From Gammaproteobacteria bacterium (GTDB taxonomy: Bacteria > Pseudomonadota > Gammaproteobacteria > Arenicellales > JAANXG01), in the NCBI GenBank assembly GCA_024639325.1, contig JAHEIO010000008.1, positions 1 to 64,000 on the forward strand: a stretch of 64,000 nucleotides of DNA. The letters run 5' to 3'. Under the pieces are notes generated by a model. It searched no databases. It saw only the letters and a program-made list of their open reading frames with translations, and had not been told where the DNA came from. Each line of letters starts with the position of its first letter. Positions within the stretch are counted from its first letter, which is position 1. Both the position numbers and the translations under genes were made by a program. Below are positions 1-64,000 of the stretch, one piece after another.

Positions 1-153
1 CATAAATTCGGCATCATCGGCCGTAGGAGCGTCAGCCTGGGGGTGGCCGAGTACGCCGCCGGCGATGACATCGAGAGCTTTATTATCAAAGCCGACAAAG
101 CGCTTTATTCGGCCAAGCGTGCAGGCAAAAACCAGGTGGTTCGAGTCGCCTAG
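1..153 (+). CDS. C-terminal fragment of a GGDEF (diguanylate cyclase) protein, truncated by the window start
   Basis: Frame 1 reads ...VSLGVAEYAAGDDIESFIIKADKALYSAKRAGKNQVVRVA*, a typical GGDEF C-terminus (SxGVA, ADxALYxAKxxGKNxV). Confidence 0.85.
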   Translation, partial: HKFGIIGRRSVSLGVAEYAAGDDIESFIIKADKALYSAKRAGKNQVVRVA

Positions 154-198
154 TCGAGTATTTCCCGCCGGGAGCCCGATCCGCAGTAAATCGACAAT

Positions 199-240
199 CC
201 CGCATATCGAACCACGGGGTTCCGATTGCGGTTTTTTTTT
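199..240. terminator. Rho-independent terminator-like hairpin with a T-tract
   Basis: ccgcatatcgaacc-acgg-ggttccgattgcgg forms an imperfect stem followed by a run of T, between the GGDEF stop and the AsmA gene. Confidence 0.65.
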
Positions 241-258
241 GGATTCGGTGTTTTTTCT

Positions 259-3200
259 CTACTCGTCCCGCAAGCCTATGGCTTGTTCGCACTTTTTCGT
301 GTCTACACCCGGCCTGACACCCTGAGTGATGTACTGGCCCGGGACGAGAACCACGGTGGCCATCATCCGGACCGCCGTACCCAACAAGTCGTCGGGCCTC
401 AATCCTACGCCGAAGTCGGCAAAACTGCCTTCCACCATGACCGGCGTCGACAGGCTGAAAAATTTGGGCCGTTTGCTGCGCGGCGAAAGGCGCAGCTTGA
501 TGCGCTCAGTCCGAAAATTGATCTTCCCCTTTCCGTTCACCTGGGTACGAGTCGTGTCCATGAACAGCAGATTGGGCTTCATGACCCCATCGTTCACATC
601 GAGCCGGCCAACCAGGCAGTTGACTTTCGATTGTGTTTGCAGATTCAACACCGGCAGAACAGCAAAAAACAGGTTGGTCGTCCACAGGTCGAAAATTCCG
701 CTGCGCAAGGTTTCCGGCCAGATCACAAAATCGAAATACCCGTTGGCATTGTCATCGATCAGGCTCAATGTCTCGCCCTGCGACGCCAGGTCCACGTCGA
801 AGGAAAATTTACCGGCCATATCGGTATCGGGCTCGATGCGGCGGGCAAATACGCCATAGTCGAAGTTTTCGATTTGAGTTCGCAGCGTCGCGGCATATTC
901 CTCCTGGGTCGCTTGCAGACTCAGTTCCAGTGCGGCCTCCCCGCCCGGCAAATCTACGTCTAGCGACAGCATTAGCTTCCCGTTCTGCAGTGCAATACTC
1001 ATTTCTCCGAAGCCGAGCCGGTCTTGACCCGATAGAACGTCACCCACCCGTATATCGGCCTTGCCATCAAAACCGTGCATCACCTCCCTGCTCAATAGCG
1101 GCTGCGCCGATTCCGCTTGCGTATGTTTACCGCTGTCCTGTTCCGCTGGCTTTTTTGAAATCGCACTGTCTCCGGTCTCAACCTCGATTTCCTCGTTAGT
1201 GACCGCCACCGGCGACCAATCGCCCAGTTGAAAATCATCCAGCCGAAAGGTCTTGGCTTCGAGTATTCCGGTCAGTTCCGGTTTGGCGCCCGAGGTGGAA
1301 ACCTCGAGGTGTCCTCTCGCGATGGTTTCGCCTATCCGGAACGTTACGTCTGAAAGGCTGTAATCGGAATCGCCGATTCTTAACCGTCCATCAACGGAGT
1401 ACGGCCCAAACGGCGGCAGTGAAACCTCTAATAATTCATCGAGGCTATCGATCCGGTTGCCGCTAAAGGAAACGTGCAGATCCAGACCACGCAGCCCGCT
1501 CAACCGCGGCACTAAACCCTGCATGGTCAGCTCAGCGCCGGCTGCGATCGCTTTGATTTTGGTATCGAGAAATTCCTTGCCATCGGGGCTTTTCGGGAGT
1601 CGTTTCGTTTCCATGGTGAAGTCCATCGGCACCTCGTCGATGCGCGCGTCCAGCTTGACCACGGTCTGTTTGGTCCGAGTGGTTGCCTTGGCAGTGCCCT
1701 TCACCACCTCGATATGCGCTCTGCCCGCCTGGTTGGGATCGGTGAGTAACCAGCGCCCGGCATGGGTCTCGATATTTATATCGGTGTCGCCAACCAGTTC
1801 GCCGATGCTGCCGCCGCGCGCGACGACATGCGCCGTCAACCGCTTGCAATGGGCATCGATCTCTGTGGCAAGCTGCAGTTTGCGCAGAAAATTTCCGATA
1901 TCGACATCCGTGGCTTCGAGATCGAGCTCGATCTCGGGGATGTTTCCACGCAGGTCCATGGCGAGGTTGCCGGTGAAGCCGGTGTCAGCCAAAGTCCCTC
2001 GAAACGGCGCTTCCGACACGTGACCGTCGCGTATCCGGGTCGAGAATGCGATATCCGTAATATCGGAAGGCTCCAGGACGACCCGCTTACCCGCGATGTC
2101 GATGTCCATGTCTTTCAAGTTCAAATCCGTTGGCAGGATCGGCATGTTCATGTCGACACCCACGCCGGATTTCTGCTCCCCGGGTGAACGCTGGGCGGTG
2201 AAAACGCGTTCCAACTCGAACGGATCGATCACATCAAACGCCAGCGATGTGGTTAACAGCGGCTGGCCATCGAGCCGTGAAAGCCCGATCGCGCCGTCGA
2301 TCGAACTTCGACCGATTTGCGCATGCAGATCGCTCAGCCGCCAGGCATCTCGATCGTTCTGCACGCTCAACCGACCCGACAAGGAATACGCCGCCATGAA
2401 GTCGGGCGACACCCCCAGCCACGGCGCCAGCTCGCCGAAGCGTTGGCCCGACAACTGAATCTGAAGCGTCGTCTCATCCGCGCTGGTTTCATCGGCAAGC
2501 CGACCGCTCATGATCAACTCCGCGCCGGCACCCGTCGCCATTAGATCAAGGGGCAGGCTCCTTTCTTCAAAAAACGTCGGAAGATCACCCAGCCCGACAT
2601 CGGCCGTAAAGGCTTCACCAAGCAGGCGGCCGTCAACCGACAGTCTCGCCCGTTGCCGGTACGTACCGTGAAACGTCATCTCGTCGAGATCGATTTCGAT
2701 CGACTTTTCGCTGGATCCGTTGCCGTAGGTTATCGCCGCGTCCCGAAGCTGCACATTCAGCCCCAGGTTCTCGATCAGGGACCGCGTCTCTCTGCCCTGA
2801 CTGGACGCTTGCACCGCAAGCTCACCGAGCTTGCCCGAGATGCCCGTCAGATCGGTAAATCGTTCGACCAGATCACCAACATCTGCTTGCTGCGCGTGCA
2901 GTGCAGCCGTTGCCTTGAACTCACCGTCTATTCGATCGACTCCGATGTCTCCCTGAATTGCCAGACCATCGATGTTGAGTTGAAACGCCCCATCTATCCG
3001 CATCCGTTCGCCTGTTGTTCCCAGTCGCAGATTGCCGGTAATCGCCGTTTTTCCGAGATGGCCGTCGATGCCGGATATTGCCAGTGCGCCCGGGGTCCCG
3101 CTGAGTTCAGCTTCGAGCCGGTATTTTCCGATGGCGGGCAGCGATGCATCGAGGATCGCGGCAAGATCGGCTACGCGTGCGCCCTCCAGTTCGACGCTGG

Positions 3201-3939
3201 CGTCGATCTCCTGCCGTTCCGGCGTGGCGATTACCGAGCCGTCGATCTGGAGTCGGTTATCGTTTAGCGCCACCGTCGAATTGACCGGCACCGGCTCGTG
3301 GGACGTCAGCAGATTATTCAGGGAGGCGGTCGTCGCATCGATCGAGAACGGAAATCCCCGGACCGTTCCCGCCATGTTGATGCGGCTGGGATTATCGGCC
3401 GGCAGCTGCGCGGTTAATTCCTCGACAACCAGTTCAGCCGCGGTTTGCTGCGTTTGATCTTTGAATTGCACGGCCAGATCGCTTAGCGACACGTGGTTGA
3501 TGGCAACCAGTTTCCAGCCGCCGCCCCCGGTATTTTTTGCGCCGGCCGGAAACGTCCAGTTATTGCGGCCGTCAGCAGCGGCTTCCAAAGAAAGACCCAC
3601 TCCGCTTGCATTGATTTCATCGATCACGATTTGGCCGCGCAGCAGCGGCATCAAGCTGACGGTGGCGGTTATTTTTTCGATTCGAACAAAATCCGGACTC
3701 GACCAGTTTGGCGGATTACCAAGACGGACCTGGGCCGCCTCGAAGACCGGCGGCAGCGAAAGTTTGACGGCGAGCGAGCCCTGCAGTTGTATCGAACGAT
3801 CCAACGCCTGCCCGCCGATCGCCTCGATTCGCGGCCGTAAATTGCCGAGCTCGATGCGGGGGGCAATAATTGCCACCAGCGCCAGCACGATTGCGGCGCC
3901 CGCAACAGCCAGTGCGAACCAGCGCAAAAGTGTCTTCAA
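259..3939 (-). CDS. AsmA family protein (1226 aa)
   Basis: N-terminal TM helix followed by the IELGNLRPRIEA...G.A....I.G.L..KLSLPP AsmA pattern; long beta-rich repeats. Confidence 0.85.
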   Translation of the reverse strand: MKTLLRWFALAVAGAAIVLALVAIIAPRIELGNLRPRIEAIGGQALDRSIQLQGSLAVKLSLPPVFEAAQVRLGNPPNWSSPDFVRIEKITATVSLMPLLRGQIVIDEINASGVGLSLEAAADGRNNWTFPAGAKNTGGGGWKLVAINHVSLSDLAVQFKDQTQQTAAELVVEELTAQLPADNPSRINMAGTVRGFPFSIDATTASLNNLLTSHEPVPVNSTVALNDNRLQIDGSVIATPERQEIDASVELEGARVADLAAILDASLPAIGKYRLEAELSGTPGALAISGIDGHLGKTAITGNLRLGTTGERMRIDGAFQLNIDGLAIQGDIGVDRIDGEFKATAALHAQQADVGDLVERFTDLTGISGKLGELAVQASSQGRETRSLIENLGLNVQLRDAAITYGNGSSEKSIEIDLDEMTFHGTYRQRARLSVDGRLLGEAFTADVGLGDLPTFFEERSLPLDLMATGAGAELIMSGRLADETSADETTLQIQLSGQRFGELAPWLGVSPDFMAAYSLSGRLSVQNDRDAWRLSDLHAQIGRSSIDGAIGLSRLDGQPLLTTSLAFDVIDPFELERVFTAQRSPGEQKSGVGVDMNMPILPTDLNLKDMDIDIAGKRVVLEPSDITDIAFSTRIRDGHVSEAPFRGTLADTGFTGNLAMDLRGNIPEIELDLEATDVDIGNFLRKLQLATEIDAHCKRLTAHVVARGGSIGELVGDTDINIETHAGRWLLTDPNQAGRAHIEVVKGTAKATTRTKQTVVKLDARIDEVPMDFTMETKRLPKSPDGKEFLDTKIKAIAAGAELTMQGLVPRLSGLRGLDLHVSFSGNRIDSLDELLEVSLPPFGPYSVDGRLRIGDSDYSLSDVTFRIGETIARGHLEVSTSGAKPELTGILEAKTFRLDDFQLGDWSPVAVTNEEIEVETGDSAISKKPAEQDSGKHTQAESAQPLLSREVMHGFDGKADIRVGDVLSGQDRLGFGEMSIALQNGKLMLSLDVDLPGGEAALELSLQATQEEYAATLRTQIENFDYGVFARRIEPDTDMAGKFSFDVDLASQGETLSLIDDNANGYFDFVIWPETLRSGIFDLWTTNLFFAVLPVLNLQTQSKVNCLVGRLDVNDGVMKPNLLFMDTTRTQVNGKGKINFRTERIKLRLSPRSKRPKFFSLSTPVMVEGSFADFGVGLRPDDLLGTAVRMMATVVLVPGQYITQGVRPGVDTKKCEQAIGLRDE

Positions 3940-4014
3940 CCCGGTAACTCTTGTCCTATCGCAAATTAATCATTAACACGGCGCGGTTCCGTACCGGTTG
4001 ATTTGGATCACTTC

Positions 4015-4098
4015 TAGCCCGCATATTGCACCCGTATCCCGAGCGATGACGCAGGACAGGTTTGACTGAGCGCCGGCCTGGTGAAAAATGCGGGCTGA
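4015..4098. repeat. REP-like palindromic repeat, inverted pair
   Basis: tagcccgcatattgcacc (4015-4032) and ggcctggtgaaaaatgcgggctga (4075-4098) are inverted; related to the copies at 9198 and 23162. Confidence 0.55.
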
Positions 4099-4174
4099 TT
4101 GAGCCATCAACGCCGGTGATGAAAGATGACTACAAATTGAACTGATATTGGAAATCGTCGAAACTTTTCTTACC

Positions 4175-4822
4175 CTATTTCAGCCTTTCTACGCGTCCAT
4201 TGCCAAGCTCATAGTGGCGGTCCGCGGTCTGCTCGCACTCATCGAAATCGTGGGTGACCATGAGCGCGATAAGGCTTTGTCTGGAGACAATTTCTCTCAC
4301 CAGTGTAATCATGTCGGCGCGGGTATCCGCGTCAAGGGCGCCAAATGGCTCATCCAACAGCAGGACAGGCCGCTTGCGGACCAGGCAGCGGGCCAGCGCG
4401 ACGCGCTGTTGTTCTCCGCCCGAGAGCAAACCCGCACGCTGCCCCGCAAGGGGCAACAAGCCGACCCCGTCCAGCACCTTTTGCACTTCCCGCCCCTCGG
4501 CTTCGGTTAACTTCAACGAGGTGTTCATGCCGAGCGCGACATTCTGCGCCGCGCTCAAGTGTTCGAACAAGTTGTCTTTCTGGAACAGGATTGTCAGTGG
4601 GCGGGATTCCGGAGCAAGCGCCAGGATGTCTTTGCCATCGACTCTGACCCGACCCGAATGGGGTTCAAGAAACCCGGCAATCAAGTCCAGGCAGGTCGAC
4701 TTTCCGCTCCCGCTTTTGCCCGTCAAACAGGCAATTTCCCCGGCCGCCACTTCCAAGTCGTACTGATACTCCAGCGTAACAGCGCCCTTATGCCGGTAGC
4801 GCAGTTCTATGACTTCAAGCAT
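4175..4822 (-). CDS. thiQ: Thiamine ABC transporter ATP-binding protein
   Basis: Walker A GKSGSGKST, signature LSGGEQQRVALARCL, Walker B VLLLDEPFGALD; downstream of a TPP riboswitch and overlaps thiP. Confidence 0.85.
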   Translation of the reverse strand: MLEVIELRYRHKGAVTLEYQYDLEVAAGEIACLTGKSGSGKSTCLDLIAGFLEPHSGRVRVDGKDILALAPESRPLTILFQKDNLFEHLSAAQNVALGMNTSLKLTEAEGREVQKVLDGVGLLPLAGQRAGLLSGGEQQRVALARCLVRKRPVLLLDEPFGALDADTRADMITLVREIVSRQSLIALMVTHDFDECEQTADRHYELGNGRVERLK

Positions 4823-6455
4823 CGCGCTTTTCCCGGTAACACCAGGGCACTAGGGTAAACACAAGAAAAGTGGTGACCAGCAAAATCAATGCGATCCCCG
4901 CGGCGTCGGTGGTCCTGTAGGACCCCATCTTCTGATACAAAACCCAGGGCAGGGTCGAGAAATCTCGATTTCCAAACACGGATATCACCCCCAGGTCGCC
5001 AAAGGAGAAACAAAAGGACAGAGCTGAAACGAACCCGACTTCAGCGCGAATCGCGGGAAAATCGACCAGCCGCCAACGCGCGAATCCCGACAAACCCAAT
5101 GAACTTGCCAAACGATCGTGCTTCAACCCGGCTTTCTGCACCGCCGGGTAAAGAATTGCCAGGGCAAAGGGCAACGCCATCAGCACATTGGCAAGCAGAA
5201 GCGCCAAGGGGGCGAACACGTAAACATCTGATGCCAGTCGGCGCGCAATGAGAAAAAAGCCCAGCGCCATCACCAGCGACGGGATCGCCAGATATATGGT
5301 GCCGCTCACCGTCATCATGCTGGACAGGATACTCACCCATCTCGTCTGGCGGGTGTGAAGTGGCGACGTCAACCGTTGTCTGGCCCTGCTGATGAGGAGC
5401 GCGATGGCCAGCGTTACGATGCTAGCCAGGGTAGCCAGCATAAAGCTGGTGATCAACGCGCGCACGAAGACGCGCTGCGCAAGCAACCCGGCAAGATCCG
5501 CGGCCAGTCCGTCAACGACAACGGCGAGCAAGGGCGCCAGATAAGCCAATGCAAATATAAATATGAACGCCGACTGCAACCGCCGAAGTATCGCCGGCTC
5601 TGGCCACGAGAACCGTTCCGCCCGAATCGCCAGGGAACGATCTTGCGAGCGGAACATCGACGCTGAGACCACAAAAAATCCGCACACGGCAAGCTGCACT
5701 AGGGAAATTGCGACGGCATGCTGTATATCGAACTCCAGTTTAATCGCTTCGTAGATAGCGACTTCGAGCGTGTTGAACCGCGGCGATCCCCCTAGCGTCA
5801 ATACGACCGCGAACGAGGTAAAGCACAACAGGAAGATGGTTGAGCAAAGCCCGGGTAGTGACGACGCCAGTGCAGGCCATTCGATGAATCGAAAACGCTG
5901 CCACGGAGAAAGCCCCAGACTGCGCCCCAGCTTGAGCTTTTCAACCGGCACCCCATCCAGGCGTTGCAGCAACAGGCGGGCGGCGAAGGGCGCGTTCATG
6001 AAGACGTGGGCGGTCAGAATGCCGCCAAGCCCGTAAATCGCAACTCCGATACCCGCCGAGCCCGCGGCGCCAAACAGTTGATTCAACCACCCCTGACGGC
6101 CCAGGACCGTTATCAGCCCCAGGACGACAACCAGCGTGGGCAACACCATGCTGATCGACAGCAGCGCAATGAGCTGGTGCCGGCCGGGAAATCTCAGGTG
6201 ACTGATACTCCAGGCCGCGGTCAGCCCAAGAGCTACCGAGAGGAGCGTCGATGCCCCCGCCTGAAACAGCGTAAACCATAAGGTGGCCCATATGGCGGCA
6301 ATGTCCAGGTCCGCGGCGCCTCGACCCTGCCCTGCCGTCCACATCGATAGAAACATGCCGGCCGCCAGTGCAACCAAACCCAGCGACGCGGCGATGCCGC
6401 CCCAAACCACCCACGACGTTTTTCGTAAAGAGCTGGAGTTACCGGCCAATCGCAC
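4815..6455 (-). CDS. thiP: Thiamine ABC transporter permease; likely GTG start at 6455 (ORF open to 6587)
   Basis: Multi-TM double permease with two EAA-like loops (LGRSLGLSPWQRFRFIEWP, ASSLGLSGFARWRLVDFP); 8-bp overlap with thiQ; under the TPP riboswitch. Confidence 0.82.
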   Translation of the reverse strand: MRLAGNSSSLRKTSWVVWGGIAASLGLVALAAGMFLSMWTAGQGRGAADLDIAAIWATLWFTLFQAGASTLLSVALGLTAAWSISHLRFPGRHQLIALLSISMVLPTLVVVLGLITVLGRQGWLNQLFGAAGSAGIGVAIYGLGGILTAHVFMNAPFAARLLLQRLDGVPVEKLKLGRSLGLSPWQRFRFIEWPALASSLPGLCSTIFLLCFTSFAVVLTLGGSPRFNTLEVAIYEAIKLEFDIQHAVAISLVQLAVCGFFVVSASMFRSQDRSLAIRAERFSWPEPAILRRLQSAFIFIFALAYLAPLLAVVVDGLAADLAGLLAQRVFVRALITSFMLATLASIVTLAIALLISRARQRLTSPLHTRQTRWVSILSSMMTVSGTIYLAIPSLVMALGFFLIARRLASDVYVFAPLALLLANVLMALPFALAILYPAVQKAGLKHDRLASSLGLSGFARWRLVDFPAIRAEVGFVSALSFCFSFGDLGVISVFGNRDFSTLPWVLYQKMGSYRTTDAAGIALILLVTTFLVFTLVPWCYREKRDA

Positions 6456-6660
6456 GCCGCCACTCGGCAATCCGGCGTTTTCGGTGTTGCTCAATCCCGG
6501 CGCTTTCCACCAGCCGGGCTCCGGGGCTGCAACCCGCCGAAATTGCATCCCAGGTGCGCACGGTCCGCTTTGGCTTCTCCTCGGCATGGGTTAGGATCGC
6601 AATCCACGCAAGCAGGAAAGACCTCGTACAGGCGAACAAACGGTTCATCGGCATCCTCAT
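6439..6660 (-). pseudogene. thiB: Probable thiB remnant: signal peptide fused to a short C-terminal segment
   Basis: Small ORF MRMPMNRLFACTRSFLLAWIAILTHAEEKPKRTV...EQHRKRRIAEWRRAIGR* at the thiB position. The N-terminus looks like a signal peptide; the C-terminus resembles the ThiB tail (xxxHRxxWIxEWxxAVSR, from memory). A full-length periplasmic binding protein is absent. Confidence 0.5.
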
Positions 6661-6732
6661 AATCAAGCATTCTCTGCATCGAACAAAAAGCGGGGTCATT
6701 CGAGTCGCGAAGGGTGTCTTGCGGCGCCGTTC

Positions 6733-6810
6733 GTCTCTTGCTTCCTCCGCCAGCATGGTCTGGTTCAGGTTCAATGGGTTTATCTCAGCCCGAGGGCACC
6801 CCAGAGAGAC
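6733..6810 (-). promoter_or_regulatory. TPP (thi-box) riboswitch aptamer
   Basis: Minus strand: gtctctctggggtgccctcgggCTGAGAtaaACCCattGAACCTGAaccagaccatgctggcggAGGaagcaagagac. Conserved CUGAGA, ACCC..UGAACCUGA and GCGGAGGAA cores; P1 gtctct/agagac closes. Confidence 0.95.
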
Positions 6811-6871
6811 GATTCAAGTATAACTATGAGGGGAACGAGCAAGCAACAGAGCGCGTGAGAATAATTGGACC

Positions 6872-7546
6872 ATGCAGACTATTGATTTCGACAGTCCGGT
6901 CATACTGGTAGGCGCCGGGGACATCGACTGGAAAGGCTTCCGGCACGTTCACGGGCTCGGGTATCCCGTGATCGCCGCCGACAGCGGCGCGGACATACTG
7001 CGCGAAGCCGGCGTTCAGCCGGATGTGATTATCGGCGATATGGACTCCATATCCGACACGCGGGCTTGGCCGCACCGGACGAAAATCGCCAAAATTTCGG
7101 AGCAGGAAACCACCGATTTCGAAAAGGCCTTGTACGCCACGTCCGCTTCCTTGTATCTGGCGTTTGGTTTTCTCGGCCACCGCCTGGACCACAGCCTGGC
7201 TGCACACCACTGCCTTGCAAAATATCGAACGAGGAAATCCGTTGTTTTGATCGGTTACGTAGATTTGATGTTCGCACCGACCGTGCCTCTGGTAATCGAC
7301 CTGCCCCGAGACATCCGGTTTTCGATCAATCCCCTGGCCCCGGTCAGGTTTCTGAACTCAAGCGGTTTACTGTATCCTCTCGATGGATTGACGCTGGAAA
7401 CGGGTGTCGCAATCGGCACTTCCAACACCGTGACCCACACCACGGTTCGCGTCACGCCCGAAAATCCTGAAAGAGCGGATTACCTGGTTATTGTCCCCAA
7501 CATCGCGCTGCGCCACGTGCTCGACTGGTATGTTGCGCAGTGCTGA
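6872..7546 (+). CDS. Thiamine pyrophosphokinase-like protein
   Basis: ADSGAD, DVIIGDMDS, QETTDFEKAL and GHRLDHSLA motifs; divergent from the TPP riboswitch. Confidence 0.88.
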   Translation: MQTIDFDSPVILVGAGDIDWKGFRHVHGLGYPVIAADSGADILREAGVQPDVIIGDMDSISDTRAWPHRTKIAKISEQETTDFEKALYATSASLYLAFGFLGHRLDHSLAAHHCLAKYRTRKSVVLIGYVDLMFAPTVPLVIDLPRDIRFSINPLAPVRFLNSSGLLYPLDGLTLETGVAIGTSNTVTHTTVRVTPENPERADYLVIVPNIALRHVLDWYVAQC

Positions 7547-7625
7547 AAACTCTCCAAGATAGAGTCGTTAGTTCTTGCCAGTAAGTTTCAGTTTGTCTGA
7601 TCGGCCACGCGGGTCGCCCCGTAAT

Positions 7626-8066
7626 TCAATAGCTGCTGAACGTTTCGATCCTGCCCTCGCTGTCAAACGTCAATACGTCGTAGTTTTCAGGTTTGACGCT
7701 GTGCATCCCCGGAGATAGCTGCGGCATTCCCGGCGCCGTGATTCCTACCACGTCCGGCCTTTCCGAAAGCAGGCGACGTACGTCGTCCGCGGGGACATGA
7801 CCTTCGATCACATAGCCATCGACCACGGCGGTATGACAAGACATCAGCCGCCCGTCGGTGAGTCCGAGTTCCTTTTTGATGTCCACCAGATTCTCTCTGT
7901 CTACGGTTTGCACGGCGAATCCGTTCTCCCGCATGTATTCGACCCAGCCGTTGCAGCAACTACACGTGGGGGATTTGTAGACGGTCACGGTATCCACCGG
8001 TCCGGCAGCATAGGCCGCCATTGCGAAATAAAGCGCAAGCGGTATCGATCCGAGCATCGCTTTCAT
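7626..8066 (-). CDS. DUF411 family metal-binding protein, exported
   Basis: VYKSPTCSCCNGWVEYMRENGF plus MSCHTAVVDGYVIEGHVPADDVRRLL and GMP motifs; signal peptide. Confidence 0.88.
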   Translation of the reverse strand: MKAMLGSIPLALYFAMAAYAAGPVDTVTVYKSPTCSCCNGWVEYMRENGFAVQTVDRENLVDIKKELGLTDGRLMSCHTAVVDGYVIEGHVPADDVRRLLSERPDVVGITAPGMPQLSPGMHSVKPENYDVLTFDSEGRIETFSSY

Positions 8067-8169
8067 CGTCGTCTCTCGTCTCCTGTGTTAAATCGCGTAC
8101 GTCTTAATTATAATATGAACCTGTCAGCGTGAACTGAATATATTTGTCGCCATCAGCAGTGCGCTGGTG

Positions 8170-8754
8170 CGCAAGCGCGGAGCAGGCCCAGAGCCCGTCG
8201 GAATCGACCGACGACAAAACCCTGAATCTGCTCGCGTACCGAAGTCTGGGGGGCGACGCGTTTTGACAGGGCGACCTAATTTTCGCCCGGCGTTATCTTC
8301 AGCAAGGTGCAGATATCTACGATCCGAAAACCCACAGCGCTCTGGCCTATGTCTATTTCGTGGATCCCGGTGTGGTGTGTCTATCGATGCTGGCGCCGTT
8401 CTCTGCTTCGGGATCGCAATGGAAGAGCTGAGCTGGGGCCAGCGACTGTTTGGTTTCGACACACCCGAATTAGTATAAAAGCACATCGCTCAACTCGAGT
8501 TCAGCGTACACAACATGCTCAAAGAGCAGCGCGTGGTTATGAATACCGGTCTCGTAACTACTTCCCTGTTGATTCTAATAGTGGCATCGTTCTTCCAAAA
8601 CGTCTTTCCACACGCCAGCCTGATCATCTGTGCCGTCACCTTCGGATTCGCCGGCGCTTTGGACGTTCTGCTGCCCAACGAGGTATTCGAGGCGCTGGCC
8701 ACCGTATTTGTGGCATTTTACGCCTACCGGATCTACAAACTTGGCAACACGTGA
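8170..8754 (+). pseudogene. Decayed integral membrane protein gene (frameshifts and in-frame stops)
   Basis: Fragments LAYRSLGGDAF*QGDLIFARRYLQQGADIYDPKTHSALAYVYFVDPG (one frame), then MEELSWGQRLFGFDTPELV*KHIAQLEFSVHNMLKEQ..., TM segments and FYAYRIYKLGNT (another frame), with a TAA between. Confidence 0.6.
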
Positions 8755-8757
8755 ATC

Positions 8758-9108
8758 ATGAAATATAAGGACACCGAAGCCGACGAGGATTTAGAGCGGG
8801 CTCGAATCAACAGCGAGACCGCGAAGATCGCATGGTCCGATCTGCAGCGTTTCTTCGCGAAAGGCCGGGCGGTAGCCGTATTTCCCACGCTCGATCTCGT
8901 GGAGGTAGCCTACCAGATATCCCGCGACAACAAGGGCCAGGTCGAGGACTGGGCGGCATCGGGCCGGCTCGGACCGGTTTCCGACGCGCAGGCGCGCGAG
9001 TGGCTGAATGCGAACGCCCTGATGTGGGCAGTAGTCGTAAAGCCCTGGGTGCTGGTGCAGCCCATACTCAAAACCGTGGAACGTGCTGGCCGCGGAAAAT
9101 CGAACTAA
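8758..9108 (+). CDS. DUF2288 family protein
   Basis: ARINSETAKIAWSDLQRFFAKGRAVAV...LDLVEVAYQISRDN...WAVVVKPWVLVQ matches the DUF2288 pattern. Confidence 0.85.
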   Translation: MKYKDTEADEDLERARINSETAKIAWSDLQRFFAKGRAVAVFPTLDLVEVAYQISRDNKGQVEDWAASGRLGPVSDAQAREWLNANALMWAVVVKPWVLVQPILKTVERAGRGKSN

Positions 9109-9197
9109 TTCGCTGCCACGCCGTAAGGGCAAAGGGAATGCATCGTATTTCTCCCGAATAATCTCATTGCAACGGGAATAGGATGAGGTGTATATGA

Positions 9198-9226
9198 CTA
9201 GCCGCCTGTTGAGAAATGCGGGCTAG
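9198..9226. repeat. REP-like palindrome
   Basis: ctagccgcctgttgagaaatgcgggctag; reverse complement of the 23162 copy with few mismatches. Confidence 0.6.
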
Positions 9227-9281
9227 CTCGTTCCTCGGAGCGCGGCACTTGATTATCAAAGCGAAAAAGGAGGCAGCAGTT

Positions 9282-10370
9282 ATGTCTGGCAGCGCCTGTT
9301 TGAGCAACGTACCGGATAAATTCGACGCGATCCCGCACCAGGTCCCGTTTTTCAAGCACTACCTCGGCGCAGACGGCAAACGGAACATCCCTGATCAATA
9401 CCGTCGCAATACCCTGGGCACCCACTTCCAGGGTATACAGCGAATCGGCAACCACCTGATCGTATCGGGGGGCATCAAAGACAGCCGATCTCAGCTGGTG
9501 GTGATTCAGATGGCATCACAGGACCCGACCGGCCCCTGGTCGTGGCCGCGATACCACCCGGACTACAGCTACGAGAACCCGGATCCGCTCGATCAGGGCA
9601 CCCTGGTCGTCGAAGTGGATACCGCGAAATGGCACGCCGGAGGCATCCAGGCCCTGGGCACCCTGGTCGCCGTACCGGTCTATGGTGACGGGAACGGCGG
9701 CGAGATCCGTTTTTTTGATTTCGCCGACCCCGCGGCACCTGCCGAACTAACCGATTTGCGGCTGTCCAAGGCGACGAATTCCAAGGCGGTGGCCCTGACC
9801 CGGCTGCCCAACGCCGGTGTCATGTTGCTGGTTTGGGACGACGACCGGCTCGACTTTCACTACACAGAATCCCTGGATACCGGATTTACGATCCATTGCC
9901 AAACGCTGGCTAAGCACGAGGTGCCGGATTTCGACCACGATCCCAGCTTTCAAAACATCAATTTTGTAATGGACTGCGATGTCACCGACGCGGTCTACGC
10001 CGTTGCCATGCGGGGTACCACGATCAGCACCTCCAAGCCGAGTCACGCAAGCCTCTACAAGTTCAGCTGGCCGGACCAGGACTTCAGTGCCAAACCGGTA
10101 GCGGAACTCATTCAAACCCGTGAGATCAATGGCTACCCAAAAGTTGCCAATTTCGGCGCGGGCGGGGGTGTCTACGTGGATCGAGGTGCCAACCTGTTTC
10201 TGTACGCCTGTGATTACTATCTGGAGGATTGGCGCGACGACGATCGATTGAGAGCCCTGCCCCAATTCATACGCGAATTCTTTATCAGGAAACGATTGAA
10301 AATATTCAATTTCCTGGAGTATGCGGAACAGTCATCCGAAGCCATGCCTCTGGAAATGCAGGACAGGTGA
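9282..10370 (+). CDS. Hypothetical protein, possible beta-propeller
   Basis: Good SD (aaggagg) before ATG 9282. Repeated beta-type motifs (IQRIGNHLIVSGG, IQALGTLVAVPVYG, EIRFFDFADPAAPAEL). No confident family. Confidence 0.6.
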   Translation: MSGSACLSNVPDKFDAIPHQVPFFKHYLGADGKRNIPDQYRRNTLGTHFQGIQRIGNHLIVSGGIKDSRSQLVVIQMASQDPTGPWSWPRYHPDYSYENPDPLDQGTLVVEVDTAKWHAGGIQALGTLVAVPVYGDGNGGEIRFFDFADPAAPAELTDLRLSKATNSKAVALTRLPNAGVMLLVWDDDRLDFHYTESLDTGFTIHCQTLAKHEVPDFDHDPSFQNINFVMDCDVTDAVYAVAMRGTTISTSKPSHASLYKFSWPDQDFSAKPVAELIQTREINGYPKVANFGAGGGVYVDRGANLFLYACDYYLEDWRDDDRLRALPQFIREFFIRKRLKIFNFLEYAEQSSEAMPLEMQDR

Positions 10371-10396
10371 TTCATGAGAGACGAAACTGCGATATC

Positions 10397-13300
10397 TCAG
10401 CGGTCGCGCCGTCCTGCCCAAGGTGCCACCAGGTTTACCAGGCCCCGGATGTGCTCGCGCGGCAACCCGTCAGTCGCTTGTTTAGGTTTTTTATTCAGCA
10501 TCATCTGGATGAACAGCAGCAGATCGTACACCGAAGACCATTGGCGCCTGCTGCCTATCCGGCGCCTGATGTTTTGATATACATTTTCGATTTCGGTGAC
10601 GAGTTCGTCATCGCTGGCGGTGATCCCGGCTTGTTTTCTGATCGCCTTGTTCAATAAAAACAGCATCAAGCAATCCGAAAGTTCGATGGCGCCCCAAAAA
10701 TCAAGGGCGCGCTGAACACGGCCGCGGCATTTGACGACGTGCTGCCTGATAAAATCCTCGAAATCCCGGTTGATTCTTGTGAGCTGACCGCCCTTCGGAT
10801 ACCAGGCTTTGACGATGGCGCCCAGCACGAAGTTTGCAAACGCATAGTCGTCGGGTTTCAAATTCCTTTCGGCGGCCAGGCGGCAGAACGCCGCGGACGT
10901 GAAATGCGGCATCGCACTCTCATGTTCGCCCACCCAGGCGAGGCCATAATAACGGTACATAAGATCGAGGGACTCATCAATGCCTGCATGTTCGTCGGTC
11001 ACCATAGCCTGACGGCGATAAGCACTCGCCATGATCGAGAGTACTTTACCGCGATTTGACGACGACCCGGTCACGTGTCCATAGTCGAGAATTTGTTTGA
11101 GCCTCCCTATGCTGCCGCGCGCCAGATCTCGCGGGTCTTCCTCCAGCGTGGCCTTGGCCTCTTTCGTTTCGATCTCCACCGCGTGGCGGGCCTCGAAATT
11201 GGCGAGTTGCTCAAGATCCTCGAACGATATCGCCGACGCATTCGTACGAAGCGCGGCCCGGATCAGGATAATCGCGGATTTCAGATCACCCAATTCCCCG
11301 TACGCTCTTGCCAATTCTATCAGGGCCCGTACTCGGGGTATTTCCCAGACGTTTTTTCCATTACCCTCGTCAGGATCGCCAAACCGAGCTATGAACTGCC
11401 GATGCAAGTTCTGCAGCCTGCGCAATAAAACGTGAGACTCCTCATCGTTTGCCGTCTTCGCCCCGCTCCTGATGTTTCGCGCTTCGACCTCCCACTCCTG
11501 ATCGGCCCGAAAGTTGATTTCCGCAGGCCCACCATAGCTTGACAGTTTGTCAGACCGTAACCGGTACCCCGGATCACCCCAGCACTGGTAGGCGCCAAAG
11601 GTGTTGGCATGGGGGTGTGCTTTGTATACGTCCAAACGGGCTTGACGCACGGCCTGGGCAAAGGTCCCGCCCGTCAGCAACTCCTCGTAGAACACGCCGG
11701 CAAACAGCTTGGCGGGCGCGTCCTGCACCTCCCAACCGGCCGCGACGACGCACTTCGAGCCCATGCGGATGAACTCGGTTGACAGATTCGCCGCAATATC
11801 CCGGTAGGCCACGTGCTGGTCGATCTTGCGCTCTTCGATGAACCCCAGATGACAACAATTCAAAAACACGAGCTCAGGTACTTTGCGCATTTTTCTCACT
11901 CTGGCGGGAGACAAGACCATGCCGGGTCCAATCACCACACCTGCTTCGTCAGGGGTATTATCATCGCTTTTGCTCTGGCGTTCGTAGGTCCCATGCGCTG
12001 CAAAATGCAATATCGCGTATTCCCGGCACAATAGCTCTTGCACGATCTTCAACGCCAACGAGGTGTCGTCGTTCTCTTCCCTGATTATCGACACAACCTC
12101 AAAACTGCTGTCCTCGGTTATGCAACGGCTAACCTGGTGCGCCTCCTCCCGTGCTCCCCGCAACGACGGATATCGGTCACCCGCCGGCGGGTCCCCTATC
12201 ACCAGGGCCGCGCGGCCTGATGACGGCTGAGGATTTGCTCTGAATTCATCGGTGGCGAGCTGGCGAATGATTTGTTTCGAAACGGCCAGAGGTTCGGGCT
12301 TATCCGCCCAGCCATCGATTAGCATCTCCCAGGGATAACGCGCAGCGTGCTCATCGATACTCAACAGCATCCGGTCAGAGTCCGGGGAGGATTCTTTGAG
12401 TCTGTTGGGCAGAAGCAGTTCGAACAGCGTTCTTTGCGGGCTGGTTACGCTGTTCGGATCGAACGACGTGGTTTCGATGATTTCTTCCAGATAGCGATCT
12501 ACGAATTTTAAGTCGATCGCTTCATACTCCAGTTCCGATCGTGCCCGCCTGGTGTACGTGTTGAATTGCAGACTACCCGATCCGTCGCCCCTGATCGCCA
12601 ATCGGTGCCACCAGTCTACGTTCTGAGCACGGTAAGTTCGCTTCAACCCCCCATCCCTTTCGCTGACGTCATGTTTGGCTTTTATGTTTGAGCGATCCAT
12701 GCCCCGAACCACGTCACCCAGGGCATGGACGGCCTCCAACGCCAGGTCTTGCCACAGCTCGATGAGTTCGATGTTGAAAAGTGTCCGTATCGGTTCCCCG
12801 GGCAGATCCCGCAGCTTCTTGTTTGCGTCAACCGCCGCGCGAATGATGGAAGCCACGCTGTCGTGCAGCGAAACCCCACCGATACCGGATCCAATCAGCA
12901 AAATCGACAGTCCGACCTCGTCCATCGTGCTGCGATCATCTTTCGCGCTATGCCACTCGTCGAGAGAAATGGCATATTTTACGAACGCCAGGGTGAGCGT
13001 TCTCTCCAGCTTCGCCGCAGTGAGCTGGCCATATTCTCCCAAACCAATGACGAGAGCGCCTTCGGGTATGCGTTCGTCCTTTTCCGAGAAAATCACGTCA
13101 CTGGTACCTACGGGACCCGGGTATAAACCCGCTCGGTGCCTCTGCTCGAGGCGGTTGTTCAGGAAGTCATCCAGGGCGCGCTCCGCATGCATAATCGGAT
13201 CATCGATATAGTGGCCGACGGCGACCGGGTATTTGGCATACTTCAGGTTGGCGTGGGCCAGCGTTATGTTCAAAACCGGCTCAATCGGTTCGGGCACGGC

Positions 13301-16009
13301 ACCTCGAATGGAGGACTCCCCAAAACCGATCTGCAGCAGCGTCCGCTCATCCGGCAGGTAGTCGATGACCTCGTCCCGCGCCTCCAGCGCGGCGTCCCAA
13401 CTCATTTCCCCGCGGGCGACACCGACCGGCGGGCTGGTTTGCAGCCGGTCGGTGGTGCCGGTCTCGAGGAGATCCACCCAGGCATCGAAATACTCCACCG
13501 TCGACAGCAACGAACCGTGCTCGGCCGGCATGAACCAGCGTTTGGTGATCTCCCCCGGGATACCGTGTTGCCAAGTTACGATTCCATCCCCGCTCCGGGT
13601 GTACAGAAACCTTACCTTGTCATTCTCGATTTCCGCGTTGCACAGCGTTCGCTCACCGACGCCGGCGATGTACAACATCCGATCGGGATCTATTTCGCTT
13701 CGCGACAGCAGTTCCCTGGCCTCGCGCGCCGACGCCAGGCGTTTCTCATCCAGCGGTTTCCAGTCGCGATCCTTGATCCTTCGGGCCAGATCTTTCCAGC
13801 TTTTCTCGTTTAACCAATCGAGTTGTCCCCAGTTTGGCAGCATCGCAAGCATTCCCGGGTACGCGCTGATGATGTCGAGGATCTTTTCCTTGCTGTTATG
13901 CATGTCCGCCAACGCCAGCAGCCTGACCAGTCTTTCCCGGCCCAGAAGCATCCTGGGAATGGTATAGGACCCGTGGGTTGGCGTCCCCGCCATTAAAAGC
14001 CTGGCGCCGGGGTGCTCCGTCAATCTATTCCAGACTTCCCGGTGTTGCTGGATCATTACCCGCGCGACCAAGCCGCCCATGGAATGGGCCAGGATACGGA
14101 TAGGCTGGGGATCCTCGGTTGCTCGCTGCAAATTTAGTTCTTGGGTCAACTTTTCAGCAAGATGCGACGCCGATCGCTGCAACGGCATCCGCCAGTCGTA
14201 GGGATAAACCTCCACATGATGGGTGGCGCTCAAATAGTCGATCAACTCGCCATAGTGGCTGGAAAACAGATGCTCCGCTGTCACGCCCTCCTCGTCGATG
14301 CCGAGGCGCTTCATCCCGCCCAGGGTAAGGCGTAAATAGTTCGCCCACACGTTATCGCCATCCGCATCCAGAGTACTGCCCAGAACCCCGGGTAGCACGT
14401 ACACAACCGGTCCGGGTTTCAGCGAACGGCTGACGCGCCCGCGTGGAATCGCGACGTCCTTCGGCATACTGTGCTGAACGAATCGGTCCGCGTCTTCATA
14501 AATCAAACGGCGAACGATCTGCTCCGCGGAATCACGGTTCTCGAAGTAATTGAAGTGACTTACCTCGTCCCCCTGCAGGAACATCTTTCGAATACCGTCG
14601 CTCCGCTCGGATCCTCCGTCCATGGACGCGGTATTTACCACCAGATCATGTTCGCCGCCAAAAAACTGGTCCATTATCCACAACGGCGCCTTCTTCCATC
14701 CCTTGGCTTCGGTGTCTCCGGCGACGACGGATAGATCGGCCGGTACCGGCACTCTGGGATTGTTGAGCAGATGGACGAGCGCGCTGGAAGGCATCTGCGA
14801 ATACAGCCCGGGCAATACGACCGGCTTGGTGCCGGCCTTGAGCACGCCGAGTGAGAAGGTCTTGAACGCTTGGTATATCGGATTGATTCCCACGGATGGA
14901 ATCAATCCAACAACATTAAACACGCGGTTGGCCCAGCGGCCCAGTTTTCCGGATGCCAGGGTAGTCCCCCGGGCCGGACAAGCCACCCTGACGAACCGGT
15001 CCACGGAAATCTGTTTATCCCGGAGCAGTCGATTGACCTCCTTAACCCGCTTGACTTCCTGCACGCGGTAATCGCGAATCAGGTCGATGACCTTATCGCC
15101 GAGGTCCTGGAATCCTCCGCGCGTGGCCTCAAGCTCCTGTTCGAACAACATCTGTTCCTCCGGCAGTATGGGATCCACACGGCGTGAACCACGGCAAAGC
15201 AGCTCCCCCACGAGCCCGCCACGGGAATGCGACAACATATGCAGTTGGATGCCTCGGGGCAGAGGCCCGAGTGCCGACAGCACGTTCTCTATGGGACTTT
15301 CGGTCAGCGTGCAATGTTCCAGAGCAATTATCCGGTCCTGATAAAATCCACGCAGCCTGGACAGGTACGCGGATCCTTCAGACCACAGCCCGCCGAAGCT
15401 TCCCTCCGTGGACGACATCGTTCCGTGTAAAAGCAACAACCAGGGATGATCACCGCCCGTCTGTATATCACCAGATTTTATCTGTTCAAGTTTTGCCTGA
15501 TGATCCTGAAGTTCGACCCTGCAAAGACTGGTTACTCCCGCGGTGGAAATTTGTTTCTCAATGCCTCTCGCCAGCAGGTACGAGACGCCGTCGATTACCG
15601 GTTCGACCGCGAGATCCTTGATTTTTTCCTCTATCTGCTCGGCGCTGGGCAGCTGCACTTTTACGCCGCGCACCGCCTGAACCGGGTTTTCCAGGGCGTC
15701 GCGGGCGTCGCCTCTGGCAAATAAGTAGGGATTGAGTTCCACGGCACCGCCGCGGCTGGTCAGGTCGAGCTCTGCCATTTCCTCGTGGGTGACATACCAG
15801 ACGCTTCCGTCGGCGAGTTCGAGCTCAAGAATCTCGTCATCCGTCAATTCCTGCACGACCTTTACGCCATCTGCCGCGCGGGATGGCTTAAATACCATGC
15901 TGAATGTGTAATCCACGCCGATGACATCTTCTATGAGGTCGTTACTCTCCGCGCCAAGTTCTTTGTAGTCTTGCGTGGTGTCGATAACGTTTGAGAGGGC
16001 AATTTTCAT
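10397..16009 (-). CDS. 1870-aa multidomain protein: two alpha/beta-hydrolase (lipase-like) domains, CHAT peptidase domain and helical/TPR-like C-terminus
   Basis: Hydrolase 1: LLLLHGTMSSTEGSFGGL...MLSHSRGGLVGE. Hydrolase 2 (LCAT/PGAP1-like): VYVLPGVLGSTLDADGDNVW...ILAHSMGGLVARV. CHAT: LRGAREEAHQV...ILHFAAHGTY...LVFLNCCHLG. Long alpha-helical tail. Confidence 0.85.
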   Translation of the reverse strand: MKIALSNVIDTTQDYKELGAESNDLIEDVIGVDYTFSMVFKPSRAADGVKVVQELTDDEILELELADGSVWYVTHEEMAELDLTSRGGAVELNPYLFARGDARDALENPVQAVRGVKVQLPSAEQIEEKIKDLAVEPVIDGVSYLLARGIEKQISTAGVTSLCRVELQDHQAKLEQIKSGDIQTGGDHPWLLLLHGTMSSTEGSFGGLWSEGSAYLSRLRGFYQDRIIALEHCTLTESPIENVLSALGPLPRGIQLHMLSHSRGGLVGELLCRGSRRVDPILPEEQMLFEQELEATRGGFQDLGDKVIDLIRDYRVQEVKRVKEVNRLLRDKQISVDRFVRVACPARGTTLASGKLGRWANRVFNVVGLIPSVGINPIYQAFKTFSLGVLKAGTKPVVLPGLYSQMPSSALVHLLNNPRVPVPADLSVVAGDTEAKGWKKAPLWIMDQFFGGEHDLVVNTASMDGGSERSDGIRKMFLQGDEVSHFNYFENRDSAEQIVRRLIYEDADRFVQHSMPKDVAIPRGRVSRSLKPGPVVYVLPGVLGSTLDADGDNVWANYLRLTLGGMKRLGIDEEGVTAEHLFSSHYGELIDYLSATHHVEVYPYDWRMPLQRSASHLAEKLTQELNLQRATEDPQPIRILAHSMGGLVARVMIQQHREVWNRLTEHPGARLLMAGTPTHGSYTIPRMLLGRERLVRLLALADMHNSKEKILDIISAYPGMLAMLPNWGQLDWLNEKSWKDLARRIKDRDWKPLDEKRLASAREARELLSRSEIDPDRMLYIAGVGERTLCNAEIENDKVRFLYTRSGDGIVTWQHGIPGEITKRWFMPAEHGSLLSTVEYFDAWVDLLETGTTDRLQTSPPVGVARGEMSWDAALEARDEVIDYLPDERTLLQIGFGESSIRGAVPEPIEPVLNITLAHANLKYAKYPVAVGHYIDDPIMHAERALDDFLNNRLEQRHRAGLYPGPVGTSDVIFSEKDERIPEGALVIGLGEYGQLTAAKLERTLTLAFVKYAISLDEWHSAKDDRSTMDEVGLSILLIGSGIGGVSLHDSVASIIRAAVDANKKLRDLPGEPIRTLFNIELIELWQDLALEAVHALGDVVRGMDRSNIKAKHDVSERDGGLKRTYRAQNVDWWHRLAIRGDGSGSLQFNTYTRRARSELEYEAIDLKFVDRYLEEIIETTSFDPNSVTSPQRTLFELLLPNRLKESSPDSDRMLLSIDEHAARYPWEMLIDGWADKPEPLAVSKQIIRQLATDEFRANPQPSSGRAALVIGDPPAGDRYPSLRGAREEAHQVSRCITEDSSFEVVSIIREENDDTSLALKIVQELLCREYAILHFAAHGTYERQSKSDDNTPDEAGVVIGPGMVLSPARVRKMRKVPELVFLNCCHLGFIEERKIDQHVAYRDIAANLSTEFIRMGSKCVVAAGWEVQDAPAKLFAGVFYEELLTGGTFAQAVRQARLDVYKAHPHANTFGAYQCWGDPGYRLRSDKLSSYGGPAEINFRADQEWEVEARNIRSGAKTANDEESHVLLRRLQNLHRQFIARFGDPDEGNGKNVWEIPRVRALIELARAYGELGDLKSAIILIRAALRTNASAISFEDLEQLANFEARHAVEIETKEAKATLEEDPRDLARGSIGRLKQILDYGHVTGSSSNRGKVLSIMASAYRRQAMVTDEHAGIDESLDLMYRYYGLAWVGEHESAMPHFTSAAFCRLAAERNLKPDDYAFANFVLGAIVKAWYPKGGQLTRINRDFEDFIRQHVVKCRGRVQRALDFWGAIELSDCLMLFLLNKAIRKQAGITASDDELVTEIENVYQNIRRRIGSRRQWSSVYDLLLFIQMMLNKKPKQATDGLPREHIRGLVNLVAPWAGRRDR

Positions 16010-16015
16010 CTGTTC

Positions 16016-16740
16016 CTAGTGCCGGCTTTGGAATAGTCTAAATGTGTGTATCTTTCGCAGAAATTCCTCGTGGGTGAGCCGTATCTCACTTTGGAGAGTC
16101 GTGCAGTCATGCGTCACGGACTGCATCGCATCTACATCGATCACGTCCATGACTTCCCCTGGTGCAAATCGTTCTACGTCGTAGACGCTACCGAAAATCT
16201 GCTCCATCAGCGTCTGGTCCGGAACGCGGCTGTCATTTGCCGGATATCCGAGCACGACGATTCGCTGTTGCGCGCTCACGGTCCGGGCAAGCGAGATCAC
16301 CCGGCGATTGTCCAGCGATCCTTCGACGCGAAAGAACGCCATGTCGTATTCGTCATCGTCTTCGATATGCAGCACTTCGGAAAGCTGGAATTCCTCCTGA
16401 TCCGGCCGGCCATGCTCCTCTCTAGGGTGCTGCGGCGACGCGCATCGAGCGCCTTTTTCAGCACCTCGTCTTTGATCTCGCCTACGTTGTAGCTGCCGTC
16501 TTCATTGATCGTGCCGAAAAAGCGCGCGACCGTATCCCGGTTTTCCAACACGAACTGCTTGATGGCCTTGGCCCGGGCCGCCTCATCGATTTGTTGCAGG
16601 CTTTCTACAGCCAGGGCTTTCACCGCATCGACCAGGGCGCTAAAGCTGTTAGGGGCAGCGTGACGCGCATCCCGTCGCCAGCACTGCCGCTATGACCAGC
16701 GCGGTGGCCCGGTTGCAATGCATCGATATATTAGCCATCG
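16016..16740 (-). pseudogene. Decayed trypsin-like serine protease lipoprotein
   Basis: Lipoprotein leader MANISMHCNRATALVIAAVLATGCASRC, frameshift, then NSFSALVDAVKALAVESLQQIDEAARAK..., second frameshift, then EVLHIEDDDEYDMAFFRVEG...IVVLGYPANDSR...VTHDCTTL. The segment expected to carry the catalytic GNSGS is missing. Confidence 0.65.
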
Positions 16741-17030
16741 TTGTCTCCTGTCGTTGATTCGTAAGTTCGAATTAGGCGAATCGATCCGCCGGGGCCCCTC
16801 CGTTGCACGATAGAGCGATGATTTCGGTGAATAATTAATGCAAGTAGCGGTGGCGTGGCAATTTTTAGAGATGAACGGTCGGATCAGCGGAACCGGAAGA
16901 TTCGGTAGGATTTTACTGGGAGTAATCCCACGTTCATGTCCAACACTGCGAAGCGTACAATCGCCGGTGATTGGATCGGGGGCGATTTAAAATTCAACAA
17001 GTATAACTTTCAACCCTAAGGGGCTCTGCC

Positions 17031-18428
17031 ATGTCAGCGCTTGCGGATTTCGAGAAAACCTGTTTCGTCATCATGCCCTTCAACAAGAAGAAGGTCGGTG
17101 CAATAACCGTGGACTTCGATGCGATTTACGAAAACGTCTTCGAACCCGCGATTCGACAGGCCCGCCTTCCGGAAGGCGGTGAACTGGAAGTCCACCGCAC
17201 CGACGCGGACGAGTTTTCGAGCTCCATCACCCAGGATATGTATGAATACATAACGTACAGCCGCATCGCATTCACCGATATCAGCGGGTTCAATCCTAAC
17301 GTAATGTACGAACTCGGCATACGCCACGGCGCTCAGGAATCCGGCACCGTCATATTCAGACAGCCCGGCATCAGCATTCCGTTCGATATCGCCACGATCA
17401 AGATCTTCGAGTACGACTTTGGCTCAAAAAAGAAGATTGACGACTCCAAAGTTTTCATTACCAATCTATTGACTACTACGCTGCAAAGAAATCGATTGGA
17501 CAGCCCGGTGCGGCAGGCCCTTCGGGCACAAAAGACACTTTCCGATCAGCAGACCGGGCCAGCCGCCGTCTCGAGGGATGATCGGAGTGCGGCGGCGCAT
17601 GGCGAGCGGACCTCAATACTCGATACCGTCCTTTGTGCGGCGGAAGAAGCCCTGCGAACGGAAAATTGGGAAACCGCGAAAACGCTGTACACCGTGGTGC
17701 TCCGGCATGATCCCGCCAATGCGGCGGTGCGCATGCGCCTCGGACTGGTACTCCGGAAGATGGGCGATCCCTACGCCGCGCTGGAGCAGTTCTCGTGCGT
17801 GACCCAGTTCGCACCCGATTACGGCGAGGCCTGGCGGGAAAAAGGCGTTGTCGAAAGCCGTATCCATCGGGGATTCGAAGCCAATCCGCCCGCGTGGATG
17901 CCCGACGGCCAGAATTCCCTGAAGCGCGCGGTCGAAATCAACCCGAAGGACTTCGATGCCTGGGCGTCCTGGGGCGGGGTGCTGCGGCGCAAGCCGGACT
18001 ACCCCGCGGCTTTGGAAAAATATCAGCACTCGACCGAGGTTTCGGACGGCCATCCGTACCCGCTTTTGAACGTGCTCAAACTCGAGGCGAAGTCAACCGG
18101 CAAGCTGTCGTTGCAGGGAAGAAAAAACCATTTGAACACCGCGGAAGAACTGCGCAAGGGCCAGAGTAACAGCGTTCCTCCGGTCGATACGCCCTGGTGT
18201 TTCTTTGACCTTGCCGAGCTGAGGCTTTATCAGAAGGACAGGGAGGGATTCCTGGAACATCTCGACAACGGCCTGAAGCATTGCGACACGGCCTGGCAAA
18301 TCAAAACATTCCGCAATGCGCTCAAAGAAACGCTGGTCGATTCCAATATCCGTTTGCCCGGTCTTGCTGTGGGAATGAAAAAACTCGACAAAGCGCTGGC
18401 CAGCCGGATAGGCGCGGTAAAACTATAA
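17031..18428 (+). CDS. 'FVIMPF' nucleotide-sensor/TIR-like N-terminal domain fused to TPR repeats (465 aa)
   Basis: KTCFVIMPFNKKK...IYENVFEPAI...YSRIAFTDISGFNPNVMYELGIRHGAQESGTVIFRQ resembles nucleoside-deoxyribosyltransferase/TIR-like domains; C-terminal TPRs (NWETAKTLYTVVLRHDPANAAVRMRLGLVL...). Confidence 0.72.
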   Translation: MSALADFEKTCFVIMPFNKKKVGAITVDFDAIYENVFEPAIRQARLPEGGELEVHRTDADEFSSSITQDMYEYITYSRIAFTDISGFNPNVMYELGIRHGAQESGTVIFRQPGISIPFDIATIKIFEYDFGSKKKIDDSKVFITNLLTTTLQRNRLDSPVRQALRAQKTLSDQQTGPAAVSRDDRSAAAHGERTSILDTVLCAAEEALRTENWETAKTLYTVVLRHDPANAAVRMRLGLVLRKMGDPYAALEQFSCVTQFAPDYGEAWREKGVVESRIHRGFEANPPAWMPDGQNSLKRAVEINPKDFDAWASWGGVLRRKPDYPAALEKYQHSTEVSDGHPYPLLNVLKLEAKSTGKLSLQGRKNHLNTAEELRKGQSNSVPPVDTPWCFFDLAELRLYQKDREGFLEHLDNGLKHCDTAWQIKTFRNALKETLVDSNIRLPGLAVGMKKLDKALASRIGAVKL

Positions 18429-18432
18429 GTCA

Positions 18433-18494
18433 GCTCTGATCAATGGTGTCATTGCGCGCCGAAGCTGCGAGCGAAGCGTGGCAGTACGCGGCAC
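18433..18494 (+). repeat. Dispersed intergenic repeat, half copy
   Basis: ctctgatcaatggtgtcattgcg..ccgaagctgcgagcgaagcgtggcagtacgcggc matches the reverse complement of 31877-31943 and part of 57432-57465. Confidence 0.75.
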
Positions 18495-18583
18495 TCTTGA
18501 GAATTTTTGCTATACATCCGACTTCGATTACACTAGCTTGAGCGTTGCGCCCGGTGCGTCCCGAAAACGCGAAGGAGGTAACA

Positions 18584-21500
18584 GTGTCCATTCACGTACG
18601 CGAGGTGGTCCTCGAGTTTTTACGCCACGGCCACGCACATAACCAGTTGTTGTCGCCGTTTACCCGCTACCTCGCGTTGTGCGGATCCCATCCGGCGGTG
18701 ACGCTGACGGTACCTTTCGAGCACCGTGAACTCCAGCACCTGTTGTCGCGGATGCGCTATGAGCAGGGTAAGGACAGCATCTACGCGCGCAATCAGCTGT
18801 CGAAGGCGGTGACGGCAATGCTGGAACAGATTCCCGCCCTGCCCCATGAGGGCCGCGTCGACGACGATCAGATCCTACACCTGCGCTTGATGATCACACC
18901 ACAAGAACTCGCCCTGCTGCCCTTCGAGCTCGCTGAACCCCCAAGCGGCTTCAAGGCCGGCGGGCAGCCGCTGCTGATCGGCCCGACACCGGACGTCGTC
19001 CTGACGCGCGAAACACGCCGTACCGGAAGCGTCCAGATCCAAGTGCCACACAAGCCAAAACTGCTGCTGGTTGCCGCTGACCCAAAGGGATATGGCATTC
19101 CTTACGATGCGCATCGCAAGGCGCTCGCAGCCGCCTTCGGGCCGTGGGTGAGACCGCGGATTCGCGACGGTGCGCTGAGCAGAGACCTCGGCGCCCGCCT
19201 CGTCGTGCTGGAACGCGCGTCGCTCGACGAAATCCGCGATCAGTGCGCAACCGGCAACTTTACCCACGTGCATATACTGGCCCATGGCGATGAACTGAAC
19301 GAGCCCGGCCGGGAGGGCTTCGGCCTTGCGTTGTGGGACCGCCAGAAGACCGGCCCCGAAGTGGTCGACGGCGCCGCTCTAACACGTGCGCTGCTGCCGC
19401 CGCGGGACGACAGTTCGTGGGCTGCTCCGTGGTGCGTCGTGCTATGCACCTGCGACAGCAGCAACATCGGCGGCGTCGTCCATCCCACTGCGAGTCTCGC
19501 CCACGCCCTGCACGTCGCGGGCGTCCCGTTTGTCCTGGCATCGCAGTATCCGTTGACGTTCGGCGCGGCAACCACCATGACCAGTACGTTCTACCCGCTC
19601 GAGCTGCGGGGCGAAGACCCGCGGCGGACGCTGCGCGACGTGCGCCACGCGATCGCTTCGCGCATGCGCCAGACCCACGACTGGGCGAGCCTCGTCGCCT
19701 ATGCCAGCTGGCCCGCGGACCTGCCGGCTCAGCTCGAGGCGATCCGGGTCATACGCGCGTTCGCGCAACTCGAAGCGGCGCAGGATTGGGCCGACCGCAC
19801 CATAGCCGGCGCCGAAGGTTGCACGCAGAGCGACGATACGGCTGCGTCATTCACAAATATCCTGCGGCGCTCGCTGGCACTGGTCAAAGCCGCTTCGACC
19901 CGGCTCGAACAGGAGGCCGCAGCCAACGAGAAACAGCAACAGGAGATATTCCGCCGCGATGAGTTGCACGAGATATCCAAACACGAGAGGCAGCATCAGC
20001 TCGGATCGGTGACCGCCCTGCTCACGGAGATCTATGGGTTGCTGGGCTCCGCCAATAAGCGCCGCGCGCGGCTGCTTGACCATCTGGGAGCCGCTGATGA
20101 AGCCCGCGGCGCGTTGCGCGAAGCGGCGGATTGGTACCTCAAGGGGGTTGCCTTGCAGGCGCCGGAGCATTGGACTGCGTGCCAGTCCTTCGTGATGATC
20201 GGGCTCGGCTGCGGCGACAATGGCTGGGCCAGTGACGCGGAACGCAAGCGCGCTCAGGAGCAGTGGCAGAGCGCACTCGACGTCGCTACCCGCGCACTCG
20301 ACGACCCGGTTGAGCGGGTCTGGGCGTACGGCACGCTCGTCGAAGTAGAGCTGTGGCGGCCGGAGTTCGGCACCCGGACGGAATCGGCCGCGGAAGCCCC
20401 GCGCCCGGCAGAATGCGCCAAACGGCACGTCGAAAAACTGATTGAAGCCGCCGGAAGCGATCGGTTCCCGTTGAAATCGACGGTGCGTCAATTGAGGCGC
20501 TACCGGGACTGGTGGGGCAAGGCCGGCTACATCAAACCGGACATGCTCGAGCAGGTCGAAAAAATACTCGAAGAGTTTGAAGGGCTCGTGCCGGTTGACG
20601 ACGAACAAACGGATCCTGGCAAGCTGGAACCGGACCTCGAGGAGCGTTTCGAGGATGCCACCGTCGATCAGGTGCTCGGCAGCGGCGAGGTCCGGCGTGT
20701 CGACATCGGAAAGCCGGGGGCAGAGAGCACAGCGTTTCGCATACAGATGCTCCCGGCCCGGCAGGGCGATGCGCTTTGGATTGAGTACGGTGCCGCCGAT
20801 GACCTGCATCGCATTCTGCTCGACGGCGGGTTCCGCACGACAATCCGCACCGTGGAAGACCGAATCAGAGCGCTTGCGGACGCACCGGGGAATCCCAACG
20901 GCAAGTGCCACTTCGAACTCGGCGTCGTCTCCCACATCGATGCGGATCACATCGAGGGGATCGTGGAGCTACTCGGCGCGGCCATGCCGGTGACGTTCGG
21001 CGACTTCTGGTTCAACGGCCGCAAGCACCTGGATCTCCCGGCGGTGCAGCCTTCCATCGACGATGACTCCACGCTCGGCGGCAAGCACGGGCTGTTCCTC
21101 GACACGGCGCTGGAGTTGAGCAAAACGAGTTGGAACAGGTTCTTCGGCGGCGGTCCCGTGGTGGTCCCAACCAGGCCTAAATCGCTGCCCAGCGTTGAAC
21201 TGCCGGGCGGCATGAAACTTACTCTGATGTCGCCGACTCCGACGAAACTGGAGGCGCTCGCCAAGCGCTGGGATGACGAGGTCCACGAAGCGGGGCTCGA
21301 CGGCGCGACTTTCAAACAGGTGCTGCGTGCCATGGACAAGCTGCACTACCGCATCGGTGCGCTCGACCAGGAACTGCTGGGACGCAAAAAACCCTCTGGG
21401 CCGGTTGATGTCGAGGAATTGCTCAAGATACCCGACGGCGCGGACGAGTCACCGGCCAATGGGTCGAGCATCGCCTTTCTCGCGGAATACGACGGCCGTA

Positions 21501-21904
21501 AATGCTTGTTCATGGCCGACGCCCATCCCGACGCCATGCTGGCCGCGATCGACCGGATCGCCGGCAAGGGGAAACGGCTCGCCGTGGACGCGGTAAAGCT
21601 GTCCCATCACGGCAGTGGCAACAACGTAACGCTCGAATTGCTCCGGCGGCTCGACTCGCGGGTGTTCATGGTATCCACGAACGGCGGAGGCGGCCACTAC
21701 CATCCGGACCGCCAGGTCATCGCGAAACTTATTGCCGGCGACTGGCGGCCGATCGACGAGGACAACATCATCACCATCCTCTTCAACTACCGATCGGAGT
21801 ACACGGAGATCTGGGACGACCAGGCGCTCAAGCGGCGGTACCACTATGCCGTCGAATACGCCACCGCCGGAGACATCCTTGAGCTGTCGATCGGAACCCA
21901 GTGA
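18584..21904 (+). CDS. CHAT domain - helical linker - metallo-beta-lactamase (ComEC-like) fusion protein; GTG start
   Basis: SD gaaggaggt before GTG 18584. CHAT: FTHVHILAHGDE...CVVLCTCDSSN. MBL: VVSHIDADHIEGI, CLFMADAHPDAML, VKLSHHGSGNNVT, STNGGGGHYHPD. Confidence 0.85.
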   Translation: MSIHVREVVLEFLRHGHAHNQLLSPFTRYLALCGSHPAVTLTVPFEHRELQHLLSRMRYEQGKDSIYARNQLSKAVTAMLEQIPALPHEGRVDDDQILHLRLMITPQELALLPFELAEPPSGFKAGGQPLLIGPTPDVVLTRETRRTGSVQIQVPHKPKLLLVAADPKGYGIPYDAHRKALAAAFGPWVRPRIRDGALSRDLGARLVVLERASLDEIRDQCATGNFTHVHILAHGDELNEPGREGFGLALWDRQKTGPEVVDGAALTRALLPPRDDSSWAAPWCVVLCTCDSSNIGGVVHPTASLAHALHVAGVPFVLASQYPLTFGAATTMTSTFYPLELRGEDPRRTLRDVRHAIASRMRQTHDWASLVAYASWPADLPAQLEAIRVIRAFAQLEAAQDWADRTIAGAEGCTQSDDTAASFTNILRRSLALVKAASTRLEQEAAANEKQQQEIFRRDELHEISKHERQHQLGSVTALLTEIYGLLGSANKRRARLLDHLGAADEARGALREAADWYLKGVALQAPEHWTACQSFVMIGLGCGDNGWASDAERKRAQEQWQSALDVATRALDDPVERVWAYGTLVEVELWRPEFGTRTESAAEAPRPAECAKRHVEKLIEAAGSDRFPLKSTVRQLRRYRDWWGKAGYIKPDMLEQVEKILEEFEGLVPVDDEQTDPGKLEPDLEERFEDATVDQVLGSGEVRRVDIGKPGAESTAFRIQMLPARQGDALWIEYGAADDLHRILLDGGFRTTIRTVEDRIRALADAPGNPNGKCHFELGVVSHIDADHIEGIVELLGAAMPVTFGDFWFNGRKHLDLPAVQPSIDDDSTLGGKHGLFLDTALELSKTSWNRFFGGGPVVVPTRPKSLPSVELPGGMKLTLMSPTPTKLEALAKRWDDEVHEAGLDGATFKQVLRAMDKLHYRIGALDQELLGRKKPSGPVDVEELLKIPDGADESPANGSSIAFLAEYDGRKCLFMADAHPDAMLAAIDRIAGKGKRLAVDAVKLSHHGSGNNVTLELLRRLDSRVFMVSTNGGGGHYHPDRQVIAKLIAGDWRPIDEDNIITILFNYRSEYTEIWDDQALKRRYHYAVEYATAGDILELSIGTQ

Positions 21905-22071
21905 GCTGCCTCTAGATTAATGACTCGGCATTTCTCGTCGTTACGAGGCACCGTTTACGGCACAGTCCCGCGGTCCATTGGCCCGCAGGGCTCGATTGTC
22001 ATTACAGTAGCTTTGCTACTCCCCATACCTCGATGGAACGACGCCTCCGCTTACCCAACCCTGGAGAGATG

Positions 22072-23148
22072 ATGAAGAACATTGTTATTTGTTGTGATGG
22101 AACCGGCAATCAGTACGGTGCGGCCAACACCAATGTCGTGAAGCTATTCCGGGCACTGGACCTCAGCGGTGATGCCGGCACGCAGCAAGTCGCTTTTTAC
22201 GATCCGGGCGTCGGCACCGGAAACCCGCGCGGTGCGATCACCCGCAGCCGCGTCGTCGCCAGTCAAATCCTAGGACTCGCTTTCGGCGTCGGCGTCTTCC
22301 GGAACATATCCGACGCCTACCGCTATTTAATGGAGGAATATGAACCCGGCGACCATGTCTATATCTTCGGCTTCAGCCGCGGCGCCTACACCGCCCGCGC
22401 GCTGACCGGCATGCTCCATATGCTCGGTCTGCTACACTCGGGGAGCTGGAACCAGATTCCCTACGCCCTCGAGCTCTATCGCAAGCGGGTGCCCAAAGAC
22501 GAGGACGGGAAAGCCGAGCACTTCAAAACCGCGCGCGGCTTCAAGGATACTTTCTCACGTGAATGCAAGCCCCACTTCATCGGGGTATGGGACACGGTGA
22601 AGACGGTCGGAGTCTGGGACGCGCTGAAGATCCAGGCGAAATGGCAAACCGCACTGCCCTACACCTTCTCCATGCCGGACGTCGCGTTTGGGCGTCACGC
22701 CATATCCATCGACGAGAGGCGGAGCCGCTTTCGTCCCAATATGTGGAGCCATCGTGAGGACAACACCATGCAGCAGGTGTGGTTTGCCGGTGTCCACTCG
22801 GATATCGGCGGGGGATACAAAGAATCGGGGCTTTCCGATATTGCGCTCAATTGGATGCTCAAAGGCGCGCAGCATCAGGGGCTCTCCCTCCGCGCGGACG
22901 CCTATGATCAGATCCATCCGGCGCCGACGCAGGAGATGCACAACTCCTTGACCTGGAAGTGGATCGCGGCGGGCTGGAAACGCCGCGCGGTGCGCGGCCC
23001 CGGCGAGTGGAACGAACAAACAAAGTCCTGGGCGGCTCGACCGCCGTCGGTCCATGAAAGCGTTCGAATCCGCATGGACAGTACGGACTACCAGCCTGGC
23101 TTGCCGGCTGACGCCCGCTTCGTCGACGACGGCTGGGACTCCGATTGA
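22072..23148 (+). CDS. DUF2235 domain-containing alpha/beta-hydrolase (predicted phospholipase-like)
   Basis: KNIVICCDGTGNQYG..NTNVVKLFRAL...YDPGVGTG...HVYIFGFSRGAYTARAL. Start could be 22069 or 22072; ORF open from 22033. Confidence 0.88.
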   Translation: MKNIVICCDGTGNQYGAANTNVVKLFRALDLSGDAGTQQVAFYDPGVGTGNPRGAITRSRVVASQILGLAFGVGVFRNISDAYRYLMEEYEPGDHVYIFGFSRGAYTARALTGMLHMLGLLHSGSWNQIPYALELYRKRVPKDEDGKAEHFKTARGFKDTFSRECKPHFIGVWDTVKTVGVWDALKIQAKWQTALPYTFSMPDVAFGRHAISIDERRSRFRPNMWSHREDNTMQQVWFAGVHSDIGGGYKESGLSDIALNWMLKGAQHQGLSLRADAYDQIHPAPTQEMHNSLTWKWIAAGWKRRAVRGPGEWNEQTKSWAARPPSVHESVRIRMDSTDYQPGLPADARFVDDGWDSD

Positions 23149-23161
23149 CCCGTATTTCTCA

Positions 23162-23192
23162 CTAGCCCGCATCGCTCACCAGGCGGCTATAG
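23162..23192. repeat. REP-like palindrome
   Basis: ctagcccgcatcgctcaccaggcggctatag, 14 bp after the DUF2235 stop; related to 9198-9226 and 4015-4098. Confidence 0.6.
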
Positions 23193-23345
23193 AATCTCGT
23201 TAAGCATGGCAAACATTGAGGTCTATGGATTTGTCCAAAAAACAGCGTGTCTCGGAAACGCCTATCCCGGCGCTGGCTGGTCCAGATCGCGATGTACTTG
23301 GGCTTCATCGGCACCCGTCCTGCGCCATCGCTCGGAGTCCGGATG

Positions 23346-24899
23346 TCATCGAACGATTGCCGAGGAACGCAGCACCGCTTGCTCCGCGTTTACGCGGCCA
23401 AAACCGTAGTCGTCGTGATGCCCATTAGCGTCATATACAACACCACCAATCTTATCCGCGCTGTCGCGCATGATCTGGCGCAGCTGATCCCGTTTAAGGT
23501 CGATATTGGCGGATAGCGCCAGAGCCGCGCAGCCGGCTGCGCAGGGGGCCGCGAAACTGGTGCCGGTAGACGTTCCATACGTGTTGCCGGATTTTGTGCT
23601 GTAAACATCCACCCCCGGGGCGATAAGTTCAACGGCGTTTCCTCTCGCGGCGTTATCCTCCAAGTCATTCGAATCAGACCTAACCACTGCGATCACATCA
23701 TCGTGTGAAACGACTTCATCCAAACTCACATCGACGTTATGACCGTTGCTGGCCGCCCAGAAAATAGTGAGTCCAAGGCCGTTGCGTCCATTCATTGCGG
23801 CGCTTTCCAACGCCATCTCCAGCGTCGCGGTCAAATTCCAGACCGCCCCGTTGGGACCAAGGCTGCAAACGAGGATATCCACTCCCCGCGCTGGATCCGC
23901 ACCCGCCGCTTCGTTGGAAAAATTCGCGGCATAGCCCACCGCCCTGGCAAGGGTCGTCTGGGTGCCTACTTGATCACCAAGGCAGGAGATCAATACGAGT
24001 TCGCAAGCCGGTGCAGCCCCGCAGCCACCGTTTCCGTTGTTATGACGGGCACCCACCATTCCGGCACAAAAAGTACCGTGGTTGCTGTCCGGCATTCCGG
24101 CTGTGCCCTGCTGGAAAACGGTATTACCGCCGCTCGATTCAAAGAATCCGGATTCGGGCGCCACCCCCGAAGCCAGGTCTGCATGGTCTGCATCAAAACC
24201 ATTGTCGATGACGCCGACCCTGACCTCGGCCCCCAGCGACAGATCCCAGGCCCCCTCAGCCCTGACGTCCGCACCAAGGGTGCCGCCGTTGGCGCCTAAA
24301 TTATTCCACTGCCATTGCTCCGTGTAATCGGGATCCGAGGGAACGAACCGCTGCGGAATATGTTCCACAAATGAGGGTTCGGCCAGGGTAAAGCGCGGAT
24401 CGTCATGCAGCGCCACGGACGCTTCCAGCGAATCCGCCCAGCGGTTTGCGTTGACCTCGAAAAGGTTCGGAGCGAATTTCAGCACCGTCAGCACCTCGAG
24501 ATCGTGCTCAGCGAGGATCTGCAGACACTCATCAGCGTTGTACTCGGGCTTGAGTTGCACATTTATGCGAGTGGTAGTGATACCTACGGAGCCATCGTCT
24601 CGGCGGATGATCTTTCCGACTTCTTCGGCGTTGTCGAACCTGCGGTGGGTTTCCACGGCGCGGACTAGATCATCGGATGGCACCACGAACAACCAATTCG
24701 CCGTGGCGAACGCCTCCGCGGTCTCCCGCGGCATGATTTGTTCCGTTTCCGAACGAAGCGCAGGTTCAGCGGAAGCGCCGAACGAGGGCGCCCCGGCCTT
24801 GGGGACGCCTTGTTCATCGGTTGATACGTGGACCGCCGTTACGTTGGGAACCTCTTCAACCTCGATACGGCGATCCCGTATGAAATAATGACGTTTCAT
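23346..24899 (-). CDS. Subtilisin-like (S8) serine peptidase, no obvious signal peptide
   Basis: Catalytic triad motifs VGVIDNGFD, NHGTFCAG and GTSFAAPCAAG; SD ggaga before ATG. Confidence 0.9.
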   Translation of the reverse strand: MKRHYFIRDRRIEVEEVPNVTAVHVSTDEQGVPKAGAPSFGASAEPALRSETEQIMPRETAEAFATANWLFVVPSDDLVRAVETHRRFDNAEEVGKIIRRDDGSVGITTTRINVQLKPEYNADECLQILAEHDLEVLTVLKFAPNLFEVNANRWADSLEASVALHDDPRFTLAEPSFVEHIPQRFVPSDPDYTEQWQWNNLGANGGTLGADVRAEGAWDLSLGAEVRVGVIDNGFDADHADLASGVAPESGFFESSGGNTVFQQGTAGMPDSNHGTFCAGMVGARHNNGNGGCGAAPACELVLISCLGDQVGTQTTLARAVGYAANFSNEAAGADPARGVDILVCSLGPNGAVWNLTATLEMALESAAMNGRNGLGLTIFWAASNGHNVDVSLDEVVSHDDVIAVVRSDSNDLEDNAARGNAVELIAPGVDVYSTKSGNTYGTSTGTSFAAPCAAGCAALALSANIDLKRDQLRQIMRDSADKIGGVVYDANGHHDDYGFGRVNAEQAVLRSSAIVR

Positions 24900-24964
24900 T
24901 ATCAGTCTCCAGTGATTCTCGTCGAACGAACTCTAAAACTATACTTACGCACTTACGCAAAACT

Positions 24965-25951
24965 CTAAGACAGAACGCCGGAGATCAGCGATACTCGGGT
25001 ACAGTCTTCCCCCCTGCAGCCCTGGACCGGGCAGGTAAAAGACACGACACACGATCCGATGCTCTGGAAATCAGTCTCTCCACGGACCAGTATGCCTTCG
25101 ACTTCGTGCGTATTGGCATTGAAGACCGGAGAACCTGAATTTCCTCCATAGGTGTCCAGATTCGCGACGAAGAACTCTTCATTGTCGTTGCTTCTTACTT
25201 CTGCTTCTCCGGCTAGCTTTTTCGGTAATCCTGCGGGATGACCAATCACATAGAGCCTGGTGCCGTCGGCTACTTTGTTGGATCGCTGAATGACCAACGA
25301 TGTCCTGCCCTCCACCTTTCGATCCAATCTGACCACCGCCCAATCCGCCCCGTCGTTGTCAAGCTCCCAGCCAAGCAGCTCGGTGCCGGCGTAGACGTCC
25401 GCTGACGGGACGTTTACCGCGGCCTCATTCTCGGAAATCATGTGATATCCAAATACAAAGCGACGCGTGCCGATATTGCTTTGATTCAGGCAGTGACCAG
25501 CCGTGGCGACCAAATCCTCTCCAACCAAAAAAGCGGTACAAATCGCGCCGGCGGGCTGCGATCGAAACGGCTCGTCGTCACAAAGAGGGCTTCCGCCGCC
25601 CTCGAACTGTTGGGCCATAGTGGAAGACGGAAGTGACACGGTTCCATCTCCGTTGTCTACTACGTCACTAGTTTTGAATATTGCGGCGACGCTGCCGGAG
25701 TTTCGTAGCGCGTCCTGGTCTTGCACGTCTTTGATTTCCTGTCTGTCGTCTTCCCCGTATATGACTTTTTGGCGAGCCACTATCTCGTTGGCAATGTCTT
25801 TGGAAGAATAGCTTTCGAGATCTGGCCGGGGTTCCCTGGATATCGCGTTACTGGATGCGGTCAAATCCAAACCTGATTTCAATTTGCTCCGAGAACGTAA
25901 TTCTTCGCGCAGTTCCGATATGCTCATGGAAGGCAACGACTTATCATTCAT
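24965..25951 (-). CDS. Trypsin-like (S1/V8-type) serine peptidase; likely start 25951
   Basis: CTAFLVGEDLVATAGHC, GADWAVVRLDR, TYGGNSGSPVFN triad; SD gagagg before ATG 25951. Confidence 0.88.
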   Translation of the reverse strand: MNDKSLPSMSISELREELRSRSKLKSGLDLTASSNAISREPRPDLESYSSKDIANEIVARQKVIYGEDDRQEIKDVQDQDALRNSGSVAAIFKTSDVVDNGDGTVSLPSSTMAQQFEGGGSPLCDDEPFRSQPAGAICTAFLVGEDLVATAGHCLNQSNIGTRRFVFGYHMISENEAAVNVPSADVYAGTELLGWELDNDGADWAVVRLDRKVEGRTSLVIQRSNKVADGTRLYVIGHPAGLPKKLAGEAEVRSNDNEEFFVANLDTYGGNSGSPVFNANTHEVEGILVRGETDFQSIGSCVVSFTCPVQGCRGEDCTRVSLISGVLS

Positions 25952-26124
25952 TCCGAATACCTCTCTCACAGGACAAGATTGTCCGATAAATGCTCCGCTA
26001 GCCTGGTGTTTATTGATGTGGCATTACCCACAGAACTCAACTAAACGCGATGCTCTTGTTTCTGCGGATGCGTTACTCATGTATGCGTGCTCGACTTAGT
26101 TGACAGCATCGTGTCTGTTATGAA

Positions 26125-26580
26125 TCAACTTGACTTGTATGTCAAAGCAAAGTCCAGGATCCGCGTCCTGCCCCACCAGACTTTGCCAAGGTACACACCC
26201 GGTTCCACCTCGCGGATTTCGTCACGGACTTTTTTGAAGAAAAAAGAAGTTTCCGAGTAGTCGATAACAATAGTTTCCTTATCGTCCATCCAGCTTTTCT
26301 CCTTGTAAACCTTGGCCACGACGAAGGTCAGGCTGAACGGAGTTATCTTGTTGATCAGGATACCGCTCGTTTTGTCCGGCGGGAACATATCGAACACCTT
26401 GCCCTGCCAGGCGAACAGCCTGGCGAAGCGAGCGTAAACTTTTGCCAGCGAGGAGCCCGTAACTATGGCTGTTCCTCGTGTATCTCCATCGGGAATTTGA
26501 CCTGGTTCCGCCTGTTTGTAAATCTCATCCAGTTCGTCGCGCGATTTTTCGAGCCATTTCTCAACACTCTCGTTCATCAT
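26125..26580 (-). CDS. Hypothetical protein (151 aa), likely co-transcribed with the upstream haem peroxidase
   Basis: Strong SD (aaaggaga) before ATG; 39-bp gap to the peroxidase stop; no recognised family. Confidence 0.7.
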   Translation of the reverse strand: MMNESVEKWLEKSRDELDEIYKQAEPGQIPDGDTRGTAIVTGSSLAKVYARFARLFAWQGKVFDMFPPDKTSGILINKITPFSLTFVVAKVYKEKSWMDDKETIVIDYSETSFFFKKVRDEIREVEPGVYLGKVWWGRTRILDFALTYKSS

Positions 26581-26619
26581 GGGTCTCCTTTCATTATTGG
26601 ACTCTCGTCAATGGCGGTT

Positions 26620-29520
26620 CTACATTTCAAACGCCGGATCGTCAACGGCGTCGGCGCGGGGCCGCCAAGCCAGGGAGTAGTACTCTCCACGATCGCGGGC
26701 CCATGGATCGAATGTATTTACCACGTGAATCAGCTCGTCACGCAATTCCGGTACGTTTCGCATGAGGACGCGCTTTAGAGGCGATACTGAAATCACGCGT
26801 TCGTTGGACGGTTCTGGTTCGTTACATTGCCGTTTACCATCTTTCCCGGTTTGCACCGGATACGGGCAATCGTCCGATGGCCCGTTGTTCATCACCCAGT
26901 TGTAGCCAAGATGTGAGTAGAATTCGGGTCGAAAGCTGGAAGTGAAAAAGCGGTCGCTGAACAAACGTCGGGATGCATTTATGATGAAAACGTGGAACTG
27001 GGTTTCCGAAATAGCGAAGCCGTGAGGCCGTGTATATTCGGCCAGCCAACCCACCACCGTGTCGACGTCCTCCACGTTGTCCACCACCGACTTGTCCGCA
27101 TGTCCGAGGCAATCGTCGATAAATTTACCATCTTCCCCATACTGAGCGTTGGTAATAATCTTGCCTTCATCACATGCGTGGGCGCCGTAGATCTCACGGA
27201 GCATTGACACCACTTCCTCCTGAGCTCGACGCTGCGGCGAGCCCATTGGCAAACGCTGGTCTATAAAGTCATCGAAGCTGCTCAGAGACTTCAACCCTAT
27301 CTGGCGGCGGAATTCATTGTATCGTGGTATGCCGCGTTCCCTGTCGCGGAAAATATCCAGGGCCGCGATGTCGAGCTTGTTGCCGGGTTCCAGATGACCC
27401 ATGTCCAGGTTCTGTAAAAACATGGGGTGATTCCGCAAGTGCAGCAAACCCAACCGCTGCCGGCCCATACTCAGCGCCCAGTTCCCTAGGCCGCGCGCGC
27501 GCATTTCCCTACTGGCCTCGCCGCGCACTGTCTTTACTACCGGTATTTTGAGCGCAATCGCGTTCGGGCGCTGCAAATCGCGGTACTCTATGAGGTCCGG
27601 CACCAGCGCGTGCAATCGATACACGCTGGTGAATTCTTCAGGAAAGTTGAACGGCGAACCGAAGTGGTTTACACCTCCGTTGACATCATCCGGATTGGCG
27701 AGGTCCCAGCGGTCTTGTTTCCACCATAATTGCCCGCTTACCCGGCTGTTGTTCAGCCCGAAAATACCGGCGCCTGACGCTAACACGGAATACCAGCTAT
27801 TCGACTCATCCCCTTTACTCTGCATTCCCAACGTTCTTGCGATCCGGCTGGACGTGCGACTGAATACGTTCTGTTCTTTATCAAATATTTTTTTAAGCAC
27901 CAGGGAAACATCGTCCTCGCCGAGGTTGAACAGGCCGAACCAATTCGCGTTCATTACCCTGTAAAGCGGTTCACTGTAGAGGAGCTGTGGAGTCCACTCA
28001 ATGGTATGGATCTTCGCGATCAAAGCTGATACCACCAGCCGGGCCGCCTGGTAGATTTCCTCGTCCGATGCATCGGCATAAGCGATTACGCGTGCCGGCG
28101 CATCCGGGTGCCGCATACCGGAGTCGGCTTTCGGTGATCGGAGCTGCTGCTGGCGAAAGCTGTCGACGAAGCCGTTGTGCTCGCGAACGAACAAGTTGTG
28201 ATAAAAACTCATTCCGATGTTCCAGTTATCCGGGAAAGCGGCCGCTTCCTGACCGTGCCACTGCGGTTCTATGCGACACTCGGGGAAGCACTCGTCGAGC
28301 AGCGGCAGGTAACCCTCCGGTTGCAGTAGTTTGGCCGGATCATCGGGGTCACGAATCGCTCGCTTCAACGACGCAGCGTCGTAGCCGTAAATTTGGGATG
28401 CGTCCCACCACGCCGTTACCGTATTGGCGGTCGTTTTCGGTGCGCGCCTCAAGTGGGCGACGCCTTTGTGGTCGAACGTGCCCGGCGCATCTTCCAACTC
28501 GAACAAGGACCCCTCCGCGCGGTCCTGGGGCCGGCAGCCAAGTGCGCGCGCTTGTTCGGATTCGCACCCCGCCGTGATGAGGCCGGATTGGTTGCGGCCT
28601 TCATGGAGATGTGAAAACCAGTCGTGGGTCATGAACTGGATCCAAAACGCGGCCAGCACGTTGAAGACGGGAGCCTTCAAATAATCGCAATGTGCGGTGG
28701 TGGCGTAGTCGGCGGCTCCGTGTCCCTCGTTGCAGGTGTCACTTTTCTGCTGCCGAGTGAACAGCACGCGGCTGATCAGCTGTGGATCTGGCTTGTATAG
28801 ATCGATACGACTGCCGTTATTCCGGTCACCGTGCCTCGCCCTGGCCAGTTCGTTATTTCCGAGTCGAGGAAAAGTAGATTCGAAGTCGACATTGCGTGAA
28901 AAATAGGCGCCGCTGGAACCCATTTTAGGGTTTCGGATATCGTTACATATACCAGTCAACGTCCGGTGACGTATGAGCTCTCCACTACACAGTTGCGGCC
29001 CGCTGCCGCCCACGGACGCATAGTCCGGGTGGTCCGCAGTTAAGCGCATCTCTTGCCATTGATTCAAGGCGGAACCGGGTCTATCGCCGGCACCTTTGAC
29101 ATAGGTCTCATAGGTATAGTTGTCAAACAGGTTGAATTTTATCAATTCGATGCGCTGGTATTCGAGATCCAGCAGCGAACCATCGATACCCCGGCCATTG
29201 GGTTTCAGGTGTGTGCCCAGCAGGGTTTTCGCTTCTTCCCCGGCCTTGAGCGTGCTCGCATCACCGGTTGCCCAGTAGTTCGCCCAGTCGACCCAGGGCG
29301 TGCGGCGCTGACCGGCCGCCTTGTCACCGCCGCGGCACTGCGCTGTAGACGCCTCGACTTTACCCAGGAATCTTTCGGATCTGACTTCGGCGATCGGCCG
29401 CAAGCCACTCTTGGCCATTTCGATGCACGCGGCCACGTCACTGGCGCTGAAACCTGCGGACGGTTCTGCCGCCAGACAAATCGCCAGAACGGCATTGAAA
29501 ATTGCATACCTGCTTTGCAC
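26620..29520 (-). CDS. Animal-type haem peroxidase family protein, exported (966 aa, GTG start)
   Basis: AFWIQFMTHDWFSHLHEGRN (distal His region) and NIGMSFYHNLFVREHNGFVD (proximal His region); signal peptide. Confidence 0.88.
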   Translation of the reverse strand: MQSRYAIFNAVLAICLAAEPSAGFSASDVAACIEMAKSGLRPIAEVRSERFLGKVEASTAQCRGGDKAAGQRRTPWVDWANYWATGDASTLKAGEEAKTLLGTHLKPNGRGIDGSLLDLEYQRIELIKFNLFDNYTYETYVKGAGDRPGSALNQWQEMRLTADHPDYASVGGSGPQLCSGELIRHRTLTGICNDIRNPKMGSSGAYFSRNVDFESTFPRLGNNELARARHGDRNNGSRIDLYKPDPQLISRVLFTRQQKSDTCNEGHGAADYATTAHCDYLKAPVFNVLAAFWIQFMTHDWFSHLHEGRNQSGLITAGCESEQARALGCRPQDRAEGSLFELEDAPGTFDHKGVAHLRRAPKTTANTVTAWWDASQIYGYDAASLKRAIRDPDDPAKLLQPEGYLPLLDECFPECRIEPQWHGQEAAAFPDNWNIGMSFYHNLFVREHNGFVDSFRQQQLRSPKADSGMRHPDAPARVIAYADASDEEIYQAARLVVSALIAKIHTIEWTPQLLYSEPLYRVMNANWFGLFNLGEDDVSLVLKKIFDKEQNVFSRTSSRIARTLGMQSKGDESNSWYSVLASGAGIFGLNNSRVSGQLWWKQDRWDLANPDDVNGGVNHFGSPFNFPEEFTSVYRLHALVPDLIEYRDLQRPNAIALKIPVVKTVRGEASREMRARGLGNWALSMGRQRLGLLHLRNHPMFLQNLDMGHLEPGNKLDIAALDIFRDRERGIPRYNEFRRQIGLKSLSSFDDFIDQRLPMGSPQRRAQEEVVSMLREIYGAHACDEGKIITNAQYGEDGKFIDDCLGHADKSVVDNVEDVDTVVGWLAEYTRPHGFAISETQFHVFIINASRRLFSDRFFTSSFRPEFYSHLGYNWVMNNGPSDDCPYPVQTGKDGKRQCNEPEPSNERVISVSPLKRVLMRNVPELRDELIHVVNTFDPWARDRGEYYSLAWRPRADAVDDPAFEM

Positions 29521-30118
29521 TTACGCCTGCTTATCCATTGTTCTGGTGTAATTAACTTACTCTAGTACGATTCTTACTACAATCACGGGGTCAATGTTCT
29601 GCTGCACAGTACAGCTCCTCTGGAAAACCCAACGAATATCTCGCCGGGCTTTCATTCTTGGTCTGGCGTTTACGTTTTGTTGCACCAACGCCTGAATCGA
29701 GATATCGGCGGCCGATGCCGGCGCCGGCCCTCGTGCGTACATCGAGGCCCTTGCCCAATCTTCGTCAAACTCCAAACATTATTCTGTGGCAAAAATCACA
29801 TGCTGCCGGTTATGGCACTCGCCGGCCGGACAGGTTGGCGTTAAACAACACAGAGCGCAATCAGCTGCTCGGTAGCCGAGGCCTTCAGGGGAATCTACTG
29901 TTCATTCTTCACCGGCAGCACCACGAGGATGACATCCTCGGGCTCGAGCTGTAAAGTTGTACACGAAAGTGGACCGGCCAAGGCATTTGCAGTCCATCGG
30001 CTCAGGCTGATTGAATTCCCATCAAAGGAGATGCTTCGGATGGGAATCGCTCCGGTTAGGGGTCGCTTGTCCGACAACCGATAAACTATAGGCTCGAAAT
30101 ATCATTGGGACAGGGCGA

Positions 30119-31435
30119 ATGACGATCGGCGGATACAGAATCCGGACTGCCTGTCCGCGGCGCTTTCGGAAGTTGCTCCCGCTTCTCCTGTTCATGGTTG
30201 CACCACAGTTTCTACTGGTGTCGTGCGGCTCGGAGCAGGATTCAAATCCCACCAAAATTACAGTCACCACACCTGCGCCCAAGGCTACGGTGGATCCTTC
30301 GATATCGAACGATTTGAAAACAGATGTACCGGATCAACCAAGATCGCTCGGCGCCGCGCCACAGTACGAAACGGAAGCCGAACTGATCAAGCGAAAGCTG
30401 GATGAACTATCCTCGGGGAACATTCTCTTCAATCCACCGGAACAAATGACGCTCGACAAGAAAGAACGGATCGAGATTCGTTTGGCTACGGACCGGATAT
30501 CCGAAAAAGATCTGGCCGAGGGTCTGGTAGGTGAAGGAGAACCGCGAATCGAAACAATCAAGATCGGTACTTTCATGAAAGTACAACTGTGCTGCGGACC
30601 GCCTGAGGAAGGCCACGCTTTTGACATCGTGGCGTTGAATAGTTCGGAGCAGATCGTAACGGACACGCGGGCAACGCAATGGTCTTTCGATGTAACTCCC
30701 AGAAAACGCGGCCTGCAGAGCCTGACACTGACGGTTACGGTCCGTCTGAATCTGCCTGACGGCAAGGAAGAGAAAGTCGACCACCCCCTCATCGAGAGAC
30801 CAATCCGCGTCAATGTGACCACGACAGCCCTACTGAAGAGCTGGCTGACCGAGCATTGGCAATGGCTGGCATCGACCTTGCTGATTCCATTGGTCGTCGT
30901 GCTGTGGCGGTTCGCCAGAAAATCGCAGCAGCGAAGCAGACGAACGGCGGCCGTACAAAAATCCCAAAAATCCGATGCTAGCGGTGTGTTTATCAGCTAC
31001 CGGCGCGATGACAGTAAATGGTTCGCACGCAGTTTGAACGAAACTCTGAGCAGCACATTGGGAGATGAACGAGTCTTCATCGACGTTGCCGACATCGATC
31101 TGGGCGTTGATTTTACCCAGGCAATCAATGACACTTTACAACAATGTAAGGTCCTGGTGGCTATCATTGGAGAGCACTGGTTGAGCGCCTCCAACAACCA
31201 GGGGCGTAGAATCGATGATCCGGATGATTACGTTCGACTTGAAATCGCTTCGGCCCTCAAACGCAACATTCGAGTGATACCGGTACTCGTCGAGAATGCC
31301 AGTATGCCGTTAGCGGGCGACTTGCCGGAGGAGATCAAGGCGCTGGCGCGCCGAAATGCCATTCAACTCAGCCACGCGAATTTCGAAGACGGTGCCAAAC
31401 GACTAACAGACACCCTAAAAAGGTTACTGAGCTGA
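30119..31435 (+). CDS. Membrane TIR-domain protein: lipoprotein-like leader, extracytoplasmic domain, TM, cytosolic TIR
   Basis: LLLFMVAPQFLLVSCGSEQ lipobox-like leader; TM WLASTLLIPLVVVLWRF; TIR GVFISYRRDDSKWFARSLNETL...VFIDVADIDLGVDF...DYVRLEIASALKRNIRVIPVLV. Confidence 0.88.
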   Translation: MTIGGYRIRTACPRRFRKLLPLLLFMVAPQFLLVSCGSEQDSNPTKITVTTPAPKATVDPSISNDLKTDVPDQPRSLGAAPQYETEAELIKRKLDELSSGNILFNPPEQMTLDKKERIEIRLATDRISEKDLAEGLVGEGEPRIETIKIGTFMKVQLCCGPPEEGHAFDIVALNSSEQIVTDTRATQWSFDVTPRKRGLQSLTLTVTVRLNLPDGKEEKVDHPLIERPIRVNVTTTALLKSWLTEHWQWLASTLLIPLVVVLWRFARKSQQRSRRTAAVQKSQKSDASGVFISYRRDDSKWFARSLNETLSSTLGDERVFIDVADIDLGVDFTQAINDTLQQCKVLVAIIGEHWLSASNNQGRRIDDPDDYVRLEIASALKRNIRVIPVLVENASMPLAGDLPEEIKALARRNAIQLSHANFEDGAKRLTDTLKRLLS

Positions 31436-31818
31436 GCGAACAGTCCCCATTACGGGAAGCATCCCACGAATAGACGGGCTTGATCATGTATATGATACCG
31501 GCCGTTCACCAATCCAATGAATCAAAATCCGTGGACAATTCGAAGCTACCGAGCAGTCGTTCAATTCGAACACGATTTCATCTTGTTGGTATATACCAAT
31601 CGGCAGCAATCCGTACTGACGGTCAATTGTTCTGACGAACTGCGCTCTATCTTTCTTGCTAAACGCTATTCGTAGTGCCTAAAATAAACGAACTCTATGA
31701 TTGAATAAGGCAAGAACCCCGCCCCTGACCAAGCAGGGTTCAGGCGGCGCTGGATGTGCTACCCGTAAATCCCATATCAATAAAAAAATCAGGCAACCTC
31801 TTATAAATTCAGTATTTG

Positions 31819-31943
31819 GTCATCGCGAACGAAGTGAAACAATCCAGCACCCTAGTTATTCGAGAACTTATGGATGGCCGCGTCCTGCCACGCTTCGCTC
31901 GCAGCTTCGGGACGCTCCTCGCAATGACACAATTGATCAGAAC
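31819..31943. repeat. Dispersed intergenic repeat, full-length copy
   Basis: catcgcgaacgaagtgaaacaatccagc...gccgcgtcctgccacgcttcgctcgcagcttcgggacgctcctcgcaatgacacaattgatcagaact; related to 18433, 44340 and 57432 copies. Confidence 0.8.
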
Positions 31944-32043
31944 TCCCCCAGATGTTTCTGACGCGATGAGTTAGGCAGCCCTGAAAGTGGTGCTCGTTAT
32001 GATAAGCACGCCAATCGACAACAAAACCGTGTATTGGTTTTTT

Positions 32044-33165
32044 ATGCGCAGCTGTCTCAGCCTGCTGTTCTTGTATTTTTTGCTTCCGCTTCCAGCACTT
32101 GGCCAGACCGACCGAAACATCATGGGGGTCTGTCGTAGCAGTCATTTGACTGTCGGCGGCCTGGATACGTTCGAAGCGTGCGCCGATTTATATGACAAGG
32201 GATACGAGCTAAAGTGGCTGTATCTTAGATACGGCCAGTTGCTCGAAGAGCGAAATAAAATTGAATTGGCCAGAGAAGTGTATACCAAAGGCTTGGAGCG
32301 CTTCCCCGGCTACGCCAAACTGGTTACACGTATTGCTGACCTTGGCCCGGGGGATGATGGAATCGACGCCGATGCCGCTGCCCCGGTCGAATCCACCGAC
32401 GCGGTGCGAGGTGCGATAAGTATCGCCACGGCGCTTCAGGAGCAGCCGATAGAATACGGAACATATCATGCCCTGGTAATAGGCAATAACGACTATCGGC
32501 ATCTTTCAGTACTCAAAACCGCCGTAAACGATGCGCGCACCATTGCGGCGTTGTTACAAGAGCAATATGGATTCAAAGTTACATTGCTCGAAAATGCCAC
32601 CCGCTCGGACATTATTTTCCAGCTCGCAAGACTGCGGCGAGATCTGCTGGCAACAGATAACCTGCTCATCTATTACGCCGGGCACGGCAGTGTCGACACC
32701 GATACCGGTCGAGGCTACTGGCTGCCGGTGGATGCTGAAAAAGGGAATCCCACGAATTGGATTGCAAACGACGACATAACGACGCAGTTAAAGGCCATGC
32801 TTGCCAAACATGTGCTCGTTGTCGCCGATTCTTGCTACTCGGCTACCCTGACCCGCTCCACCGATCTGAATCTTCGCACCGGCGGTACCGACGAGTGGAT
32901 CAAGCGAATGGTGAGAAGACGTTCCCGCACCGTACTGACATCCGGCGGCCTCGAGCCTGTTGTCGATTCAGGCGGCAACAACCATTCAGTGTTTGCCAAT
33001 GCCTTTATCGACGCTCTGAGAAACAACGAGTCCGCGATCGATATGGTTGCCCTGTTCGAACCGATAAAACGGCACGTGGTTCTGCGCGCCCGGCAGACGC
33101 CGGTGTATTCAGATATTCGATTTACCGACCACGACGATGGTGATTTTATCTTTGCTCCGAGGTAA
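32044..33165 (+). CDS. Caspase-like (C14) protease, exported; ORF open from 31987
   Basis: Signal peptide MRSCLSLLFLYFLLPLPALGQ; caspase core ALVIGNNDYRHL..LKTAVNDA, LLIYYAGHGS, VLVVADSCYSATL. Confidence 0.88.
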   Translation: MRSCLSLLFLYFLLPLPALGQTDRNIMGVCRSSHLTVGGLDTFEACADLYDKGYELKWLYLRYGQLLEERNKIELAREVYTKGLERFPGYAKLVTRIADLGPGDDGIDADAAAPVESTDAVRGAISIATALQEQPIEYGTYHALVIGNNDYRHLSVLKTAVNDARTIAALLQEQYGFKVTLLENATRSDIIFQLARLRRDLLATDNLLIYYAGHGSVDTDTGRGYWLPVDAEKGNPTNWIANDDITTQLKAMLAKHVLVVADSCYSATLTRSTDLNLRTGGTDEWIKRMVRRRSRTVLTSGGLEPVVDSGGNNHSVFANAFIDALRNNESAIDMVALFEPIKRHVVLRARQTPVYSDIRFTDHDDGDFIFAPR

Positions 33166-33168
33166 ACC

Positions 33169-35085
33169 CTACCGGCTGACCCGCAACAGCTGCTGACGGG
33201 TCGTCCAGGCACCGGTTGACACCGGTTTAGCCGCCCGGACGCCGTGAAACACTTCGGCAAGGAATCTGTTCAATGGATCTTGTAATGCATCCGTTTGAGC
33301 CGGCGGCGCGCCGCGGATGCCCCCCTGCGGAAACACCGCGGGATTTATGGGTTCGTTGGTTGCGATAACCTTGAGCACATCCCGAACCGAGTCGCGTCCC
33401 TCTGGGACGAACATCTCGATCGTCCGGCTGAACTTTTCACCGGGAGGCAAAGCCTGCTGCTCTCCTGCGACCGGCGGGTACAGCAGTGCCACGCTGCCGT
33501 CGCTCGACACGTCCAGCACGGTCAGATAGAGCGGCTGGCTGTGTTGATTGGTCACCAGGTAGCTGATGCGGGAGCCACCCGTCACCTCGCGAGGCGCCGG
33601 TACACCCTCGGCGTCGCCTTCCCGTCGGAGATCGAATTCGATCTGCAGGTCCGACATCGGGTTCTTGAGATCGAACACCGTCAACCAGTGCGTGAGATCC
33701 GTAACCTGGTTCACCACGCGCTCAACCGCCGCGTCATCGAATTCCGCCACCGGCGCCGCCAATGACTCCAGATCGCCGCTCGTCACGGTGATTCGGTTGC
33801 CAAGCCGATCAACGATGATCCTGGCATCTGCTTCGCTGTCGACCAGTTCCAGGGTTGTGGTCGCCGCCAGCTCGTCCGCGATGCGGGCCAGCTGTTCACC
33901 CTCTCCGACCGCGACGTAGACCGGTATGCCCGCCTCTCCATAGCTCACCGCCTCGAGCACGCCCCTGGAGTGTGCCTGGATGCTGCCGCCGGCGATGATT
34001 TTAGCGGTCGATGTAAACGCCTCCGTGGTGGTGACTGCGACAGTCGCGATTTCTTCCCCTGACCGAAAATCCTTGGTCTGCGGTGGATATACACGCAACG
34101 TCGCGGCCTTTCGGATGCCGTAGACCTCACCGGCCTCGATCTTCACCGAATCACCCCCCAGCGGTTCGACCAGGACATAGGGTTGGGTGTTGATGCGGTC
34201 GGTGCCGAACACCCTCAGATCCGTACCCTGTCCTTCCAGCTGTGGATGCTGACTCGGGAACCTGCTGCTGACCTCGGCTTCGACCTCGTGCATCACATCC
34301 TGATAGGTGACGTCCTCGCCCGCGGCCTGCAGCGCTGCGGTCAGGAACCAGCTCAGGGCGCCATGGCGCTGCCCGTTGAACCGGGTCTCGTTGGACAATT
34401 CGTTGGCACGGCAGCCGGAGATCAGCACGTAGTCTGACCCCTCCAGCTGCACGCCGGCGATCCCCTCGTCCGCGCCCCGGGTGCCGCTCAGCGCATACTC
34501 CGGGGGAGGCGGCGGTGGACGGTCGTCCGGATCGATCTTGCGCACCGTATTGCCACCGGCGCGGGATATCGCCCCGGAGTGGCAGCTGTCCAGAATAAAG
34601 GTGACGTTTCCGGTCTTCGCCGTAAGCTGCTTGAGCAGGCCGTTGATCTGATCGTCGCTGATATCGAATATCCCTTCCGTACGGCTGTCGTGGGGAACGA
34701 TTGTCTCGTCGAGATCGTCGATCTCGTCACCCGAAACATCTCTCATCTGCGAACCATGACCGCTGTAGTGCAGGATGACAACGTCGCCCGCCCGCGCCGG
34801 ATCAATCAGGTGGGTCCGGATCGCGTCGACGATCCCGGCGTGAGTCGCTGCCGCGTTGGTCAGCAGTCGGATATTGTCTGGCGGCACTTCGAATTTGCCG
34901 ACCAGAACGTTTCTCATCAACTGTACGTCGTTTACGCAGCCATGCAAATCCGATACGTGATCCGCCCTGTAATCGTCAACGCCGATCAGCAATGCACGCT
35001 TGGTGGGACTGTCTGCGGACAACACCGGTGTGACCGACAAAAACAAACAGGTAATCCCAAATCCAAAAATCTGTCGGTAACCCAT
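33169..35085 (-). CDS. Metacaspase-like (C14) protease, exported, with a DUF4384-like C-terminal region
   Basis: RALLIGVDDYRADHVSDLHGCVNDVQLM, VVILHYSGHGSQMRD, VTFILDSCHSGAI; signal peptide. Confidence 0.88.
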   Translation of the reverse strand: MGYRQIFGFGITCLFLSVTPVLSADSPTKRALLIGVDDYRADHVSDLHGCVNDVQLMRNVLVGKFEVPPDNIRLLTNAAATHAGIVDAIRTHLIDPARAGDVVILHYSGHGSQMRDVSGDEIDDLDETIVPHDSRTEGIFDISDDQINGLLKQLTAKTGNVTFILDSCHSGAISRAGGNTVRKIDPDDRPPPPPPEYALSGTRGADEGIAGVQLEGSDYVLISGCRANELSNETRFNGQRHGALSWFLTAALQAAGEDVTYQDVMHEVEAEVSSRFPSQHPQLEGQGTDLRVFGTDRINTQPYVLVEPLGGDSVKIEAGEVYGIRKAATLRVYPPQTKDFRSGEEIATVAVTTTEAFTSTAKIIAGGSIQAHSRGVLEAVSYGEAGIPVYVAVGEGEQLARIADELAATTTLELVDSEADARIIVDRLGNRITVTSGDLESLAAPVAEFDDAAVERVVNQVTDLTHWLTVFDLKNPMSDLQIEFDLRREGDAEGVPAPREVTGGSRISYLVTNQHSQPLYLTVLDVSSDGSVALLYPPVAGEQQALPPGEKFSRTIEMFVPEGRDSVRDVLKVIATNEPINPAVFPQGGIRGAPPAQTDALQDPLNRFLAEVFHGVRAAKPVSTGAWTTRQQLLRVSR

Positions 35086-35387
35086 CGCTCACAATCTCCA
35101 GAAACAACAAGCCTATACACGGATGAGGCTACTCATATATCCCCATCTCCTCCAGAATCGCATCGACAACGCGCGTCGTCAAAGTATCGAGATTGCGTCT
35201 GGAATCCCGAATGTCAAATTTTGCCACAGTGTCGGCCAACCGGCCCAGCGCCATTTGACAAAGTGATACGCCTGTTGGTTTCTTCGATTGCATGAGCCAA
35301 GATATACTAATGCCATTGCGACAGGATGTTTTTTCGTGGTTGCGGAATCTTCTCGATCATGGTTGACAAAAAACAGGAGGTAAAGTC

Positions 35388-36230
35388 TTGATCAAGGCCG
35401 TGGTTCGCTATGGTGACGGGATTGGGCGGCGTTCCTGGTTGAGAAGTGTCGTTAAAAACGTTCAACAAGGGCTGGTCAATGCCGGACTCCCGGTGGGCGT
35501 AGATGGTCGTTTCGGAGCCGGCACGCGTACGACAGCTAAAGCCTTTCAACAGGCCAACGGCCTGGAACCAACCGGCGTTTTCGATGAAGCCACTTGGAAA
35601 ACCGTTTCTGAGCACCTGCCCCAACCCGCTGCCGACGTCGATTTACTGCTTAAAAGCTTTGACGGTGATTTGGACTGGGTGCATCAACAGGAAGGATTTC
35701 GGGGCCGCCCTTACTGGCCTGGGGGTGCTTCCGGTGTCACCTTGGACCCGGGGATCGATCTTGGACATGCATCCACGGACTTCATAGAAGCGCTTTACGG
35801 TCCATTGTTGACCAAGAGACAAATGGGCGCGTTGCGGTTGGTTTTGGGTTTCAAAGGTGCAGATGCGCGCGATGCCCTTAAAATGTCTCGATTAATCCAG
35901 AGTATTCGAATCACTTCGGTTGAAGGCGTAGCGCTGATGCCTCATACCGCCAAACCCTATTGGGGCGGCATCACGCGCCGTTTCCCCGCCCTCGTACGCA
36001 AGGATACACCGGCGTCAGTTCAAACCGTTTTGCTTTCGTTGGCATACAATCGAGGCATTCTAAACCGTCACTTAGAACGTCTCGGTGCGCCGCTCAAAGC
36101 AAAAAAATGGGACCACGTCGCCGCGATCATCGGTTCCATGCAGCAGAATCACAAGCTGAAGGGCATCCGTGTCCGCCGGCGGCAGGAAGGAATGGTGATC
36201 GAGGCCGAACTCCGCTTCTTGGCGTCCTGA
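35388..36230 (+). CDS. Peptidoglycan-binding domain plus lysozyme/pesticin-like hydrolase (TTG start)
   Basis: PG_binding_1-like VQQGLVNAGLPVGVDGRFGAGTRTTAKAFQQANGLEPTGVFDEATW; then HQQEGFRGRPYWPGGASGVTLDPGIDLGH (E...T/DxGxDLGH). SD aggaggt before TTG. Confidence 0.75.
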   Translation: MIKAVVRYGDGIGRRSWLRSVVKNVQQGLVNAGLPVGVDGRFGAGTRTTAKAFQQANGLEPTGVFDEATWKTVSEHLPQPAADVDLLLKSFDGDLDWVHQQEGFRGRPYWPGGASGVTLDPGIDLGHASTDFIEALYGPLLTKRQMGALRLVLGFKGADARDALKMSRLIQSIRITSVEGVALMPHTAKPYWGGITRRFPALVRKDTPASVQTVLLSLAYNRGILNRHLERLGAPLKAKKWDHVAAIIGSMQQNHKLKGIRVRRRQEGMVIEAELRFLAS

Positions 36231-36303
36231 AATCTAAGCTCTGTATGGGTAATTGACTTCTTTCCAATGAACGCGTGCACGACATCGACTTTTCGAATAT
36301 GGA

Positions 36304-37500
36304 TCAAAACACTTCGCTGCCGTCGGGTTCGAAATGGGTCGTTTTATTCATTTTCAGTCGCACCGCGGACAATTCCTTGTACATCCGGAGCCGGGCGCGG
36401 CTTTGATTACCCAAAGGACGATGATCGTGCAAACAATGCCAGGGATTGATGGTTAAACGTTTTGCGAACTCAAATTGTGCGGCGGAATCGAATTTTTGTT
36501 TGGGAATATGAATAGTTGCCGCAGGAATAAACGGAGATATTTCTTCCGGCCATCGCACCGCGTTGTTTTCTATGGGCATTCGATGCGGGTCGGTTTGTAC
36601 CTGCAACAGAAAATCAAATTCCACGTCATGCTCGTCAAGCGTCCTCACCATGTTGTCGCGCAGATAGTTAAACGAGATCTTACCAAACGGAGCACCTGCA
36701 ATATCGCGCACAACTTCGGTCTTTGGAGCGTAGGAATAGACCATGGCTTGACCCTGGCCGAGCAGGTAGGGAACGCAGCTGAAATACCGGTGGCCCAACG
36801 GATTCAATATCGTCTCATTCCACAATGACTGCATAAAAAAATCAAGAATATGAGAATCCAGTGGATTGAAAAAATAAATCATGCCCAGATCGTGAAGACT
36901 CCAATACTGAAGTTTTGCATTCTCACGTGTATTTGGGGTCACAAACGTCGGGGTGCATATCGCAGGGAAGTCCTGGGTAAATTTTTCGTCGTCCAGCATT
37001 TTTTCGCCGGGTACCTCCATGATCTTCAAAGACATGCTGGCAAAGCCGATATCCCGTATATCCGCGGGCACATCGGGGCCAGGTCCTGCAAATCGTACGT
37101 ACGCGGGATAGCTGCGCACCTCGGCAAAAATACCTTTGCGCATATGCTCCGGCAGATCGTCACGGACGGTTACGGTCGCACGCACAATGCCGTGGGTTTT
37201 CGTATTTCCTCCACGTTCGTAAGCACCCGGTTTGAAATGGCCGCGCATTTGTTCCGCCATCAACTTGATAATGTCGTCGTTTGCCTGTTCTTCCCAGTCA
37301 AAATGCTTTTCTTCCGCCAACCCCAGTGCTTCGTCTTTGCGTCTGAAGTTAATCAAATATTGGATCACTTTGGCGGTCGGTTCCCGCGTAAACCTGTTCA
37401 ATGCGGGCCTGAAGAACGGCTCTAGGCGCCGCTCTATGTGCAGCAGCTCCTCGAAAACACGATGCATGAACCGCAGTAATTTGAAGAACAATTCTTTCAT
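36304..37500 (-). CDS. Catalase family (catalase-related haem) protein
   Basis: THGIVRATVTVRDDLPEHMRKGIFAEVRSYPAYVRFAG...DIRDIGFASMSLKIMEVPGEK catalase-like core; ATGA overlap with the DyP gene. Confidence 0.75.
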   Translation of the reverse strand: MKELFFKLLRFMHRVFEELLHIERRLEPFFRPALNRFTREPTAKVIQYLINFRRKDEALGLAEEKHFDWEEQANDDIIKLMAEQMRGHFKPGAYERGGNTKTHGIVRATVTVRDDLPEHMRKGIFAEVRSYPAYVRFAGPGPDVPADIRDIGFASMSLKIMEVPGEKMLDDEKFTQDFPAICTPTFVTPNTRENAKLQYWSLHDLGMIYFFNPLDSHILDFFMQSLWNETILNPLGHRYFSCVPYLLGQGQAMVYSYAPKTEVVRDIAGAPFGKISFNYLRDNMVRTLDEHDVEFDFLLQVQTDPHRMPIENNAVRWPEEISPFIPAATIHIPKQKFDSAAQFEFAKRLTINPWHCLHDHRPLGNQSRARLRMYKELSAVRLKMNKTTHFEPDGSEVF

Positions 37501-39014
37501 TTGCCAGGGCCCGCAGACTCAGCTACATATTTCAAAGCACGTATGCCGGGGAGAAAGAAGTAGGCGCCGCCTCGCACGGTGACGAATTGCGGCATCCCGG
37601 TCAGGCACTTACGCGGACCCGAAAACTGTTGGATGCTGAAATTGTCTGTCGGGCTGCCGTCAATCAGGGGTTGTCGATTTCCCAGCAATGGGTCCGTTTC
37701 ATCTTGTAACCCATCGAACTTGCCATTGACTATCCAGGCATTCTGTACGAATTCGAATTGCCTGCTTATGTTGCCGCACAGGCAAATAAACTGCAGTCCG
37801 CGCTCGTCTCGATCGTCGATTGCCGCCACGGCATCGGCGGGTTTGAGCCTGAGTCCATAAGGTCGACCGCGGCGCAGCATCCGGTGGAAACGGGTCGAAG
37901 CAACCAGGTCTTCGGTTGGGCTATCGCGCCCGAAGCCCAGGATGCGTATCAGTCGCGAAATAGGCCCGGCTACGTCGGGTGGGAAGTCTCCGGTACGGGG
38001 ATTTGAGCGCCGGATATGTGCGCCAACAGGACACACCTGTCCCTTCGGGTCAGCGGCATAGTTGAAGTTGTTCAATTTGCTATGTTTTTCAGGAGTGCCG
38101 GCAACATCTCCCTTAACCGTTGGCATAAGCGGAGTACCGTCACGTTTACGTCCCACCATGGCCGCGGCCAGTTTCTTTCGATTTTTGCTATCGCCATCCG
38201 CGGCCTGATCAACATACTTCCAAAAACCAGGAACATCCTGTTGAAGTTGTCTTAAAACCAGGTAGGTGCCGTTTCGTCCCAAATCTTTCAACCGAGGGTT
38301 GTCTTCGGCGCCCGGTAAGATATCAGCCGGACCATCATCGGCGGACGTTATCAACGGCCGGTCCGTATAGTAGCCATATTCGTTGGGGTAACCGAGAACA
38401 ATTTCTCCGGCTGCAAGCAGGTTCGAGTATTGGTCCCGCCTGTGGGTATCCGTGCTCTGTTCACGATGCCAGTCGATCACCGGTTGACTGATCCCATCGG
38501 CAAAGCCGAACGGTTCATCTTTCACCCGCGTGTTGGTGGGCAGGATTTTTTGTATGAATGCCTGTTCGAATTGTCGACCGGTGACCTGCTGTTTCCAGGC
38601 ATCCAATCCTTTTTTGACGGCGTAAAGCATCAGCAGTGCATCCGGGATATCCTCCTCGCCCCCTCCCCAATCCCAGTATTCGGGAGCGTTTTTTCCGATA
38701 TCCCCAAGCCGCCTCGAGCGATTGGCGCTCGTCATCCCGGACAGAAACTCGTCGGAAAAACCCGCAATGACCGTTTCCCTTACTCCCAACTTTTGCAGGC
38801 CCGCGGCGGTAAATGCGATTTGCAGCGCCGTTTCCGGTCGGGACCTCTGCGGAGATTTTACAGCGGTGGTCACCGGCGCCTGCGCCAGCCATTGTTTTGC
38901 CAGTGCAGTGTCCCGTATTTTGAGCAACAGAAAACACGTTTCCACCATGTGAGCGTGGGCGAAGTGGACGATGCCTTGCACGTCGTCGAACTCGAATTCA
39001 GTATTGTCAAGCAT
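37497..39014 (-). CDS. Dyp-type peroxidase
   Basis: FGFADGISQPVIDW (GxxDG motif), LGYPNEYG, NGTYLVLRQLQQDVPGFW, HIRRSNPR and RRGRPYG. Start set at 39014 because the ORF's first 18 codons lie in an inverted-repeat element and spacer. Confidence 0.88.
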   Translation of the reverse strand: MLDNTEFEFDDVQGIVHFAHAHMVETCFLLLKIRDTALAKQWLAQAPVTTAVKSPQRSRPETALQIAFTAAGLQKLGVRETVIAGFSDEFLSGMTSANRSRRLGDIGKNAPEYWDWGGGEEDIPDALLMLYAVKKGLDAWKQQVTGRQFEQAFIQKILPTNTRVKDEPFGFADGISQPVIDWHREQSTDTHRRDQYSNLLAAGEIVLGYPNEYGYYTDRPLITSADDGPADILPGAEDNPRLKDLGRNGTYLVLRQLQQDVPGFWKYVDQAADGDSKNRKKLAAAMVGRKRDGTPLMPTVKGDVAGTPEKHSKLNNFNYAADPKGQVCPVGAHIRRSNPRTGDFPPDVAGPISRLIRILGFGRDSPTEDLVASTRFHRMLRRGRPYGLRLKPADAVAAIDDRDERGLQFICLCGNISRQFEFVQNAWIVNGKFDGLQDETDPLLGNRQPLIDGSPTDNFSIQQFSGPRKCLTGMPQFVTVRGGAYFFLPGIRALKYVAESAGPGK

Positions 39015-39037
39015 ACTATCTTTCCATCGGACAGGCC

Positions 39038-39307
39038 CTAGTGTACCCCGTCGTAAATTCTGTGACATTCAGCGAAGCGACAAGCATCCGAATTCAAGGC
39101 GCATTCGCGAAGCACTAGCGAGCTAATGGCAGCGGATGCAACGCCGAAGGCGGGTGTTTGTCGATTCGCCCTGCGGGAGTCCCCCAAAAACCACGGCTAC
39201 TGCGTTGCACCTCTGGCCAATATCCGGATATTGCCTGCGAGGCGCGCCTTGTCCCCGTGTTTTTGGGGGACTCTGAATGTCACAGAATTTACCACGGGGT
39301 ACACTAG
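39038..39307. mobile_element. MITE-like non-coding element, 270 bp, 35-bp terminal inverted repeats
   Basis: CTAGTGTACCCCGTCGTAAATTCTGTGACATTCAG (39038-39072) versus reverse complement of 39273-39307 (one mismatch); nested inverted repeat gagtcccccaaaaaccacgg/ccgtgtttttgggggactc; CTAG at both ends. Confidence 0.8.
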
Positions 39308-40611
39308 ATCTCACCCAACCATTCCTCGAGTTCGTTGGCCTTTCGGAAACTGGTTTTCTCAAGTCCTTCACGAATTCTTGCGTTACGGGCAAGTTCCACC
39401 GCGTTGATGTCCGGGTAAGCTTTGTACCAGACGTCGGTGTAGTGTTGATGCCTGCGTAAAAAATACTTGAATTTTTGCTCGCGTTCCGCACCGTCCTTGA
39501 GTAGCCAGCGAGTTTTGGGCCAACCGACACCGTTGCTGAACACGATATTCAGACCCCAGCCAACCTTGTTGATGAAGTCGTCCATGTAGCTTTCCAGATC
39601 ACCGTCATAATTGCTGGCAAAAAACAATCTGCGCTTGTCATCCAAAAGGACCCAGCGGGCGAAATGAATAGTTTGTACTCGCGTAAGGTAGCCCCTGCTG
39701 TATATGTGACGAGCGGCGTAGTTCAGCCCAAATAGGAATAAAATCACGGCATATCTTCGAAATAACCCGGGCTTTACGTCTCCAAAGGCGCTGAATTGGT
39801 TGGTAATCAGTCTATCTTCCGCGTCCGCCAAGCGGGCAACCGCGTCTCTGTCGGGACGGGGCGCAATTTCCGGGTCCGAGCGTTCAAGCGAACGTAATTT
39901 TGCGGCTAGGAATGGCGACAATACCAACAGCAGGGGGGTGAAAAGAAGCAGCACCAGCGGTACGGTAATTTTGTGAATTAAATTACCCAGCCACCACACT
40001 AAAGGAGTCTCCGGTGCTTTCGTCAAGACGAGTCTGCCCTGTTTTACTTCGTCATGCACGAAATCGCGCAAGGATTGATTAATTTGTTGTGGCGTTAAGG
40101 TGTTATTCTCCTGCTGAATTGCTTCGAGTCGTTTTCTTAGCGCTTCATGCAAAGCGGCTTCCTCATGGATCTGCGTGACGGTCCTGCCTATCCAGTTGAT
40201 ATAATTCGCCGCTGGTTTTTTGTTGTTTCTCTTCATCCATTCCGAGAGAATTTCTCTTTCGGGATCGAAGTCATGACAATGAGCAAATAATTTTCTTAGT
40301 CCGGGGCCGGCACGTTCGGCCAATTCGGCAAGGCAAAGTTCAAACGGTCCATCACAATCGCCTAAAAATATCAGGGTAGGAGGCCAGGGACGGGGGGCCA
40401 CACCGTAGATATTTATGTCATCCGTTGTTTGCGCTTCGATGATGACAAAGCGCGCAACGTGTAAACGCTCAAACCGAGCGAAGGGAACCAGACCGTTTTG
40501 TGGATCTACAACACCTGGCGCTGAATTCATTGTGGCCAACAACGCGCGCAGCTGCTCTACCCTGTCGCGGTAGATTTCAGCGCAGACCATGAAGGTGGAC
40601 TGTGGGGTCAT
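39304..40611 (-). CDS. Hypothetical membrane protein (435 aa)
   Basis: Long ORF with central TM segment (ITVPLVLLLFTPLLLVLSPFL); adjacent to and co-oriented with DyP and catalase-like genes; stop codon TAG lies in the MITE-end CTAG. Confidence 0.7.
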   Translation of the reverse strand: MTPQSTFMVCAEIYRDRVEQLRALLATMNSAPGVVDPQNGLVPFARFERLHVARFVIIEAQTTDDINIYGVAPRPWPPTLIFLGDCDGPFELCLAELAERAGPGLRKLFAHCHDFDPEREILSEWMKRNNKKPAANYINWIGRTVTQIHEEAALHEALRKRLEAIQQENNTLTPQQINQSLRDFVHDEVKQGRLVLTKAPETPLVWWLGNLIHKITVPLVLLLFTPLLLVLSPFLAAKLRSLERSDPEIAPRPDRDAVARLADAEDRLITNQFSAFGDVKPGLFRRYAVILFLFGLNYAARHIYSRGYLTRVQTIHFARWVLLDDKRRLFFASNYDGDLESYMDDFINKVGWGLNIVFSNGVGWPKTRWLLKDGAEREQKFKYFLRRHQHYTDVWYKAYPDINAVELARNARIREGLEKTSFRKANELEEWLGEI

Positions 40612-41637
40612 ATTATGAGTCGATTTCCGAAGCCGTGACCATATTCAATTTTTGATGGTTTACCATCGCAATATCCGCTCCAGGTCACGGGTATTTTATT
40701 GCGCTAACCGAAATTTACCCAGGCTTTTTCCGGGGTGTGCGCTCAAATTATATAACAACGGCGCCCACGGACTTAAACCGCTACAGGTCGGTTTGGCGAC
40801 GAGCGGAATGCCGCCGCTGCCAATTACGCCGATCCGTTCCCAGCCAGGGCAGTTTGGTCGCCCGCCTGTCCTTGCCGCGCCGATCGCATGCAATATTTCT
40901 GAAACTCTTTCCAGGCATGCGTTCTTGTTCAGGCGTATCTGCAAAATTGGCCCCGGCAGCTGTTGTGAACAGCCCGTTTTCCGGGGCCAGATCCCTGCCC
41001 ATCCGACGGATCTCCTGCCAAGATCCGTCATTGATCAAACAGGAATCTTCAAGCCTCCGCAGTCCCCGCATGAATTCCTCCTTGTCGTGGAGCGCATGCA
41101 AGAGCGACAGCAGCCTGAGGTCCACTTTTTCGTCATTATGCCGCATTGATGTTCCTACGCGGGCCAGACTATCCGGAAATACTCGGTAATTTTCGTCGCA
41201 ACAAATGAGTTAAGCTGGATATGCATTTATGGTACTTTAGATTTTCATCTCAACTAATATGGAAAGCCGTTGGAACGGGCTTGGCTTTAAGTTCCTAGGT
41301 CTTGCCGTTTGTTCGATGCACAATAACCTTCATTTGTAACGTAAGTATGTGGGAAAACCCACATCCGGGAATTGGAAAGGTCGATTACCATTTCGACGTT
41401 GATTGGAAACACTGCAGTAATTACGCAGCCATGTTCATATTGTATATTCGTTGTTCGTGAAAGGCGCAACGGTGGCCCGAACTTCCCGCCAGGCGGCCTC
41501 GAATCCCTGTCAAAGGCCGACAATGTTAAGGTATGGCGGCATCGCGGACATGCGGATGATGAAATGAACCGGCCGGCTTTTCCGTATAGCTCTGGACAGT
41601 TTTACACGACAACACAGTATTGCGTTGGGGAATCGAA

Positions 41638-44163
41638 ATGAAGACTAAGATCACTCGCATAGTAATCTCTATCATCGCTGTCGGTATTTTGGGACTCGCA
41701 AGTGCTACCGATCTGAGCGCCGGTAGTTCTGGAAATTCCGGCTGCGGTAAAGGTACGGGCAAGGTATTGGACGAGGCGCTTTGTGTGGGCCGGACCGCCG
41801 AATCCTTTCCGGCGGCGGACGAGGATTATTTTCGCGACATGGATTATGGCATCACTAAACGTCCCCAGGAAGTGGCGGCGGCGCTGGAACCATACCTGCC
41901 GGGAATCTCACCCGAAGATGCCGTCGCCGCCGTCGTAAAGGGACGCAATAATTGGATCGTCTGGAGCGGCGGCATCGATAGGATGTGGGACGTTCTCGCA
42001 GGGAACAGTGTAGGTGCTTTGGATATGCTCAAGGCGATCTCAAATCATCCTAGCTTGAAGTACAATCGCGACAACCGATGGTACAACCAGGGCCTGGTGA
42101 ACGAACCGTGCTTTGAAAAAGCCACGGGCCCAAGACAAGATCGTTATGGTTTGTGGTTGGACGTGCGAAGAGAGGGCTGCGGCCCTGATCCTTTTGAAAA
42201 CGAACAAAAATATCCCGGCGTAAGGATTGGCGCCCGTGGCGATAATATCGCGGTCGGCTCTTACTATGGATACGCCAGCGGCGTTATGGGTTTGCGGTTG
42301 TTTCCCAATCCCGAATTCGACGCGAAGGCTGAAGCAAATTGGGATCCGATTCGCTACTACGAAGATCCAAGCTATTATTTCGATAAGAAATTAGTTCGTC
42401 CTTATCGAGTGGCAATGACCTGTGGGTTTTGCCATGTCGGACCCAATCCAACGAATCCCCCGGACGACCCGGAAAATCCAGCATTCGAGAATCTCAATTC
42501 CAATCCGGGCGCCCAGTATTTTTGGGTTGACCGGATCCTAAATTGGGACCCCGATCCATCGAGTTTTCCCTATCAGTTATTTCATACTTCCAGACCCGGC
42601 GCGCTGGATACATCGCTCATTTCCACGGACTACATCAACAACCCGAGTAATATGAATGCGGTCTACAAATTGGGGGCGCGCATGGCCATGGCCAAGCGAT
42701 GGGGCAAGGAGACCATTGCGGACGGAGGCCTGGACAATAAACAATTCGACGAATTTGTTCCCGCGGGAAGCCCGCTGACAAGTTTTTACGAGGCGCCGGA
42801 TTCCGTGTGGACCCCTCGCGTTTTGAAAGACGGCGCGGATTCGGTGGGGGCGCTGGGTGCGCTGAATCGTGTTTTTATAAATATTGGGTTGTTTAGTGAG
42901 GAATGGTTCGAACACTTCAAACCGCTTATTGGCGGTGCGCCGTTCACCCCCTTCGAAATCGCGGTGGCCAATGAGAATTCGTCTTACTGGAACGCGACGG
43001 AAAATCAAACTACCGACCTTGCGCTATTTTTCCTGGCCGCATCGAGGCCGGATTTATTGGAAGACGCCCCGGGCGGGGATGCTTACCTGACCGAGGACGC
43101 GGCGCGTTTGGAAAAGGGGAAGACGGTATTCGCAGAACGTTGCGCGCGATGTCATTCAAGCAAACTCCCCGACAAGGCGTTTACATTCTTTCCCGACGAA
43201 GGCTGCGCCGGCTCGGGATATCTCCAATGCTGGAACGACTACTGGGCCTGGACTAAAACGGACGAGTTCAAGCGAAGCATGACCGAGCTTGCACTCGACT
43301 CGGATTTCGTTGAAGACAACTATCTTTCTACGGACCTGCGAATTCCCATTACGCTGTTAGAAACCAACGCGTGCCGGCCGCTTGGCACGAACGCCCTGGC
43401 CAACGATATTTGGGATAATTTCTCATCAAAGTCATACAAGGACCTTCCATCCGTCGGGACTATCACCGTGCATCACCCCATAAGCGGTGAACCACGAGAG
43501 TACTCGATGCCGGCCGGTGGTCGCGGTTATACGCGCGTACCGTCACTCACAAGCATTTGGTCCACCGCTCCGTTTTTATTAAACAATACGGTAGGCAAAT
43601 TCGATTGGCGCGGTTCGGTAGAGGGGCGGATGGTTTCGTTCAATGACTCAATTCAAAAAATGCTATGGCCTGAAAAGCGTGCAGGCGAGCGCCTGTATAA
43701 AACCGAATCCGGTAAGGATTTGCCCGGCGTGATCGATGTAACCACGGCAACCAGCTACCTGAGGGTGCCGGCGGGGTACTTGCCGACATTTCTCAAACGA
43801 TTAGGTGGTCCGTTGGAACGTTGGCTACCGTGGTTGTTCAGTGCCGATGGCATTCAGATTGGCCCCATCCCCAAGGGAACGCCGGTGAACTTGCTGTCGA
43901 ATCTGGATCTGGAAAAAAAACGCGAGGTTCTGAAAGTCCTGCTGAAAACAAAAAAAGAACTCAAGGCGCTTCCTCCCGATGCCTCCGATGAAGCGGCGCG
44001 CGAGCAATTCCGAGATTTGGTCGATCCCATGTTAGCCGTAAGCAAGTGCCCGGATTTCGTGGTCAACCGCGGCCACTATTTCGGCACGGATTACCAACCG
44101 GACGAACCCGGGCTAAACGATGATGATAAGTTGGCTTTGATCGAATTTCTCAAAACCTTGTAA
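41638..44163 (+). CDS. Exported c-type cytochrome-like multihaem protein (about 840 aa)
   Basis: CXXCH motifs CGFCH and CARCH; signal peptide MKTKITRIVISIIAVGILGLASA; C-terminal DDKLALIEFLKTL as in cytochrome c/MauG/RoxA-like proteins. Confidence 0.8.
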   Translation: MKTKITRIVISIIAVGILGLASATDLSAGSSGNSGCGKGTGKVLDEALCVGRTAESFPAADEDYFRDMDYGITKRPQEVAAALEPYLPGISPEDAVAAVVKGRNNWIVWSGGIDRMWDVLAGNSVGALDMLKAISNHPSLKYNRDNRWYNQGLVNEPCFEKATGPRQDRYGLWLDVRREGCGPDPFENEQKYPGVRIGARGDNIAVGSYYGYASGVMGLRLFPNPEFDAKAEANWDPIRYYEDPSYYFDKKLVRPYRVAMTCGFCHVGPNPTNPPDDPENPAFENLNSNPGAQYFWVDRILNWDPDPSSFPYQLFHTSRPGALDTSLISTDYINNPSNMNAVYKLGARMAMAKRWGKETIADGGLDNKQFDEFVPAGSPLTSFYEAPDSVWTPRVLKDGADSVGALGALNRVFINIGLFSEEWFEHFKPLIGGAPFTPFEIAVANENSSYWNATENQTTDLALFFLAASRPDLLEDAPGGDAYLTEDAARLEKGKTVFAERCARCHSSKLPDKAFTFFPDEGCAGSGYLQCWNDYWAWTKTDEFKRSMTELALDSDFVEDNYLSTDLRIPITLLETNACRPLGTNALANDIWDNFSSKSYKDLPSVGTITVHHPISGEPREYSMPAGGRGYTRVPSLTSIWSTAPFLLNNTVGKFDWRGSVEGRMVSFNDSIQKMLWPEKRAGERLYKTESGKDLPGVIDVTTATSYLRVPAGYLPTFLKRLGGPLERWLPWLFSADGIQIGPIPKGTPVNLLSNLDLEKKREVLKVLLKTKKELKALPPDASDEAAREQFRDLVDPMLAVSKCPDFVVNRGHYFGTDYQPDEPGLNDDDKLALIEFLKTL

Positions 44164-44207
44164 CATAGCTGCTGAGCGCGAGAACGTAGAACTGGGAATC
44201 TCTGATT

Positions 44208-44259
44208 AATCGCGGCGAGGGCGCCGCTCCTACAGCAGGAGGGGCGCCTCGCGCCGATT
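44208..44259. repeat. GC-rich palindromic hairpin, possible terminator or REP
   Basis: atcgcggcgagggcgcc-gctcctacagcaggag-gggcgcctcgcgccgatt, downstream of the cytochrome stop. Confidence 0.5.
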
Positions 44260-44339
44260 TCTAGGGATTGCAATCATATGATTACCAATAATTCAGATGT
44301 TCCACAATATTCGAGGAAAACCTCGTCGATGCAAAATTT

Positions 44340-44428
44340 CGTCTTTGCGAACGTAGTGAAGCAATCCATAGCCATTCTCTATCGATAATAAATGGATTGG
44401 CCTTTCGCTCCGCTCCCTGCTGTGACGC
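44340..44428. repeat. Dispersed intergenic repeat, diverged copy
   Basis: cgtctttgcgaacgtagtgaagcaatccatag...aatggattggcctttcgctccgctccctgctgtgacg; same terminal motif as the other copies. Confidence 0.55.
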
Positions 44429-44568
44429 TGTTGATCTGGAATCCGTCGGGTTGAGCGCATGCAAATCATTTTGACACGAACGACGGTATCGTTTCCCGGC
44501 GTCGTTTCCCCGAGCTCTTTACCAGCGGTATATCAGGTATCGGCGGGCTAGTCAGCGGCCGCACATCA

Positions 44569-46410
44569 ATGCTTAAACCTGCCAAGTCAGAATCCGACGC
44601 GCCCGGAGACGGTAGAGACGCTTTCGAGTACATAGTTGTCGGCTCTGGAGCGGGGGGCGGCCCTTTGGCGGCGAACCTTGCGCTGTCCGGGTTTAAGGTT
44701 CTGTTACTGGAAGCCGGGGGTGACGATGAACCCTACAACTATCAAGTCCCTGCTTTTCACACCCTGGCTTCGGAAGATGACCGCTTGAGCTGGGATTTCT
44801 ACGTGCGCCATTATGCGGACGATGCCCAGCAGCAGCGTGATGAAAAGTTTACTTCGAAGCGCAAAGGCGTGCTCTACCCACGCGCCGGAACCCTGGGTGG
44901 CTGCACCGCACACCATGCCATGGTCACGATCTACCCCAACAACAGCGATTGGGATCAGATCGCCGAGGCGACCGGTGACGACAGCTGGATTAGTGACAAG
45001 ATGCGCGGCTATTTCGAGCGTTTAGAACGCTGCGAGTATGTGCCTGCTTCCGACACCGAAAGTCGGCACGGATTTCACGGATGGCTGGCGACAAACGTCG
45101 CCGATCCGGCAATGATAGTTGGGGACAAAGTTCTCAAAAAACTCATAATCGCCGCGGTGAAGGAATCTTATTCAGAGCTCCGCAAACCTTTCAAGCGGGC
45201 GTTTGAAAGACTGGGGCATGGTTTCGACCCGAATGATTGGCGTCTGGTCGAACGCGGCTCGGAGGGGATATGCGTGGCCCCCCTTTCCATATCCAGCGGA
45301 AAGCGCAGCGGAAGCCGAGAATACATTCGACACGCACAAAAGGCTTGCCCGGAAAATCTGACGGTAAGAACCGACGCTTTGGTATCGCGCATCGTTCTCG
45401 ATGCAGAGAATCGTGCGACGGGCGTGGAGTACATCGCGGGCAAAAGCTTATACGAAGCGGATCCGCGATCCGGGGGCGATGAAGTGGGCGAAGCGCATGT
45501 GGTTTCCGCCACCCGTGAGGTAATACTGAGCGGGGGTGCGTTCAACACACCTCAAATACTCAAGTTGTCAGGAATTGGGGCCAAAGAAGAGTTGGTTAGA
45601 CACGGAATAGACGTGAAAGTGGATCTTCCGGGGGTTGGCGAAAATCTGCAGGACCGGTACGAGGTGTGTGTAGTTTCCAGGTTACGGAAACGGCTGTCGG
45701 TATTAGAGGGCATGAAGTTTCATGCGCCGGCGGATAACGAAAGCGCCGACCCGCAGTTCAGTGAGTGGTTGAATGGAAAGGGCCCATACACTACGAATGG
45801 AGCGGTTATCGCGATAATGAAACGTTCTTTTCCAGAACGTCCGGATCCGGATTTGTTTATGTTTGGAATATTGGGAAACTTCAAAGGCTACTATCCGGGA
45901 TATTCCAGGAAAATTCTCGAAAACAAAACTTTTACATGGGCTATTCTAAAGGCGCATACTGAGAACAATGCCGGGCGCGTGACCTTGAAATCCGGTGATC
46001 CGCGTGATGCGCCCGATATCAACTTCAATTACTTTACCGAGGGTGCGGACAAAGATTTGGATTCCGTAGTGTCAGGAGTAAAAACCGTACGCAGAATCCT
46101 GGCTCGAAACAAAGACCTAGTGGAATATGAAATGCTGCCCGGACGGGATGTTGAAACAGACGAAGAGATTCGGCAGTTCGTTAGAGACAATGCTTGGGGT
46201 CACCATGCTTCTTGTTCGTGCAAAATGGGCCCTGTTAGCGACGCGATGGCGGTGGTCGACAGTAATTTTCGGGTCCATGGCACGCAAAACCTGCGCATCG
46301 TCGACGCATCGGTATTTCCCAAAATTCCCGGGTTCTTCATTGTGACTTCGGTGTATATGATAAGTGAAAAAGCCAGTGACGTGATCATTGCCGACGCGAG
46401 GCAAAAATAA
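44569..46410 (+). CDS. GMC-family FAD-dependent oxidoreductase (choline dehydrogenase-like)
   Basis: YIVVGSGAGGGPLAANLALSGFKVLLLEAGG; YPRAGTLGGCTAHHAM; SGGAFNTPQILKLSGIG; C-terminal WGHHASCSCKMG...VDASVFPKIPGFFIVTSVYMISEKASD. Confidence 0.92.
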   Translation: MLKPAKSESDAPGDGRDAFEYIVVGSGAGGGPLAANLALSGFKVLLLEAGGDDEPYNYQVPAFHTLASEDDRLSWDFYVRHYADDAQQQRDEKFTSKRKGVLYPRAGTLGGCTAHHAMVTIYPNNSDWDQIAEATGDDSWISDKMRGYFERLERCEYVPASDTESRHGFHGWLATNVADPAMIVGDKVLKKLIIAAVKESYSELRKPFKRAFERLGHGFDPNDWRLVERGSEGICVAPLSISSGKRSGSREYIRHAQKACPENLTVRTDALVSRIVLDAENRATGVEYIAGKSLYEADPRSGGDEVGEAHVVSATREVILSGGAFNTPQILKLSGIGAKEELVRHGIDVKVDLPGVGENLQDRYEVCVVSRLRKRLSVLEGMKFHAPADNESADPQFSEWLNGKGPYTTNGAVIAIMKRSFPERPDPDLFMFGILGNFKGYYPGYSRKILENKTFTWAILKAHTENNAGRVTLKSGDPRDAPDINFNYFTEGADKDLDSVVSGVKTVRRILARNKDLVEYEMLPGRDVETDEEIRQFVRDNAWGHHASCSCKMGPVSDAMAVVDSNFRVHGTQNLRIVDASVFPKIPGFFIVTSVYMISEKASDVIIADARQK

Positions 46411-46496
46411 TCACCAACGAACCGGGGCACCGCGGCTGTCGGATGGGGATTACCTCACCTTGAGCGCGTGCGCCATGGGGCCCATGGGCACCATGG

Positions 46497-47381
46497 TCAA
46501 TCGGTCTGCTTCGCATGCCGACCGGTGGACGTTAGGGTCAGCACGGAGTTTGCAATCAAAGCCGACAATACAACGCCCCCCCCGACTACCGTTTCCCTGG
46601 TTGCCGCCTCTCCTAAGGCCAACCAAACCAGAATCGGTGCCAGCACCGTTTCCAGCAGCATGAGCAGGCTGACCTCCGGTGCCGGGATGTATCGAGGTCC
46701 CAGTGTAATCAAAGCGAAAGATACCGGTAAAAGAACGAGACCCAGGAACATCATCAGACCCAGTCCCAAGTCGGTCATCGCCAGGGGCGCCGCCAGCGGA
46801 ATCGCCGCAACCGCGGACAACAGCTTTCCCAAGGACATCGCTGGCATCATGTTTACGGATTTTCGGTGGCGGATGATCACGAACGTGATGCCTAAACCCA
46901 TTGCAGTCACCAGAGCGAGCAGGTCGCCCAGCAGATGACCGCTTCTCAGGTCGTGGAAGACAATGATCACTATCCCCACGAAGGACAGTAAAATCGCGAC
47001 CCAGGTTCGCAGCGGCGGTTTTTCATTTAGCAAGATCCAGGAGAACAATGCCGTGAACAAAGGCGAGGTGGCTATTATGATCAGGGTATTGGCTACCGCC
47101 GTATTCGTAATCGAAAGAATGAATGCCAATGCCTGGACTGCCATTGTGATGCTGGCGATCACCACCCATCGATCCACATAAAGAAAGCGCCGCATTGCAC
47201 CGGGGCCTTCGATCACACGATAGATCACAACGAGCCCAAAACCCGTCAACAATCCTCTCCAGAATGCGATGGACCAGCCGCCGCCTCCTTCGCCCTGGAT
47301 CAGCCGAACGAGCAAGGCGTCCGGACACAAGAAAAGTACACCTAACGCGGTAACTGCGAAGCCAAAGCTGTGATCTTTCAA
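46497..47381 (-). CDS. EamA/DMT-family transporter
   Basis: About 10 hydrophobic segments in two EamA halves; WRGLL, LLNEKPPLRTWVAILLSFVGIVII, ALGEAATRETVVGGGVVL. Confidence 0.85.
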   Translation of the reverse strand: MKDHSFGFAVTALGVLFLCPDALLVRLIQGEGGGGWSIAFWRGLLTGFGLVVIYRVIEGPGAMRRFLYVDRWVVIASITMAVQALAFILSITNTAVANTLIIIATSPLFTALFSWILLNEKPPLRTWVAILLSFVGIVIIVFHDLRSGHLLGDLLALVTAMGLGITFVIIRHRKSVNMMPAMSLGKLLSAVAAIPLAAPLAMTDLGLGLMMFLGLVLLPVSFALITLGPRYIPAPEVSLLMLLETVLAPILVWLALGEAATRETVVGGGVVLSALIANSVLTLTSTGRHAKQTD

Positions 47382-47468
47382 TGACGAAACCTGACCAAAA
47401 ATCCGAGTCCGTTTCTTTTGTTATTCTTATGCTCCCACGTTGAGGACCCTCTGCCAAGGGTCGCCCCG

Positions 47469-47509
47469 GGTTTCAATTAGACGAGGTTTCAATTAGACGA
47501 GGTGTCAAT
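47469..47509. repeat. Short tandem repeat, 16-bp unit x2 plus a degenerate partial third
   Basis: ggtttcaattagacga ggtttcaattagacga ggtgtcaat. Confidence 0.8.
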
Positions 47510-47554
47510 ATCCTCCGTCCGTTCAATGACCCGTGCCGAATGCTCGGAGCGTCA

Positions 47555-49762
47555 TCACGCAACGGTGCTCAGTTGGGCGCGCAGGCTGGGCGCCGGGTCT
47601 GGAGAGCGCAACAGCTGCTCGAGTGACGTCAACGGTATGGGTTCGGAAAGGATAACGCCCTGGGCATACGGGCATTTCATTTCCCGCAGGCGCATCAGCT
47701 GGTCGGTGCGCTCGACCCCCTGGGCGATAACCGAAAGATTCAAGCTCAAACCCAGGCTGACGATCGCTTTGGCAAGATCGGTCTCCACCGCAGCCTCGGT
47801 GAGCCCGGAGACGAATAGCGGGTGTATCTTGATCACGTCCACCGGGAAGCGATTGAGGTAGGTGAGAGACGAGTAGCCGGTGCCGAAATCGTCGAGCGCC
47901 AGCCGGACCCCAAGCGACTTAAATGTGTGCATCACCGAACGGGAATCATTAATTGCGGTGAACGCCGCGCTTTCCGAGACTTCCAGCACCACTCGCTTAG
48001 GCTGGATGCCGGAGGTCTGTATAGCGTTCTGCAGGTCCGCAGTGATCTTCGGATCACTCAGCCGCGACGGCAACACGTTCAGATGCAAGTCCAAACTCCA
48101 GTCGTTTCGGGGCACCGTGAGTTCCTGAAGAGTTCTACAAGCCTCGTCGAACACCCAACGGTCTATATCCGATATCGAGCCGGACTGCTCGGCGATGGGC
48201 ACAAACGCGCTGGCCGGCAACATGCCTCGTTTTGGATGCCGCCAGCGTATCAGGGCCTCAAGCGCCGTGATGCGTCCGCTGTCGAGAGAGAAAATCGGCT
48301 GAAAGGCCAGTTCGAATTCTTCTTGTTCCAGCGCCCGCCACAATTCGGCCTCGAGATCGGAATGATCACGGGTATCTGCATCCAAGTTTTGCTTGAACAC
48401 AACGGTTCTGGCTTTGCCCGACCGCTTGGCTATTCGCATCGCCGTGTTCGCGTTGCGCAGAAGATCAGTGCCCGTCTTGGACTCAAGCCCCTCCAGCGCG
48501 ATGCCGACGCTGATGGTCAGCTTGACCGTTTTATCCCGAACACTGGTTACGTAAGGCTCCGACAGTTTCTTGTGCAGGCGTTCGGCCGTGCAAGCTACGT
48601 CAGCGGAGGAGCGAATGCCTTCGATCATGATGGCAAACTCATCGCCGCCTAAACGCGCCGCCGTGTCCGTCGTGCGCAGACAACTTCGCATGCGCCGGCC
48701 AAGCTCAACCAGGACTTCATCACCCGCGAAATGTCCCAGGTTGTCGTTGATCGATTTGAAATCGTCGACATCAACGAACAACAAGGCCACCCTCTTGCCG
48801 CCCCGCCGCTGACGGGAAATCCCCTGCTCCAAGTGATCAAGAAAATAGAAGCGGTTCGGAAGCGAGGTCAGCGTGTCGTGCAGCGCTTGATAAGCGCTTC
48901 GTGACGCGGTCAGCCGCTGCTCCTCGTACAGCTGAGCGTTGGCGATGGCCGAAGCGGCCTGCTCGGCAAACAGGCTGAGAGCGCGCAGGTCGTGCTGCGT
49001 ATAGTTATGCTCGGCGGTGGCGTCCACCTGCAGTACACCGAGCAATGTTTCACGATGAATCAGCGGTACGCACATGGTGTTCGACGACGATTCCCGAGGA
49101 TTGCCCTTGGCATCGGTGAGCGTTTCCGAGGCGAGCAGCGGCTCCCGCGAGTTCGCTACCCGACCCGCCAACCCTTCTCCAAAACGAACGGTCTGATTTG
49201 TGTTCCCGGTCACGCCGCGAAGCTGGTCTTCCGCCTGCACCATCATGATCGACGACGCCCGGCATTCGAGCAGATCGTGGGCACATCGGCTGATGGTATC
49301 TAGCACGCCCTGAAGATCCAGATTCAGGTTTAACGCCTTACCCGCCTTGAGAAGAAAGCTGATCTCGCGGAGCCGGTTGGTCAGTGAAGCCGTCAACACC
49401 CGCTCCGACACCAGCAGCTCGGTCAGACGTCTCAGCTGCATCTCCTTTTCCAGGGCATAGCCGCTGAACAGGAAGACCAGCAGCAGCAGAGCGACCTGCA
49501 GCAATTCTGGACGAAACCAGTCGGACTCGAACTCGCTGAGCCCCAGGGTGATGAATACCAGCACGACCGAGACCGAAACCAGCAGCAGCAGGGCGGTGAT
49601 CCAGAGCTGCAACCGTCTTTTTTCCACCGCCTCCAGCGTGGGCGTGTGGAAATCTCGGAGCCCCGCGATTCGGGCGGTTCTCTCGATGTCCGCCTGGGAG
49701 TTCGAACCCCGACGCGCCCCCGCGGCCGAAGAATCTGGATTTTTTTTCATACGTTTCTCCAC
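47555..49762 (-). CDS. GAF-GGDEF-EAL c-di-GMP signalling protein with N-terminal TM segments
   Basis: GGDEF core RLGGDEFAIMIEG; EAL core ITALEALIRWRHP and DDFGTGYSSLTYL; GAF-like region upstream. Confidence 0.92.
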   Translation of the reverse strand: MEKRMKKNPDSSAAGARRGSNSQADIERTARIAGLRDFHTPTLEAVEKRRLQLWITALLLLVSVSVVLVFITLGLSEFESDWFRPELLQVALLLLVFLFSGYALEKEMQLRRLTELLVSERVLTASLTNRLREISFLLKAGKALNLNLDLQGVLDTISRCAHDLLECRASSIMMVQAEDQLRGVTGNTNQTVRFGEGLAGRVANSREPLLASETLTDAKGNPRESSSNTMCVPLIHRETLLGVLQVDATAEHNYTQHDLRALSLFAEQAASAIANAQLYEEQRLTASRSAYQALHDTLTSLPNRFYFLDHLEQGISRQRRGGKRVALLFVDVDDFKSINDNLGHFAGDEVLVELGRRMRSCLRTTDTAARLGGDEFAIMIEGIRSSADVACTAERLHKKLSEPYVTSVRDKTVKLTISVGIALEGLESKTGTDLLRNANTAMRIAKRSGKARTVVFKQNLDADTRDHSDLEAELWRALEQEEFELAFQPIFSLDSGRITALEALIRWRHPKRGMLPASAFVPIAEQSGSISDIDRWVFDEACRTLQELTVPRNDWSLDLHLNVLPSRLSDPKITADLQNAIQTSGIQPKRVVLEVSESAAFTAINDSRSVMHTFKSLGVRLALDDFGTGYSSLTYLNRFPVDVIKIHPLFVSGLTEAAVETDLAKAIVSLGLSLNLSVIAQGVERTDQLMRLREMKCPYAQGVILSEPIPLTSLEQLLRSPDPAPSLRAQLSTVA

Positions 49763-50138
49763 CTATCAAAAAGTGTAGCGCCGATAATGGAAAATGCGAC
49801 CGAAATCAGGTCCCGCAGCGAAAAATCTCGGCCGTGCCCTGCCCGGATAAATCAATATGCCGGCGATCAGCCCGTTCGCCGCCGGCGCACCCGTGAATCA
49901 ACTAGTTACCGTGAGAATTAAGACTATACTTTAACCTATAAACGGTAGTCATTAACTGACGAAGAGTCCAGATTGAGTGCCATCTGGAACAGGGTAAACG
50001 CAGTGAATCAAGAGATGCCCTTCAATGGCAGCGCGTCTGTTGCGCCTATTTACGGCAGCAATCTGCTTTTGTCTACTTTGCCGAATTTGAACACCGACTG
50101 AACATCTTGCTGGAAACAGGAAAAAGGTATAGACGGAC

Positions 50139-51533
50139 ATGTCCGCCGCCGTAAGCGAACTCAATTACCTCCGCAAAGCCCACCGGGTAAACCTCCCGAT
50201 GGTGATCGAGATCGATGGTAAGAACTACAAGGCGGCGGACTGGTCGGTCGCGGGCGTCGGCATAGAAGGATTTGACATAGACCTCGGAATAAACCAGGTG
50301 ATCGCGGCGCGCTGCGTGCTGCCGATGCCGGATTCTTTTATTACGCTCAAGGTCGAGCTGCAGTTGAAGGCCCGGCGTCGTGACGTTGCCGGTTTCGAGT
50401 TCAAAAACATCAAACAACGTCAGAAACGCGTGCTTCGACACTACATCGAAAGCGCCATCGAGGGAAAGATAGATAATGTCGAAGACCTCATCTCCGTGGT
50501 CACGACTCCCGGTCTCGCTTCTCCCATCGAAGACGCCCTCAATCTGACGGAACTCGAAGCGGAATCGCTGTTCAAGCGGTTCAAAGCCAAAAGCTATGTT
50601 TCCATCGGTCTCGGCATACTGTTCGTGATTACGGTGATGATCGTCCTTTTCTACAACACGGTATACCGCATACACGCCACCGGTCTTGTCAGCGGCAACA
50701 TCGAGCGCGTCACCGCCAACTCGGGCGGTATCGTCGAAACGATTCTTGCGGGTCCGAATTCGTATATCGATGCCGGAACGCCAATGTTCACGATTGAAGA
50801 CCCAAGTATAGGGATCGAACTCGAGAATGTTCGCATGGCCCTGGGCAACATCGATGATCAGATAGATTTACTGGGCTATAAAACTGATCGCGGCGTGAGC
50901 GGACTGGTTGAGTCGCTCAGGCGGAAATTACAGAAAAAGGAACAGGAATATGAGAACGCACGCGAACTGTTCGACAAACGTATCATATCGATCAAAGACT
51001 TAAGTTTCGTCGAGAACCAATATCATCAGGCCTCCGTGAGCTACCAGCGCGCCGTCGAAGAGGCGGAACAGGGCCGTTCCGGAGTTGCGGCTCAGATCGA
51101 CCAGCTGCGGCGCGAAAAAACCGCCCTGGTGACCCAGCGGGACGCTCTGCTGCAGCGTCAGGCCCGGCAAACCGTGGCCTCTCCGGTCAAAGGGAAGGTA
51201 TTCCACGTCGAGCATTCCGCGGGCGAGTACGTCACCCCCAACGACATCATGGTGCTCATCGAAAAAAACAGCCCTCCCAACGTGCTGGTGAAATTGTTGA
51301 CCGAAGATGCCCTCAAAATCAGGATCGGCATGGATGCCGATGTCTACGTCCCAGCGACGGACGTGGAATATGTCGCCAAGGTCATCGCCGTCGGTTACTC
51401 TTCGGTCAACGGCCAGGCCACGGCGACCCAGGAGGCCAGCCTGAACGAAACGCTCATCAGGCTCGAGTTCGTGGACAAGCGCGTCCGCCTGCCGGCGAAT
51501 ACGCGCGTCAAGGTCTGGATCAAGACGCTTTAG
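50139..51533 (+). CDS. PilZ-HlyD membrane-fusion protein, Alg44-like
   Basis: PilZ motifs RKAHR and DWSVAGVG; TM; HlyD/biotinyl-lipoyl-like hairpin (ANSGGIVETILAGPNSYIDAGTPMFTIEDP...ASPVKGKVFHVEHSAGEYV). Confidence 0.82.
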   Translation: MSAAVSELNYLRKAHRVNLPMVIEIDGKNYKAADWSVAGVGIEGFDIDLGINQVIAARCVLPMPDSFITLKVELQLKARRRDVAGFEFKNIKQRQKRVLRHYIESAIEGKIDNVEDLISVVTTPGLASPIEDALNLTELEAESLFKRFKAKSYVSIGLGILFVITVMIVLFYNTVYRIHATGLVSGNIERVTANSGGIVETILAGPNSYIDAGTPMFTIEDPSIGIELENVRMALGNIDDQIDLLGYKTDRGVSGLVESLRRKLQKKEQEYENARELFDKRIISIKDLSFVENQYHQASVSYQRAVEEAEQGRSGVAAQIDQLRREKTALVTQRDALLQRQARQTVASPVKGKVFHVEHSAGEYVTPNDIMVLIEKNSPPNVLVKLLTEDALKIRIGMDADVYVPATDVEYVAKVIAVGYSSVNGQATATQEASLNETLIRLEFVDKRVRLPANTRVKVWIKTL

Positions 51534-51541
51534 CCGCAGCC

Positions 51542-54181
51542 GTGGTCAGACGATTCGGACGCAAAGAGGGGCTGATCTCCTTCATCATCCCGGGAATCTC
51601 GTACTCGCTGATCGCATTCGGTATCGGCTACTCCATGTGGCCATATTTTTACTACGTGAAGAACGAAACGTTTGTCGTGCTTGGGGCTTTTGCGCTGTGG
51701 CGTTACGGATGGCAGTTGACCCACTATGTTCGTTCGACCATGTACGCCCTGTTTTACTACCCTAAACTCAAGAGAATCGTGGCCGGCATTCCCGACCAGA
51801 GCAAATATCCGGCGCACATTTTCTTCGTGATACCTTCCTTCAAGGAAGAGCCCTGGGTCTCCATCGAGACGTTTCAGTCGATATTCTCGGAATTGTCCAG
51901 CGTACCGTGCCGGGCGACCCTGATCGTGTCCACAGGGTCCGATCAGGACGATGCAATTATTGCTGCCACTTTCGATGCCCATCCTGTGCGCCACAAGACA
52001 GAGCTGATACTGCAGCGCCAGACCCAGGGCAAACGAATCGCCATGGGTCACGCGCTGCGCGCGGTCGCCAGACGATACGAGGAGGAACCCAACAGCATCA
52101 CCATTTTCATGGACGGCGACAGCTATCTGGAAAGCCACACCCTCGAGAAGACCATTCCTTTCTTTAGCACCTTCCGAGATCTTGGAGCGCTGACCACCAA
52201 CGAGGTCGCCTACATCAACACGCACTCCAGTTGGTACAAAGAGTGGTTCAACCTGAAATTCGGCCAGCGCCACGTGCTGTTTCAGTCGCAGTCGCTGTCC
52301 AACAAAGTGCTCACCCTGACCGGTCGCTTCTCGATGTTTCGAACCTCCGTCATCATCAAGGAGGAGTTTATCAAGCAGCTTGAAACGGATGTGATCACGC
52401 ACTGGCGGCACGGCAAGTTCAAATTTCTCATGGGCGACGATAAAACCACATGGTTTTATCTTTTGAAGAACGGATGGAACATGCTGTACATTCCCGACGT
52501 CACCACGTACTCCCTGGAGAGCCGCGATGCGAATTTCCTGTCCGTCAGCACCTCCCTGCCGTATCGTTGGTACGGCAATACGCTGCGCAATAATGACCGG
52601 GCGCTCGCCCTGGGCTGGCGCACGACCGGTCTGTTTACCTGGATCGCCATCCTCGATCAGAGGCTCTCCATGTGGACCTCCCTGGTTGGTATCACCGGCG
52701 CGGTGATACTGTCCATATTCAACTCCTTCATCTACCTTCCGTTCTACCTTGCGTGGGTGTTTGGGGTGCGGGTCATTCAAATGTTCGTGATCGCGGTTCG
52801 CGGCCATCCGGTAAGCATGCTGACCATTCCGCTGATGCTGTACAGCCAATGGTTTGGCGCCATCGTCAAAATACGGGCGTACTTCAATCTTTCCGATCAA
52901 AAATGGTCGAAGGGCGGCGCCAAACAGACCAGCGACGACAACGTCGTGATGATCGATCACGCGCTGGTGCGATGGCTGCCTTCGTACCTGATGTATTTTT
53001 CGTACGCGGTGTTCTTTTTCGCCCTGCTGCTGGCCCAGGGCGCCGTTTCCATGCCGGACCTCGCGTTCTTCAACCAGTCCGATCGTGAGGCGGTCGTTGA
53101 AGCGCAATTCTACGGCGTCACGCCTGACGATGACCGAGATGACGCGCTCGCTCTGCAGGACATCATCGACCGCTTGCCGGACGGGGAGAATACGGTGATA
53201 CGCTTGCCGCGCGGAAAATTGGATTTTTATAAACCGATCCGCCTGAAAAGCCACATCAGCCTGCACGGGCACGGGCCCCGGGAAACGCAAATCGTCTCGC
53301 ACCTCAAACGGCCGGCGGAGGCGGTTATATCTTTTCACGGCAGATTGGGAGATCGTATAGGCACGCTAATAAGGGACGCCCGTCCCGGCGATCGTAACCT
53401 TCATCTGTCACGCACCAACGACATCCGCCGGGGAGATCTTTTACTGCTTGAAATGCCGAACGACCGGCGTTTCCTGGAAGCGCTAAACAGCAGGCACTGG
53501 AACAAAAAGTACCCGTACCTCAGGAAGGTACTGGTCGAGGTCGAACGCGTTCACGGCAACACGGTTGTTACGCGCCATCCCGTGGGATTGCCCTTGGAGA
53601 GTTCTGCTACGCGCGTGCTCGAAGTCATTCCAGCCACACAAGTTCGGCTCAAGGGATTCACTCTTGAACAGCGCGTCCCCGGCGCGTCCCCGGCCCAGGT
53701 GCAATTCGAGTACGAAAACTCACACCCAGACTACGCCGTCGACGCAATTAGCGGCCAATGGGCGGAGCGCTGCCTGATCGAGGACCTGCACATCCTTGAC
53801 AGCGGCCGCCACCCGCTGGCCTTCGATAACGTCTACGCCTGCCGCGTCAGGGACCTGGTGATCAACGGGGCGTGGAACAAGGGCAAACGGGGCCACGGTT
53901 ATGTGAAACTGTCCCGCACCTTCCACAGCCGCTTTACGGACAGCGAGGTCAACCACATCCGGCACATCGTCCTGCAGTGGAGCTCGGCCTTCAATACGCT
54001 GCAGAATATCAGGACCGGTGTGGACGTGAACCTGCACGGCGGTTATACGCATCACAACATCGTTCGGGACATTGACTTCGACATCCCGGCGGGCCACCCG
54101 TGGTCGGGGATCGTACGAACGCCATCCGACGCCCGCTGGGCGCCGCCGGATGGCGAAAACCTAATCCTAGTTGACGACTAG
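51542..54181 (+). CDS. Alg8-like family 2 glycosyltransferase fused to a C-terminal pectate-lyase-like beta-helix domain (GTG start)
   Basis: GT2: FFVIPSFKEEPW, STGSDQDD, IFMDGDSYLE, LTGRFSMFR, RWYGNTLRNNDRAL, several TMs. C-term: FYGVTPDDDRDDALALQDIIDRLPDGENTVIRLPRGKLDFYKPIRLKSHISLHGHGP. Confidence 0.82.
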   Translation: MVRRFGRKEGLISFIIPGISYSLIAFGIGYSMWPYFYYVKNETFVVLGAFALWRYGWQLTHYVRSTMYALFYYPKLKRIVAGIPDQSKYPAHIFFVIPSFKEEPWVSIETFQSIFSELSSVPCRATLIVSTGSDQDDAIIAATFDAHPVRHKTELILQRQTQGKRIAMGHALRAVARRYEEEPNSITIFMDGDSYLESHTLEKTIPFFSTFRDLGALTTNEVAYINTHSSWYKEWFNLKFGQRHVLFQSQSLSNKVLTLTGRFSMFRTSVIIKEEFIKQLETDVITHWRHGKFKFLMGDDKTTWFYLLKNGWNMLYIPDVTTYSLESRDANFLSVSTSLPYRWYGNTLRNNDRALALGWRTTGLFTWIAILDQRLSMWTSLVGITGAVILSIFNSFIYLPFYLAWVFGVRVIQMFVIAVRGHPVSMLTIPLMLYSQWFGAIVKIRAYFNLSDQKWSKGGAKQTSDDNVVMIDHALVRWLPSYLMYFSYAVFFFALLLAQGAVSMPDLAFFNQSDREAVVEAQFYGVTPDDDRDDALALQDIIDRLPDGENTVIRLPRGKLDFYKPIRLKSHISLHGHGPRETQIVSHLKRPAEAVISFHGRLGDRIGTLIRDARPGDRNLHLSRTNDIRRGDLLLLEMPNDRRFLEALNSRHWNKKYPYLRKVLVEVERVHGNTVVTRHPVGLPLESSATRVLEVIPATQVRLKGFTLEQRVPGASPAQVQFEYENSHPDYAVDAISGQWAERCLIEDLHILDSGRHPLAFDNVYACRVRDLVINGAWNKGKRGHGYVKLSRTFHSRFTDSEVNHIRHIVLQWSSAFNTLQNIRTGVDVNLHGGYTHHNIVRDIDFDIPAGHPWSGIVRTPSDARWAPPDGENLILVDD

Positions 54182-55699
54182 CTCGCTCAAGACATCGGGG
54201 ATGACGAGCGCTTCCAGCTGCAGCAGGACTTCGTAGGCATCGAGACGCGCCAACAGGATATCCTCCTCCTTGGCCAGCAGATCCACGGTCAGGTGATCGA
54301 TCGCTTTGTCCGGCACCGCCGCTAATGCAGGCAGAGGGTGCTCACGGTACTCCCGTTGAAGATCGCGGTGCCTTTCCAGCAGCCGGTACTCGCTGGCGGC
54401 GGTCTTGATCCTTTTCTGGTGAAACTGGAATAACTCGGAGAGACGATTTATCTTTTGTTCTAGGCGAGCAATGATCGCCTGCTGCTGATCTCGATAGGCG
54501 GATTGTTCAATGTCAATCAACTCCTGTCGCCCGTGGTTGGACCCGATCGGTATTCGCGCGCGGATGCCGACGATATTGGTCAATTCGTCCGCGCCGAACT
54601 CCCGCTCGGTTCCCACGTACAGCCGCAGCGAAAGGTTATCGAGCCATTCGGGAAAAGATTCACTTCGGCTGATGAACAGTTCCTGAATCCGTAAATCGTA
54701 AGAATTATCCACCGCTTTGTCAGTCAGGGAATCAAACGGGGCGAGAGAGACATATTCGATCGTATTGACGATGTCGAAATCTCGCAGACGCATGCGTCTT
54801 CGATCGAGCCCCGAATAGTGGTGCACGTCGTGCTGCGCCCTTTCATATTTATAACGCATATTCTCGTATTCGGTTCGAGTCACATAGCCCTGCTCGAGCT
54901 GCTCTTCGTACTTGGCCAACAGGTTCTTCAAAGTCTTGAATCTTTTCTTGGCTTGGTAGAACCGCGTTGAATTCGACACTCCCTGGAACCGAAACAGCGC
55001 CTCATGCAGGTTGCGCTCATGCATATCCCTCAGCAGCTGCAGATACTGAAGCTTAGTTTCAACCCGCTTCTCATCGAGCTGTTTCTTGGATTCGCGCCAA
55101 CCTTCGTCGAACAGCTCCCACTCCAGCGCCAAGAATTCCCGTTCATCGCTATTGTCCATATCGCGTTCAAACTGTGATCGAAAGTAGAATCCCTTGAAGC
55201 TGCCGCGTTCGTTGAGTTTTTCAAGGTACTTATCGCGGACGTTTTCTATTCGTCCAAGGATATTGGATATAGAGCCATCGGTTTCCGACTCGATTGCTAT
55301 GAACGAATCGGGGAACAGCACGGTATCGAATTCATTCAGGCCAGGAGCACAGGTCGAGTGATCGCCGTCCGGGATGACGAACGACGCTTCCATGAAATAT
55401 CGTTTCGTGACGTTCACGTACGCAGAGGGGTATGCTTCCCGGAAACGTTCCAGGTGCCTCATCGCGAGCAAATAACTTCGCTCCGGAGAACATCGTACAG
55501 TGTAATTTCCCGGTACGGATACCACACGACAACGATCTTCGAGCTGCTGTTCGCGCAGGAATTCGGACGCCTGCCGCTCGACCGGCATTGCGGCCAGCTG
55601 CACGGTGTAACAAGAGATGTCCGCGGCCGCTGCGGCCGCGGACATCAAGAACAATATCGAGCCGACGGTTCCGCAGGCCGACGGTTTGTCTTTTTTCAT
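54167..55699 (-). CDS. Exported SPOR-like/TolC-like coiled-coil outer-membrane protein
   Basis: Signal peptide; N-terminal CYTVQLAAMPVERQASEFL...CRVVSVPGNYTVRC; C-terminal long helices (YEEQLEQGYVTRTEYENMRYKYERAQHDV); stop overlaps the stop of the GT gene by 15 bp. Confidence 0.6.
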   Translation of the reverse strand: MKKDKPSACGTVGSILFLMSAAAAAADISCYTVQLAAMPVERQASEFLREQQLEDRCRVVSVPGNYTVRCSPERSYLLAMRHLERFREAYPSAYVNVTKRYFMEASFVIPDGDHSTCAPGLNEFDTVLFPDSFIAIESETDGSISNILGRIENVRDKYLEKLNERGSFKGFYFRSQFERDMDNSDEREFLALEWELFDEGWRESKKQLDEKRVETKLQYLQLLRDMHERNLHEALFRFQGVSNSTRFYQAKKRFKTLKNLLAKYEEQLEQGYVTRTEYENMRYKYERAQHDVHHYSGLDRRRMRLRDFDIVNTIEYVSLAPFDSLTDKAVDNSYDLRIQELFISRSESFPEWLDNLSLRLYVGTEREFGADELTNIVGIRARIPIGSNHGRQELIDIEQSAYRDQQQAIIARLEQKINRLSELFQFHQKRIKTAASEYRLLERHRDLQREYREHPLPALAAVPDKAIDHLTVDLLAKEEDILLARLDAYEVLLQLEALVIPDVLSELVVN

Positions 55700-55929
55700 A
55701 CCACCACGTCGAGATTCGTCGCTGCCGTTTCGCCGATTATAGCGCCACCAAACTCATCGTGGACCACATTCGCATAAAGCATATCGACCACACCGTCGGG
55801 ACAGGAGCGATTTCTTACGGGCGTATACTCTCTACATTGTCGCGGCCAGGGGTCGGCATTCAGGAGAACACCGTGTCTCCAATGCCGTTGTTGCTAAAAG
55901 GCCCGATGCTATAGCATCGGCGACCAGGC

Positions 55930-57321
55930 TTAGCGCACGCCGTAAACGTACCGGGGCGGCGCGATATCGTCGTTACTGGCGGCGCTCCCTGCCGTTGAGG
56001 TCCCGCGCCCGATGCCGTAGTAGCTAAAGCCCTTGCCGGCAAGAAAATCCGGGTCGTAAATATTGCGACCATCGAAAATCACCGGTTCAAGTAGCAGCCG
56101 CTTGACCTCCTCGAAATCCGGGCTCTGAAAGACACGCCACTCCGTCACCAACGCCAGGGCGTCAGCGCCCTGCAGCGCGGCCTCCGGCGTTTCAGCCAGG
56201 TGTAAATCGTCCCGCTCTCCATAAATGCGCATGGCCTCTTCGTGCGCCGCCGGATCAAATGCGCGAACCTTGGCGCCGGCCTCCCACAGCGCCTCCAGAA
56301 GCACGCGGCTCGGTGCCTCGCGCATGTCATCCGTGTTGGGCTTGAAGGCCAGTCCCCAGATGGCGATAGTCCGACCTTTGAGGTTTCCGTCGAAATGGTG
56401 TTTGATCTTGTCCACTAATATTCGTTTCTGATTGTCGTTGACGTCCTGAACCGAGCGCAGCAGTTTGGCGTCGGAGCCGACCTCCCGGGCGGTGCGCTCC
56501 AAAGCGGATACGTCCTTAGGAAAACACGATCCACCGTAACCGCATCCCGGATAGACGAAAGAATATCCAATGCGCGTGTCCGAACCGATGCCGTGGCGCA
56601 CCTGCTCGATGTCGGCGCCAACGCGTTCCGCCAGGTTCGCCAGTTCATTCATGAAGCTGATCTTGGTCGCGAGCATGGCGTTGGCGGCGTATTTGGTCAG
56701 TTCCGCCGAGCGGATATCCATAGCAATCAGGCGGTCGCGGTGCCGGTTGAAAGGGCCGTAAATCACCCGCAACAGCTCCGTGGTCCTCGGATTGTCGGTG
56801 CCGACCACGATACGATCGGGTTTCATGAAATCATCAATGGCGGCTCCCTCCTTGAGAAACTCGGGATTGGACACCACGTCGAATTCGATCTGGACACCGC
56901 GTTTTTTCAACACCTCGCAGATCGCGGTTCTGACCTTGTCCGCCGTGCCGACAGGTACGGTTGATTTATCGACGACGACGCGGTAATCCGGCATGTACTC
57001 GCCAATAGTCTCAGCCACCCCCAGTACATACTGTAAATCCGCCGAGCCGTCCTCGTCCGCAGGAGTTCCGACGGCGATGAACTGGAATAGTCCGTGCTCT
57101 ACCGCTTCCCGGGGGTCCGTGGTGAAATTCAATCGCCCGGCTGCGATATTTTTGCTCACCAGACGGTCCAAATCGGGTTCGTAGATGGGGATCCCACCGT
57201 TTTTCAATTGTTCGATCTTCGACGCATCCACGTCCATGCACATTACTTCGTTGCCGACCTCCGCCAGACAGGCACCGGTTACCAGACCCACGTAGCCGCT
57301 TCCAAATATCGTCGTCTTCAT
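55930..57321 (-). CDS. ugd: UDP-glucose 6-dehydrogenase
   Basis: [91 protein letters not shown]. Confidence 0.88.
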
Positions 57322-57431
57322 ACCCTTCCCCCGATCAATATTAATAACCTATTGAAAATCATAATGCGTTTTGGCCGTTTCGCAAGCTCGCTCCGGTGAT
57401 CAAGAACGCTGAAGTTCGGTTTTTCGACCGT

Positions 57432-57528
57432 GCCGAAGCTGCGAGCGAGGCGTGGCAGGACGCGGCAAACCAGCGCCGCAGTATGGTATTTTGTTTCACT
57501 GGATTGCTTCGCTGCGCTCGCAATGACG
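57432..57528. repeat. Dispersed intergenic repeat, copy between ugd and the PEP-binding gene
   Basis: ccgaagctgcgagcgaggcgtggcaggacgcggc...tttcactggattgcttcgctgcgctcgcaatgac; aligns to the reverse complement of 31819-31915 at both ends. Confidence 0.78.
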
Positions 57529-57574
57529 GGTATCCTGGACAGGAACTTATTAAGTAAACTGTCCCCGGTACGCG

Positions 57575-60517
57575 ATGAACACAATCAAGACGCAATTTGG
57601 AGCGGGGCTGATCGGCTGCGTGCTCCTCGTGACTTGTCCGGTCGTGCCGGCGACGGTGGATTTGCCGGACACCACCGTCCTGCGATCGTGGATCGAAGAT
57701 ATGAAGGCCTCGGAACGAGGCCCTTTTCGGCGCATTCGCTGGTTCTGCAAAGATGGCGCCGTACTGCCTCCCGATCCGTATGCCTGCGCGGATCGCGGCG
57801 GCGGCTGGCAGCACGGCGAGTGGACGGACCGGGTCAAGCAGCTTCGAGCGGCCGGCTACATGGTCGCCAATATATACGCCGATCTGGATGTCACCGCTCT
57901 CACCGCCGACGAGCATTATCCCGACACCCTCAATCAAATGATAATCGAGCAGTTCCTGATCGCCTCTGACAACGGTTGGATACTTCGCAAGGCCCGCTAC
58001 TACCGCGGTGCGCTGCAGGAGGAGGGCGAACGCAGGGGCGCCCGCAGGCTGCTGCTCAGGCTGGCGCAAGATCCGACATGGCTGAAGCAGCGTTACCTGC
58101 CTTTCCGCACCGCCGTGCGGTTCCTGGGCCACAGCGAGGACACCAAATCCATTGGCGAAGTTCGCCGGCTGGCAGGATCGCTGGCCGACCGAGACCCGGA
58201 TTTTGGACCCTTACGCAACAAGATTCACATCAGACCGGATTACAGTGATGCGGCCGCTGTTCGCGAGTACATCTCCCATCGGCCGGGGTCCAGCCTATCC
58301 GCGGAGTACCAGCGTCTTGCCGGGCTCATCGAGGCGGCGTACGCGGGCCCCTCGGCGGCGCAACTTTTAGAGCGCTTGGCGAATAGCGCGGATGCCAGTG
58401 CGAACCTGGCTGCCTTGTCTCGCGGCGGTGTCAACGCGCTCGCCGACGACTCCACGGCTGAACAACGATTTACTGCGACCGCTGAGTTGCTGTCGGAACT
58501 CAGAATCGCGGCCGTGAGTGAGGCCAGCGCCGGACTGAGGCTCGCGATTGCCGGAGCCAGCCACGCGCTCGAGAATGATCACTTCGTGGCGGCGACGGTG
58601 CTGCGCGATGCCATCGCAGACGCAACCCGGGCCCGCCAGCTCGACTGGTTGAAGGCAAGTGTAAAGGCAACCTATGGGGCGGGTTTGTTGAGCTCCAGGC
58701 AGCGAGACGAGCTGATCGCGGCACTGGACCGGCTGCGAGGCGCGACCCGCGTCGATCTCGAGTCCTACAAGCAAACACTCCAGTATCTTGCGCTCGTGCC
58801 CGGCTGGAGCAGCCAGCGTCAGCGATTTCATTTCGGGGAGTCGGTAGACAGGTTCAACACCATCGCACCGCGTGCCGGCGAGTTCCTGCAGGACCAGCTG
58901 CGCGCCAGTCCGCTATTTTTTTTCAGCCAGGTTCTCGATGGCCTGCTGCAGGACGCCAACCGACTGGCGGGCGTGCGACATGAATTGTTTGGTGAGGAGA
59001 TCGGTGCCGGCCTGCGCGCGCTCAATCCGGGTCTGGCGAGTGGCCGGCTGCGATCCAAGGCGCCACAATACGGAGATTCATTCGACCCACGCGGCATCTA
59101 TTTGTTAGCTTCGACTTTGGCCGATCTGCCGCCGGTAGCCGGCATACTGACAGCGGGAGAAGGCAATCCTCTCTCGCACGTACAACTTCTGGCCCGCAAC
59201 CTCGGCATTCCCAATGTGGCTGTGGACGAGTCCCTGATCCCCAGGTTGCATCAACGGGACGGCGGGGAAGTTGTGCTGGCGGCGTCTTTGCAGGGTTCGG
59301 TTCGACTGATCGACGCGGCTACCGCTCCGCGGGTTGTTCGCGGTTACGATGGGGGGGTTCCCGACACGCTGATTCGTGCCGATCTGAACAAACTCGACCT
59401 GGATCGCAAAGGCCTCATCTCTCTGCGCTCCCTGCGGGCCAGCGACTCCGGTCGCAGCGTCGGACCCAAGGCGGCCAAACTGGGAGAGCTGCATCACCAC
59501 TTCCCCGAGGCTGTGGCCGACGGGCTGGCCATACCGTTTGGCGTGTTCGCCGATTTACTCAGCCAGCCCTACCGCCAGACCGGCCTGTCGGTATTGCAAT
59601 GGATGGCGCGGCAATATCGGAGGATCGACAAGCTGACGGCAGGAACTGAAGACCACGCCAACGCGGTGGAAGACGTCAGGCTGCAGCTGCAACAGTGGAT
59701 CGAGAGCGCAGATCCGGGCGACGATTTCCGCGCCCGTCTGCGTCTCGCGATGGAACAGGAGTTTGGCAGAGAAGGCACCTACGGGGTGTTCGTCCGCAGC
59801 GACACCAACGTCGAGGACCTGCCGGGCTTCACCGGTGCCGGCTTGAATCTTACCGTCCCCAACGTGGTCGGATTCGACAATGTCCTCGAAGCGATTTCAC
59901 GGGTATGGGCATCGCCATTTACGCGGCGAGCGTACGCCTGGCGGCAATCTCGCATGGACCAGCCGGAACATGTGTACCCGGCGGTGCTGCTGTTGCGCAG
60001 CGTCGCGGTCGACAAGTCGGGTGTGTTGGTAACCCAGGACGTCGAGACGGGTGATTCCGATTGGTTCTCCGTCGCCGTGAACGAAGGCGTCGGCGGCGCC
60101 GTGGACGGTCAGGCAGCCGAGTCGTTGCGCGTTCACCTGGAGAACGGTGAAGTCAGGCTAATGGCTCAAGCAACCGTCCCCGTCAAGAGAGTCATCAGGC
60201 CCCGGGGCGGCATCGAAAAAGTTCCCGTCAGCGGTCGCGATCACGTCCTGGAAGTCGGCGAGATCGCGCAATTGATCGAGTTCGTCGAGGACCTGCCGAG
60301 GCGGTTTCCCGCCATCGTGGATGCGAATGGCAAACCGGCGCCCGCTGATATTGAATTCGGTTTTGTTGACAACAGGTTGATGTTGTTCCAGATACGGCCG
60401 TTCCTCGACAGCGGGCGGGCTCATACCAACAGCTATCTGCGATCTCTGGATGCAGATATGCGTCGGTTGGAACAGGTGATTGTCGAGCTCAACCGCAGCC
60501 CGGAGAAACGATCCTGA
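57575..60517 (+). CDS. PEP/pyruvate-binding (PEP-synthase/PPDK-like) protein with N-terminal signal peptide
   Basis: PEP-utilizer swivel AGILTAGEGNPLSHVQLLARNLGIPNVAV; PPDK ATP-binding VGPKAAKLGEL, FVRSDTNVEDLPGFTGAGL, DIEFGFVDNRLMLFQIRPF; N-terminus MNTIKTQFGAGLIGCVLLVTCPVVPA. Confidence 0.82.
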   Translation: MNTIKTQFGAGLIGCVLLVTCPVVPATVDLPDTTVLRSWIEDMKASERGPFRRIRWFCKDGAVLPPDPYACADRGGGWQHGEWTDRVKQLRAAGYMVANIYADLDVTALTADEHYPDTLNQMIIEQFLIASDNGWILRKARYYRGALQEEGERRGARRLLLRLAQDPTWLKQRYLPFRTAVRFLGHSEDTKSIGEVRRLAGSLADRDPDFGPLRNKIHIRPDYSDAAAVREYISHRPGSSLSAEYQRLAGLIEAAYAGPSAAQLLERLANSADASANLAALSRGGVNALADDSTAEQRFTATAELLSELRIAAVSEASAGLRLAIAGASHALENDHFVAATVLRDAIADATRARQLDWLKASVKATYGAGLLSSRQRDELIAALDRLRGATRVDLESYKQTLQYLALVPGWSSQRQRFHFGESVDRFNTIAPRAGEFLQDQLRASPLFFFSQVLDGLLQDANRLAGVRHELFGEEIGAGLRALNPGLASGRLRSKAPQYGDSFDPRGIYLLASTLADLPPVAGILTAGEGNPLSHVQLLARNLGIPNVAVDESLIPRLHQRDGGEVVLAASLQGSVRLIDAATAPRVVRGYDGGVPDTLIRADLNKLDLDRKGLISLRSLRASDSGRSVGPKAAKLGELHHHFPEAVADGLAIPFGVFADLLSQPYRQTGLSVLQWMARQYRRIDKLTAGTEDHANAVEDVRLQLQQWIESADPGDDFRARLRLAMEQEFGREGTYGVFVRSDTNVEDLPGFTGAGLNLTVPNVVGFDNVLEAISRVWASPFTRRAYAWRQSRMDQPEHVYPAVLLLRSVAVDKSGVLVTQDVETGDSDWFSVAVNEGVGGAVDGQAAESLRVHLENGEVRLMAQATVPVKRVIRPRGGIEKVPVSGRDHVLEVGEIAQLIEFVEDLPRRFPAIVDANGKPAPADIEFGFVDNRLMLFQIRPFLDSGRAHTNSYLRSLDADMRRLEQVIVELNRSPEKRS

Positions 60518-61773
60518 TGCGTATCATCACAATTGCCGTACTCGCCTGTGCAGCCTGGCCGCAGATCGCCGCGCCCTACCCGATCTACGACAGCGAATCT
60601 ACGGGCATACGGCGACTCGAGCATGCGCGCCTGGCCCAGGCGGGCACGACAGCCGGGCGCCAAAGGCTGCCGGGTGAATTGCTGTCGCTTGAACAGGTGG
60701 ATCTGCGGCTACTGCATCGCCGCGACCTGCAATTACCGGCTCCCGATCCGGTGTTCACCGCCCAGATAGTGCGCCTTCTCGGCGCGAACGCGGATAGGTA
60801 CGGCATCGCGGTGCTCGATCTATCCGATATCGACCGGCCCCGTTATGCGCAGCACAATAGCGAGACACTGCAGAATCCCGGCAGTGTCGGCAAGCTCATA
60901 GTCGCCGTCGCTTTATTTCAGGCGTTGGCGGATGCATATCCGGACGATCTGGATTCACGGCGCAACGTGCTGCGGGATACTCGGGTCACCGCTGATGATT
61001 TCATAATTCGCGACAGCCATAACGTAAGGTTTTGGGATCCCGGCACGCGGCAGCTATCGCGTCGACCTATTCAAATCGGCGACCGTGCTTCGTTGTTGGA
61101 GTTCGTTGACTGGATGTTGTCGCCCAGTTCGAACGCCGCCGCCAGCACGGTCATCAAACAGGCGATGTTGTTGACTCGTTTCGGGCGCGCCTACCCGGTG
61201 GATGATGCGACGGCGGTGGAATTCTTCGACAAAACCGCCAGGGCTGAGTTGGGGAAATTGCTGGTCAAGACCCTGCACAGCCCGCTGCAGCGGAATGGTT
61301 TCGACCTGAAGCGACTCCGTCAGGGCAGTTTCTTTACCGCCACCGGCAAACGCAAGGTCCCCGGCACCACCAGCTATGCCACCAGCCGAGAATTGATGAC
61401 TTACCTGCTGCGACTGGAACAAGGCCGGATCGTCGACGAATTCTCGAGCCGTGAGATTAAACGCCTGCTTTACGTGACCGAGCGGCGCATTCGCTACGCA
61501 TCTTCCCCTGCCCTGAACGAGGCCGCCGTTTATTTCAAGTCGGGTTCATTGTACAAATGCCAACCCGAGCCGGGATTTGTGTGCCTAAAGTACCACGGAA
61601 ACAAACAAAATCTGATGCATTCCGTCGCAATCGTCGAGTCGCCGGCCTTCACCCGCCGTTTGTACTACTTTGTTACCCTGGTTTCGAACGTACTGCGCAA
61701 GAACTCCGCGGTGGATCACCAAACCCTGGCGACCCGCATCCATCGCCTGATCGAGGCGGCACATACGGAATAA
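60517..61773 (+). CDS. Exported serine hydrolase (class A beta-lactamase/DD-peptidase-like)
   Basis: NPGSVGKLIVAVALFQAL (SxxK), SPSSNAAAS (SxN), YFKSGSLYKC (KSG). Start codon overlaps the preceding stop (TGATG). Confidence 0.75.
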   Translation: MRIITIAVLACAAWPQIAAPYPIYDSESTGIRRLEHARLAQAGTTAGRQRLPGELLSLEQVDLRLLHRRDLQLPAPDPVFTAQIVRLLGANADRYGIAVLDLSDIDRPRYAQHNSETLQNPGSVGKLIVAVALFQALADAYPDDLDSRRNVLRDTRVTADDFIIRDSHNVRFWDPGTRQLSRRPIQIGDRASLLEFVDWMLSPSSNAAASTVIKQAMLLTRFGRAYPVDDATAVEFFDKTARAELGKLLVKTLHSPLQRNGFDLKRLRQGSFFTATGKRKVPGTTSYATSRELMTYLLRLEQGRIVDEFSSREIKRLLYVTERRIRYASSPALNEAAVYFKSGSLYKCQPEPGFVCLKYHGNKQNLMHSVAIVESPAFTRRLYYFVTLVSNVLRKNSAVDHQTLATRIHRLIEAAHTE

Positions 61774-61778
61774 TCGGG

Positions 61779-62672
61779 CTAGGAGCCTGTCTGAGCAAGC
61801 GTGGTTGGGACAATAAGCTCGTGAAGCCGCTGAATGATCTTCGGCAACCAAACCGAACCCTGGGAATTTTCTGCCAACGCCACCGCAATGTACCGGTGTT
61901 TGCCGTCCTCGACGATTGCACTGTCGGCGTGCCAGCGCCGCCACGAACCCGATTTCCGGTATATCCGAACGCCGGGATATTTTGAAAGACCCTTGACGAA
62001 TTTATGGCGGATGCCGGGATTGCCGAGCATCGCTTTCATTTGCCGCGACAAATCGTCACGCAGCATGCGTTTGGTTTCGAGCAGGTAATAAAATCGCGCG
62101 GTCTGCAGCGCGGTGGCGCCGTGGGACAGGTTGTGCAGTGGATCTCGGCGGTACGCGGCTGATTTGCCGTATTCCTTGCCGACCCACAGGCCGCCGTTGG
62201 CATCGGGATCATAAAGGCGAAAACGATCGGACATCAGAATATCGATGAGTTCATCCTTGCCAACTCGGTTCAACATGCGCGTAGCCTCGACGTTCGAAGA
62301 CACGCGTATCATGCGGGTCAGCGAGTCCCTGGTTTCCGTGGTGAACGCCATTTCGCCCTGTTCAATCTGGACAAACGCCCCCAGGAGTATGGCGATCTTG
62401 GGCAGACTGGCGGCATAAAACATTTCGTCGCCGTTCAGCGAAGCGTATCGCGGCTTGTCCGCGTCTGTGATGTCCACCAACGCCACCGCCAGCTTCTTGT
62501 CGTCGACGACGTGTTGAAGCGCTAATGCCGCTATGGATTTTTCCAGACCATCCTGTAGTCTTGGATCGATACTTTCACGCAGCGTCGGATAGCCATCGGA
62601 CGAGTCCGCCACAACGTGGCCCGGCATCGGCGACAGCAGTGACAGGGCGATTATCATAAGGATAAATCGCAT
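61779..62672 (-). CDS. Exported serine hydrolase (class A beta-lactamase-like); likely start 62672
   Basis: FYAASLPKIAILLGAF (SxxK), RVSSNVEATRML (SxN), IYRKSGSWRRWHADSAIVEDGKHRYIAVAL (KSG); signal peptide begins MRFILMIIALSLLSP. Confidence 0.8.
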   Translation of the reverse strand: MRFILMIIALSLLSPMPGHVVADSSDGYPTLRESIDPRLQDGLEKSIAALALQHVVDDKKLAVALVDITDADKPRYASLNGDEMFYAASLPKIAILLGAFVQIEQGEMAFTTETRDSLTRMIRVSSNVEATRMLNRVGKDELIDILMSDRFRLYDPDANGGLWVGKEYGKSAAYRRDPLHNLSHGATALQTARFYYLLETKRMLRDDLSRQMKAMLGNPGIRHKFVKGLSKYPGVRIYRKSGSWRRWHADSAIVEDGKHRYIAVALAENSQGSVWLPKIIQRLHELIVPTTLAQTGS

Positions 62673-62735
62673 GGACGAGGAATCCCCCCTTTTTGCAGGT
62701 TTATAAATATACTTACTAGTCGAGAACCGGTGCAT

Positions 62736-64000
62736 ATGATACCTGCCAAAAGACTTTCGGACAATCCAACGGCCGTTGCCCGCCGGCGGGCCGCCATCCT
62801 GTTTGTCAATTTCCTGTTCATTATTCTTGCTTATTACCAGGTTAAATCCGCCAGTCGTTCCCTGTTGATCGAGCACTGGGGCGCCGACCGCTTTCCTTAT
62901 GTGTGGATCTTTTCAGCTTTGATTCTCGGCGTATTCATAGCTTTTTATCATCGCCTGGTGGAACGTTACAATCGCCTGCACGTAGTCCTTGGATCGTGTT
63001 TGTTGTTTGTCGCGCTGTTGATTTTATTCCGGGTCATGCTGGAGTCGATGAGCGCCGCGGCAACGATCGGTTTTTACGTATTCGTCGATATTCTGAGCGT
63101 AGTCCTGGTGGAGCAGTTCTGGAGCCTCGCCAACACCATAAACAACGTCGACGATGGAAAACGCTCCTATTGGTTTGTCGGCACCGGCGGGCTGGTCGGC
63201 GGCGTGCTCGGCGGCGCGCTGGCGGCGGCGCTGCTGCGCTATACGCCGATGACGACCGCCGACCTGTTGTTGTCCTGCGCCGGCTTGCTGGCGATAGTCT
63301 TCGCGCTCAACGTGGTCATGGCACGCATGGGTTTGTACGAGGAAATAAAAAGCGACGTTTCACCGGTGCAGGTGGCGAACGGATGGCGATCATTGCTGCA
63401 AAGCCGCTACTTGGTCCTGATTTCGGCGGCGTTGCTGTGCGCGCAACTCGCACAGCCCGTGGTGGAGTATCAGTTCATCAAGTCCGTGGAAGCCGCGTAT
63501 CAGGAACTCGATCAACGCACCGTGTTTATTTCCACGTTCTTCAGCGTTCTGGGTATTGTATCGATCGTCGTCAATCTGATGTTTACACCCATCATCCATC
63601 GCTTTTTCGGTATCGTTGCCGGTTTGCTGACACAGCCGATCGTCCTCGCAATCTGCTCACTGGGTTTTATTGCAATACCAAGCCTCGTGATGGCGTCGAT
63701 TGTGAAGATCAGCGATCGCGGCCTGTCATATTCGATTAACCGCGCCTCCAAGGAACAGCTGTACATCCCCATCGACCCGGTCCGTACCTATCAGGCCAAG
63801 GCGTGGATCGACATGTTTGGATACCGCTTGTTTAAAATTCTGGGTTCGGCCCTGATACTGTTATTTACGCAATGGCTGCCGGTCAGTCTGAATGTTCCGC
63901 AACTGGGCTGGATTACCGTCGCCGTATGCGCACTATGGGTCGCGGTTATCGGTCTGCTCGCCAGGGAGTACCGCGCGGTGGCGTCAATGCCGGTGCCCGC
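62736..64000 (+). CDS. NTT (Npt1/Npt2-like) nucleotide transporter/MFS-like membrane protein, truncated by the window end
   Basis: Open frame from ATG 62736 to the window end: MIPAKRLSDNPTAVARRRAAILFVNFLFIILAYYQVKSASRSLLIEHWGADRFPYVWIFSA..., multi-TM, SINRASKEQLYIPIDPVRTYQAKAWIDMFGYR. Confidence 0.7.
   Translation, partial: MIPAKRLSDNPTAVARRRAAILFVNFLFIILAYYQVKSASRSLLIEHWGADRFPYVWIFSALILGVFIAFYHRLVERYNRLHVVLGSCLLFVALLILFRVMLESMSAAATIGFYVFVDILSVVLVEQFWSLANTINNVDDGKRSYWFVGTGGLVGGVLGGALAAALLRYTPMTTADLLLSCAGLLAIVFALNVVMARMGLYEEIKSDVSPVQVANGWRSLLQSRYLVLISAALLCAQLAQPVVEYQFIKSVEAAYQELDQRTVFISTFFSVLGIVSIVVNLMFTPIIHRFFGIVAGLLTQPIVLAICSLGFIAIPSLVMASIVKISDRGLSYSINRASKEQLYIPIDPVRTYQAKAWIDMFGYRLFKILGSALILLFTQWLPVSLNVPQLGWITVAVCALWVAVIGLLAREYRAVASMPVP

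Follow-up and report, generated by a model that had tools for sequence, protein, structure and literature searches.

Caspase-fold domains paired with alpha/beta-hydrolase genes are already known. In the VMAP conflict systems a caspase-superfamily domain never occurs without an alpha/beta-hydrolase gene next to it, and trypsin-NucA-subtilisin conflict systems with lysozyme effectors have been described as well (Kaur et al. 2020, PMC7159879). In bacterial gasdermin operons, genes for caspase/CHAT or trypsin occur together with those for amidase, lysozyme and phospholipase (PMC9612521). In the window studied here, the whole analysed stretch of 64,000 nucleotides from a Gammaproteobacteria bacterium, two hydrolases and a CHAT domain are encoded in one chain by a single open reading frame (ORF) of 1870 aa (10397-16009, minus strand), which starts with ATG and has no internal stop. 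Its family resembles the systems of PMC7159879 in the pairing of a caspase-fold or trypsin peptidase with an alpha/beta-hydrolase and in the neighbouring trypsin-Endonuclease_NS, subtilase, lysozyme and STAND proteins, but in those systems the hydrolase is a separate gene within MoxR-vWA or GTPase systems whereas here it belongs to the same chain. No vWA-MoxR-VMAP core was seen next to the giant gene. The core of the trypsin-NucA system (system 3 of PMC7159879) is incomplete beside the giant gene, where the adjacent trypsin gene is broken and no Endonuclease_NS occurs among the neighbours scanned, while G035, a genome of the same family as that of the window, has both. The gasdermin operons (PMC9612521) are similar in that caspase/CHAT or trypsin is coupled to an executioner that damages the membrane and that amidase, lysozyme or phospholipase genes lie nearby; there the executioner is a pore-forming gasdermin, whereas here it would be a protease-fused pair of lipases. 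What appears to be new is the fused single-chain architecture. A literature search on DUF7379, on CHAT with lipase and on CHAT with metacaspase, macro or phospholipase returned no paper on it, subscription journals being mostly outside its coverage.

The regions of the protein, from the N- to the C-terminus, are as follows.

15650..16009, minus strand: beta-rich, poorly conserved N-terminal region (aa 1-120; AlphaFold DSSP)
14465..15562, minus strand: hydrolase 1, DUF7379 (aa 150-515; S262, D455, H485; Pfam 102 bits)
13415..14422, minus strand: hydrolase 2, LCAT/group XV PLA2-like (aa 530-865; S643, D808, H831; Pfam LCAT, Foldseek and PDB profile)
13298..13414, minus strand: weakly conserved linker and candidate cleavage region (aa 866-904; low-confidence ends)
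12674..13297, minus strand: M17_N/macro-like domain (aa 905-1112; Foldseek, PF02789 in relatives, PDB profile)
11540..12442, minus strand: CHAT cysteine peptidase domain (aa 1190-1490; H1339, C1386; Pfam 101 bits)
10400..11539, minus strand: fast-evolving TPR tail (aa 1491-1870; all-helical model, TPR structures matched)

The domain order is thus beta-rich N-terminus, DUF7379, LCAT-group XV PLA2-like, M17_N-macro-like, CHAT and TPR tail. AlphaFold2 models were built with family alignments for two overlapping halves of the protein (mean pLDDT 86.3 for aa 1-905 and 84.9 for aa 880-1870), and together with Foldseek they concur with this order. The sequence-only reading had described an 1870-aa ORF with two hydrolases and a CHAT peptidase in one chain. 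The ORF is intact, with its four motifs at the positions given there: the nucleophile elbow SHSRGG of hydrolase 1 (S262 codon at 15224-15226), AHSMGG of hydrolase 2 (S643 codon at 14081-14083), HFAAHG of CHAT (H1339 codon at 11993-11995) and NCCHLG of CHAT (C1386 codon at 11852-11854). DUF7379, LCAT and CHAT are all above their Pfam cut-offs, and the domain parsing proposed in that reading recovered two hydrolase folds and a CHAT fold from the AlphaFold2 models with Foldseek. NCBIfam holds no naming model for the protein, and a phmmer search of the single window protein against the PDB gave nothing useful, so that family profiles were required. The strongest 19-residue hydropathy is 1.49 and no transmembrane segment was found; neither a transmembrane helix nor a signal is therefore expected, and the protein is predicted to be cytosolic.

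Both hydrolases are predicted from their sequences to have complete lipase-type triads. Hydrolase 1 matches DUF7379 (PF24096) at 102 bits (cut-off 33) in three stretches, and hydrolase 2 matches LCAT (PF02450) at 29.6 bits (cut-off 21). The same reading had staked its case on triad and dyad residues being present, and in the alignment of near-full-length relatives D455, H485, D808, H831, H1339 and C1386 are each identical in 76/76, as is S643, with S262 conserved in all 75 relatives that have a residue at that position. The model of the N-terminal half lies nearest to lysosomal (group XV) phospholipase A2 and LCAT, followed by bacterial triacylglycerol lipases. For hydrolase 2 the Foldseek match to 4x92 has an E-value of 1.6e-9, and in the PDB profile match to group XV PLA2 (E 8e-10) the Ser, Asp and His regions align. 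Fold and catalytic Ser-Asp-His order are common to hydrolase 2 and group XV PLA2/LCAT, but the identity is about 16% and hydrolase 2 is fused inside a giant cytosolic bacterial protein. Hydrolase 1 gave weaker profile matches to family I.5 and thermostable bacterial lipases (E about 0.002-0.01). The DUF7379 profile also matches hydrolase 2, so the two hydrolases appear to be related to each other. The substrates of both could be other than phospholipids. The Pfam entry for DUF7379 is uncharacterised and says nothing on the remaining architecture, and the strongest DUF7379 matches in the class-wide sample were mostly ORFs of 1.8-2.0 kaa of the kind described here.

The CHAT domain (PF12770; 101 bits, cut-off 24) has a caspase-like fold in the model with the His-Cys dyad residues intact, and it is a predicted peptidase. 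The model of the C-terminal half matches SAVED-CHAT, gingipain R, Craspase TPR-CHAT and TPR proteins. The CRISPR CHAT proteases (Craspase TPR-CHAT and SAVED-CHAT) share the CHAT fold, and Craspase also the TPR helices; unlike them, the giant protein has no SAVED match, carries its TPR region C-terminal to CHAT and brings its own hydrolases. The C-terminus had been described as long and helical, and while it is all-helical in the model, it is more exactly a TPR superhelix. TPR gave a weak Pfam match in the window protein, and TPR-S (PF20308) was matched in 2 of the 10 members scanned and in a shorter variant (L014), with no match in the window protein. Besides the hydrolases and CHAT, which had been listed correctly, a conserved domain at aa about 905-1112 had been overlooked. 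Foldseek paired it with macro domains (TMt 0.65-0.73) and with the N-domain of M17 aminopeptidases. At the sequence level M17_N has moderate support: PF02789 was matched in 11/35 members with the window protein itself having no match, one natural variant is above the Pfam cut-off, and the PDB profile match has an E-value of 5e-5. No match to the Macro family of Pfam was seen for the window protein or in any of the 35 members. The C-terminal metallopeptidase domain of M17 has no Pfam match in the window protein or its relatives; as an N-domain-like part alone is present, M17 aminopeptidase activity was rejected.

Mean identity to the window protein among the 76 aligned relatives is highest in CHAT (40%), followed by hydrolase 1 (37%), hydrolase 2 (35%) and the middle domain (34%), and drops to just 18-20% in the N-terminus (18% for aa 1-150), the linker region of aa 871-920 (18%) and the TPR tail. 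The pLDDT falls below 50 at aa 866-870 and 901-905. No conserved cleavage motif was found in the linkers of the family, which are simply variable. A second genome of the same genus encodes an equally long ORF that is 95% identical to the window protein. Between the window gene and this same-genus ortholog dN/dS is about 0.18, with CHAT (0.11) the most constrained, followed by hydrolase 2 (0.14) and hydrolase 1 (0.16). The close ortholog, the low dN/dS and the invariant catalytic residues in 76 near-full-length relatives argue that the architecture is not a product of chance.

When genome contigs were scanned with an alignment of 10 members, at least 177 relatives were recovered. Loci were fetched for the best-scoring 80 of these, their genes were called as ORFs, and 76 near-full-length proteins were aligned. 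The fetched relatives belong to at least six phyla (Pseudomonadota, Bacteroidota, Nitrospirota, Thermodesulfobacteriota, Myxococcota and Acidobacteriota), which are mixed within the tree, making horizontal transfer likely. Near-full-length relatives were also detected by tblastn on plasmids of Azotobacter, Paracoccus, Ensifer and Burkholderia. The architecture had been called unusual; the combination of two lipase-like modules with CHAT is real, but in this family, which is widespread and has probably spread horizontally, it is the rule. The distribution is patchy, with the gene present in 5/110 genomes of the order of the window and with seven strong giant ORFs, including that of the window, in 321 genomes sampled from the class. 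In the records examined the family is annotated only as 'CHAT domain-containing protein' or 'hypothetical protein'. A phage-borne origin was not supported, viral contigs holding distant partial relatives alone. When the island was mapped against two same-genus genomes without the gene, the flanking protein tested had no close ortholog there.

Shorter natural proteins shuffle the same parts. Rhizobium leguminosarum 31B encodes an M17_N-like-CHAT-TPR-S protein (the make-up of L014, with no hydrolase at all), R. leguminosarum GLR17 encodes LCAT-M17_N-CHAT, Qingshengfaniella encodes LCAT-trypsin, and Ruegeria encodes DUF7379-CHAT followed by a SIR2/AAA gene. Hydrolase plus protease is therefore a recurrent pairing in which trypsin is able to replace CHAT.

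We looked at the genes around the relatives and in the window. Among the families listed, C14 metacaspases made up 11/108 operon-like neighbours against 0/108 distal genes (four or more positions from the family gene), and TIR proteins 6/108 against 0/108 (Fisher p 7.5e-4 for C14 and 7.7e-6 for C14 and TIR together, values that ignore shared ancestry). In 14/14 fetched loci carrying its family the metacaspase lies on the plus strand, upstream of a plus-strand giant gene, and the metacaspase label changes at least eight times on the family tree. Apart from these, Endonuclease_NS, PG-binding, amidase, M15, nSTAND1 and SIR2 genes occur beside relatives, while many relatives have ordinary neighbours and no defence-type gene alongside. 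In G035 a trypsin-Endonuclease_NS fusion comes after the giant gene, and a gene with an FGE-sulfatase domain comes before. In three Paracoccus loci (L010 6301-9585, L013 6252-9527 and L063 5301-8585) the gene immediately upstream of the giant gene encodes a protein of about 1090 aa, and in L013 the two genes share 4 bases; the protein combines an SBP_bac_3 match with a hydrophobic N-terminal region and is possibly a membrane sensor partner of the giant protein.

In the window, the giant ORF has the following neighbours, among others.

16094-16740, minus strand: decayed trypsin-like gene (broken remnant 16094..16423), upstream of the giant ORF, between it and the TIR-like gene
17031..18428, plus strand: divergent neighbour encoding a TIR-like and TPR protein (PADLOC TIR effector, E 9e-8)
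22033-23148: gene with a Tle1-like (DUF2235) catalytic domain (Pfam), 6 kb from the giant ORF

The trypsin remnant is 42% identical to the trypsin part of the G035 fusion and ends before the catalytic Ser motif. This homology suggests that the window lineage once had a protease partner, and the remnant is probably a former partner of the giant gene. Decay seems to be under way in the lineage, since the same-genus genome G040 carries a differently damaged trypsin copy; the giant gene is still under purifying selection despite this. Three other fetched loci have homologs of the TIR-like/TPR protein close to the family gene.

The region from 17031 to 36230, which lies no more than about 20 kb to the plus side of the giant gene, is a dense conflict-type cluster that encodes TIR-like/TPR, CHAT-TPR-S-MBL, Tle1-like hydrolase, subtilase, trypsin, TIR, two caspases and a PG-binding/pesticin-like lysozyme. 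The CHAT-TPR-S-MBL protein (18545-21904, plus strand) is a 1119-aa fusion whose metallo-beta-lactamase part, joined to a protease, is closest to the MBL proteins of LmuA/Avs1a type in anti-phage systems; it scores 196 bits for PADLOC LmuA and 197 bits for NCBIfam Avs1a, under the cut-off of 420. A redox gene group (26620-29520, minus strand; 36304-39068, minus strand; 44569-46410, plus strand) encodes a haem peroxidase of the animal type, a divergent DyP-type peroxidase, next to which lies an unmatched gene, and what by inspection is a GMC-type oxidoreductase. On the other side, a 384-aa protein with no Pfam match (9216-10370, plus strand) is convergent with the giant ORF and is kept adjacent to it in G040. 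A dispersed repeat of about 62 bp (31871-31932, 57426-57472 and 18446-18492; copies 83-89% identical, also in G040) is possibly a small palindromic repeat element.

On balance, we favour the view that the giant protein is a cytosolic effector of conflict or suicide whose output is lipid hydrolysis. This is supported by the invariance of the catalytic residues of three enzymes across at least six phyla, the PLA2/LCAT-like nature of hydrolase 2, the enrichment of metacaspase and TIR neighbours, the presence of Endonuclease_NS, amidase, PG-binding, nSTAND1 and SIR2 genes and the trypsin-endonuclease fusion beside the G035 homolog, as well as by the hydrolase-protease fusions, the patchy distribution, the probable horizontal transfer, the lack of a transmembrane segment and the VMAP precedent (PMC7159879). 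Counted against it are the missing PADLOC match (PADLOC 2.0 gave 0 families at E 0.1 for the giant protein), the many relatives without a defence-type neighbour and the lack of a conserved cleavage motif. The membrane damage suggested in the sequence-only reading gains indirect support from the phospholipase fold and the metacaspase, TIR, endonuclease and peptidoglycan-hydrolase neighbours. As a mechanism, the TPR tail, possibly with the macro-like domain and the neighbouring TIR, STAND/SIR2, metacaspase and trypsin proteins, would sense or relay invasion or damage, and this signal would switch on the CHAT protease. CHAT may then cut the giant protein itself at the weakly conserved linkers, partner proteases, or both, upon which the two lipases would attack the membrane phospholipids of their own cell and lead to arrest or death. 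That the protein's own CHAT gates the lipases is a tentative proposal, with which the weakly conserved linkers and the natural one-hydrolase-one-protease fusions are compatible.

The conflict setting may also hold with CHAT in another role, where it cleaves other proteins (for example the neighbouring metacaspase or trypsin, which it would activate, or host proteins, which it would destroy), the lipases act in parallel and TPR-driven assembly controls all. The metacaspase being a separate neighbour at a fixed position, the L014 variant that does without any hydrolase and the constraint on the window gene despite its decayed trypsin partner are in keeping with such a role, but both hydrolases are constantly fused with CHAT in 76 relatives and a single hydrolase is fused to CHAT or trypsin in variants, which suggests functional coupling within the chain, and we consider this arrangement unlikely. 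A different proposal is a housekeeping or signalling role in which CHAT would regulate the turnover of lipids (to remodel membranes, handle storage lipid or produce a lipid signal), and for which the haem peroxidase, DyP and other redox genes of the window would hint at oxidised-lipid chemistry. The LCAT/PLA2-like fold, the ordinary neighbours of many relatives and the An_peroxidase and DyP genes 10-23 kb from the giant gene would suit it; however, a gene restricted to 5/110 genomes of its order, the enriched metacaspase and TIR genes and a list of neighbours recurring beside relatives that includes no peroxidase family make it fairly improbable. The Tle1-like gene at a distance of 6 kb would suit a secreted or injected antibacterial lipase effector, a reading that is highly improbable given that no hydrophobic signal or transmembrane segment is present and no recurrent immunity-gene candidate was found beside relatives. 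A T6SS lipase effector was ruled out, the sheath gene VipA (PF05591) having no match in the genome, estimated to be 95.6% complete.

The giant proteins thus appear to be self-destruct or immune enzymes of a so far unstudied family. A bolder and distinctly improbable form of the conflict reading is a death switch in one polypeptide, in which the TPR tail would sense the trigger, the macro-like domain would read a nucleotide-derived signal made by TIR/SIR2 and CHAT would cut the linker to release the phospholipases; if true, caspase-gasdermin pyroptosis would have a lipase counterpart that unites protease and membrane executioner in one molecule. If the conflict reading itself is right, there would be, beside gasdermins, a widespread bacterial coupling of a caspase-fold protease to membrane destruction by way of a fused PLA2/LCAT-type phospholipase. 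It would assign DUF7379 a function, extend metacaspase-linked conflict systems by a phospholipase arm and provide a case in which proteolytic control over lipid hydrolysis can be tested directly.

Follow-up and report, generated by a model that had tools for sequence, protein, structure and literature searches.

An Alg8-family polysaccharide synthase fused to a lyase/epimerase-like beta-helix in Gamma- and Betaproteobacteria

The gene discussed here belongs with the synthase-dependent exopolysaccharide systems. In alginate systems, AlgL clears polymer from the periplasm (PMC8829089). In PNAG-like loci, which are also synthase dependent, a modifying enzyme can be part of the same protein as the glycosyltransferase (GT), as in the fusions of a GT with the PgaB deacetylase found among divergent PgaB clades (PMC7112194). 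These GT–deacetylase fusions are the nearest precedent for the arrangement considered here; no report of a fusion between a GT2 synthase and a beta-helix, or between a synthase and a lyase, was found in the open-licence literature. Poly-glucuronate, the polymer to which much of the evidence below points, has few known producers (PMC10180729). On the degradative side, comparison is made with a K1 capsule lyase, in which Tyr311, His373, and Arg397 are required for catalysis and Arg333 and His334 lie at the -1 site (PMC8822698).

The fusion gene lies at positions 51542..54181 on the plus strand of the window, that is, the whole stretch of 64,000 nucleotides that was analyzed. It is a single open frame with a GTG start at 51542 and a stop at 54181, and it encodes an 879 aa protein made of an Alg8-family GT2 synthase and a C-terminal beta-helix. 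Only 8 nucleotides separate it from the stop of the upstream Alg44-like gene. The GT2 catalytic domain (residues 91–346, 51812..52579; Pfam PF13641, Glyco_tranf_2_3, E 1.2e-27) carries the family-wide DGD and GDDK motifs and ends in an RW motif (L-P-Y-R-W, 339–343). Beyond it come two hydrophobic helices (about residues 377–419, 52670..52798), recognized by hydropathy and charge and modeled as helices by AlphaFold at low confidence, then a stretch of cytoplasmic type rich in Lys and Arg (418–482; 7 KR, 4 DE), a last transmembrane helix assigned from hydropathy and charge (about 486–504, 52997..53053), and an acidic linker (500–530; 6 DE, 1 KR). The right-handed beta-helix domain, lyase/epimerase-like by its predicted model and fold matches, takes up the remainder (about 516–879, 53087..54178). 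The preliminary description, which had drawn an Alg8-like GT2 synthase whose transmembrane segments run into a beta-helix in one frame, thus had the coordinates and the layout right. The AlphaFold check that it proposed worked out for the helix part (pLDDT 91) and failed for the GT part: there the full-length model drops to a pLDDT <50 across much of 212–473, too low to judge how the domains touch. The hydrophobic segments around the GT, the KR-rich stretch, and the acidic linker are consistent with a cytoplasmic GT and a periplasmic beta-helix, the orientation favored by charge and helix order.

The fusion is not an assembly error, a danger raised when the gene was first described, since the same one-frame fusion is present in 12 loci from separate assemblies, without internal stops, and these form one clade. 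A frameshift artifact is likewise ruled out by the open frames of the 12 loci. Four other genomes of the same family carry the fusion intact, with C-terminal domains that are 58–91% identical, and more distant Gamma- and Betaproteobacteria carry it at 34–47% identity. Scanning one genome for each species added fusions from two Ramlibacter, an uncultured gammaproteobacterium, and one MAG each of the Burkholderiales and the Lysobacterales, and two more fused genes came from an additional genome search. Besides a group of Gammaproteobacteria that are uncultured, some Betaproteobacteria carry the fusion, among them the cultured Ramlibacter alkalitolerans. The count of 12 comes from a single profile scan plus about 1,700 partly overlapping genome look-ups, and is a sample rather than a census. 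Within its own family the fusion is patchy, being present in 5 of 13 genomes. In a tree built on 42 Alg8-like GT domains, the 12 fused GTs form a single clade with support of 100/100 and a single change of state, and the unfused synthase of genome G424 is its sister. The simplest history would be one fusion event followed by vertical or horizontal spread in the Gamma- and Betaproteobacteria.

The kinship of the synthase with Alg8 is confirmed by the profile of the fused GTs, which finds the unfused synthase of genome G764 in a locus that also holds a nucleotide-sugar dehydrogenase. AlgK, AlgG, and AlgL, each identified by an NCBIfam equivalog model at a score above cut-off, are encoded there too. 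The Alg8 next to these verified genes scored about 361 bits, and the fusion synthase is 34% identical to Alg8 of the verified alginate operon. The motifs DGD, LTGR, GDDK, RW.GN.LR, and DQR..MWT are common to the fused GTs and Alg8. Unfused homologs, mostly of about 500–600 aa, were found by the GT profile at 360–406 bits in 23 further genomes sampled across the phylum, with more in the class sample. Neither the GT nor the Alg44-like protein had a useful match among PDB sequences.

That Alg44-like protein is encoded immediately upstream on the same strand (50139..51533) and combines a PilZ domain, a transmembrane segment, and an HlyD-type membrane-fusion domain, as judged from Pfam and motifs. 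HlyD_3 and HlyD_D23 are above the Pfam cut-off, and PilZ, with an E of 0.001, is just under its own. The PilZ motifs RxxxR and [DN]xSxxG are kept in nine homologs, which is consistent with control of this partner by c-di-GMP. On the other side, a TolC/OEP-like outer-membrane factor (54167..55699, minus strand; Pfam OEP above cut-off) is convergent with the fusion gene and overlaps it tail to tail by 15 bp (54167–54181). Similar tail overlaps between the two genes are seen in the relatives L009, L011, L012, L013, and L038. Both of these genes were found again in the fused loci that were compared, and the gene order is kept: PilZ-HlyD, fusion, convergent TolC-like factor, and often a UDP-glucose dehydrogenase.

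In the window this UDP-glucose 6-dehydrogenase (UGD), a source of UDP-glucuronate, is encoded at 55930..57321 on the minus strand. It scores 593 bits against the UDP-glucose dehydrogenase 2y0e, compared to 211.5 bits against the GDP-mannose dehydrogenase 1mfz. The gene adjoins the fusion in L011, L012, L014, L015, and L018 as well, where it is divergent and upstream instead of downstream. Gamma and Beta lineages alike have it beside the fusion, and two arrangements occur. It was not found in the flanks compared of the fused loci L009, L013, L016, and L038. A second UGD copy, 62% identical to the first, is present elsewhere in the genome, so the copy at the locus may be dedicated to it. With a dehydrogenase of the UDP-glucose type at the locus, the donor sugar is probably UDP-glucuronate, and the locus is therefore not an alginate locus. 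Of the alginate system invoked at first, the kinship with Alg8 stands and the rest is analogy, the dehydrogenase being of the UDP-glucose and not the GDP-mannose kind. A tblastn search of ten fused loci and the window found neither AlgK nor AlgG.

Other genes of the window deserve a brief mention. A GAF-GGDEF-EAL protein (47555–49762, minus strand) is encoded about 0.4 kb from the putative c-di-GMP-sensing gene and was not seen beside other fused loci. The plus-strand gene at 57575–60517 encodes 980 aa with a signal-peptide-like N-terminus, a pyruvate phosphate dikinase-type ATP-binding domain, and a weak PEP-utilizing mobile domain. Its product appears to be an exported PEP-synthase-like protein, which is odd, given that the periplasm is not expected to contain ATP. 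It is followed by a convergent pair of the beta-lactamase fold (PF13354; 60517–61773, plus strand, and 61779–62876, minus strand) that matches no NCBIfam model. The dikinase-like and beta-lactamase-like genes were considered as parts of the locus and rejected, since no matches to them occur in other fused loci. Farther away, an 847 aa protein with CxxCH motifs of the cytochrome c type (41620–44163, plus strand; no Pfam match at E <= 1e-4) precedes a GMC oxidoreductase at 44569–46410.

The Pfam match of the C-terminal domain to Pect-lyase_RHGA_epim (PF12708) is weak (residues 523–584, 21.7 bits, below the 27-bit cut-off), so the beta-helix reading rests on the model and the fold matches instead. 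A stand-alone relative of the domain just reaches the same cut-off, with 27.1 bits. The model of residues 521–879, made by AlphaFold with 11 sequences, has a pLDDT of 91.2 and a pTM of 0.91. Its best match among solved structures is the K1 capsule lyase 7w1c (Z 30.4, 296 residues, rmsd 2.5 Å), followed by phage tailspikes at Z ~27, and many beta-helix hydrolases match at Z 22–24. As the Z 22–27 range includes epimerases, hydrolases, and adhesins, the predicted fold by itself leaves the chemistry undecided between these classes. A PDB sequence search with the helix gave weak N-terminal matches at most. A phage origin of the domain is not supported: PHROGs returned weak tailspike matches, viral contigs gave no relative, and the BFVD matches are at the level of the fold, with about 8–15% identity.

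Within this domain, K780, G781, G784, Y787, R807, H808, S814, N818, D828, H832, and N839 are invariant in the 14 domains compared, which include four stand-alone proteins, some of them secreted, and reach down to 24% identity. The signature of the group is KGxxGxxY...RH...WS...Dx[NQ]xH, and the invariant polar residues fall on successive coils of the predicted helix. Three elements on the plus strand stand out: the KGxxGxxY motif with the putative active-site residues K780 and Y787 (53879..53902), R807-H808 as putative uronate carboxylate or -1 site residues (53960..53965), and D828-x-N-x-H832, whose D and H are invariant and whose His is the putative catalytic one (54023..54037). By hhalign, R807-H808 aligns with R333-H334 in an RH...W.S stretch of the K1 lyase; this alignment is weak (6.5% probability), and no counterpart of Arg397 was identified in it. 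D828-x-N-x-H832, which ends in N-L-H832, resembles D371-T-H373 of the K1 lyase by inspection alone, and the residue correspondences between the two proteins are suggestive. A confident model, a best match at Z ~30, and these invariant residues bear out the lyase/epimerase-like C-terminus of the preliminary description, with uronate-acting lyases and epimerases as nearest neighbors, and count against its doubt that a catalytic groove or fold similarity might be missing. In locus L047 (7264–9681, minus strand), a stand-alone relative with the KGxxGxxY/RH/DxNxH signature also has RTX-like calcium-binding repeats, a layout like that of AlgE.

The company kept by relatives of the fusion bears on the chemistry. 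In genome G698, a secreted stand-alone relative of the helix (E 6e-43, hhalign profile) adjoins a PF05426 lyase, the glucuronate isomerase UxaC, an SDR, an IclR regulator, and two sodium symporters, a neighborhood that is, by gene content, a uronate-utilization cluster. A PL14 gene lies about 2 kb from the synthase in the four unfused relatives checked (G424, G768, G837, and G762), and PL14 was found nowhere in the eight fused genomes searched, so the fused helix seems to replace a separate PL14 lyase. The lineages behind this comparison that are independent are few, most of the genomes are drafts, and one unfused genome, G286, was also without PL14 when checked. Together with the adjacent UGD, the uronate cluster and the PL14 pattern point to a lyase acting on a glucuronate polymer. 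L089 (2715–12507, minus strand) is likely a poly-glucuronate locus of the unfused kind, with a UDP-glucose dehydrogenase, an Alg8-like synthase, a PilZ-HlyD protein, a PL14 lyase, a PF05426 lyase, and a Sel1-repeat protein. In L087, an arylsulfotransferase (ASST) with an fn3 domain (6505–8550, plus strand) is encoded about 0.6 kb away from the unfused sister synthase, which could point to a sulfated polymer in that genome.

The reading that we hold to have somewhat better than an even chance is that of a c-di-GMP-regulated synthase of a glucuronate-containing exopolysaccharide, in the simplest case poly-glucuronate, with a periplasmic beta-helix lyase carried on its last transmembrane helix. 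The adjacent dehydrogenase would supply UDP-glucuronate, and c-di-GMP would bind the PilZ domain of the neighboring PilZ-HlyD protein. The Alg8-type part would polymerize glucuronate and push the chain across the membrane, where the fused helix would meet it as it emerges and cut it by beta-elimination, so as either to determine its length or to rid the periplasm of polymer that has stalled. The HlyD-type domain of the PilZ-HlyD protein would join up with the TolC-like outer-membrane factor to export the chain. The fused helix would thereby do the job of AlgL in alginate systems, which in the unfused relatives would probably fall to the separate PL14 lyase, and the polymer would probably be made and trimmed at one spot just outside the inner membrane. 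A bolder and more tentative proposal, to which we give rather less than an even chance, is a self-trimming synthase, in which glucuronate is polymerized in the cytoplasm, the chain is beta-eliminated in the periplasm, and chain length is coupled covalently to c-di-GMP-controlled synthesis. If true, it would be a polyglucuronate machine with HlyD/TolC-type export, distinct from those of alginate, cellulose, PNAG, and Pel.

An unlikely alternative is that the fused domain works as a C5-epimerase on the nascent chain and turns its glucuronate into iduronate, much as AlgG acts on mannuronate in alginate. It keeps its place because the reaction chemistry is common to lyases and epimerases; the A-modules of AlgE7, AlgE6, and AlgE4 are also among the best fold matches (Z ~26), and alginate operons have a separate periplasmic beta-helix epimerase in AlgG. 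However, the DPH[DE] motif present in AlgG and AlgE is absent from all 14 domains, and no sequence relation between the helix and AlgG was detected (-1.5 bits with all filters off), which favors a lyase over an epimerase. The same score rules out descent of the domain from AlgG. The top fold match is a lyase, and in the utilization cluster that holds the stand-alone relative a lyase is more sensible. It is quite improbable that the domain has another chemistry, such as that of a glycoside hydrolase, or that the polymer is not mainly glucuronate (e.g., glucuronate with another sugar, as in a hyaluronan-like chain): GH28-type hydrolases do match at Z ~23, the UGD is non-adjacent in some fused loci, and the GT has no NCBIfam match other than a weak one to NodC, but the GT groups clearly with the Alg8 family, and the UGD adjacency and the uronate cluster indicate a uronic acid. 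Least probable of all is a catalytically dead, structural domain that binds the chain and guides it to the HlyD/TolC-type exporter, as its expected site at the exit and the binding role of some beta-helix scaffolds (the PfbA adhesin, at Z ~24, is one) might suggest, because K780, Y787, R807, H808, D828, and H832 stay unchanged in a domain that otherwise drifts to 24–34% identity, an active-site pattern.

With a natural covalent synthase–lyase, whether polymer is cut as it leaves the synthase could be tested directly on a single protein. The locus is also a candidate genetic locus for bacterial poly-glucuronate, available in the cultured R. alkalitolerans, and the signature of the helix defines an enzyme group that Pfam covers marginally.

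Compared with known systems, the locus resembles the Pseudomonas-type alginate operon in its GT2 family, its Alg44-type PilZ-HlyD partner, and the grouping of a uronate donor dehydrogenase with polymer-modifying enzymes. It differs in having a UDP-glucose dehydrogenase where the alginate operon has the GDP-mannose dehydrogenase AlgD, in having a TolC-like factor in place of AlgK/AlgE, and in carrying its modifying enzyme, unrelated in sequence to AlgG, on the synthase, whereas AlgG and AlgL are separate proteins. The AlgE4, AlgE6, and AlgE7 A-modules share its fold class and a uronate substrate and differ by their DPHE-type motif. AlgE proteins also have R-modules that bind calcium, and they are secreted. 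The GT–PgaB fusions have a deacetylase rather than a beta-helix and serve a different polymer. The nearest solved fold, over about 300 residues, is the K1 capsule lyase ORF34 of Klebsiella phage NTUH-K2044-K1-1 (7w1c, 7w1d), which cuts its substrate at glucuronate and whose active-site region resembles the RH...W.S and D-x-(x-x)H motifs of the helix, although it is a trimeric phage tailspike without a synthase and with about 15% identity. Also related are the unfused PL14 loci (G424, G768, G837, and G762), which share a related synthase with one PL14 gene nearby, a PilZ-HlyD protein (G768) or an HlyD protein (G424) adjoining the synthase, and, in G768, a UGD 65% identical to that of the fused locus; in them, the lyase is a separate PL14 protein and not a beta-helix on the synthase.
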